64,000 nucleotides of DNA from Phorcus lineatus. Lineage: Eukaryota; Mollusca; Gastropoda; Trochida; Trochidae. Under the pieces are notes generated by a model. That model was not told the origin of the DNA, did no database searches, and saw only the letters and a list, made by a program, of their open reading frames with translations. The stretch's first letter is position 1. Each line of letters starts with the position of its first letter. A program made the translations under genes and the position numbers. Location of the stretch: assembly GCA_921293015.1 (NCBI GenBank), contig OV121088.1, positions 26,511,645 to 26,575,644 on the forward strand. The letters run 5' to 3'. Positions 1 to 64,000 of the stretch are shown here, in pieces.

Positions 1-2
1 AT

Positions 3-1088
3 CCCGACAAGCCGAAGAAGTATGGGATAAAGGCCTACATGTTGTGTGACTCAACCAATGGTTATGTTTGCAAGTTCCAACTCTACACTGGAAAAACTAA
101 TGAAACTGTCTCTGCTGGTGGAAAAACGTTCGATCTGGTGATTGATTTGGTGAAGGATTATGCTGGGAAAGGATATCATGTGTTCATGGATAATTTCTAT
201 TCCTCTGTGGCATTGTATATAAACTTGTGGGAAATGGGCACAGGTGTGACGGGAACGTTGAGAGGAAATCGCAAAGGCATTCCAGACAAGGTAAAGAAGG
301 CACAGAAAAATCAGAAGAAAGGGGATATGAAAGTCTATCACAACCAAGACCTACTCGTTTTGCGGTATGAAGACAGGAAGTCAGTATTGCTCATGTCAAC
401 CGTAGAAGACAATGAAATTGTAGAGACAGGCAAGAAGAACCGAATGACTGGGGAAGCCATTGCAAAACCACGTATCGTGCATGAATATAACAAGTACATG
501 GGCGGTGTGGATCGGGCCGACCAGATGCTGTCGTACACCCCGTTCAAGATAAAAACTCTCAAATGGTGGAAGCGTGTGTGGTTTCACGTGTTGAACGTTG
601 CCATGTTGAACGCCTACATTCTTTATAAAGAATTCTCTAAGGATAAAACCTTGAAAACAAGCCGTCAATTCAGAAAAGACTTGGTACAGCACATGATAAC
701 CTTCGCCGACACAGAAAAAGTGCCATCCCTGCGCAGACGTCCTCGCGGTCGACCAAGCACGAGCGACGAAAGTGTGTTACGTCTTCATGGTCGTCACTTT
801 CCATCAAAGATTCAGCCTGTTGGAAAAAAGAAGAATCTCTCACGCACGTGTGTTGTTTGCTCCAAAGCGAGAAGAGAAGTACTTCGAAGGGAAGTGGAAG
901 AAACCAATCAGCCAGTTCGAAAGAAGAAAAGGGTAGGCAGAGAATCTTCTTACGAATGTAGCGACTGTAATGTGGCTCTATGTGCAACCCCATGTTTCAG
1001 AATTTATCACACGTCACAAGATTGCACTAAAGCTTACATCAGTTTGATGTCAGAGAAGGAAAATGAGGGGGATAATCAAGAAGATTGA
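3..1088 (+). CDS. piggyBac-family transposase, 5'-truncated by window edge
   Basis: Cut-and-paste transposase of the piggyBac (DDE_Tnp_1_7) family. The reading frame is open from base 3; the first ATG (39) is internal, because the residues before it (KPKKYGIKAY) continue the family core. Visible catalytic residues are the Asp in FMDNFYSS (codon at 189-191), matching the second aspartate of piggyBac, and GGVDRADQM (510-512 and 519-521), matching the third aspartate and the following DxxD. The first catalytic Asp, in the DEQLL-type motif, would lie off the left edge. The C-terminus (about residues 275-335 from the ATG) has a CxxC...CSDC...C...H...C cysteine-rich domain, which in the family binds the transposon ends. 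There is no frameshift or stop in the 361 visible codons, so the copy may be intact. It could alternatively be a domesticated PGBD-like gene, but the tail and TTAA end downstream favour a transposon. Confidence 0.9.
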   Translation, partial: PDKPKKYGIKAYMLCDSTNGYVCKFQLYTGKTNETVSAGGKTFDLVIDLVKDYAGKGYHVFMDNFYSSVALYINLWEMGTGVTGTLRGNRKGIPDKVKKAQKNQKKGDMKVYHNQDLLVLRYEDRKSVLLMSTVEDNEIVETGKKNRMTGEAIAKPRIVHEYNKYMGGVDRADQMLSYTPFKIKTLKWWKRVWFHVLNVAMLNAYILYKEFSKDKTLKTSRQFRKDLVQHMITFADTEKVPSLRRRPRGRPSTSDESVLRLHGRHFPSKIQPVGKKKNLSRTCVVCSKARREVLRREVEETNQPVRKKKRVGRESSYECSDCNVALCATPCFRIYHTSQDCTKAYISLMSEKENEGDNQED

Positions 1089-1310
1089 AGAAAGAAGAAA
1101 GAAGCAGAAGTGTGGATGAGTGTTACTCTCCTGATCCAGTTGGTTTTCACATCAAAAAGGTGAAAAAGTGTTAATAGAAAAGACTTGATTGTAAAAACCT
1201 CATTGTAAATAAAAAATAATCTTTTTTTTATCGCGTAAAAGAGACAGAGAAAGTCAATGTGAGCTGTCACTGGACATTCAATATGAGCCGCATCAAAAAC
1301 CTCCCCCGAT

Positions 1311-2620
1311 CTTTCGCAAATCATATCTTCTGAATCGGGCGGCCGAACTTCATGGATTTTATATCATCATAAAGAGAAAAGAACTGGCTTTGATTCAATA
1401 TGACATTTGCATGTGCGCATGAAATAATAAAGAAGCGGCGAATGATGCGATAATTGTCGCAATGATAAAAATAAATTCACAAATGCCTGAGGGTACCCCT
1501 CTTTCTCGTTTCATATCTCCTAAACTGTTTGGTTTATTTTCATAATTTTTTCAGCTTTATCAAGACAAAAGAATTATCTTTAATTCCATGTATAATTTGC
1601 ATATGCGCAGTAACTGATGATGATGCTGCGAGTGATGCGACAAATGTCGCAAATAGGACGATTATCGAAATCTGTTTTCAAATAAATGAGAGTACCCTCC
1701 TTTCGCGGTCCATATCTCCTAAACTGTTTGGTTTATTTTCATAATTTTTTCAGCTTTATCAAGACAAAAGATTTATCTTTAATTCCATGTATAATTTGCA
1801 TATGCGCAGTAACTGATGAAGATGCTGCGAGTGATGCGACAAATGTCGCAAATAGGACGATTATCAAAATCTGTTTTCAAATAGTTGAGAGTACCCTTCT
1901 TTCGCGGTGTATATCTCTAAAACCAATTGGCGCTTTTTCATTATTTTAACACTATCGTAAAGAGGAATGATTTATCTTTAATTCCATGTATAATTTGTAT
2001 GTGCGCATGAAAAAATAACGATGCGGTGCACGTAAAGAATTCCTGTTTCATAATGCTGGAGTGTTTGCGCGAATGCTCGCCCGCGCGTGACTTCACCCGC
2101 CGAGAGAATCGGTAATGCGGGAGCCAAGGCTGTTGCCTAGAAGTCTGTGGCACTCGCATGCTGGTGCCCCGGGGCATAACGGTACTAATTAGCGCGCCGG
2201 TGCCAGAGGGCCCCGGGGGATTTAGTTTTAACTAAAAATGCCGTAGGGTCGGAACGTTGTCGGGGTACCCCCAGCCATCTTTCGCAACGTATATCTTTTG
2301 AACCGTAAGACATATTCTAATAATTTTTTCGTCATTGTAAAGAGGAATAAATTGCCTATAATTCCATATATAATACATGTATGCGCGCTCAGTATTATGG
2401 ATTTTATTTAACTTGAAATAAAGACAGTCTTCAAAAACCTGTAGAAATCTAACTAGAGATCGTATCGTAATTATTTTTATACAATCGTAAAAAGGAATAA
2501 TGTATCTTCAATTCCATAAAAGAATTTTAGTTGTGCGATAATATTTCAGGATTTTATTCAACTCGAAATGAAGACAATCTTTAGATTGTAATAGAAATCG
2601 TTCTAGGAGGTATAAAAATT
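1311..2620. repeat. degenerate 190-199 bp tandem repeat in piggyBac tail
   Basis: Units start with TTTCGC...CATATCTCCTAAACTG and contain TTAATTCCATGTATAAT, then ATGCGCAGTAACTG and GATGCGACAAATGTCGC. Unit starts are near 1321, 1511, 1710 and 1909, with more diverged copies near 2290 and 2460. The two central units (1512-1710 and 1711-1909) are nearly identical with a period of 199 bp. Short ORFs across them (1529-1949) are only the repeat read in frame and are not genes. Confidence 0.8.
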
Positions 2621-2873
2621 TCATTCAAAGTGTCGGATAAGGAGTGTTCATTTTTACACGGGATTCGCCAACTGACTTTGTATAAAACAATTTATTCCGT
2701 CCGTACTTCGCGGTATAAAAACATCATATACTGTAAAAACGGTCGCGTCTCGCGGCGCTGGAAAATTCAGCCACAGGGGCTAATTAGGCTTTAACGGTAG
2801 CGAGGCGAGTGCTGGAAAATTCAGCCACGGGGGCAAAACTGGTCAAAATAATATTCAGCAACTTGAGGGTTAA

Positions 2874-4360
2874 TAATCATAAGTTCATCCTTAGTCCAAA
2901 GCTAAGCAAATAAGGTGCATAAAAAAAAGCTGAACATATTACAAGTTCAGCCATATTCTGAAAAGTGCATAATGACACTAAAGATTTTTTATGCCCATTC
3001 ATGACTTAAGCTGGACTTACTTTTCTATCATTCATAGCAGGTAATGGTAAAGAATATGGCATATTTCATTGTTTATCATTTTATTATTGATTATTATGTT
3101 TTCACTAGTGCCTTCAATTATTACCAACATGGTCTCTAATATTGTTTGACATCCACAAATTCTACAGTTATATAGTGTTTTTCCATAACATGCCAATACC
3201 CCCTGCTGATCAGAAAAGAAATAAGTATATGTCACAAATGAGATCATGTCCCCTGCTGCAAAAAAGAAATGAGCTTAAAGAGGCGTATCTATCAGCTATA
3301 CAGGCCGTCCTTTGAGAGAAAAAAACATGAAAAAGGCGCTGCATGTACTTCTACTAATTGAAAAACAAGTAAAAAAGAAAGTAAATCTATGGACATAATA
3401 TCCAAAAATTAATAAATGATTTATAAGACTACTCAACTATGCAATGTAATGCATAGCAAAGTATTTCACAGTCGTAGCACCAATGAATGGCTTCACTTCT
3501 AAGTTTTGTTTTATTTTACAAAGTTTGCGCTCTCATTTATCTAGTTATAAAATCTGAATCAACCAAATGATATCTTAAGTACCATGTTGTAACTGGGTTA
3601 GGTAACAATCATGTACTAACATATACTTATATAATTCAGAATGTACACTTCAATTTCAATACAGCTGCAGTAATGAAGCTACACCTCACTGCAGAGAGTC
3701 AAATTTCTACTTGTTTTAATGGAAGCGGGGAAGAAATGTTCCCAAAATCTGAAATTATCAAATGGCACAACTTCAGTAAGTTGGTAACATTTTCAGGCAG
3801 ACATGATGTGAAATTTTACCGTTCTGCTCTTGAAATGATACTGTTTATGTGTACTGGAGAGTCCAACTTTAATGTGTTTTAAAAGAATTTTTTTTATATC
3901 TACAGAAATCTTAAAATATCAACAGGTACCCCTCAAGCAGGTGGGTAAAACTTAAGTTTCAGAAAGATCTGATGAAAGGAAATGCTACTGAAATGAAATG
4001 GATGCACAGACAGACAGACAGATAGGGCAATGACTCTATCTTACAGTATTACACACCTTTGAAAAACAAACAATTTGCATGGATGGGATGATACATTTTA
4101 AAAACTAGTCGAGCCTTGTAGTGACCTTGAAAATTACCTCAAGTTCACTCAAATAGACTGGTGTCTGAGTATTCTCAACATGAAGACTAATACCGATTTG
4201 ACGACTCTAGATGAAGCAGCTCATCAGATATTGTGCAAACAAGGCCCAGACAGATGTCATCATAAAAATTGTTTGTTATTAATGACCACAGGTAAGTTAC
4301 AGGTTTTTTCCAAAATTAAATGAATAAGCAAAAATGAAGAGCTATCATTATGATAAAGCT
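2874..4360. other. AT-rich non-coding stretch
   Basis: No coding exon is recognised. The short ORFs (3032-3247 minus, 3673-3882 plus) show no family signature. Bases about 3400-3560 are a diverged copy of about 41850-42020: both contain AAATGATTTAT...AATGGCTTCACTTCT...GCGCTCT...TTATCTAGTT. A tract of (CAGA)n lies at about 4007-4022. Confidence 0.5.
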
Positions 4361-5275
4361 ATCCCAGCAGGCATCTGACGTCATTTGGTTGATTTTAGGT
4401 CAGGCCGTCGATCAACCAATTTTCGACGTCGGAACAACGTTTTTTAACTGACGTTGAAATTTGGTTGGTGCTTTGACGTTGTTTCAACGTCATCAGAACA
4501 ACTTAAAACTGACATGTCATTTATTTTATAACATTTCATTATTATTAATAACATCAACTGAGTTACAGATTGTTTTAAAGAATGAAATAAAAAATGCAAA
4601 AACGAACAGCTATCATTGACATTTAAAAGTGTTATTGATATTGGATTTAGATAATTAAAGGTTAATTTCTTTCAATTTCACAATAAAGGGAAGTAACTCT
4701 GTCCTTATGTCTAATTAGAATAAACAAGGTATATGGTATTTTTCAACAGGTTTTAATTTTTCAGTTATGATCACAACTGAAAACATAAATTTTCGATTTG
4801 CATAAAGTTAGTAGTTCTTACAAAACGATAATTGCACCTTTGTAAAAAACATTTTTTTGCTTACACTTTAGTCTAAATCGTTGCAGTGTCATATAAACAT
4901 TAATACCCTCACAACGTAATTAATGTCCACAACATGGATAAGTTCATGTGAGCTTTGACTAACGAGCTCTAAGTCTTGTAATGAGGCATATGATAAAGCT
5001 GAAGGTGAAAGCATAGCCTCACAGATGATGCATTGCTTCTAATATAATAACAAACCAAAGCTAAATAACTTGACTGAGAAACAAGGTTAGACATCGAAAT
5101 GACGTCTTTTCAACGTCAATACAACGTCTTGGCTTCAACGTTGAATCAACGTCGAAATAACGCCGGATTTCGACGTCGCCGCAAATTTCAAATACAATCA
5201 AATTTCAACGTCATTTCAACGTTGGTAAACGACGTCATTTCAACGTTTATACAACGTAAGAATGCCTGCTGGGAT
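4361..5275. mobile_element. non-autonomous DNA transposon with CCCAGCAGGCAT inverted ends
   Basis: ATCCCAGCAGGCAT at 4361-4374 is the exact inverse of ATGCCTGCTGGGAT at 5262-5275. Both ends carry dense subterminal copies of GACGTC/AACGTT/TCAACGT (4378-4500 and 5090-5255), which resemble multiple transposase-binding sites. The interior has no transposase ORF; the 76-residue ORF at 5099-5329 is the repeat-rich end in frame. An AT dinucleotide flanks CCC/GGG on both sides and may be a 2-bp target duplication, as reported for ISL2EU-type elements. The superfamily is uncertain. Confidence 0.75.
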
Positions 5276-7040
5276 ACAGCTACACAAAAAGGTAGAATGG
5301 ATTTACTTTTAAAATATATATACCTGTAAATATCACAATAAAGAGAGGTTATTCTGTTGGTAGTTCTAATTAGAAATAACTCATATTCAAACAGCTTTGA
5401 TAAAACGTCATAGGTTTTGACATTGAACCGACGTCGAGTTGACTTCAGATTGTGACCGGGGGGTGGGGGGGGTGTTCATGATAGATTCAAGTATTAAAAA
5501 ATAAAAGAATAGGAAATAATTTATAACGTATCAAATAGCCCAATGGGGTCCGCCCCCCATCCCCTTTTTGAAAATCAATGATAGATTCAAGTCAGTAACA
5601 AATAGCCCAAAGCCCTCCCCCCCCCACTGTTGTCAAATTCTGAAGCCCAAACATAGTAAATCATACATAACATAACATTAGCCAGGTCCGACCCCCTTCC
5701 CCGTTGACAATTTCTGAACACGAACCCCGCCCCCAATTAAAAACATTTTTGAGTTATTAAAATGATATTTTTGACACAAATTAAATATGCGGTACCAACC
5801 AAAAATCCATGTTATTGTAGGGTGCACCGAACTGAACGTTAAATACCGCGGTTCACTTAGTGTAGTAGTGAACCATTTTACCCCTTTTATGCAGGTGCTA
5901 AATAAGGTTAATGTGCTGTGTAAAGAAGACTCAAAAGTACATATTTCATTTAAGTTCAGCTTTCTGATATATCTGAAGCACATTGAATGATATTTTTCAA
6001 ATAGCGTCACTGATTGCACTACTAACTTAGATTGCATCAAATCAGATCAATCTACATTTCTAGACTGTGAAACACAAGGAATAGGACAGAGGTTTAATAG
6101 GAATTAATGACAAGGCTATCTCTGTAAAGAGAGAAAGAGAATACTGAATAGGGGAAATGTGGGGTGATGAAAAGTGTATCTATCATTTTATTTCAAGTAT
6201 GTACCTAATGTAGAAAATTTTTAAGCTGAATCTTCAGTTCAACATTAAATTCTGCTGTCATAAATTAATGTAACATTTCTCCACCATCTAATGACTACAG
6301 GAAAAAATTACCTTTGTTTAACTTTAAATGAATAATTTACCTTAGACATTTTACTGTTGCAAAATCAAGTTTCTAATAATTCAAGGGAGACAACTCTTGA
6401 GATCCTACCTACCAATGCATGAGTAGTGTATTTGTGTCCTTTCATCATGTGGAGTACATCTTATCAGCAGAGAGCGTCCCTCACTGGCCTCAGCCTTGAG
6501 TGTTGACCTCTACTATGTCACTTTACCTTCAATATCTTATGTATCCATGTATTTGTTACTTCATTCAGGTCATTCAAAAAAATAACCAAATGATATTTTA
6601 TGATATACAGTTTTACCAATTAGTTTTTTTTAAACATGTCACTTGACACTATACTCGATATGCTTTATCTGAATGGATATGATATTATCAACAGCAAATA
6701 CATCTTAAACATATCATTCTCATCGTTCTCATGCGACCTCGCTAACACCAAAGCATAACAGCCTCACAGCTAATGATACAGTAAATAATTTAAATTATAT
6801 TTTTATCTAAATAAAGTTTGCAAAATGTAATGAAGTATTTTTGTCAGATATAGTGGGCGAGACAAACCGAAGATCAAAGTCTAGTTAGTGCTGTGATTGA
6901 ACACGAAAACTAAACGGAACGACATTTCAAATCTAAAACAGTCTAGATGATGATTTCAAAGATAAGATAACCTATATTTAATTTGACTGTAATTGAAAGA
7001 CAATATATCATAGAGAACTCACTGAATTTAAGCTATGGCG
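5276..7040. other. non-coding; G/C-run repeats at 5440-5740
   Basis: 5455-5473 has runs of six and eight G. 5545-5740 holds imperfect repeats of AATAGCCC...CCCCCC...TTGA separated by about 90 bp, with C runs up to 11. These could form G-quadruplexes on one strand. The 120-residue minus ORF (5678-6040) covers part of this repeat and resembles no family I know. 6060-7040 is plain AT-rich DNA. Confidence 0.45.
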
Positions 7041-7048
7041 ACGTCTCC

Positions 7049-7139
7049 ATTCTTACTTCGACTGTAAAATGTCGGCTTTCTGCTGAAACGAAAGTGAAAG
7101 TACGATTCTTACAAGCCTGAACTTCTTCTCGTTCACGTG
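7049..7139 (-). promoter_or_regulatory. IRF/ISRE-like element with E-box and possible minus-strand first exon
   Basis: GAAACGAAAGTGAAAGT at 7085-7101 is a tandem GAAANN array, the consensus bound by interferon regulatory factors. CACGTG lies at 7134-7139. Read on the minus strand, about 20 bases after the element is CAGTCGAA|GTAAGAATG, a good 5' splice site. This could be a non-coding first exon of an unseen leftward gene. No coding exon to the left supports it, so the exon part is speculative. Confidence 0.35.
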
Positions 7140-7515
7140 ACTAGCTTGTCCAATCACGAATCGAGGTCATTGAATCTATTTTAAGCACTTGGCTTTTCCT
7201 CGATTCGTATTTTATTTTCGAAAAGACTAAATTCCTATGTATGGTTAATCCTATCGTTTTGTGTCATTTCCATAGATTTATTTCAGCATTTGACAGTGGA
7301 AATATCACAAATATCTGAAGTTTTTAAACAGAAAATTTAACGTTGCAACATTTAAAAAAAAATAATAATACAACAAATAGGCTTACACTTACAATGTCTA
7401 GTAAAAAACTTGTTTTTATCATTAAATGTTTCTTATACTTCATTACTTATCTCCAATAGTATAAACAATTACTTAGGTGTGAAGGCGCTTTGGTTTTTAT
7501 TGAACAAGAGAAATG

Positions 7516-7567
7516 AACTTACCTGTCCGAACGCCCTACTACACTGTCACAAAAGAGAAAGTGAAAA
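7516..7567 (-). promoter_or_regulatory. second IRF/ISRE-like element before a minus-strand splice donor
   Basis: GAAAGTGAAAA at 7557-7567 reads on the minus strand as TTTTCACTTTC, an ISRE core. About 35 bases further along the minus strand is GGACAG|GTAAGTTC, a near-consensus donor. This is the same arrangement as the site at 7085, 470 bp away, suggesting alternative promoters or first exons of one leftward gene, or chance. No coding sequence is visible. Confidence 0.3.
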
Positions 7568-9140
7568 TACATAATCTTATGACGTTGATGTCTGTTAACC
7601 AATAATCTCTAGGTCCCCCGTGTAACTAAGTTAGAAAACCCATTAGGTCTAATCAATGACAACAGACCATTTAAAGAGCAACCTCCCATAACCCAAACGT
7701 CCCAATAATAAGACGCGTTAAAACAATATAAGAAATGGTTGGGTGCATCTGGGCCGGTTTACTACACTGTTAACTTTCTGTACTAATGGACTGGTCCAAT
7801 TGAAATGGCAAAAACATATATACTTATTCATTTTGAGTGTTACTTAACCATTTTTAACAGCATACGTATGTACAAAATACATATAAAAGAATGAACAGAT
7901 TAAAATGCCATAATTGAAAATATGAGTTTAAACAAATCTAAATGGCTTTATAGAGCAAATAATGTTAAAATGTTTGAGCAAATAATTTTTTTTAACTGAC
8001 TAGTTAACAGTATATGGGAATCAGATTCCTGTGACAATTTGGACATCTGCTTTTAAGGGCGTCTGAATTATGGGGTTAAATCATTTAAGGTACATATCGG
8101 AATTGACGCTAGGCTTTTGATTTTATAAACTGACATTAATGGGTGAGTAAGTGAGTGCATGAATGAGTTGTTGGTAAGCGCCTAATTAAACTAATAGAAA
8201 AATGAGACTTCTTGATATCAATTTCTTTAGTTTAATCAATTTTTTAAATTAAAATTGTTTTTTCTTGATTTCAACTTGTTTTCTTACAAAAAATTTCGTA
8301 CGAGAAGCAAATTGTTTTAATTACAACTTTTTTCTTCTTAGTAAAGAAACTTTTCCCCCAAAACATTTCATACGAAAATCAAGATTCGTACATAAATTCT
8401 CATACGAAAAACAACAGTTTTCTTTATTGTCGACCGACATAAACGACGTTTGAGAGTATAGACCTACTCCTTCAAACGGTAACTTCATGGAAATATAAAA
8501 TGATTGAAAGTGAACTTAGTACTCAGTATAGCCTTACCGAATTATTACTATTTTTTCTATCCTTTTGTGGGCGTAAATATATGATTGCTTTATACATTCG
8601 CTGTTAAGATACGATATGTATAATATTATAGGCATCAGTTAACGCATTTCGCGCTCAGATAGGCTATTTTTAGCATATGAGGACAAATGCACTGACTTTA
8701 GTTTTTTATGTATGCAATAAAATACCTCTTTTTCTTTATAATTAATCTTGAATAAATAACGAATGATAATGATCATGGCTCACTAAAACCGCAAACCATA
8801 TATCCTTGTCTAGTTGAATAATTGGAAACTTCCCATAACCTGGACGTCCCTCATTGATCGACAATGTTAAAAACACAGATATTGACACAAAAATACGAAG
8901 AAATCCCAATAACACTTCTTTCATTCAACTGCAAATCTCCTTATAGGAACGTTCAAGATTTCAAAAGAAACAGATAAATACTTTTCTGCAATCAGTCAGA
9001 CACTTTCTGACCTTAGAAAATTACAAAAAGTAGTAAACATAGAAATGTGTAAAATGTTTAAAAAAATGAATACGCTTGACATTTTGCAATCAATCCCTCC
9101 TAATCAGTATCTCCCAACAGTGGTAGCTCCGTCATAACGT
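7568..9140. other. AT-rich non-coding stretch
   Basis: No supported gene. Short ORFs (8265-8453 plus, 8742-8924 minus) lack any recognisable motif. 8220-8450 contains several T-rich copies around TTTCNTACGA (8296, 8367, 8401), a weak local repeat. Confidence 0.4.
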
Positions 9141-9149
9141 CCTATACAG

Positions 9150-9430
9150 AATTCTTAGAATTAATTATTGAGGTACCTCTTGAGTGTATGTGAATATTGT
9201 AACAGCGGCTGCATAGAAAATAAATATCATGTCTTCTTTACTTGTGACTATTGCCAGATTTTAAGAGTGCTTTATATGAAGCATTTGCGAATTGTTTATG
9301 TTGGTTTTATTTCACTGCCAAACATCATAAATTATCAAGATGAAAATTTCATTAAATTGACATATGTATATTATGTAAGTTATTTTTATTTAGAAACACG
9401 TGACTCAGTTAATTTTTCAACTTCATTGTA
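9150..9430 (+). pseudogene. non-LTR retrotransposon (LINE) ORF2 3'-end remnant
   Basis: The frame encodes CEYCNSGCIENKYHVFFTCDYC followed by LRVLYMKHLR and a Tyr-rich tail. This C-x2-C...E...H...C pattern matches the cysteine-histidine segment at the C-terminus of many invertebrate LINE reverse-transcriptase proteins, where IENEYHFLLxC is usual. Upstream there are stops and no RT core, so only a 5'-truncated, decayed end remains. The visible open frame is 87 codons. Confidence 0.5.
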
Positions 9431-10101
9431 ATATAGGCCATATGGCCCACATGACTGAATAACATCTGCCTTGCCTGTCAGTAACAGATATTGTTGGTAT
9501 AATCAAAACTGGAAACATATTTTTATAATTATTGTAACTTGTGACACTTAAAATTTATACCTTGTATGTATATTAAGAGAGATAAAATTATAACTGTGTA
9601 ATTTATTTATAACTTAGGTAAATGGTTTAAATTTCAGATTGTTCATGCAGTAACAACAAATTCTCAGCAGAAGTTTTAGTTAACAGTAACGCATAATGTA
9701 GCTTGTCAGTATCGCGTGTGGGTGGGATTGTAATGCTGGTATTCCATCTGAATCCCATGTTTAACACACGCGGCAGTAAAACTTCAACTCTCTACCAGAG
9801 GCCCGCCAGTTTACTTTCAACGACAAGTAGATCTGCCGTTTGATAAACGGCGTTGCTATACAAACATTTGCGCTTCCAACGGTAAAACGATTTCAAGTTG
9901 CAGAACGCACGCATACGAGAACAAACAATTTTCAAGTATCTCCTTCTGTACGTTAGATACTGTCAACACCACAAAAACGTGCACCTGGGTTACGTTGCCA
10001 CAGAACTTGACGGATAGCTGGACGACGTTGCTGTCTGATGCTCCAATCTCGCAGATTATTCCTATACCTTCTTGCACTAATAGGCCTTGAGCTTTGAATG
10101 G
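9431..10101. other. non-coding; higher-GC block at 9760-10080
   Basis: Bases 9760-10080 are clearly richer in G+C than their surroundings. On the minus strand they carry a 73-codon ORF (9856-10077) with no recognised family. It could be an old exon or a fragment of an element; I see no splice sites that decide. The remainder is AT-rich and featureless. Confidence 0.35.
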
Positions 10102-10267
10102 TGCACAGGGACGTGTATCGCCGAAAATTATAATGATTATATATAATGAACTAAAAATGGTATCTCTTCTTCATAAATACTAAAGTAGTATTTATAAAGA
10201 TGAGTTATCATTTTTCATTTTAATTATATAACAATATTTTCATTTTCGGCGATACAGGTCCATGTGC
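10102..10267. mobile_element. 166-bp foldback element (near-complete palindrome)
   Basis: TGTATCGCCGAAAAT at 10113-10127 is inverted as ATTTTCGGCGATACA at about 10242-10256. The complementarity extends outward (TGCACAGGGAC / GTCCATGTGC) and inward to ATAAATACTAAAGTAGTATTTAT at the centre (about 10175-10197). Nearly the whole element can fold into one long hairpin, as in foldback MITEs. No ORF. Confidence 0.75.
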
Positions 10268-12049
10268 GAGGATCCAACAAAAGGCCTACTACCCGTATGG
10301 CAAGTCAGAATAGATATTTGCTAAAGCTCCTTGCATAACACTATTTGTTCTGTTGAAAAAATAACATGTCAAACATAGCAATGAATAACAAGCCATCAGC
10401 AGAGGAGACATTCGATACGATCCTTGAAATACGCTGATGAAGCAGGATTAAATACTTCCTTTACAAAACTTGTTTTACTGGTTATTTTGCTTTAAGAGGT
10501 GCTTTCAGTCCCAGCACTGTAATCAAAGGGAAACAACTCCGTTTACTGAGATGATTCAGTCCCATAAGACAGAATTCCCAAAAGACAGAATCAATCACAA
10601 CATTAATTAACTGAGCAATGCTGACCACCCCTCATTAATCAATGGACTGACCCAACCCGCCTTATGTTCCAGTATCGACACAATCTGAATTAGACTTAAA
10701 TTTAGTCTATGAAATATTTTAATAATTTACTGTACATTCATCCATTGTATTTTTTTTCCGGGCTCCTAAATTGTGTATGCAGTTAAAACTAGACTTGCTG
10801 AATTAGGGCATAGGCTGTATTAAAGGCTTCCTATTATACAGTCATGAAGCAAGACTAGATCTGAATGAATGATTCCTAAATGATATCAAGTGAAACACCA
10901 TCCACTTCTACCATTTTTAGGAAACACACTACCTTGTTTTCAGAAAAAATAGATTAGTTATATAAAATATACATTGGTTACATTTTGGACAATTAAACTT
11001 GACAAATTAAATTCATACTTACTTGCTGTTGTCTGATTTCTACAAAATGTGCTGAATCTCTTTATTTCATATCCTATCACTATTACAGGACATGTTACAC
11101 ATTGTAGAGGGTGTTTTTTCTAAGTTAATGAAAAATAAATGATCTCTAAGTATAAGCATTATTTGATTATATATTTTTATCAAGTTAATTTATACAGATT
11201 TTGTGAACATATATTAGTGTAAATCTGTCCGATTTCATCAAAACTTTCCAAATGACAAGAATAATTGTTTTCTTCCTAAAATAACCTTTTAAAACAAGTT
11301 ATTTAAAAAAGAAAATGCAGAAAATGCTACTAATTTTGAAAATAACCCAAATATGTGTTAACCCTATGTGAATCGAATAAAATGGTGCTTCATTTTACAA
11401 AAGGTTATTCATATGTTATTATCATCCATCGAGTGCATGAAAAGACAACCCATGTGTCTTTTGGGAAATCTGTCTTTATTTATCTGGGCCGTTACAATAT
11501 TTTCAAAGGGTAGAGCCCATGTTACACATGATTAGTCAACCATTAAAAGTGTTGTTTTAAGCTTTCTGTCTTTTGGGACGATATCACTAAGATACTCGGT
11601 AAGACGATCACCTTTGTCTTAATGCAACTAATAGAGTCCATTATTTATGAAAAGTGTGTTGAGGTAAATTGTTGATAAATGCCGAATTTTCTGAAGGAAG
11701 GGTCAACTCATGGATGTAGTTTGATACAAAAAAGGTAACATCAAAGGTATAAAAACTGCTCTTTTGAGATCAATTTGGAATTGGTATGTTGATATTATAA
11801 TATATATATGTAAGTATCATCCCAATAGTCGGGACAATTGGGTACCCGACAATTGGGTATCCAACCTCAAATTTAAAAATCATATCTTTCATGTGACGGG
11901 AATTTTATGCACATTAATGTTAACGTATATCTTTAATTATTTGTATTGTTCCAAGCGGAAGACATTGTTTCTATATGATGCTATGCGCACTATCCCATGG
12001 TATGTGTACATCAATAACGACGTCTGCAAAATGTTGCCACAACAATCGG
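10268..12049. other. AT-rich non-coding stretch
   Basis: No coding exon is recognised. 10523-10545 carries the dispersed motif TCAAAGGGAAACAACTCCG, also seen at 18447 as TCAAAGGGAAACCACTCCG and, more loosely, at 4685 and 6382. The overlapping ORFs at 11764-12208 have no family signature. Confidence 0.4.
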
Positions 12050-14215
12050 AATGGTTTAATTAATATACGGTATGCTCCTTGTGTAAATATGAACTTTAAA
12101 AACTCATTAGCAAAACTTTTAGTGGAAAAACAAAGGTATAAAAATTCGGTAAAATCACCAAATTCCAATCTGATTATAATCGATATTCACAAATTATTAC
12201 CCTCCTGATTTTGTGCTTTTATGGGGAAATTTCGATAAAAGTACTTCCGGCCTGAGCTAGTCTTTGTTGAGTCCATACATTAATTAAAGTTTTTTAGAAA
12301 TCTGATTTGTGTGAGCTTACCACCATGTTTGAAGGAGATTTATTTATTCAATATTTCTTACTGATGACTGTCTTGCACTTCAACTATGATTTCATAATAT
12401 GAGTAAGCTCTACTTTGTCTGTGACTACTAATTAAATAGTTGACAGTTTTAAACTAAAATAATGGTTCTGGGTTATTCATTTTATATTTGGGATTGTTAA
12501 AATTTTTTTTAGAAGTATTATATCTCTGTTTTCTCTTGTAAATATTCATATCTGTGCTACATTTTGCAGGAGAATTTAGTTGACCTCTTTCAACAAAAAA
12601 TAATGCTTGTTTTGCCATGTTTATTTAGTCTTGTATTCGTTTTTAAATGATCCAAAATGATTAACTGCTATAATCAACATATCAAATACCAAGATTAACT
12701 GAAAGGGGTTCTTATTTACAACATCGATTTGTCTCTCACTTTTCAGATCACACATGGTAAAAGAGTATGTCTTACTTTTCACAACAGCAAATTAATCAAA
12801 CCTGGTAAACAGTATGTCCATTTTAGCAAAAATCATTTAAATACATAATATTTTAAATTGGGAACTTTATATGGTGGGGACTGTAATTTGTTGTATATGG
12901 TGGTGTCATTGTCACATTACGCTTCGAGTTTGACTTTTTTCACAAGGTTGAAATATCTGCATTGTATAGCTTGAATATATCTTATGTGTGTTTGTATATG
13001 TTCAAATCAAGTAGCTACTGGTAGTAATTTTCATTACATTGTGCTCTAGATGAAATAGAGCCAAGAGATATTTGATTTGCATTAATTGTGTGGGTTAAAC
13101 ACTCTGAAGTAATCATATGTATCTTACAGTTATGACCTTTTTGTCTTATTTCAATGACATTTCAATGATTTCCACCAAATTGAATGGTATAAGAATCAGG
13201 GGCTTGCAAAGATAAAGGGCTTTCCCCAATAATAACATAAGTTATATTTCATAACACTTTAAGGCTTCATATCATATAATTCCTTGTACTTTTTTGGAAT
13301 GTGAATATCGATCTTCACAATGTCAAAAAATCAATCCCTGTCAGATTTTGACATTTCTTACGAGATATCCGATAAAGTGACTTAAAGTAGATGAAGAGTT
13401 ATGATGGAATTTCAACAATTAAAATTAAAATTTTCTCTTTTATCTAACAAATTTTTGTTTGTTTTTAGTAATAGAATTTGATGATATAATAACCTTAACT
13501 TTGGATTCTTTCATTTATCTAATGCATGCTATACCTATAGAGTAATAAGAAATCTTCATCATGATTTTGTTATTTTAACCGGAGCATATATATAGTTATC
13601 TTAATTTTCACGATCATTTAACTCTTTCCATTCCATGGTCAAAATTTCATGTGTAAACCCACGAAGCCTCCAGTTTCTTTTAAAAACGTGACACTCTCAA
13701 AAAGGCATGTGTTGTTAAGTCTCTCAGTTGTAATGTTTGGCATAGCTTAACATTCATCATGAATTGTCAGTTACCAAAATTTGTATGATTTAAATATGAT
13801 TATCAAGTCAACTCTTTGAATGCATTGTTGGCATACCTAGGTCAATTTCGGCCCAAACCTCACTCTTAAATACTTTGTCAGAAAACATTTTTATAAATCT
13901 GTGACTGTGTAACTATATCAGTTGGTAAGTTGGCTTATTATGAAGGTTTTCAACATTTGAGGTAACATATTCTATCGGTGAAAAGCTACAACTGAATTAT
14001 GTTTATTATTGAGAGTTGTATTTGCCCTGATAACATGACTTTAGGATTTGCGTTGAACATTTGATAAAGTATGGAAAGAGTTGGATCTTCAACATTGATA
14101 GATGGCTGATTGTTTTCCTTGTCTTCATTTGTAGCATAGTGATTAATAAAAAATATAATCAAGACTCTTTATGTTTATTACTGACACACTTAGATAATTT
14201 TGAATCTTGAAAAAA
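12050..14215 (+). repeat. 2.2-kb dispersed duplication, copy A
   Basis: Aligns in the same orientation with 37685-40275. Shared landmarks in order: TATGCTCCTTGTGTAAATAT (12072 / 37704), GATTTGTGTGAGCTTACCAC (12303 / 38130), CTTTGTCTGTGACTACTA, TTTTAAATGATC...GATTAACTGCTAT, GTGCTCTAG...GAAATAGAGC, AAGTTATATTTCATAA, TTAACTCTTTCCATTC, and GGCTGATTGTTTNCC near the end. It is diverged with many indels, so old. It has no ORF of note on either strand. It may be a duplicated piece of locus or two copies of a long non-coding transposon. Confidence 0.8.
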
Positions 14216-15739
14216 TAATGATTTTGTTATTCTGTAGTCTAGCAGTAATTCTCAACCATTTGTCTCTACAGAACTTTATTTTTGTAAATCACCAGGACCA
14301 ACAGTAACTATTTCTTGTTGTGGTATAACTTGAAATATCATTAACATTTGAGCTTATTAGGCCAGAAATCTGTGCACAGACTCCTAAGCTGATATGGATT
14401 CAAATGATAAATGTGGTGACCCCTAATAATGGCCATAGGGAACACATCCTAATAACATTTTCCATCTTTTTCTGAAGAAGTAAAAGTTCTTGAAAGCAAT
14501 AGTTTTCTTAGCTAATTGATGATTCCATGTCCCTCAAATGGTGACCCTGTGACCATTTATATGATGTATTATTCAGAGCTTGATGAGCTACAGAGGCAAT
14601 GGCCTCTTTTTTACTTGCTCTTGATCTGTTACACATCAAAGTTGAAATTTTCGTTTGAGAAACCTATTTGATCACAAATTGTTCATTTTTCCTTGACCCC
14701 ACAAAAATATTGGCAGGCATTCTCTTTAACACCTTTTAACTCTTTCTACAAAAGAAGTTGGCATATGAAGCTGCATTTTTATGAATAATGTCTTCGTTAC
14801 ATTGACGCTAACGTTCGTGCGTATTGTCTTCACCTTCTTTCAGATTTGGACAAGTATGAACCTTCAAAACATCTCTATAGAAACCTTAAATGTTGAAATT
14901 ACTGAAAATCTACTTGTTGAACGGAGACAAAGCTTCGGAAAGGGCATTGTGCTGATCCCAAAATTATGGGCGTAGCAAATCAGTTTTCATTTGTCCAAAT
15001 AAACAAATACCTCCTTAAGGACTATCTGCATATTGCGTAATTGTATATCTGTAAGCACCATAGGTAAGTGCCATGCCCACAACTCTGGAAATTGCGTAAA
15101 ACGATGATGTTCTGGGTATATAGAACGGAAGCTGGTTACAAATGAGTCTTGAGAGGTCATATAGGAATTTATTACTCTGTTTTTTGTTTCAATATAAATT
15201 GGAACAATTTATAATTTCTGAATAATTTAAGGCACCATACCACCGCTAGTTTCCCAACCCTCCATATGCACCAAGTTCAAATTTGTTCAATCGAAAAAAA
15301 TATTTAAAACCACTGCAACCAAAATTACCCCAATGTTGACTTAGTTCAAATTGTTTCCATGAAACAAGATGAAATACAAATATGAAAATTTGCAAAGTAC
15401 TAAAATTCACCACTATGGCACAAGGTGTAACCACGTAAAAAGTTTATAAAAAAAAGTTGACGGCTTTTGAGATAAGGCATAGAACTGAAACCATTTCGGA
15501 ATGTAAAAGAACTATAAAATTTAAAACTGAAAAATAAATGTTTTAACCATCAACCCAGACTTTTCAATCATTTCAACATTTATTCCAATAAAATAAACAC
15601 TCAAAGAGCAAGCATCGCGATTAAAATTTCTCCTAATTAGCTATGCATAGCCACAATGGTGATGCAGGATTTCTCCCTTCAATGATACTATCAGCTGTGA
15701 ATAAGTGGAATACCCGCAACTCACCTCACCTCCAAGTTA
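14216..15739. other. non-coding with a dispersed repeat at 14400-14680
   Basis: 14400-14680 resembles 21030-21260 (shared ACACATCCTAA/ACCACATCCTAA, then GATGAGCNACA...GCCAAxGG) and more briefly 33685-33720 (CCTGATGAGAAACAAAGCCAATGG). It is probably an old interspersed repeat. ORFs at 14781-14975 and 15246-15434 have no family signature. Confidence 0.4.
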
Positions 15740-16163
15740 AGAGACATATATAAGTTATTGGAAGTTTCCAGTATTTCAGTTGGTCGGAGATGCACTTTCG
15801 GTGGTATCACTATTCCACCCTTACATTTGTGCTTGTTGCGACGTGATATATGAGCTCAAAATCAAGAATTTAAGATGTAAGCGGAGCGTATCAAAACATT
15901 TACGGACGCCATTAGGCCGAATGAGCTATGAAGTATGTATTATGCTCGCCAAAGGTAAGCATAATTCAAATTTGATTCCTAAAATTATACATTTACAGAC
16001 TGGTGATGAGTTCATTACCTGTTTTATAGACCCCTCGTTCTCGGTCATTATTGTATTCTTCGGCTCTATAAAAACAAATATTGATGAAAATCGCCAGTCT
16101 ATAAATGTTAACATTTCAACCCACTTAAGATGTGTCATTGTGCATGCAATGCAAGAGTGGTAG
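15740..16163 (+). other. possible promoter and short unknown ORF
   Basis: ACATATATAAG at 15746-15756 is a TATA-like box about 30 bp upstream of a 127-codon open frame (15780-16163). Inside the frame, GCCAAAG|GTAAGC at about 15950 is a good splice donor, so a short first exon ending there is possible. No protein family is recognised and no downstream exon was found. It may be chance or the 5' end of a decayed element. Confidence 0.2.
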
Positions 16164-17580
16164 TTATATCACAGTAACATATACTTCTGAGTAATAAGTC
16201 TAAGGTTTAAATTAGGATGGGAAAAGTGCATAACTGGTCTTAAAAACAATCGAACTTTAATATTTCGTTGGTTTAAGAAAAAGTGTATCAAAAATAGGTA
16301 CTTCAACTAAAGTCAAGTTGTTTTCGTAAAATTTAGTAGAATCATTGCAAAACAGTGGCAACTTTCTTTTAATTAGTTTATATTTGATCTCTTAAATAGT
16401 AACAGAGAATTTTAGAATCTGGTATATTCATTCCCATGTGTCAAATTTATGACAATTTCGAGATTTTAAAGAAAAAAGAAAAAACAACCTTGTTTACATG
16501 CAGAGTACGAAACCACACATCCAGTTTACATGAATACTAGTTACAATGCTTATCAATGACAATCTACTTCCAACTACATCCTGTCGTCTTCAGACAAGTT
16601 GCCAAAACTACAATTAACTTGACCATTATCAGGGTTTATGTCACTGTACTAAACCAATCGATGGAGACATCATTTTATTTGTTTCTCTAACATACAGTCA
16701 TTTGTCAGTAGTCTCCTCATATACAGGCTATCTGCATCAATCTTGCTATTCGTTATTGCTACTGAAGTAAATGTGAGATCATTTGAATTTATTATTAATT
16801 TCCGTGACGTTTCGCCTTCTACGTACTAAGAAAGCTTTGAATACGCAAATCTTTGACGTAAATTACATCATCAATACTAGGTCATTTTGAAACGATAAAC
16901 TAACATTATGTGACCCATTTTACTTCTAAAGAATATTCTGCTCAGTGAGAATAGGCCGCCCAAGAAGAGAAAATGTTATGAAAGATAATACTATGACACT
17001 AAGCACGTTTTTAAAAGGGAAAATGGATGTCTTGAAACAAAAATTTTCCAATTTCAAGATATTTCTTTTAATCAGTACAAGGATTTACTAAAGGGGTGTA
17101 CCAAGTATTTCGCTAGCTCGAATAAGCAAAAGGTGTTTACATCATGACCGCTTGTAGTTTTTTCTTAATCCGTATCACCTTATTCTAAAACCATGCATAA
17201 CCGGGTTGAGTAAGGAAAGACAATCGTGAAGTATAAACATTTGGAATACGTTTAAGAAACGAAACACGATTTGCTTGAGAAACGATCTTGACTATTTTCT
17301 GCTTTACCCGTAATCCAATCTAATTCAAATAAAATCTAAATGCTCCACTACATTACGCGTGCAGATCTCAACACGTTCCGTTACGCGAGCCGTCAGGTTT
17401 GCCTCTGACATAATACACATCAGCCAATCAGCGAGTTACATAAATATTCCAGATCTCCTCAGAATGTCATACAAACGGAGTTTCTAGACTAAATGTCTTA
17501 AAAAAGTCAACAGAGAATTAATGTAACAAATCAGTCACTACATACATGTCAATTAAATTTAAAAACTGGAAATAAAGGTA
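16164..17580. other. AT-rich non-coding stretch
   Basis: 16660-16755 is a diverged copy of 20700-20795 in the same orientation; both have ACATCATTTxATTTGTTTCTC, then GTCATTTxxxGTCAGTAG and ATCTGCATCAATCTTxCTAT. Otherwise nothing is recognised. Confidence 0.45.
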
Positions 17581-17599
17581 ACCACTTTTTGGAAAATTT

Positions 17600-18320
17600 G
17601 TCAGAAGTATTATATCTTTTATAATATAAATCTTTCTATTGTGAATTTGTCATTTAAAATCTTTATAAAATTCTTAAGTTTTGGAATACTGTTTTTCAAT
17701 GAGCATATGTATAGATGTCTTTCGGAACATAAAATTATGTGATGAAGTAGAGTTTTTATTGAGTGGACCAAACCTGACCAAGAATTTAGTCAGATGGAAG
17801 TCATCAATATATCTACTTACCCAATCCTGAAGATTGTTCCAAAAAATTGTAGTTTCCTCACATTCCCAATATACATGACAAAGATTTTCATTCACCTCCT
17901 TGTAAAAGGAGCATATTGCACAAGCAATTAATGTCATACGCAAAAGCTCTTTTTAGTATCAATAATTCCTTTCAAAAACTTAAAGTGAAAGTCTTGAAGT
18001 TTGACATCTTGAATGTTTTTTCTATAATAAGTAAAGAGCTTATGCCATTCAAAAGCATCATTTTCAAACAGATTTTCTCATTTGTGGCATACTGGCAGCT
18101 TAGTATTTTCAGTCATAAGCTTATCATTAAATCTTCTTGAGCCCTTTGTCAAAGTCGTAAAGTCTTTTTGTAAAGTACTGACAAAATCTTTTCTATCTAG
18201 GAGATTAAATCCTATTAAGGTTTCCTTCCATGCTTTCGGTAATATATGGAAAATGTTATCAAGATCTAACCATGTACCACTTATCTGTTACTTTCATATC
18301 AAATCTGCAAAAGACTAGAC
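17600..18320 (-). pseudogene. LINE (L1/Tx1-like) reverse-transcriptase C-terminal remnant
   Basis: On the minus strand 17674-17937 encodes CAICSFYKEVNENLCHVYWE followed by CEETTIFWNNLQDW, matching the CxxC...ENLxHLFWEC...FW segment at the C-terminus of L1/Tx1-type ORF2 proteins. Immediately upstream, KFLKGIIDTKK continues the protein in another frame, so there is a frameshift near 17945. More in-family sequence (WLDLDNIFHILPKAWKE, LPVCHK) is readable up to 18320 with stops between. A 5'-truncated, decayed copy. Confidence 0.65.
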
Positions 18321-18446
18321 TTGTTTTTTTAAGAGGAGCTGTCTGAGGTTAAGGAGAATTTACGTTTCAGAACAAAGTAAAGTATATTTATGTACCAAAC
18401 TGTCTGCGGTAGGCAAGAGACCGTTTAACTACCAACAGCGAAGTGG

Positions 18447-18560
18447 TCAAAGGGAAACCACTCCGTTTAACCGGAGAAATTCGATCACGTGATTGTAGTG
18501 AAAACGAAAGTAAGAAATTCCACAGTTCCAGGTGCCATAGCTGCGGAGGTGAATATTGTG
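18447..18560 (+). promoter_or_regulatory. IRF/ISRE-like element upstream of the TRIM-DTX gene
   Basis: GAAAACGAAAGT at 18500-18511 fits the IRF-binding pattern GAAANNGAAA. CACGTG lies 9 bp upstream (18486-18491) and AGAAATTCC, a kappaB-like half, follows at 18513. GCGGAG|GTGAAT at about 18543-18554 could be a splice donor for a 5' untranslated exon. It is 3.2 kb upstream of the first coding exon of the rightward gene at 21710, whose exon begins after a clear splice acceptor, so an upstream non-coding exon must exist. This is a candidate only. Confidence 0.35.
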
Positions 18561-18713
18561 GAAACTTTGATTATTCGATACACCGAATCAAGGGTCGTCT
18601 CATCGAAATAGTATAACAGAAAATTAAAGGTAACATTAACACAGCTGAATCTGCCACGCCCCGTCTATGTGACCTAATAATCTCATTAATTGATACTGAT
18701 AATACGTGTTTAA

Positions 18714-18815
18714 CACAGGCACCAGGCTCTACTTGTAAATAGAAAAAGTAATCATAAACCTATATAACATATAAACCTTTTTTTATTTACAAGTAGAGCC
18801 TGCATGGTGCCTGTG
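18714..18815. repeat. foldback element, about 100 bp
   Basis: CACAGGCACC then AGGCTCTACTTGTAAATA (18715-18742) is the inverse of TATTTACAAGTAGAGCCTG then GGTGCCTGTG (18784-18815), with only a 3-base insertion in the right arm and a loop of about 40 bp. It looks like a small MITE or foldback. Confidence 0.7.
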
Positions 18816-19518
18816 GTGTGTAAGGGCCAGCGTGCATGGGCGTATCTTCCTATATGCAATGTAATCAGTTGAGAACAGTTTTCTCTCCAAACTTCATAAA
18901 GAAAGGATATTGGGATAAAATGGAAAAAAACTACTTCAATAATCCTTTGTATGTTTTATGGCAAACAAATTGCTAACATGGATACAAAAAGCCACATTAT
19001 TGTAATTATTCGACTAGATGTCACTAAAGCATGTCATTTTTTCCGATCTCAGCATGTTAAAAATTTTGACTCTGAACTCTAGTAACATAAATGTAAGATA
19101 TTTATATTCATTTAGGATAAATATAACTGAAACATTGACACACCATTTCTTTAGAAGCAAAGTCATAAAAATTTTCCTTGTTTGAATAATTTTAAGTTTA
19201 GTGGGTTTCTTTTCAAAAAGACGCCCTATAAAGTTTATTTAACAAGGCATTTTGGATCTCTTCCGCTAAGGGAGTTAGGAGCAATTTTTCTGTATTATGT
19301 GAAACCATATATCAAAGATACCATATATATAAAATTACCTTCACATTAATAAATGAGAGATGTTATTATAATTTAAATGGATTCAATACACCAAAACTGT
19401 TTGGACGACCATTAACAAGAAGCATCCAACCCTCTTGCTCATGACTGAAATAACAGCTTGTTTTCAAAATAATACTTTTATCAAACACACCCTAGCATAA
19501 ATCTCTAGCATAAATGAA
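18816..19518. other. AT-rich non-coding stretch
   Basis: Nothing recognised on either strand. Confidence 0.4.
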
Positions 19519-19905
19519 TACAGTAGAACACGGATATAACGAACTCCAAGGGACCAACGAATTTAGTTCGCTGCATCCGCTGTTCGCTATGCGCGTTTGG
19601 CCACCATCTTGGATAATATCCCATCATATGTACATGTATAACCATAAAAATAGCAATCAGACATACATGTTCTGCACTTCACATGTTTATTCTGGTTTAA
19701 ATAAAACACTAGCCTGTATACGTTTGACAAAGTCTTCAGTCTTTGTTTTTACACCTCGTCGGGCACTCTTCATTTTGTCAACTAATTGACTGAAGCTGAC
19801 ACTAATTGAGTTCGCTAAAAGTAATGTTGATTGGGCCTCGGTGCGTGAAATTCAGTTTGCTACATCGGTCAATTCGCTTTATCCAAGTTCGCTATACATA
19901 GCATT
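19519..19905. mobile_element. pogo/Tigger-like non-autonomous fragment
   Basis: TA|CAGTAGAACACGGATATAAC at 19519 followed by GAACTCCAAGGGACC resembles the ends of pogo/Tigger-type elements (CAGT...TATAACGAACTC). About 360 bp away, TTCGCTTTATCCAAGTTCGC (19869-19888) is a degraded inverse (GCGAACTTGGATAAAGCGAA). The terminal CAGT is not preserved on the right. No transposase ORF. Confidence 0.4.
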
Positions 19906-20111
19906 CCTTTTGCCCATGTCTTATTTGAAACTGCCATACTGTACTACCCTTTTTCAGGTACTCATTTTTACAGCTGGGTGGACTGACACAGGAAGTAATA
20001 ATCGTAAGTAAAATGAAGGTAAAAACCATATGGAAGAAAACTGCACCCTTTACTCTAATGTATTGAGGATTTGGGTTTTCCGTCATTTTATCTACGTATT
20101 TTTTACAATAG

Positions 20112-20203
20112 CGAGTTCCTGTTTTCACTTAGGGCAATGTTGATGTATAGCCTGTGATGTAAGGCCAGCATGCTAGCCACTACACCACCACGCTCAACCA
20201 TGA
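20112..20203 (-). repeat. tRNA-like SINE fragment
   Basis: On the minus strand GCGTGGTGGTGTAGTGGCTA followed by GCATGCTGGCCTT resembles the 5' half of a eukaryotic tRNA with an A box (GTAGTGGCTAGCATG) and anticodon-arm-like GCTGGCCTTACA. The B-box half is unclear (GGAACTCGC). It is a tRNA-derived SINE head or a pseudo-tRNA, not a functional tRNA gene. Confidence 0.4.
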
Positions 20204-20215
20204 CATGATAAATAT

Positions 20216-21654
20216 AATGTAACTCCTCTAATGCACAAAAACAATCAAATATATTGGCAATATATTGTCTGGATTTAAACCTCAAACCCCAGGAAATTGC
20301 TTTTCAGCTGTTTTGTTATTTAAAAAAATGCACTTTGGTTTTTATATAAAAATGAAGCCCTTAGAGACTTATGTATTTTTTTCATTTCCCTCCCCCAAAA
20401 TATTTTCCCTCCCCCAAAATACATTTATGAAACTTCAAGTCGAGCATGCTAGACATGGATGTCTTCCTTCGATAGTGCAGTCATCGCACATTAACCAAAG
20501 TTGAGATCATCTGAGCTGCCCATGTAAGTGACCTTAGTCACATACAAATGAATGTTTAAAAAAGGGGGCGTTTCCTTTTGTTTTGGAAACACCAGTCAAG
20601 CATTATTGACACATTGAGTAACCCTTGTGTTACTTTCACACGTCAACAGTGATACAAAGATTGGCTTGTTAAGGTAACCTATATACTTTTTGCAGTTTCT
20701 GTAGATACATCATTTAATTTGTTTCTCTAACCATTGGTCATTTTGTCAGTAGACTCGTACTCCTGATATACACCTATCTGCATCAATCTTCCTATCTCAA
20801 CAATGATATCTATTATCTATTAAAGATAACTTGGAAACTTGCATAGATGGTTTGGTAGTGTTCATAGGTCATTTAACTAATATTCATGTGAATGGGATGA
20901 AGAATTTCAACTTACCGTATTAGCATTTATATGGCTGTTTTCGATTATCAATGAAAGTAAAATATTATCAATATTTTGATACAGTAGAGATAAAAATGAA
21001 ATTTAAAGAGGTGATTAAAACATAACACTCCTTGTAAGGGGCCACAGAGACCACATCCTAAACACTTTTTTGTCCCTTTTTTTTCGAAAGGTTAATGTGT
21101 GCAAGCTCCTATTAGTTGATGAGGATTATAATTAATGGATTCTGTTATCCTGTAGCAGCTCATATGGATCATTTATAGAATAAATTATAGAATGCCTGAT
21201 GAGCAACAAAGCCAAAGGTTCCATTTTTAGATTATGGCTTAGGATCCTCTGTCTCTCATAAAAATGTTTACTTTTCTCTTTTCTTCTCAAGAACCACGGA
21301 CTCTAGAAGTTGAAATTATGTGAACAGTAAGCTTGGCCATTGTGTATCGAAACACAGATGTTATAACTCTGTGACACTTAATAAGGGTTACAGCCAGAGG
21401 CAAAGCCCTCAAAACCAATAGGTAGTAGGTCATGAACTAATGTTATCTTTAAATGGCAGGTAGAATTTGACCCTCGACATTCATATGGCCATTCTTAAAT
21501 CATCCTGAAAACAATTTATTGTTGTGGTTTTGGCATTCTAGGAATGAAAATGCAAGCCTAGTAAGGTGATGTGAACTTAACTCAGGACATTTTATAGTGG
21601 CTTCTTTTTCAACACTTTGAATATCAGATCAATCATAATTTTGTGTCTTTGCAG
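20216..21654. other. non-coding, probable 5' intron of the TRIM-DTX gene
   Basis: Ends at the acceptor TTTTGTGTCTTTGCAG (21639-21654). Contains a tandem TTTCCCTCCCCCAAAATA pair (about 20387-20422), a diverged repeat shared with 16660 (20700-20795) and one shared with 14400 (21030-21260). No coding exon is seen. Confidence 0.45.
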
Positions 21655-21709
21655 GTTGCCATGACTTGATAGCAACCAAACATCATTTAAGGCAAAGGCA
21701 TCTACAGAA

Positions 21710-34606
<12,897 letters not shown>

Positions 34607-34717
34607 AGGAGGGACATGTCTACTTGCCAGGATGCCAATAGCTTCTTAGGATAAATTTTGAATTTCTAGAAGAAACATGTGTCTACACTGTGTCATTGGA
34701 TGTTTTTATATATTTCC

Positions 34718-34723
34718 ATTAAA
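34718..34723 (+). promoter_or_regulatory. candidate poly(A) signal ATTAAA
   Basis: ATTAAA 112 bp after the TGA stop of the DTX-like gene. It is the commonest variant signal; no AATAAA is closer. A longer 3' UTR is possible. Confidence 0.35.
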
Positions 34724-37684
34724 ATGGGTGATTTCATATATTCAACTGTAATCACTTTTCATTAGAATTATTGACAATGAACCATATTGAAAATACTTTA
34801 GAATAGATAACTTAACTTAACTTAAATGACAACATCGGTAAACATAAACATTTTGTATACAAGGGAAGGAAAGCTATCTTCTTTCAGCAAGACAAAAAGA
34901 GGTTGGTCATATGCAAAAGGCAGACATCAATGACATCAATAGAGGCAAACGATTTCATTACTAACATTCTAAAGCCCAAAGAGAGGGACAGAGAGGATGT
35001 TGAGACATTTTACAGAAATAGTTATTTGAATTCATGTGATATTTTGATACATGTACATTCCTTGTGATGTGTAAATAGAAAAATTGTAACAGCATGTGTT
35101 TGATATTATCCACCCTTGTAAGTCTTTAAAAATTTAATTATTGCTGACAATTGAGAAGGTTGTTTGATTTCTGTCTCAGTAAAATATATTAAGCAGGTAT
35201 ACGAGGTAAATAGTTCATATCAAATATCTAATTTGTTTGCTGTAAATATTGCTTGTGTGGATAACATTTCAGAAGGTAAAACTGATCAAATGGAGTTAAA
35301 TGTCAATACATGTGTATAACTTTGATGCCTAACAAGCGTAGACATGTTTTTGTGTGATGTGTAAATAGGATAAGCGTTGCATAAGATGACTGCTTTAACG
35401 TTATTATACTTAACCATTCAAATCCTTAAACATTTTCAAACTATATATGTAGATATGTGGATGTTATTTCATAAGTAAAACTGATCTTTTTTACATCATG
35501 CCTCTGATAATACATTCATTTAGAAATTGGGAAACATTTCTCAACTATAGCAGAGAGGTAAAACATTACATTTCATAGGTTAACTGATGACAAATGTGAC
35601 TAACATTAACAGTAGACATGTTGACCTATTGTCACTAGACGGCTGTCAGTGAAGTTCAGCACCATTGAGCGCAGTTTTGTCACCAGATCTGTGACCAATG
35701 ACCCTTCGCTGTGCGTTGCATATGATTATTTCAAGAGGAGATTCAGTTGAATGTTTATTTTGAGTCTGACTCTTGTATTGGCTACATGGACAAGAAACTC
35801 TACTTATGGTCGATATCTAATAATAATTTATTTTCAAGTTGTATATGAGCATGAATTAGAAAAGAAACCTCCTTATGGAAACAAAAGTATACCTGTAAAT
35901 ATTTTTGCATATATGTCAAGAAAGTTGTTATACTATACTATATATATTTACTTTTCAGTAACTCTGTATTACTTGGGAGAAAAGAGAGAAAAAAACACTT
36001 TGACTATTAACCCAGCAGTAGTCAATCAGGTACCCTGATTGGAAGTGAAGGTATTGTGATTGTTACCAGAGCATCTTAGCTATCTTGCTTCAGAGTTGAG
36101 AATGACATAGAATGGCATTGTCCCGCCATTAAGGTTATGATTTGGAGTTGTTTGATATGATAAAGAACCTGGATATGTACATATTATAATATTTTGCACA
36201 AAAATGTATGACTTTGTATTTAGTATTTAGGAATATCAGTATGGTTTATATATATCATAATTGTTTTAGTTAATAGAGGTTTATAAAAAGAGTTTTGTTT
36301 TCGAAAAATTTCCAAAAAGGATTTTGTGAATTTATATAGGGTCTTTTTTTAGTATGGAAAGGGAGAGTGGTTATAATTGAGCCTATTTTAATTGGTTGAT
36401 AGATAAATCATTAAAGATTTGTGTAAAATCTTGATAGTTGTAAATTTTCAATGTATTTTGTAATGTCTCGATGTTAATACATAAGTTTGTAAAAAGTGTC
36501 TAAGAATTTTTAGTTTAAAGCTTTTGGAATATACTCTTTTATGATGTATCCTTAAGTTGTTGTTGAATGTAGGGTATGCAACCAAATTATGAATGACAAA
36601 AACAAAACACAACTTTCATATTGAAAACCATTAGTGCACAGTTATTTTCATATACTATTTGTAAAGAGCTTTAAAGCCTTAAATGTTTTTTGTATTTAAC
36701 TAGTGAATGAAAACATACATCTTTAACCTAAATATTGTTGGATATTTGATGTGTTGAAATAGTTTTATGATGAGTACATGAGTTATTATCCTTTAACTGT
36801 TTATCTTGTAACATAATCCTATTTAGTGTTACATTTCTTACAATTATCATATTGATATGATGTATTGTTTATAAACCATTAATATTTTTAACTTAACTTT
36901 GGTTTGATCACTAATTTTATGTAAAACCATGCTTGTGGGTCTAACTATGAATATCCACAGGACACTTGATCATGTACTCGAGGTACCTATAGTTAGCCCA
37001 TCAAAAATCATAAAGAAACACTCTGTGAGTTGTTGAAGTCACATAGGCCAACGGTTTTCAATTGTGTCATTTGATCAGAAATACTGACAGTTTCTGAGAG
37101 GTATTACATTAACTCTATTTGGTTCTATACAATGACACTGATAACCAGACAGTGTATTCTGGGGCAAACCTCTCAATAAATCAAACATAATTCTTGAAAC
37201 TAATCTGTAGCAGCAAAAACGACACTTTGGTGTTGGTAATGTTCCATTAATCGAGTTATCGGGTGAAGGTTTTTATTAATTCATCTTTTAATTCAATCTT
37301 TTTCACTTGTTTGAGCTGTCTCTCATTTAAAAACTATCAATTGTTTTATGTTTGGCATCAAGAAATGAATATGTGAAATGTTTAGAATTGATATAAGCAT
37401 AAAAGGTAATTGCACATATATATATGTACAAAAGCAAATAATATGTCACAAAAATCATGGAGTGATTCTTTAACTGAAACAGATTATGTGATCTTAATGT
37501 GATAAAGGTAATGAAATGATAACATATTGAATATGTGCCTATTGATAGCCTTGCTTGTCAAAATGGGTCTGTTTATGATTAATAGTACTTTAATATTCTT
37601 ATAAGACCGAGTCAATTTTGTTTCTTCAAAACACATAATAATTTCTATTTTGGTAAAATATGCAAGAATGAATTAAATTTTAGA
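34724..37684. other. AT-rich non-coding, possible 3' UTR then intergenic
   Basis: 35050-35290 and 35345-35490 are a diverged tandem pair (TGTGATGTGTAAATAGxA...GTGGAT(A/G)...ATTTCA...GTAAAACTGATC). ORF 35751-36038 has no recognised family. Nothing else seen. Confidence 0.4.
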
Positions 37685-40275
37685 TGTTTAATTTTTCGTA
37701 TGTATGCTCCTTGTGTAAATATGAACAAACTCATTAGTCAAAATTTGGGTTGAAAAACAAAGGCATAAAACATAGTAAAATTACCAAATTCCAAGCTGAC
37801 AAAACCATGTTATTAACAGACCGAGGAGATCTAAGATTTCAGAAAATCTTATTTGAAAAACTATGATAGCTGGGAATCTGGAATTTCTCATTTGGGATTT
37901 CTCATTACCTGATTTAGTTGAGGTTTTGAATTTATAATTTTTTATCAGATTTTTATAGAGTTGAAGATTTTTATTCTTTTTCATTAATAACAAATATATT
38001 CATGTTAAGAATGTTGACAAATTGTTACCATTCTGATTTTGTGCATTTCGGGGAAATTTTCTTCGAAGGACTTCAGGCCTTATAGCTAAAAGTCCTTATA
38101 GCTTCAATTTGTTGATTGAAGTTGGAAATAAGATTTGTGTGAGCTTACCACCTTGTTTGAAGGAGATTTATTGGTTTAATATGTCTTACTGATGACTTGC
38201 ACTGCAACTTTGGTTCCATATTAAGTCAATAGGTTCAACTTTGTCTGTGACTACTATAATTAATAAGTTGTCAATTTTAAACTCTGTACTAAAAGGTTTT
38301 GGGTTATTAAAGTAGTTCTAAGATTTTAGAAGTATCAAATCTTCGTTTTTTCTTTTAAATATTCATATCTCTGTACTTTTTGCAGGAGAATTAAGTAGAC
38401 CTCTTTCAACAAAATTAATGCTTTTGTTGCCATGTTAATTTACTCTTGTATTTGTTTTTAAATGATCTGAAATGATTAACTGCTATATTCAACATATCAA
38501 AAACCAATGTTACTGAGTGGGGTGAAGGTGAAGGGGTGCTAATTTAAAACAATGATTTGATCTTCACATTTACAGATCGCACATGATTAAAAGAGTATAT
38601 CTGTTCATATGAGCAAATCAGTCAATTGTTGTACACAATATGTCAATTGGAGCAACATATTCAGTGAAATCCATCATTTAAATACAAAATAATTTAATAA
38701 GGGACCTGGTTTGTTGAATATGGTGGTGTCACCTCTCACAATGCGATTAAAGTTTGACTTTTTTCCCAAAGTAAGGTTGAAATATCCAACATATTTTGCA
38801 TTGTACAGCATGATTATTATCCTGATATTTGTGTATGTTAAAATCAAGTAGAAAGTACTTTTCATTATACAGTGCTCTAGTGGAAATAGAGCAAAGAGAC
38901 ATTTGATTGACATTAAGTGTGTGGGTGAAACACTCAAATTATCATTTGAATATTAATAATGATCTTTTTGTCTTACATGATTCATATTTAAAAGATTTTC
39001 ATCAAAATGAATGCTATAAATGCAGCATCAGGGCTTGCTAAGATAAGGTGTTCCCAACAACAACAGAAGTTATATTTCATAAGGAGCACTGTCATTGAGT
39101 CCATCAAACTTGTAGGGATTTATGTCTTTTAAGTCTTTTTCCCTTTTCGAAAAGTGAAAAAGATCATCAACATATCAAAATAATGATTCCTGTCTAATTG
39201 CTATGTTGTGCTTTACAAAAAAGATTTGTTACTTTTTTACATTAATTATGAGATATTTGATAAAGTGATGAAGTAATGGTGTATGTGATAAGTAATGATT
39301 GAAAGTAGGAAGCATAAAAGAATCTAAGAGCTACAGTTGCTTCGCCAAATAGGCTCTTTGATACCCTGACGATAAACTCTATGATACTGGTCGAAGAGGT
39401 TATATAGCTACAGCTCTGCAGCTGAAAAGAATCAAATTGAAACACCATGGAAAATTGCTCTTATAACTTACAAAATTTAAAAAGTTAATTATCAATAGTT
39501 TTAGGCTTCCTTGAAAAAATTACATAAGGAATTAATTAAACGATACTTCTAACTTACACTTGTGCTTGCATGCTATTGCTAATTGTTGAAAATTGATAAG
39601 CAGAAATATTCTTGATTATGATACCATTATCCAGAAAAAGTATGTAACTATGTTTATTTTCATTTCAGTGGTTTAACTCTTTCCATTCTAAGGCCAAGAT
39701 ACTTGCAACCCTCCAGTTTTTATAACATGACACTAACATAGCAGGCAAGTGTTGATAATTTTTGCAGTAGTATGTGATATATTAAAGAAGTAATATTTGA
39801 TACCTAGAAGATGATCAAGTGAGTTCTTTAGATACATTTTTTCAGTACTTCATTTCGACCTGCCTATTTAAATACATTGTCAAGTTCAACACTTGCAATA
39901 AAAGGACATAAGGCTGGAAAACTGAAATTTGTTGAGTTGACAAGTTATTACATCATTTGTAATGAAACATGGTAAAAATTTACATATTTTGAGCTTCACA
40001 GAAAGCTTACAACTGAAAATGTTTATTGGCATGAAAGGGTTGTATATGCCTGGACATGATGTATGTGCAGCTGTAACATTTGCTATGGCATGGAAAGAGT
40101 GACACAGTCCAAACTATCTTTATTCAAGATATATGTTCTAGTTGCTTTGAATTGAAATGAGTGTCTGAACATTGACAGAGGGCTGATTGTTTGCCACTGA
40201 CTTTATCTGTATCATAATGGTTAATAAAACATTATAATCAAGATTTTTTGTGTTGTTGATGACAAACTTAATCAC
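37685..40275 (+). repeat. 2.2-kb dispersed duplication, copy B
   Basis: Partner of 12050-14215, same orientation. Copy B has about 200 extra bases at 37805-38010 and an extra stretch near 40105-40170. No ORF is shared between the copies in frame, so it is not a decayed gene that I can recognise. Confidence 0.8.
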
Positions 40276-40452
40276 TTCCAAGTCTGGAACAAGTCATATG
40301 CATATGATTCCCCAAATATAGCAGGGATTTTAAAATATTTGTCAACAGAAACATGATTTCTGCAGATCATCAGACTTTTATCAATTGTTTTTATACCCAG
40401 ATTATTTTTGCTATTGAACTTAGATATCAGAACCTTTACTTCTGATGTATGA

Positions 40453-41134
40453 AGGCCTCCCCACAGCGCGCAAGCAGCGCAGCGCAGCGCGCCCGCAACA
40501 AAAAAATTGCTCATGTTGATTTATGATTGATAACCCACACCAACGCAGCGCGCCGACAGCGCGCCAGCAACAAAATTTCTGAATCGCAAAAAAAGTGATT
40601 TTTGCTGCCTGGCGCTTCGACGCGTCGGGGAATCCCCTACTTCTGACGTAATTTCCGTTTGTCATCAGAAACACGTGTTGCAAAATGCCCAAAACACAGA
40701 TTAATGAAGAGTTGCTCAATCTGAAATACTGTATGAAACGTTCACTGTCTAGTTCCAGTTCCTTGACCAGGCGGTAATATTCTCCATATGTTTGTCTTTG
40801 TTGCAGAATAGCATGCATCCAAGAAGTTCTTTTAACTTGGCGTTGTTGTTTACGTCTCCAGTAGACGTACATCAACATCAATATTTTCTTTTCTCGATCC
40901 ATTTCGTACTGATCACAGATAATATTAATGTGACAGTCGTTCTCTGGTCACTCATCCACATGCGAGAATATAATGATAATTTTATAACAAGATATCATTG
41001 GTCACTTGTTCCATATATTATTTCGCTGCATCGACGCGCATTGATGCGCTGCGCCAGTCTGGGGTAAAAAAACGCGCGCTACGCGCTGCGCTGCTGACGC
41101 GCTGCCGACGCGCTGTGTTGGTGTGGGGAGGCCT
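40453..41134. mobile_element. PIF/Harbinger-type non-autonomous element
   Basis: AGGCCTCCCCACA at 40453-40465 is the inverse of TGTGGGGAGGCCT at 41122-41134. Both ends carry GC-rich AGCGCG/CGCGCT subterminal repeats that contrast sharply with the AT-rich surroundings; a second internal end-like block lies at 40532-40640. The 3-bp flanks are TGA and TTA, close to but not matching a Harbinger TWA duplication. The interior keeps one transposase-like exon on the minus strand. Confidence 0.7.
40633..40902 (-). pseudogene. PIF/Harbinger transposase N-terminal exon
   Basis: Starts with MDREKK. Residues 23-65 (KRTSWMHAILQQRQTYGEYY, then RLVKELELDSERFIQYFRLS) match the N-terminus typical of HARBI1-like transposases, where RxxWVH...GEF..L..EL..D...F..YFRMS is usual. 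After about residue 90 the frame runs into the GC-rich terminal repeat, so the DDE nuclease domain is missing. It is either one surviving exon of a deleted element or an exon captured in a MITE. Confidence 0.6.
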
Positions 41135-44100
41135 TTAGAAGCTGATTTGTGACTTTACTTGCTTGATAGTGCATAACTGTCTGCATCGAAATATTGCCTC
41201 AGTTTAACTTCACTCTTGATCCTAACATGTGGGTCGTCTCTGGTAGGCCCTTCTGACATCTATGTTCATTGTCCCAAAATTATTTAACTTTCAAAATGTT
41301 TAATTGCCCTGACCTTCACATGCTACATATTTCTGTAGTGGAAGAATGAGTAAGTGAAGTATTGTTCAAGGCTGGTTGGGCAATATTTCAGCCATTTGCG
41401 GGAAGGCCCAACAATGGAAAGATGATTGTAGAGCAAACATATTTATGCATTGGTAAATCCTACAGCAGATGTACTTTCAGAACACCCTTTGTGAAGAATA
41501 GAACCATTTCCTCTGTAGCTCATAAGCGCATACTGCATCAATCAACTGAATCTTCACCAAGCAAGACTAATCTGCTTGGCAGGGTCCATCAAACCAATAT
41601 TTCTACATAATAAGCCAAGTTAGAAGTAGAAGAATCATGGCTCTAACTGATTAAGATACTGACTGGCACACAGTGCCTAAAACAACACACTCGTATTTCT
41701 ACATTTCCTGTAAAATTGTCAAATATAAATAAAGCATTAAACCAAAATTGCAGTTAAAAATATCAATCAATAAGTAAAATTACGTTTCATGTGCCTTGTT
41801 GTTTTCAGGGGAAATGACATGTTATTTGAAATATTATAAAAATAAGCTTTAAGTATGGATAGAGTATCTAAAAATTAACAAATGATTTATGATAAGACTA
41901 ATCCACAATGCCTTGTAAACACTTAGCAGGGCTTTTAACGCTCGTGGCGCTGAGGAATGGCTTCACTTCTCATTCCAGGTTTATTTTAAAGAGAGTGCGC
42001 TCTCCTTTATCTAGTTGTCAAATCTAAATACAAAAAACAATGTTTCCCTCGGTAAGATGTTTTAAGTGTGTTATAACGAAATTGTCCCCTTGCATTTTCA
42101 TTCCACAAAAACACCCCGATAGGGCTCTCCTTATATGGTTACTTTGCAAATTGTTTGATGTGCAGAAGTTCTGTAAAGGATTCAAATTTGTGAAGTTTAA
42201 AGGTGAGGCTTGACGAAGGCAATCATGACCTCAGATATACGTATTTCTGATGGGAGGCATGGACACTTCTATGTTTTATACATGCTCAACTTATAAATAT
42301 GAAGAGATTAAAACATGAAATGTAAGCAAACAAGTAGCATTTGGTTTATCTACAGGACAGGAAGAGGGCAAGTATACATTATAAGAATACAAAAGACAAA
42401 TCACAAATCGTCAAAGTTTCAGTTATTTTCAGTAGTTGTTGTGGGTTATTTTCCACCTGTTTTATATAAATATTTCCCATGGTTACACTTTTCTTCAACA
42501 TTATTAACAGTTAAAAGTTTGATGATTCCAAATAGAGACGGACGTCAATAATGATAAACATGGACATACTAACATAAAAGTCTTCGACATCGTCTTTACA
42601 AAGAATACATTTACGTTCATTGATATTAACAATAATATCTGCCAGTTCACTTGCAATGTTATGGAATCTGAGTCGCAATGTCAACTAAAGGCTTTTAATT
42701 GGTTTTCATTTAGTCAGATTACTTTTTAATTGCCCCTTGATAACTAGCCATTTTCAGAAATTGGCTCTTAACACCGGAAGTTGCTACCAAGCGACTACAA
42801 TTTCAGATTTGACACAACAGTTCAGAAAATTTGTGAAGTTCCTGGGTCGTAAATGTGCGGAAGTGCAGAATTGTTAGTGAATGTATGAGTTCACATTGAA
42901 ATAACTTTATTTAACATTTTTTCCATGTTCTAAAATTTCAATGACTAATGCGAACGTCGGTCAGATTGTTCCCTTTTCAGAAAAGCAGCGCATGGTAGCG
43001 ATACAAAAAAATTTCTTACTTTATTTCGTTTTATAGTAAGACTTTTTAAATATTTTCCTTTACCAATAGATAAGATGTAACCATCTTTGTATATTTCAAA
43101 TATTGTAACCGTTTTAAAACACTGTTTAACATTATTTTATTTTTGAATCATGCTGATACAACAGTTTATATAAAAGGATGAATGAATTCCTTTATCTCCT
43201 TCAGAATCCGAAGATCGTTGAACATATATAAACTTTCATAAGATAATTGAAAGATGTTCATAAAGATGAATTTGTACAAAGCAAAGGCAGAAAAAATGTA
43301 CTTCGAAATGTACACTTGAGTTAGGAGAGCATGTTATACAGTTATTCACTGAAACGTACTATCAAACATATCCATGACATTTTATTTATTTGGTCAGTTA
43401 TTTGTATCTCACCTTCAGAAAGTAGAAATTTAATCTAAAGATACTATTCTCTTCTTAGTAATTCAATTTGTACTTACGTATTTACGTAAAAAAACGATCT
43501 AGGAGTTTACAGTTTGTAGATGTAGAACTCGAAAGTGACAACTCTTTAGCATATAGAGCGATGAACGAAAGTAACATCTTCATTAATATACACGTCTTTT
43601 GCAAAATTTTGAATATTGATAAACGAGTTTTTAAATTGTAAGTGTTTATTTTCATCAGGAACAATATAATTACGGGTACCAGGTTGTCCCTTGTTTCATC
43701 GATGTCAGCATATCTACCCAAATTGTCAAATATCAAGACAATATCAAGACAAACTTGACCTTTTATATAAATTGAAGGAACGATGTTTTCATAGTAGGGT
43801 AAGCTTTACTCGTGTTTCTAAGCATGTATTGTGGTTTTCAGAGATTGAAAAGCATGGTTACTGAACTACAAGGGGTTTATTTTGAACTTTCGCTGCGTTT
43901 CCCTAACGTAATGTTAGTGTTGCACATTGGTTCACTGTTTTCAGAATATCTCAAAGTATTTCCATTGAATGGGGAAAAAAAGAATTTAAAAAAGAGAAGG
44001 GGATCTTTGTATGGGATTTGCCTAGGGAATGTGTTATATTCTGATTCAATTTTACATTGAAACATAGTTTTTTTGGCATTATTCTTTAACTTAAACCTAT

Positions 44101-45580
44101 TAAAGAAATCTCACAGGACAGTAAACATCGGACTCGCCAAAGTACATAAAGCCAGTCTTATTACGATGTAAGAATTATATCTTTAATCCTCTCAAACCCT
44201 TAAAACATGCTCATGATTAAAAAAACGTTTATGTATTTTCAAAGCAACTCCAGCCAAGTGTGTCTGCGATATATATGTCAACATCTCTTTTCACACCCAA
44301 CCTCCGATAAAGTAGATTAAACCTTTCCTAGCAACAACAGTGGATAACTGTAAATAACTCGAGGGTTGAACGTCGACGTCAATATTTATATAGGAATGTT
44401 TGAAATGTGCATGGTTAAGAGTTTTAATCTGATTCACACGATCTGTATGTGTGACACCATGATCAAACACAAATTTAATAGAATTGTTTCATTATAAGAT
44501 CAATGTAATGTTTTACTTTCCTTATGATGTTCAATTTTTTCATTTCATTCTTTATATCGGCATGTCATGTGGGTTTGAAAAATTTCACACTTTCAACATT
44601 CACTTTCACCACAAGGTTTGCGTCTTCAAAGTATTCTTTCAAATGCAGAAATCACGTCATACAATAACGTATATCAGGCGATTTGGTAAATACATGTGTA
44701 AACTTATTACGTACAGTGCGTGACCATATTGTAGTTTCTGAGTCGAGGATTTCAATCCTTAACCTACGATTTCAAATCAAAGCAAATTCATTCCCCAATT
44801 TAAGTGTTTCTTTATGTGAAAACTGTTGCTTTTTCTTGTTACGTTTTTATTCGATGAAACATCCTCAGCTGTAATTTGAGTATGCTAAAATCATTATTGG
44901 AATCTAATCTCCAGGGCGGTGACTGTCCAGTACGTTAAAGTTAGAAAGACAACGGTAAGATAATAATAATAAAGATAATACTTAAATGTATATGCTTCAT
45001 GAAAATATTTTAGTCCTTCTTCCAAACACGCCAGGTTTCATAAATAGACAGAGCTCGCATCATTTGTGACGACTATCAATTATGAAATTTGAAATTAAAC
45101 AGCGTTATCGATAAAGATTTTTATTCGAAACATGGTAAAATAAACAGGATTATTAAAAGTTCTCAAATGCAAACTATGACCCTAATTTGAATACGGCTTA
45201 ATTTTCCTTTTTCCTGTGTATTGCTGTCGAGAAGTGATGAAGGCGTAATAATAAACTAGCTGGGCCGTCATTTGTCATAACTGGGAAGCTTCTGATGGAA
45301 TTTACAACCAAGGGATGTCACAGATTCAGAGATGTGTCAAGTCTGAATTTGCAGTCGCTTGGTAGCAATGTACTTCTGAAACGGCACGGTAGCAAGAGAC
45401 AATAAACAATTAAGTAATTTGGACAGAGAGAAAACCATATAAGATAAGATAAGTCTGTAGGTAGCACACCAGGGTGCATTGCTTGTATAAACACAGTCGA
45501 GCGGGAGTCTAATTAGAGATACAGTTTAAGTGCCCACACTTGTTGCCTTCATTAGTGAATGGACCAAAGACAACTTACAT
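41135..45580. other. AT-rich non-coding stretch
   Basis: No supported gene. 41850-42020 matches 3400-3560 (see there). Short ORFs at 41362, 42315, 43482, 43812 and 44484 carry no recognisable motif. 44270-44880 has the look of decayed coding DNA on the minus strand (short open segments broken by stops), but I cannot assign a family. Confidence 0.35.
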
Positions 45581-45590
45581 CTTTTATAGG

Positions 45591-45745
45591 GTTGATATAG
45601 CTCAGCAGGCTACTCGTTCTACTGAAGTCAGGAAAGTCAGCATATCGATTGGTCAGTCTGTGTCACCAGGCCAACAGGAAGTGTTTATTTTCTTTTCGGA
45701 ATCTGGGTCTTACTTCACCTGGAAAGTCAGAGGTTCTATCGGGAC
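45591..45745 (+). repeat. possible tRNA-derived SINE
   Basis: GATATAGCTCAGCAGGCTAC at about 45594 contains a good RNA polymerase III A box (TAGCTCAGCAGG). GGTTCTATCGGGACC at 45732 resembles a B box (GGTTCGANNCC), but the spacing is about 120 bp rather than the 30-60 of a tRNA. GGAAAGTCAG occurs twice (45630, 45721), suggesting an internal duplication that pushed the boxes apart. Confidence 0.35.
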
Positions 45746-45868
45746 CTGAAAAGCTAAATTTAGCTCGTCCGTTACGTAAAACCGGCGTAGGGTTTTTGCA
45801 GATTCTATATCATATACGGCGAACCTGTTACGTGATTGATTTATTTGTGTTTGTGAATATTTGCCAAA

Positions 45869-46330
45869 ATGGAGATGATGTTTACTCCTGTTCGAGGCAA
45901 GATTCAGAGGAACTACAGCTCATCCACCCCTATGAAAGGTAAAGATGTCCTACCCCCGAACATCCGTCTGACGCCGATCAGACCAAAGCCAACCGGAGAT
46001 TGTGGGCGATGCAAAGTTTTCAAACGTCTGGAGCAGGATCTGAATATCGATATTCCTGTCATGTCCAGTCCGCGACTCGAAATTGTCCGTAAACGCATCA
46101 CCTCCAACCACTGTAAAGCCATCCAGAGACGCAAGGAGAAGATACGCTACCAACAAAACGACGCAATCTTAAACCGGAAACGTCTCCACCTGAAGGAGAA
46201 GGATCGCGCACTAAAGCGCAAGTACGTCGAGCTAAGGTTGAAGATGGCGACCATATTGGATTCTTCATTTGAAGAGAGTCTGTTGAAATCCTCAGCATCA
46301 AATAAGGAACCTCGTGTGTCTCTGGAGTAG
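45869..46330 (+). CDS. small intronless gene, unknown function
   Basis: 153 codons, more GC-rich than the surroundings. The start MEMMFTPVRGK follows GCCAAAATGG, a good start context; a second Met at codon 3 or 4 is an alternative. The N-terminal 45 residues are Pro/Thr/Ser-rich and basic; GDCGRC at 43-48 is a CxxC pair. Residues about 80-130 are a strongly basic, charged helix (RRKEKIRYQQ, LKEKDRALKRKY) likely to form a coiled coil or bind nucleic acid. The C-terminus is Ser-rich. AATAAA lies 111 bp after the stop (46441), so a complete transcription unit is plausible. I do not recognise the family. It ends 430 bp before the recombinase array and may be a host gene next to the insertion site or a retrocopy. 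Confidence 0.55.
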   Translation: MEMMFTPVRGKIQRNYSSSTPMKGKDVLPPNIRLTPIRPKPTGDCGRCKVFKRLEQDLNIDIPVMSSPRLEIVRKRITSNHCKAIQRRKEKIRYQQNDAILNRKRLHLKEKDRALKRKYVELRLKMATILDSSFEESLLKSSASNKEPRVSLE

Positions 46331-46440
46331 TGTTGTGACTTGGATCTCATGAACTGTTATTGTTATACGTTATTTGTTATAAATGATGAAGAGAAGTAGA
46401 ATTTCGATCTACAAGTTTGTTCTTGTTGTACATCTAATGA

Positions 46441-46446
46441 AATAAA
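46441..46446 (+). promoter_or_regulatory. poly(A) signal of the 45869 gene
   Basis: Canonical AATAAA 111 bp downstream of the stop codon at 46330. Confidence 0.5.
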
Positions 46447-46760
46447 ACGATATAATTCATTATTTTTAGGTTGTTGTAATCATAGTATATAAAGTTCTAT
46501 ATCAAGCGTTAGAAATGTATAATAAAGTGAATGCATACACAGAAGAAAACCAAACCCAACTCACCAGGTAAATAATGTTCATTGACATAATAGCTTCAGT
46601 TTCCTAGAAGAGTGATGAAGAACGATTTGTATCACTCTGTTGTCTAAAACTTTATAACACAAAACTCATTCTGAAAGCGATTATTCATCATACAAGAAGA
46701 AGAAGAAGAAGAAGAAATGTATTTTATTAAAGTGTCACACTGCATACAGGCAACATACAT
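46447..46760. other. non-coding flank of the array with (AAG)n
   Basis: Holds an (AAG)7-8 microsatellite at 46694-46716. TTTATT at 46723-46728 reads AATAAA on the minus strand, and could serve as poly(A) signal for unit 1, whose own linker signal is absent. The array begins at 46761 within CATACAT|TACACCC. Confidence 0.55.
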
Positions 46761-46994
46761 TACACCCTGGCTAAAGTGTTATATCAAGGATCTGTCAAGG
46801 AATTCATTTCGTGTATTTGTTTTATAACTTGTGATTCTGGCAAAATATTCTAATGAATCCCCCATGAATACTTAAGAAGAAAATGGAGATTTTACTCTCA
46901 GATACATGCTACCTAGACGGAAAGCTCCGAAATGTACTATGTACTATGACAGTTGTTAACTTGTAAAAAAACAAGACAAAGGCGTAGAGACATT

Positions 46995-49900
46995 TCACAT
47001 TTTAATATTGACGTTTGAACAGTTGTTCAATACCAGGTGAACAGTTTGTTCAGGAGACTTTGATTCAAGAACCACTGAATCATTGGACGAACCGGCAGTT
47101 TCCGGCGAACATTTTGCCACCACAGATCTTGGACGTTTACCAGCATGGTCGATTCCCAGGAGGATCTCTGACACTTTCCGCTTTTGATCGTCAGATGTTC
47201 TTTTATATGCTTGAACAGCATTGCTCCTGTGTCCAGTCTGTTCCATGATGATTTGCTCGTCTACTCCAGCGTGGTAGAGTCGCGATGCAGTCGAGGCTCT
47301 CAACGAATGGTTAGTAAAGTAACCTTCAATCGCAGCTGCTTTCATCATACTTTTAACCTGTTCTTCAAGTGTATTTTCCCCCACCGGTTTATGTGAGAAC
47401 CAAACATTGTCCTTCACATTCAGCAAAGGTTTGAAGTACAAGATTGTGGGATCTCTGTTTGGAGGCAGTTTGGATTCATATAACTCAAACACAGACACTG
47501 GACATTTCTTACGGTCGTTTTTGTTCTCATATGCTCTTGCACTGTGTGGATTTGTGTTTCGGTTCTTCAGACCTCCAGTGTAGGTCTTATTAACAGATTG
47601 AGTATATTCCAAATAGCGGCTTCCGGAACTGTCGACCTTTAAGTCAAAGTTGTTAAAGGTCAAAGATCTGTGCTCCTGTCCTCCACGCAAACCAAAATTT
47701 AATCCAATCATCCAAAAGAACGTGTTGTACAATCTTTGGGGAGAATCAACTCCAAGAAATCCCTTTTCCCATAAAACACTCTCAGTTTGAGGAGTAATTA
47801 TTTGTACCTGTTTGCGTGACACTTTAATTCCCTTTGCACACTTGTCCTGCATTGTAGTGTCCAATGTTGTTTTGAGATCCTTGTAGATTGTATCCTGGAA
47901 GAAGTCAAGGTCTCTGCCCTCATATCGAAGGTGCCTCTGAATTCCACATATGATCGAGAGTATACTTTCTCCTTTGTATTCCTTGCCATCCGTCTTCCTC
48001 AAGGCGATGATGAATAGACACATTGTGGTATTTATATCCGCATCCGACATATCCACTAGAGTGTTGGTACAACCATTCAGGAGGTTGAAGATATATCCGT
48101 GCTTACGTCTGTTGTCGACAACCGAAATGAATTCGTCCCTCCATTTTGTGAAGACATTTACAGCCCATCTGTTCTTTTTAAGGGTGTTTTCCGGTATGTT
48201 GGGCTTCTTTCTTGTCGCCAACAGCTCGGCGCTCACATCTTCGAAACGTTTTGAGGTATCCTAAAATATACAGATGTCAATGAAGCTCAAAGCATTTCAT
48301 AAAACAGTTTTGTACATAAAAGTACAGAATCTAATAAAACCAAACACTGTAGATTGAAGGATCAAACAAAATTGAGGTACTGAAAGCCGATAGCAAATGG
48401 CGAATATACCAATATAACGTTTTATAATTTACATTATATATTATTACATGAAAGCAAATGTCGAAAAATTACATTTGAGAATCCGAGAAACTATGTTATG
48501 TTAAGTATTCATGAATTAAATGAGATAACTGAGAATGTAACAGTTTACCGAAATGTTTGGTACGCAAGAAATTGTGTCAATTTCGTTGGCATTGCGTTAG
48601 TCAAACATCAATTAATGGTGGTTGCTTTGCGTTAGTCAAATATCAATTAATGGTGGTTGTACTTTATACCATCACTATTTTTTTCCAATTTAATGAGTTA
48701 AATCGGGTAGAACTTTAAACAACTAGAAGGTTTACTTACTCCTTTGGTATCATTCGTAGCAAATGGTTTGACAGGTCGACTTGTTGCAATTTGGCAAGGA
48801 CCGGCATCATCCAACATATCGGTAAGGTCTACTGCTGTATCTACAGCCGCCAGCTGAGAATCTGTATAAATAGAACAAAGCACTTATTACTACTTCAATA
48901 AAAATGTTGCCGAGTACAACAAACTTGGAATATCCAACGGCTGAGGAAATTTAGTAGAAATTCATTCCAAAACAAGTTATTTATCCATTTTTCAAACGGA
49001 ACTTACACATTTTCGATGTGTGTGTGAACACCATTTAATTTAAGTCATGTGAAGAGTTCAAAAACTAAATGGAGTCATTCCAGATGATTTTTAAAGTATA
49101 CAGAAAAGTTCACCTGAAATGTGTGGAATGGTTTTCGCTACATCCAACAGGTGTTCATATTCTTCCCCTTCAGATGGTTCGCTGACAGGTTCTGGAAATG
49201 ATAACAACGTACTCTGTACTCATGATTTGATTTAAACATAATTTATTCATTTAAGAACGGAACAAGTTATCTAACTTAGGTTACCTTCTCACAGGTATTT
49301 ACAGTTATAGCGTTATACAAATATAACTGTGACATGGACAGACATAATACAGAAATTTACGGAGAATTTAAGACACACACACGCATACACACATGGACGG
49401 CTTTAAAATGGCCTGGTTTTGAAAATAGAATAGATTATTGTTGCCATTTAACAGTAAATCGAAATTTAAGGCATCACCATGTACATGCAAGTTTAGAAGA
49501 TTAAACACTTTCTTTCTGGGCGCATGCTATAAAGGACACTCAAACGTGAAATGAAAAATATTTTCGCATAGGTAACAACAGTGTACATCTTTGTACTCAT
49601 GTTCCAATAAGGAACCGACAATCATCTACCGCTACTGGTACTTTACAACGATTTCTAATGAATTACCAAGCACGAATATCAGGATATCACTCTAAAATTG
49701 TAATATTTAGGGTATGCTTTACCTGTTTCAGGCAAGTACCTGTCCTGTGTCAAGGACAACGCTAAGCCCTCCGAATCTTGTCCATGTTCATTTGCCACTG
49801 GAAATCAAAATATGGAATATACTATTCGAACAAGCTTCAGAGTATAGCATGCACATTCTGCAATGTATAAATTTAAAAAAATAATTTATAGGTGCTGCGA

Positions 49901-50094
49901 AGCCTTTTCCAATACCTTGGGACATTTCAAAATATGACTTCAATCTATCATACATCAAACTTCTCTTACATGATTGAATTGTCAGTCATTTGGTTAACTG
50001 TAAAATAAGGAAAATACTCACATGTTTCTCTTGTCAACTCCGACATATCGAGCGCCTGACTAATTATATCGTCGGACTCTGAGTCCAATTCCAT
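46995..50094 (-). CDS. Crypton-type tyrosine recombinase, unit 1
   Basis: Exons (minus) 50022-50094, 49723-49797, 49114-49191, 48740-48861 and 46995-48260; same 537-residue product as the unit 3 copy, described there. Private change: Lys to Glu in the KPVG(K/E)NTLEE loop (codon at 47376-47378), outside the catalytic motifs. Unit 1 abuts host DNA 234 bp after its stop and lacks the linker-borne AATAAA, so its transcript must end in host sequence. All splice sites are preserved. Confidence 0.88.
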
Positions 50095-50378
50095 GACTTC
50101 AGACGTCAAAAGACAACGATCAAGTGAGTCGTAAGTTGCCTACACCACGTGCTTATATGAATCCCTGTGCACGTGTTTTATGCCGATTAACGTTGTAAAC
50201 GCTGCATTCGGTCGCATCGTTCTTCGTGTTCCCGACCACCGCAATGACAAGAGCGTATTCTTGCAGAAATGTGTTCTTCCAGATGGTATAAAAGTGATAT
50301 TCCAGGTATTAAGCGCCAAGGTTATGACTCTAAGTTTACGTTGCATAACGGTGTGGATCTCTGTTCCAATCTTAACCT

Positions 50379-50550
50379 GGGTGTAAATAATTTACCACGC
50401 CTCGACTCCGGGGTTCATGGTCTATGAATCCCTCAGCACGTGCTGCACACCCTCGCCCGCTCCGCGGGCTCGGGTGTGCATACCGCACGTGCTGAGGGAT
50501 TCATAGACCATGAACCCCAGAGTCTCGGGTAGTAACTTTTATTTACACCC
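50379..50550. repeat. hairpin linker between units 1 and 2
   Basis: Same sequence and orientation as the central linker at 54162 except for A instead of G at 50519, which breaks one pair of the outer stem. On its left is the 5' end of unit 1 and on its right the 3' end of unit 2, that is, a head-to-tail joint. Confidence 0.9.
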
Positions 50551-50777
50551 TGGCTAAAGTGTTATATCAAGGATCTGTCAAGGAATTCATTTCGTGTATT
50601 TGTTTTATAACTTGTGATTCTGGCAAAATATTCTAATGAATCCCCCATGAATACTTAAGAAGAAAATGGAGATTTTACTCTCAGATACATGCTACCTAGA
50701 CGGAAAGCTCCGAAATGTACTATGTACTATGACAGTTGTTAACTTGTAAAAAAACAAGACAAAGGCGTAGAGACATT

Positions 50778-53700
50778 TCACATTTTAATATTGACGTTTG
50801 AACAGTTGTTCAATACCAGGTGAACAGTTTGTTCAGGAGACTTTGATTCAAGAACCACTGAATCATTGGACGAACCGGCAGTTTCCGGCGAACATTTTGC
50901 CACCACAGATCTTGGACGTTTACCAGCATGGTCGATTCCCAGGAGGATCTCTGACACTTTCCGCTTTTGATCGTCAGATGTTCTTTTATATGCTTGAACA
51001 GCATTGCTCCTGTGTCCAGTCTGTTCCATGATGATTTGCTCGTCTACTCCAGCGTGGTAGAGTCGCGATGCAGTCGAGGCTCTCAACGAATGGTTAGTAA
51101 AGTAACCTTCAATCGCAGCTGCTTTCATCATACTTTTAACCTGTTCTTCAAGTGTATTTTTCCCCACCGGTTTATGTGAGAACCAAACATTGTCCTTCAC
51201 ATTCAGCAAAGGTTTGAAGTACAAGATTGTGGGATCTCTGTTTGGAGGCAGTTTGGATTCATATAACTCAAACACAGACACTGGACATTTCTTACGGTCG
51301 TTTTTGTTCTCATATGCTCTTGCACTGTGTGGATTTGTGTTTCGGTTCTTCAGACCTCCAGTGTAGGTCTTATTAACAGATTGAGTATATTCCAAATAGC
51401 GGCTTCCGGAACTGTCGACCTTTAAGTCAAAGTTGTTAAAGGTCAAAGATCTGTGCTCCTGTCCTCCACGCAAACCAAAATTTAATCCAATCATCCAAAA
51501 GAACGTGTTGTACAATCTTTGGGGAGAATCAACTCCAAGAAATCCCTTTTCCCATAAAACACTCTCAGTTTGAGGAGTAATTATTTGTACCTGTTTGCGT
51601 GACACTTTAATTCCCTTTGCACACTTGTCCTGCATTGTAGTGTCCAATGTTGTTTTGAGATCCTTGTAGATTGTATCCTGGAAGAAGTCAAGGTCTCTGC
51701 CCTCATATCGAAGGTGCCTCTGAATTCCACATATGATCGAGAGTATACTTTCTCCTTTGTATTCCTTGCCATCCGTCTTCCTCAAGGCGATGATGAATAG
51801 ACACATTGTGGTATTTATATCCGCATCCGACATATCCACTAGAGTGTTGGTACAACCATTCAGGAGGTTGAAGATATATCCGTGCTTACGTCTGTTGTCG
51901 ACAACCGAAATGAATTCGTCCCTCCATTTTGTGAAGACATTTACAGCCCATCTGTTCTTTTTAAGGGTGTTTTCCGGTATGTTGGGCTTCTTTCTTGTCG
52001 CCAACAGCTCGGCGCTCACATCTTCGAAACGTTTTGAGGTATCCTAAAATATACAGATGTCAATGAAGCTCAAAGCATTTCATAAAACAGTTTTGTACAT
52101 AAAAGTACAGAATCTAATAAAACCAAACACTGTAGATTGAAGGATCAAACAAAATTGAGGTACTGAAAGCCGATAGCAAATGGCGAATATACCAATATAA
52201 CGTTTTATAATTTACATTATATATTATTACATGAAAGCAAATGTCGAAAAATTACATTTGAGAATCCGAGAAACTATGTTATGTTAAGTATTCATGAATT
52301 AAATGAGATAACTGAGAATGTAACAGTTTACCGAAATGTTTGGTACGCAAGAAATTGTGTCAATTTCGTTGGCATTGCGTTAGTCAAACATCAATTAATG
52401 GTGGTTGCTTTGCGTTAGTCAAATATCAATTAATGGTGGTTGTACTTTATACCATCACTATTTTTTTCCAATTTAATGAGTTAAATCGGGTAGAACTTTA
52501 AACAACTAGAAGGTTTACTTACTCCTTTGGTATCATTCGTAGCAAATGGTTTGACAGGTCGACTTGTTGCAATTTGGCAAGGACCGGCATCATCCAACAT
52601 ATCGGTAAGGTCTACTGCTGTATCTACAGCCGCCAGCTGAGAATCTGTATAAATAGAACAAAGCACTTATTACTACTTCAATAAAAATGTTGCCGAGTAC
52701 AACAAACTTGGAATATCCAACGGCTGAGGAAATTTAGTAGAAATTCATTCCAAAACAAGTTATTTATCCATTTTTCAAACGGAACTTACACATTTTCGAT
52801 GTGTGTGTGAACACCATTTAATTTAAGTCATGTGAAGAGTTCAAAAACTAAATGGAGTCATTCCAGATGATTTTTAAAGTATACAGAAAAGTTCACCTGA
52901 AATGTGTGGAATGGTTTTCGCTACATCCAACAGGTGTTCATATTCTTCCCCTTCAGATGGTTCGCTGACAGGTTCTGGAAATGATAACAACGTACTCTGT
53001 ACTCATGATTTGATTTAAACATAATTTATTCATTTAAGAACGGAACAAGTTATCTAACTTAGGTTACCTTCTCACAGGTATTTACAGTTATAGCGTTATA
53101 CAAATATAACTGTGACATGGACAGACATAATACAGAAATTTACGGAGAATTTAAGACACACACACGCATACACACATGGACGGCTTTAAAATGGCCTGGT
53201 TTTGAAAATAGAATAGATTATTGTTGCCATTTAACAGTAAATCGAAATTTAAGGCATCACCATGTACATGCAAGTTTAGAAGATTAAACACTTTCTTTCT
53301 GGGCGCATGCTATAAAGGACACTCAAACGTGAAATGAAAAATATTTTCGCATAGGTAACAACAGTGTACATCTTTGTACTCATGTTCCAATAAGGAACCG
53401 ACAATCATCTACCGCTACTGGTACTTTACAACGATTTCTAATGAATTACCAAGCACGAATATCAGGATATCACTCTAAAATTGTAATATTTAGGGTATGC
53501 TTTACCTGTTTCAGGCAAGTACCTGTCCTGTGTCAAGGACAACGCTAAGCCCTCCGAATCTTGTCCATGTTCATTTGCCACTGGAAATCAAAATATGGAA
53601 TATACTATTCGAACAAGCTTCAGAGTATAGCATGCACATTCTGCAATGTATAAATTTAAAAAAATAATTTATAGGTGCTGCGAAGCCTTTTCCAATACCT

Positions 53701-53877
53701 TGGGACATTTCAAAATATGACTTCAATCTATCATACATCAAACTTCTCTTACATGATTGAATTGTCAGTCATTTGGTTAACTGTAAAATAAGGAAAATAC
53801 TCACATGTTTCTCTTGTCAACTCCGACATATCGAGCGCCTGACTAATTATATCGTCGGACTCTGAGTCCAATTCCAT
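50778..53877 (-). CDS. Crypton-type tyrosine recombinase, unit 2
   Basis: Exons (minus) 53805-53877, 53506-53580, 52897-52974, 52523-52644 and 50778-52043. The C-terminal 413 residues are identical to those of unit 3. Its promoter faces that of unit 3 across the central hairpin, about 740 bp between start codons. In intron 4 it shares with unit 1 a T (52424; 48641 in unit 1) where units 3-5 have the equivalent of C, marking units 1 and 2 as one lineage. Confidence 0.9.
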
Positions 53878-54161
53878 GACTTCAGACGTCAAAAGACAAC
53901 GATCAAGTGAGTCGTAAGTTGCCTACACCACGTGCTTATATGAATCCCTGTGCACGTGTTTTATGCCGATTAACGTTGTAAACGCTGCATTCGGTCGCAT
54001 CGTTCTTCGTGTTCCCGACCACCGCAATGACAAGAGCGTATTCTTGCAGAAATGTGTTCTTCCAGATGGTATAAAAGTGATATTCCAGGTATTAAGCGCC
54101 AAGGTTATGACTCTAAGTTTACGTTGCATAACGGTGTGGATCTCTGTTCCAATCTTAACCT

Positions 54162-54333
54162 GGGTGTAAATAATTTACCACGCCTCGACTCCGGGGTTCA
54201 TGGTCTATGAATCCCTCAGCACGTGCTGCACACCCTCGCCCGCTCCGCGGGCTCGGGTGTGCATACCGCACGTGCTGAGGGATTCATAGACCATGAACCC
54301 CGGAGTCTCGGGTAGTAACTTTTATTTACACCC
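54162..54333. repeat. central hairpin linker, inversion centre of the array
   Basis: Bounded by GGGTGTAAATAA (54162-54173) and its inverse TTATTTACACCC (54322-54333). Inside, perfect 40-nt arms (54187-54226 and 54268-54307, GACTCCGGGGTTC... inwards to GCACGTGC) enclose a 17-nt inner stem with two mismatches (54227-54243 / 54247-54263), a TCC loop and an unpaired TACC. The short stretches between boundary and arms differ on the two sides, so the linker has a direction. Here both outer flanks are the 5' end of a unit (AACCTGGGTG... / ...CACCCAGGTT), making a head-to-head joint. Confidence 0.93.
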
Positions 54334-54536
54334 AGGTTAAGATTGGAACAGAGATCCACACCGTTATGCAACGTAAACTTAGAGTCATAACCTTGGCGCT
54401 TAATACCTGGAATATCACTTTTATACCATCTGGAAGAACACATTTCTGCAAGAATACGCTCTTGTCATTGCGGTGGTCGGGAACACGAAGAACGATGCGA
54501 CCGAATGCAGCGTTTACAACGTTAATCGGCATAAAA

Positions 54537-54566
54537 CACGTGCACAGGGATTCATATAAGCACGTG
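54537..54566 (+). promoter_or_regulatory. recombinase core promoter, unit 3 (TATA between two E-boxes)
   Basis: TTCATATAAG (54551-54560) is a TATA-like box 58 bp before the start codon at 54618, with CACGTG on both sides (54537-54542 and 54561-54566). The same block serves the other units: 50146-50175 and 53929-53958 (minus), 58320-58349 and 62103-62132 (plus). CACGTGCNNAGGGATTCATA here recurs in both arms of the linker hairpin. Confidence 0.6.
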
Positions 54567-54617
54567 GTGTAGGCAACTTACGACTCACTTGATCGTTGTC
54601 TTTTGACGTCTGAAGTC

Positions 54618-57600
54618 ATGGAATTGGACTCAGAGTCCGACGATATAATTAGTCAGGCGCTCGATATGTCGGAGTTGACAAGAGAAACATGTGAGTATTT
54701 TCCTTATTTTACAGTTAACCAAATGACTGACAATTCAATCATGTAAGAGAAGTTTGATGTATGATAGATTGAAGTCATATTTTGAAATGTCCCAAGGTAT
54801 TGGAAAAGGCTTCGCAGCACCTATAAATTATTTTTTTAAATTTATACATTGCAGAATGTGCATGCTATACTCTGAAGCTTGTTCGAATAGTATATTCCAT
54901 ATTTTGATTTCCAGTGGCAAATGAACATGGACAAGATTCGGAGGGCTTAGCGTTGTCCTTGACACAGGACAGGTACTTGCCTGAAACAGGTAAAGCATAC
55001 CCTAAATATTACAATTTTAGAGTGATATCCTGATATTCGTGCTTGGTAATTCATTAGAAATCGTTGTAAAGTACCAGTAGCGGTAGATGATTGTCGGTTC
55101 CTTATTGGAACATGAGTACAAAGATGTACACTGTTGTTACCTATGCGAAAATATTTTTCATTTCACGTTTGAGTGTCCTTTATAGCATGCGCCCAGAAAG
55201 AAAGTGTTTAATCTTCTAAACTTGCATGTACATGGTGATGCCTTAAATTTCGATTTACTGTTAAATGGCAACAATAATCTATTCTATTTTCAAAACCAGG
55301 CCATTTTAAAGCCGTCCATGTGTGTATGCGTGTGTGTGTCTTAAATTCTCCGTAAATTTCTGTATTATGTCTGTCCATGTCACAGTTATATTTGTATAAC
55401 GCTATAACTGTAAATACCTGTGAGAAGGTAACCTAAGTTAGATAACTTGTTCCGTTCTTAAATGAATAAATTATGTTTAAATCAAATCATGAGTACAGAG
55501 TACGTTGTTATCATTTCCAGAACCTGTCAGCGAACCATCTGAAGGGGAAGAATATGAACACCTGTTGGATGTAGCGAAAACCATTCCACACATTTCAGGT
55601 GAACTTTTCTGTATACTTTAAAAATCATCTGGAATGACTCCATTTAGTTTTTGAACTCTTCACATGACTTAAATTAAATGGTGTTCACACACACATCGAA
55701 AATGTGTAAGTTCCGTTTGAAAAATGGATAAATAACTTGTTTTGGAATGAATTTCTACTAAATTTCCTCAGCCGTTGGATATTCCAAGTTTGTTGTACTC
55801 GGCAACATTTTTATTGAAGTAGTAATAAATGCTTTGTTCTATTTATACAGATTCTCAGCTGGCGGCTGTAGATACAGCAGTAGACCTTACCGATATGTTG
55901 GATGATGCCGGTCCTTGCCAAATTGCAACAAGTCGACCTGTCAAACCATTTGCTACGAATGATACCAAAGGAGTAAGTAAACCTTCTAGTTGTTTAAAGT
56001 TCTACCCGATTTAACTCATTAAATTGGAAAAAAATAGTGATGGTATAAAGTACAACCACCATTAATTGATGTTTGACTAACGCAAAGCAACCACCATTAA
56101 TTGATGTTTGACTAACGCAATGCCAACAAAATTGACACAATTTCTTGCGTACCAAACATTTCGGTAAACTGTTACATTCTCAGTTATCTCATTTAATTCA
56201 TGAATACTTAACATAACATAGTTTCTCGGATTCTCAAATGTAATTTTTCGACATTTGCTTTCATGTAATAATATATAATGTAAATTATAAAACGTTATAT
56301 TGGTATATTCGCCATTTGCTATCGGCTTTCAGTACCTCAATTTTGTTTGATCCTTCAATCTACAGTGTTTGGTTTTATTAGATTCTGTACTTTTATGTAC
56401 AAAACTGTTTTATGAAATGCTTTGAGCTTCATTGACATCTGTATATTTTAGGATACCTCAAAACGTTTCGAAGATGTGAGCGCCGAGCTGTTGGCGACAA
56501 GAAAGAAGCCCAACATACCGGAAAACACCCTTAAAAAGAACAGATGGGCTGTAAATGTCTTCACAAAATGGAGGGACGAATTCATTTCGGTTGTCGACAA
56601 CAGACGTAAGCACGGATATATCTTCAACCTCCTGAATGGTTGTACCAACACTCTAGTGGATATGTCGGATGCGGATATAAATACCACAATGTGTCTATTC
56701 ATCATCGCCTTGAGGAAGACGGATGGCAAGGAATACAAAGGAGAAAGTATACTCTCGATCATATGTGGAATTCAGAGGCACCTTCGATATGAGGGCAGAG
56801 ACCTTGACTTCTTCCAGGATACAATCTACAAGGATCTCAAAACAACATTGGACACTACAATGCAGGACAAGTGTGCAAAGGGAATTAAAGTGTCACGCAA
56901 ACAGGTACAAATAATTACTCCTCAAACTGAGAGTGTTTTATGGGAAAAGGGATTTCTTGGAGTTGATTCTCCCCAAAGATTGTACAACACGTTCTTTTGG
57001 ATGATTGGATTAAATTTTGGTTTGCGTGGAGGACAGGAGCACAGATCTTTGACCTTTAACAACTTTGACTTAAAGGTCGACAGTTCCGGAAGCCGCTATT
57101 TGGAATATACTCAATCTGTTAATAAGACCTACACTGGAGGTCTGAAGAACCGAAACACAAATCCACACAGTGCAAGAGCATATGAGAACAAAAACGACCG
57201 TAAGAAATGTCCAGTGTCTGTGTTTGAGTTATATGAATCCAAACTGCCTCCAAACAGAGATCCCACAATCTTGTACTTCAAACCTTTGCTGAATGTGAAG
57301 GACAATGTTTGGTTCTCACATAAACCGGTGGGGAAAAATACACTTGAAGAACAGGTTAAAAGTATGATGAAAGCAGCTGCGATTGAAGGTTACTTTACTA
57401 ACCATTCGTTGAGAGCCTCGACTGCATCGCGACTCTACCACGCTGGAGTAGACGAGCAAATCATCATGGAACAGACTGGACACAGGAGCAATGCTGTTCA
57501 AGCATATAAAAGAACATCTGACGATCAAAAGCGGAAAGTGTCAGAGATCCTCCTGGGAATCGACCATGCTGGTAAACGTCCAAGATCTGTGGTGGCAAAA

Positions 57601-57717
57601 TGTTCGCCGGAAACTGCCGGTTCGTCCAATGATTCAGTGGTTCTTGAATCAAAGTCTCCTGAACAAACTGTTCACCTGGTATTGAACAACTGTTCAAACG
57701 TCAATATTAAAATGTGA
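54618..57717 (+). CDS. Crypton-type tyrosine recombinase (DUF3504-like), unit 3
   Basis: Exons 54618-54690, 54915-54989, 55521-55598, 55851-55972 and 56452-57717 (phases 1,1,1,0) give 1614 nt, 537 residues. Exons 1-4 (about 122 residues) encode an acidic, Ser-rich head beginning MELDSESDDI. The long last exon holds the recombinase: a core-binding-like helical part (NTLKKNRWAVNVFTKWRDEF, residues about 142-161), then the catalytic domain with R308 (NFGLRGGQEH), H434-x-x-R437 (NHSLRAS), H460 (TGHRS) and nucleophile Y468 (AVQAYKR). All five residues of the tyrosine-recombinase set are present, so the enzyme is probably active. The GLNFGLRGGQEH signature is that of Cryptons and their domesticated relatives (ZMYM2-4, QRICH1, KIAA1958). 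Such enzymes move circular DNA by strand exchange through a 3'-phosphotyrosine. Intron 4 contains a 35-bp direct duplication at 56053-56122. Confidence 0.92.
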
Positions 57718-57944
57718 AATGTCTCTACGCCTTTGTCTTGTTTTTTTACAAGTTAACAACTGTCATAGTACATAGTACATTTCGGAGCTTTCCGTCTAGG
57801 TAGCATGTATCTGAGAGTAAAATCTCCATTTTCTTCTTAAGTATTCATGGGGGATTCATTAGAATATTTTGCCAGAATCACAAGTTATAAAACAAATACA
57901 CGAAATGAATTCCTTGACAGATCCTTGATATAACACTTTAGCCA

Positions 57945-58116
57945 GGGTGTAAATAAAAGTTACTACCCGAGACTCCGGGGTTCATGGTCTATGAATCCCT
58001 CAGCACGTGCGGTATGCACACCCGAGCCCGCGGAGCGGGCGAGGGTGTGCAGCACGTGCTGAGGGATTCATAGACCATGAACCCCGGAGTCGAGGCGTGG
58101 TAAATTATTTACACCC
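57945..58116. repeat. hairpin linker between units 3 and 4
   Basis: Exact reverse complement of the central linker. Its AAATAAAAG start supplies AATAAA at 57952-57957, 235 bp after the unit 3 stop, a plausible poly(A) signal for that gene. Confidence 0.9.
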
Positions 58117-58400
58117 AGGTTAAGATTGGAACAGAGATCCACACCGTTATGCAACGTAAACTTAGAGTCATAACCTTGGCGCTTAATACCTGGAATATCA
58201 CTTTTATACCATCTGGAAGAACACATTTCTGCAAGAATACGCTCTTGTCATTGCGGTGGTCGGGAACACGAAGAACGATGCGACCGAATGCAGCGTTTAC
58301 AACGTTAATCGGCATAAAACACGTGCACAGGGATTCATATAAGCACGTGGTGTAGGCAACTTACGACTCACTTGATCGTTGTCTTTTGACGTCTGAAGTC

Positions 58401-61400
58401 ATGGAATTGGACTCAGAGTCCGACGATATAATTAGTCAGGCGCTCGATATGTCGGAGTTGACAAGAGAAACATGTGAGTATTTTCCTTATTTTACAGTTA
58501 ACCAAATGACTGACAATTCAATCATGTAAGAGAAGTTTGATGTATGATAGATTGAAGTCATATTTTGAAATGTCCCAAGGTATTGGAAAAGGCTTCGCAG
58601 CACCTATAAATTATTTTTTTAAATTTATACATTGCAGAATGTGCATGCTATACTCTGAAGCTTGTTCGAATAGTATATTCCATATTTTGATTTCCAGTGG
58701 CAAATGAACATGGACAAGATTCGGAGGGCTTAGCGTTGTCCTTGACACAGGACAGGTACTTGCCTGAAACAGGTAAAGCATACCCTAAATATTACAATTT
58801 TAGAGTGATATCCTGATATTCGTGCTTGGTAATTCATTAGAAATCGTTGTAAAGTACCAGTAGCGGTAGATGATTGTCGGTTCCTTATTGGAACATGAGT
58901 ACAAAGATGTACACTGTTGTTACCTATGCGAAAATATTTTTCATTTCACGTTTGAGTGTCCTTTATAGCATGCGCCCAGAAAGAAAGTGTTTAATCTTCT
59001 AAACTTGCATGTACATGGTGATGCCTTAAATTTCGATTTACTGTTAAATGGCAACAATAATCTATTCTATTTTCAAAACCAGGCCATTTTAAAGCCGTCC
59101 ATGTGTGTATGCGTGTGTGTGTCTTAAATTCTCCGTAAATTTCTGTATTATGTCTGTCCATGTCACAGTTATATTTGTATAACGCTATAACTGTAAATAC
59201 CTGTGAGAAGGTAACCTAAGTTAGATAACTTGTTCCGTTCTTAAATGAATAAATTATGTTTAAATCAAATCATGAGTACAGAGTACGTTGTTATCATTTC
59301 CAGAACCTGTCAGCGAACCATCTGAAGGGGAAGAATATGAACACCTGTTGGATGTAGCGAAAACCATTCCACACATTTCAGGTGAACTTTTCTGTATACT
59401 TTAAAAATCATCTGGAATGACTCCATTTAGTTTTTGAACTCTTCACATGACTTAAATTAAATGGTGTTCACACACACATCGAAAATGTGTAAGTTCCGTT
59501 TGAAAAATGGATAAATAACTTGTTTTGGAATGAATTTCTACTAAATTTCCTCAGCCGTTGGATATTCCAAGTTTGTTGTACTCGGCAACATTTTTATTGA
59601 AGTAGTAATAAGTGCTTTGTTCTATTTATACAGATTCTCAGCTGGCGGCTGTAGATACAGCAGTAGACCTTACCGATATGTTGGATGATGCCGGTCCTTG
59701 CCAAATTGCAACAAGTCGACCTGTCAAACCATTTGCTACGAATGATACCAAAGGAGTAAGTAAACCTTCTAGTTGTTTAAAGTTCTACCCGATTTAACTC
59801 ATTAAATTGGAAAAAAATAGTGATGGTATAAAGTACAACCACCATTAATTGATGTTTGACTAACGCAAAGCAACCACCATTAATTGATGTTTGACTAACG
59901 CAATGCCAACGAAATTGACACAATTTCTTGCGTACCAAACATTTCGGTAAACTGTTACATTCTCAGTTATCTCATTTAATTCATGAATACTTAACATAAC
60001 ATAGTTTCTCGGATTCTCAAATGTAATTTTTCGACATTTGCTTTCATGTAATAATATATAATGTAAATTATAAAACGTTATATTGGTATATTCGCCATTT
60101 GCTATCGGCTTTCAGTACCTCAATTTTGTTTGATCCTTCAATCTACAGTGTTTGGTTTTATTAGATTCTGTACTTTTATGTACAAAACTGTTTTATGAAA
60201 TGCTTTGAGCTTCATTGACATCTGTATATTTTAGGATACCTCAAAACGTTTCGAAGATGTGAGCGCCGAGCTGTTGGCGACAAGAAAGAAGCCCAACATA
60301 CCGGAAAACACCCTTAAAAAGAACAGATGGGCTGTAAATGTCTTCACAAAATGGAGGGACGAATTCATTTCGGTTGTCGACAACAGACGTAAGCACGGAT
60401 ATATCTTCAACCTCCTGAATGGTTGTACCAACACTCTAGTGGATATGTCGGATGCGGATATAAATACCACAATGTGTCTATTCATCATCGCCTTGAGGAA
60501 GACGGATGGCAAGGAATACAAAGGACAAAGTATACTCTCGATCATATGTGGAATTCAGAGGCACCTTCGATATGAGGGCAGAGACCTTGACTTCTTCCAG
60601 GATACAATCTACAAGGATCTCAAAACAACATTGGACACTACAATGCAGGACAAGTGTGCAAAGGGAATTAAAGTGTCACGCAAACAGGTACAAATAATTA
60701 CTCCTCAAACTGAGAGTGTTTTATGGGAAAAGGGATTTCTTGGAGTTGATTCTCCCCAAAGATTGTACAACACGTTCTTTTGGATGATTGGATTAAATTT
60801 TGGTTTGCGTGGAGGACAGGAGCACAGATCTTTGACCTTTAACAACTTTGACTTAAAGGTCGACAGTTCCGGAAGCCGCTATTTGGAATATACTCAATCT
60901 GTTAATAAGACCTACACTGGAGGTCTGAAGAACCGAAACACAAATCCACACAGTGCAAGAGCATATGAGAACAAAAACGACCGTAAGAAATGTCCAGTGT
61001 CTGTGTTTGAGTTATATGAATCCAAACTGCCTCCAAACAGAGATCCCACAATCTTGTACTTCAAACCTTTGCTGAATGTGAAGGACAATGTTTGGTTCTC
61101 ACATAAACCGGTGGGGAAAAATACACTTGAAGAACAGGTTAAAAGTATGATGAAAGCAGCTGCGATTGAAGGTTACTTTACTAACCATTCGTTGAGAGCC
61201 TCGACTGCATCGCGACTCTACCACGCTGGAGTAGACGAGCAAATCATCATGGAACAGACTGGACACAGGAGCAATGCTGTTCAAGCATATAAAAGAACAT
61301 CTGACGATCAAAAGCGGAAAGTGTCAGAGATCCTCCTGGGAATCGACCATGCTGGTAAACGTCCAAGATCTGTGGTGGCAAAATGTTCGCCGGAAACTGC

Positions 61401-61500
61401 CGGTTCGTCCAATGATTCAGTGGTTCTTGAATCAAAGTCTCCTGAACAAACTGTTCACCTGGTATTGAACAACTGTTCAAACGTCAATATTAAAATGTGA
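58401..61500 (+). CDS. Crypton-type tyrosine recombinase, unit 4
   Basis: Exons 58401-58473, 58698-58772, 59304-59381, 59634-59755 and 60235-61500; product as unit 3. Private change: Glu to Gln in EYKG(E/Q)S (codon 60526-60528), in the N-terminal helical part. It lacks two substitutions seen only in unit 3 (55829 and 56128), where it has the same bases as units 1 and 2. Intact. Confidence 0.9.
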
Positions 61501-61727
61501 AATGTCTCTACGCCTTTGTCTTGTTTTTTTACAAGTTAACAACTGTCATAGTACATAGTACATTTCGGAGCTTTCCGTCTAGGTAGCATGTATCTGAGAG
61601 TAAAATCTCCATTTTCTTCTTAAGTATTCATGGGGGATTCATTAGAATATTTTGCCAGAATCACAAGTTATAAAACAAATACACGAAATGAATTCCTTGA
61701 CAGATCCTTGATATAACACTTTAGCCA

Positions 61728-61899
61728 GGGTGTAAATAAAAGTTACTACCCGAGACTCCGGGGTTCATGGTCTATGAATCCCTCAGCACGTGCGGTATGC
61801 ACACCCGAGCCCGCGGAGCGGGCGAGGGTGTGCAGCACGTGCTGAGGGATTCATAGACCATGAACCCCGGAGTCGAGGCGTGGTAAATTATTTACACCC
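61728..61899. repeat. hairpin linker between units 4 and 5
   Basis: Same as the linker at 57945, including AATAAA (61735-61740) downstream of the unit 4 gene. Confidence 0.9.
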
Positions 61900-62183
61900 A
61901 GGTTAAGATTGGAACAGAGATCCACACCGTTATGCAACGTAAACTTAGAGTCATAACCTTGGCGCTTAATACCTGGAATATCACTTTTATACCATCTGGA
62001 AGAACACATTTCTGCAAGAATACGCTCTTGTCATTGCGGTGGTCGGGAACACGAAGAACGATGCGACCGAATGCAGCGTTTACAACGTTAATCGGCATAA
62101 AACACGTGCACAGGGATTCATATAAGCACGTGGTGTAGGCAACTTACGACTCACTTGATCGTTGTCTTTTGACGTCTGAAGTC

Positions 62184-64000
62184 ATGGAATTGGACTCAGA
62201 GTCCGACGATATAATTAGTCAGGCGCTCGATATGTCGGAGTTGACAAGAGAAACATGTGAGTATTTTCCTTATTTTACAGTTAACCAAATGACTGACAAT
62301 TCAATCATGTAAGAGAAGTTTGATGTATGATAGATTGAAGTCATATTTTGAAATGTCCCAAGGTATTGGAAAAGGCTTCGCAGCACCTATAAATTATTTT
62401 TTTAAATTTATACATTGCAGAATGTGCATGCTATACTCTGAAGCTTGTTCGAATAGTATATTCCATATTTTGATTTCCAGTGGCAAATGAACATGGACAA
62501 GATTCGGAGGGCTTAGCGTTGTCCTTGACACAGGACAGGTACTTGCCTGAAACAGGTAAAGCATACCCTAAATATTACAATTTTAGAGTGATATCCTGAT
62601 ATTCGTGCTTGGTAATTCATTAGAAATCGTTGTAAAGTACCAGTAGCGGTAGATGATTGTCGGTTCCTTATTGGAACATGAGTACAAAGATGTACACTGT
62701 TGTTACCTATGCGAAAATATTTTTCATTTCACGTTTGAGTGTCCTTTATAGCATGCGCCCAGAAAGAAAGTGTTTAATCTTCTAAACTTGCATGTACATG
62801 GTGATGCCTTAAATTTCGATTTACTGTTAAATGGCAACAATAATCTATTCTATTTTCAAAACCAGGCCATTTTAAAGCCGTCCATGTGTGTATGCGTGTG
62901 TGTGTCTTAAATTCTCCGTAAATTTCTGTATTATGTCTGTCCATGTCACAGTTATATTTGTATAACGCTATAACTGTAAATACCTGTGAGAAGGTAACCT
63001 AAGTTAGATAACTTGTTCCGTTCTTAAATGAATAAATTATGTTTAAATCAAATCATGAGTACAGAGTACGTTGTTATCATTTCCAGAACCTGTCAGCGAA
63101 CCATCTGAAGGGGAAGAATATGAACACCTGTTGGATGTAGCGAAAACCATTCCACACATTTCAGGTGAACTTTTCTGTATACTTTAAAAATCATCTGGAA
63201 TGACTCCATTTAGTTTTTGAACTCTTCACATGACTTAAATTAAATGGTGTTCACACACACATCGAAAATGTGTAAGTTCCGTTTGAAAAATGGATAAATA
63301 ACTTGTTTTGGAATGAATTTCTACTAAATTTCCTCAGCCGTTGGATATTCCAAGTTTGTTGTACTCGGCAACATTTTTATTGAAGTAGTAATAAGTGCTT
63401 TGTTCTATTTATACAGATTCTCAGCTGGCGGCTGTAGATACAGCAGTAGACCTTACCGATATGTTGGATGATGCCGGTCCTTGCCAAATTGCAACAAGTC
63501 GACCTGTCAAACCATTTGCTACGAATGATACCAAAGGAGTAAGTAAACCTTCTAGTTGTTTAAAGTTCTACCCGATTTAACTCATTAAATTGGAAAAAAA
63601 TAGTGATGGTATAAAGTACAACCACCATTAATTGATGTTTGACTAACGCAAAGCAACCACCATTAATTGATGTTTGACTAACGCAATGCCAACGAAATTG
63701 ACACAATTTCTTGCGTACCAAACATTTCGGTAAACTGTTACATTCTCAGTTATCTCATTTAATTCATGAATACTTAACATAACATAGTTTCTCGGATTCT
63801 CAAATGTAATTTTTCGACATTTGCTTTCATGTAATAATATATAATGTAAATTATAAAACGTTATATTGGTATATTCGCCATTTGCTATCGGCTTTCAGTA
63901 CCTCAATTTTGTTTGATCCTTCAATCTACAGTGTTTGGTTTTATTAGATTCTGTACTTTTATGTACAAAACTGTTTTATGAAATGCTTTGAGCTTCATTG
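62184..64000 (+). CDS. Crypton-type tyrosine recombinase, unit 5 (cut by window)
   Basis: Exons 1-4 at 62184-62256, 62481-62555, 63087-63164 and 63417-63538 are complete with their splice sites. The catalytic exon should begin at 64018, just outside the window. Nothing in the visible part is broken, so a fifth full copy is likely. Confidence 0.85.

Follow-up and report, generated by a model that had tools for sequence, protein, structure and literature searches.

A two-way array of CryptonA-like tyrosine recombinase elements separated by a palindromic spacer in the gastropod Phorcus lineatus

Introduction

The closest described counterparts of the elements analyzed here are the Cryptons, for which R-H-R-Y is named as the catalytic tetrad of the recombinase (Kojima and Jurka 2011, PMC3212892). 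According to the same paper, direct repeats of 4-6 bp flank the insertions of fungal and stramenopile Cryptons and were not found in the animal ones, no terminal repeats are reported for animal Cryptons, and a circular intermediate is a proposal made by analogy with prokaryotic elements. Its main text does not contain the word 'hairpin' and contains 'tandem' once, in the reference list. Within the titles and abstract openings returned by searches of the open literature, we found no paper presented as describing a two-way Crypton array or a palindromic Crypton spacer, and the main text of a survey of bivalve transposons (PMC10294476) mentions neither 'Crypton' nor 'tyrosine recombinase'.

Several other systems share parts of the organization reported below. 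On the cited account, the yeast 2-micron plasmid similarly combines a tyrosine recombinase (Flp) with inverted sites (FRT) in its own multi-copy element, and there inversion is tied to amplification (PMC3147054); however, the plasmid is an extrachromosomal circle with FRT inside 599-bp inverted repeats, whereas here the border shared exactly is 12 bp long and the copies form a single array. Symmetrical lox sites (PMC10850332) and SCRaMbLE (PMC4691749), as presented in those papers, also allow several rearrangements among many copies but are engineered; the site described here occurs naturally and owes its two orientations to the inverted borders on either side of the spacer. The inverted-repeat-replacing transposition of IS1272, in the description given in PMC5678879, is another association of a mobile element with palindromic DNA, but IS1272 is a bacterial insertion sequence, and we see no sign that the element analyzed here has replaced a palindrome.

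Here we analyze a 64,000-nucleotide stretch of the Phorcus lineatus genome (hereinafter, the window). Like CryptonA and animal Cryptons as characterized in PMC3212892, the elements it contains apparently encode a tyrosine recombinase only, related to DUF3504 and with no extra C-terminal domain found; they differ from the animal Cryptons of that account in that their termini form short, imperfect inverted repeats, a palindrome lies between the copies, and the copies face both ways.

Results

Organization of the array

The array is built of a 3623-bp element (E) and a 160-bp imperfect palindrome (L), which together make up a period of 3783 bp (Table 1). From left to right, host DNA is followed by two leftward copies of E, each with an L in the + orientation on its right, and then by three rightward copies separated by two L in the - orientation, the last E being cut at position 64000. 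An initial sequence-only reading had placed at least five copies with this period, two leftward and three rightward, around a mirror centre at 54247.5; all of this is found in the sequence, and the centre is the middle of the L that forms the head-to-head joint and folds as a single long stem. The linkers, which had been described as alternating, are instead the same L in 4 of the 4 visible joints, in the orientations + + - -. One array and one host border, the left one, are in view, and the right end of the array lies beyond position 64000; within the window, we saw neither a circular form nor an empty site.

Table 1. Features of the array, in window coordinates
Feature	Position	Strand	Remarks
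E1, complete copy	46762..50384	-	3623 bp; a single private base, at E position 3007 (K411E)
L, + orientation (ends a..b)	50385..50544	+	160-bp imperfect palindrome; one private base
E2, complete copy	50545..54167	-	
Central L, + orientation	54168..54327	+	end a to E2 head, end b to E3 head
12-bp border site holding the head-to-head joint	54322..54333	+	TTATTTACACCC
E3, complete copy	54328..57950	+	
L-shared motif of E3 (E positions 202-229)	54529..54556	+	
Five-exon recombinase gene of E3	54618-54690, 54915-54989, 55521-55598, 55851-55972, 56452-57717	+	
413-aa open stretch in exon 5	56476..57717	+	QRICH1 domain, DUF3504, Phage_integrase
L, - orientation	57951..58110	-	
E4, complete copy	58111..61733	+	one private base (E214Q)
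L, - orientation	61734..61893	-	
E5, first 2107 of 3623 bp, ended by window edge	61894..64000	+	

The claim that the copies are nearly identical holds: any two of the four complete copies of E are separated by 1-4 differences in 3623 bases, and across all copies there are five variable sites in E and one in L. Bases unique to a single copy occur in E1, E3 and E4 and in one of the L. At site 1744 of E, both left copies carry A and all three right copies, one of them partial, carry G; total differences do not group the right arm (three between E3 and E4, two between E2 and E4). The suggestion that the array is recent is drawn from this near-identity, for which gene conversion is another possible source.

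Element ends and the border site

The tail end of E1 (ACACCCTGG...) meets host DNA directly, at 46761/46762, and the TT preceding position 46762 recurs at the other borders. The 12-bp border site is present at 8 of the 8 visible E/L borders, and TTACACCC is confined in the window to the nine visible element ends, including the host border. The border of the element is the same where it meets host DNA and inside the array, in line with the initial reading. With regard to direct repeats at insertion ends, the unit E1+L has TTACACCC on both sides, and the far host border of the array lies outside the window. The termini of E form imperfect inverted repeats (ACACCCAGGTTAA / ACACCCTGGCTAA, 11 of 13 bases); anchored at the ends, this repeat is equalled by 2 of 20000 random pairs, and unanchored it is weak, with 274 of 5000 random 40-bp pairs aligning equally well. 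Inspection of the border by eye did not reveal a classical pair of 11-13 bp inverted arms with a 6-8 bp spacer between them. The host flank was also considered as a target half-site resembling an end of L and rejected, the 14-bp resemblance being equalled by 41% of random sites for end b and 68% for end a.

The palindromic spacer

The two ends of L are distinguishable: in the three head-to-tail joints, the head of E lies on a and the tail on b, and at the central joint one head lies on a and the other on b. The predicted fold is one stem of 69 pairs (-74.8 kcal/mol for DNA, z -19.7), with an asymmetric 4-nt bulge and with the crossover sites at the stem base; L includes an exact inverted match of 40 bp. 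Integron attC sites are also long imperfect palindromes that recombine near the stem base, and the likeness of L to the attC/IntI system lies in these two features; unlike an integron, the array shows no cassettes and no separate attI. Another palindrome in the window, at 29217-29406, consists of repeated TA dinucleotides and has no relation to L. L as a known RNA was rejected, no Rfam family reaching its gathering score in the window.

E itself contains a motif, CACGTGC-NN-AGGGATTCATA, that matches one arm of L at 23 of 28 bp and the other at 18 of 20. It lies in the putative promoter, where it overlaps a TATAAG (54555-54560) and stops about 60 bp upstream of the ATG; its score was reached by none of 300 shuffles and none of 300 window segments. 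Because this motif is common to L and the putative promoter of E, L probably is a part of the mobile element. Most likely, L is a cis site, which would bind the recombinase or a factor and/or be the region through which a circular form attaches.

The recombinase

The gene model read from the sequence has four GT..AG introns, encodes a protein of 537 aa and is intact in 4 of the 4 complete copies. Visible catalytic exons, all described earlier as intact, indeed are so; they number four, E5 being cut at 64000, before its own. The 413-aa open stretch includes R184, K217, H310, R313, H336 and Y344, which we take to be the catalytic residues of the recombinase; in an alignment of the query with 17 of 41 homologues, R313 is conserved in at least 90% and the other five are invariant in 18 of 18 sequences.

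Profile searches matched QRICH1 first, followed by XerC-like, IntI4, XerA and XerH proteins, with E values of 5e-4 to 2e-3. For the predicted structural model, QRICH1 likewise was the top fold match, with chains of Cre next and IntI, Tn1549 integrase, Xer and Flp lower; the TM scores of the model against Cre, normalized to query length, reach a modest 0.40-0.47, and prediction is poor in the loop ahead of the presumed active-site tyrosine, where residues 338-342 have pLDDT <50. The encoded protein is predicted to be a Cre-like tyrosine recombinase by fold.

Pfam detects no domain of a reverse transcriptase (RT) in the 537-aa recombinase; the longest other ORF overlapping 54168-57950, the 413-aa stretch aside, is 104 aa. 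A tyrosine-recombinase retrotransposon of the DIRS/Ngaro type, in which RT and RNase H accompany the recombinase, was rejected on these grounds. The Crypton-like assignment made earlier is upheld by the recombinase itself, its domains and the profile and fold matches, but strict membership is not supported: the R-H-R-Y tetrad appears to be in place and, judging from Pfam and from the ORF lengths in one unit, no RT or other transposition enzyme is encoded, but 11 of 13 terminal bases are inverted-repeated, whereas none were found in animal Cryptons (PMC3212892). We use the label CryptonA-like for what the Pfam matches to DUF3504 and QRICH1, together with overall similarity, suggest. Scans of viral contigs with the protein and with a piece of L, and a scan of genome contigs, returned no relatives with DNA context.

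Position of the head-to-head joint

Simulated crossovers within the 12-bp border sites reproduced the exact 301-bp sequence of the centre for 12 of 16 site pairs, and the remaining four flip a single L. Recombination in the palindrome stem was rejected as the origin of the centre, with none of 57 simulated stem crossovers, and none of 470 over all ordered pairs of the four L, yielding it. Fold-back is ruled out by none of 23560 simulated events fitting and by a centre that runs a..b rather than a..a. These simulations locate the joint and leave its machinery unspecified. Because the head-to-head joint falls exactly at the element border, we suggest that the recombinase has rearranged its own copies. 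The mapping of the joint to the border site, and not to the hairpin stem, is specific evidence for the earlier proposal that the recombinase set copies beside existing ones; the recombinase as the maker of the joint is our deduction.

Discussion

The reading that we favor, with somewhat more confidence than doubt, is that of a CryptonA-like DNA transposon whose intact, spliced recombinase inverts or inserts units at their borders, combined with tandem amplification; the direct repeats may stem from rolling amplification, as the initial reading offered, or from unequal crossing over. The recombinase would recognise the E/L border and cross over within the 12-bp site, copies of which, inverted relative to each other, stand at the ends of L and likewise at those of E. 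Recombination of directly oriented borders, by circle insertion or exchange, would yield head-to-tail E-L-E-L units; recombination of inverted borders would flip segments bounded by E ends, or insert a circle backwards, and would produce a head-to-head joint with L intact. The mobile unit may be E or E+L.

An unlikely alternative is that host replication or repair built the array, a switch of template within the 12-bp inverted microhomology giving the head-to-head joint and unequal crossing over or rolling amplification giving the direct copies, with the recombinase as a passenger. An exact inverted match of 12 bp, such as that holding the joint, may be enough for microhomology-based events, and near-identical copies fit unequal exchange and gene conversion. 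However, such processes left the longer 40-bp inverted match in L unused, as the stem crossovers indicate, and the joint coincides with an element border that also adjoins host DNA.

We also consider a host origin of L unlikely, for example, as a palindromic repeat next to which a 3623-bp E with terminal inverted repeats was inserted, E+L being later duplicated passively. E stands without L at the left host border, and the GC content of L is 0.56 vs 0.38 in E, both as expected under this explanation; against it, the motif shared with the pre-gene region of E goes beyond chance, and the window contains no further copies of L.

A further possibility, to which we give little credence, is in-place amplification by a cycle resembling that of Flp and the 2-micron plasmid: the recombinase would flip units at inverted borders around a palindromic cis element, thereby converting replication to a double rolling-circle mode that yields near-identical copies both ways, and one factor bound to both the promoter and the palindrome would act as a copy-number brake.

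Palindromic arrays of near-identical 3.8-kb units are difficult to assemble, and the right end of this one is outside the window. Nevertheless, we regard it as improbable that the head-to-head joint, or the number of copies, is an assembly artefact. In a fold-back, a single end of L would appear to the left and to the right of the centre, whereas a and b are observed and none of the simulated fold-backs fit. The private bases, if not errors of base calling, set the copies apart from one another. Two opposite arrays misjoined at the border would be compatible with the a..b centre.

Integron IntI acts on attC and protelomerases on hairpin telomeres, but that L is such a folded attachment or telomere-like site, with the enzyme acting on an extruded hairpin and not on the double-stranded border, is very doubtful despite the bulged 69-pair stem, the crossover sites at its base and IntI4 among the sequence and fold matches, because a palindrome resolved at its centre would leave joints of the type a..a or b..b instead of the observed a..b, and the Cre matches are stronger than those to IntI.

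With near-identical intact copies and a joint defined to 12 bp, the array offers three things that can be tested together: an intact enzyme, a concrete candidate for its recombination site and, in L, a candidate cis element. Confirmation would make this a naturally occurring system of site-specific inversion and amplification in the genome of an animal and might add a new pair of recombinase and site.

Array anatomy and sequence variation

Self-comparison of the window confirmed the proposed arrangement of five copies of a 3783-bp unit, two facing leftward (minus strand) and three rightward (plus strand). Each period consists of a 3623-bp recombinase element (E; copies E1-E5, numbered left to right) and a 160-bp imperfect-palindrome linker (L) with distinguishable ends, a and b. 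At the tool's rounding, complementarity between the mirror arms (46760-54173 and 54322-61735) is 100%, and BLAST identity across the entire mirror, including the centre, is 99.7%. The analysis covers one array and one host border within the window; the right end of the array lies beyond it.

Components of the array and exons of one recombinase gene
Feature	Position	Orientation	Basis
E1 (host DNA to its left)	46762-50384	leftward	border resolution
L	50385-50544	+	
E2	50545-54167	leftward	
L (centre)	54168-54327	+	
E3	54328-57950	rightward	
E3 gene exons	54618-54690, 54915-54989, 55521-55598, 55851-55972, 56452-57717	+	gene model
L	57951-58110	-	
E4	58111-61733	rightward	
L	61734-61893	-	
E5 (cut at window end)	61894-64000	rightward	

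As the sequence-only reading held, the copies differ at few bases: the four complete elements show 1-4 pairwise differences in 3623 bases. Of six variable sites in the array, five are within E and one is within L. At site 1744 of E, the two left copies carry A and the three right ones G; the total differences (three for E3-E4, two for E2-E4) do not group the right arm, and with so few sites, the order of copying is not readable from the variants.

Elsewhere in the window, a 349-aa ORF (39-1088) matches Pfam DDE_Tnp_1_7 (Transposase IS4), which we take to be of the piggyBac type, and a 367-aa TRIM-like ORF (21710-22813) has a Haliotis asinina TRIM33-like protein as the best of five matches (43% identity). 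A Macro-domain ORF (26101-26769) lies ~4.3 kb from an ORF with RING and Deltex C-terminal domains (31048-31545), a pairing reminiscent of PARP9/DTX3L-type immunity genes. There is also a long, near-perfectly palindromic TA dinucleotide run (29217-29406), a ~1.1-kb repeat in two copies (12183-13254 and 38011-39082; 75% identity) and, ~430 bp left of the array, a 153-aa ORF (45869-46330) with no Pfam match.

The recombinase and the element borders

Each complete element carries a five-exon gene with GT..AG introns, predicted from sequence alone, with exon borders picked by eye and the frame checked. The predicted 537-aa product lacks internal stops in all four complete copies; relative to E3, E4 and E1 each carry one amino-acid change (E214Q and K411E, respectively) and E2 none. 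Its Pfam domains are QRICH1, DUF3504 and Phage_integrase. Among 41 homologues, the species named, none of them for the nine best-scoring sequences, are bivalves (Ruditapes, Pecten, Mytilus) and a lancelet. With bivalves prevailing among these names and Haliotis asinina as the best match of the TRIM-like ORF, the host is probably a mollusc. In the alignment with 17 of the 41 homologues, R184, K217, H310, H336 and Y344 (numbered in the 413-aa open stretch of exon 5) are invariant and R313 is nearly so; we take these six to be the catalytic residues. Profile searches match QRICH1 best, and XerC-like, IntI4, XerA and XerH more weakly. The AlphaFold model (mean pLDDT 79.4, pTM 0.64) retrieves QRICH1, then mostly Cre chains and, lower, IntI, Tn1549 integrase, Xer, lambda integrase and Flp; at TM scores of 0.29-0.47 by query length, these matches support the class of fold but not structural details.

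The head of E, ACACCCAGGTTAA, and its inverted tail, ACACCCTGGCTAA, are identical at 11 of 13 positions. Anchored at the end, a terminal inverted repeat as good was found in only 2 of 20000 random pairs; in free 40-bp alignment, it was matched by 274 of 5000. The 12-bp TTATTTACACCC is present at all eight visible E/L borders, and, within the window, TTACACCC is confined to the nine visible element ends, including the host border, where all three mismatches to the 12-bp site lie host-side of ACACCC. The hexamers of the E ends recur at the tip of L (ACACCC-19 bp-GGGTGT, 54230-54260), perhaps by chance.

PMC3212892 describes animal Cryptons as free of terminal repeats, and fungal and stramenopile ones as having short direct repeats at their boundaries. 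E instead has terminal inverted repeats, whereas its enzyme has the features expected of a Crypton. The earlier assignment to a Crypton-like tyrosine recombinase element therefore holds, and we call E a Crypton-like variant, not a canonical Crypton.

Origin of the head-to-head centre

At the three head-to-tail joints, the head of E abuts end a of L and the tail abuts end b; at the centre, E2 and E3 present their heads to ends a and b, respectively. In simulations that began with a uniform leftward array, crossovers between inverted copies of TTATTTACACCC recreated the 301-bp centre exactly in 12 of 16 site pairs; in the remaining four, a single L was flipped. No crossover at a 12-bp inverted match within L recreated the centre (0 of 57 for the first versus the third L; 0 of 470 for all ordered pairs of the four L), nor did any fold-back with a 0-30 bp spacer (0 of 23560), which places the joint at the element border. 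On these sequence grounds, we read the centre as a product of site-specific recombination by the encoded enzyme, which would either flip a stretch that runs between E ends or insert an E+L circle backward, with the same resulting joint. The main rival is a template switch within the 12-bp match; the centre may also have arisen if two arrays were wrongly joined at the border during assembly.

The linker contains 69 pairs, with a 40-bp exact inverted match and a predicted DNA fold of -74.8 kcal/mol (z -19.7), and no further copy was found in the window outside the array joints. Positions 202-229 of E match one arm of L at 23 of 28 bp and the other at 18 of 20 bp, the 28-bp score being equalled by none of 300 shuffled E sequences and none of 300 window segments. 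This region, which overlaps TATAAG and stops ~60 bp short of the ATG, we infer to be a promoter. With up to two mismatches allowed, the pattern CACGTGC-NN-AGGGATTCATA has 13 matches in the window, every one inside the array; because it was built from array copies, only its absence elsewhere in the window is informative. Mainly because of the motif common to L and E, we assign L to the element and not to the host. The confidences in these explanations are not mutually exclusive, as a host origin of L would be compatible with a joint made by the recombinase. End b begins with AAATAAA (57952-57957), so that E may gain an AATAAA poly(A) signal where its tail meets this end.

Amplification

Three routes may have led to the head-to-tail copies, with none preferred: circles that inserted repeatedly, unequal crossing over, and rolling replication. 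Crypton movement as circles is itself a proposal in PMC3212892. On a bold reading by analogy, a double rolling circle like that of Flp (PMC3147054) would account for both orientations at once.
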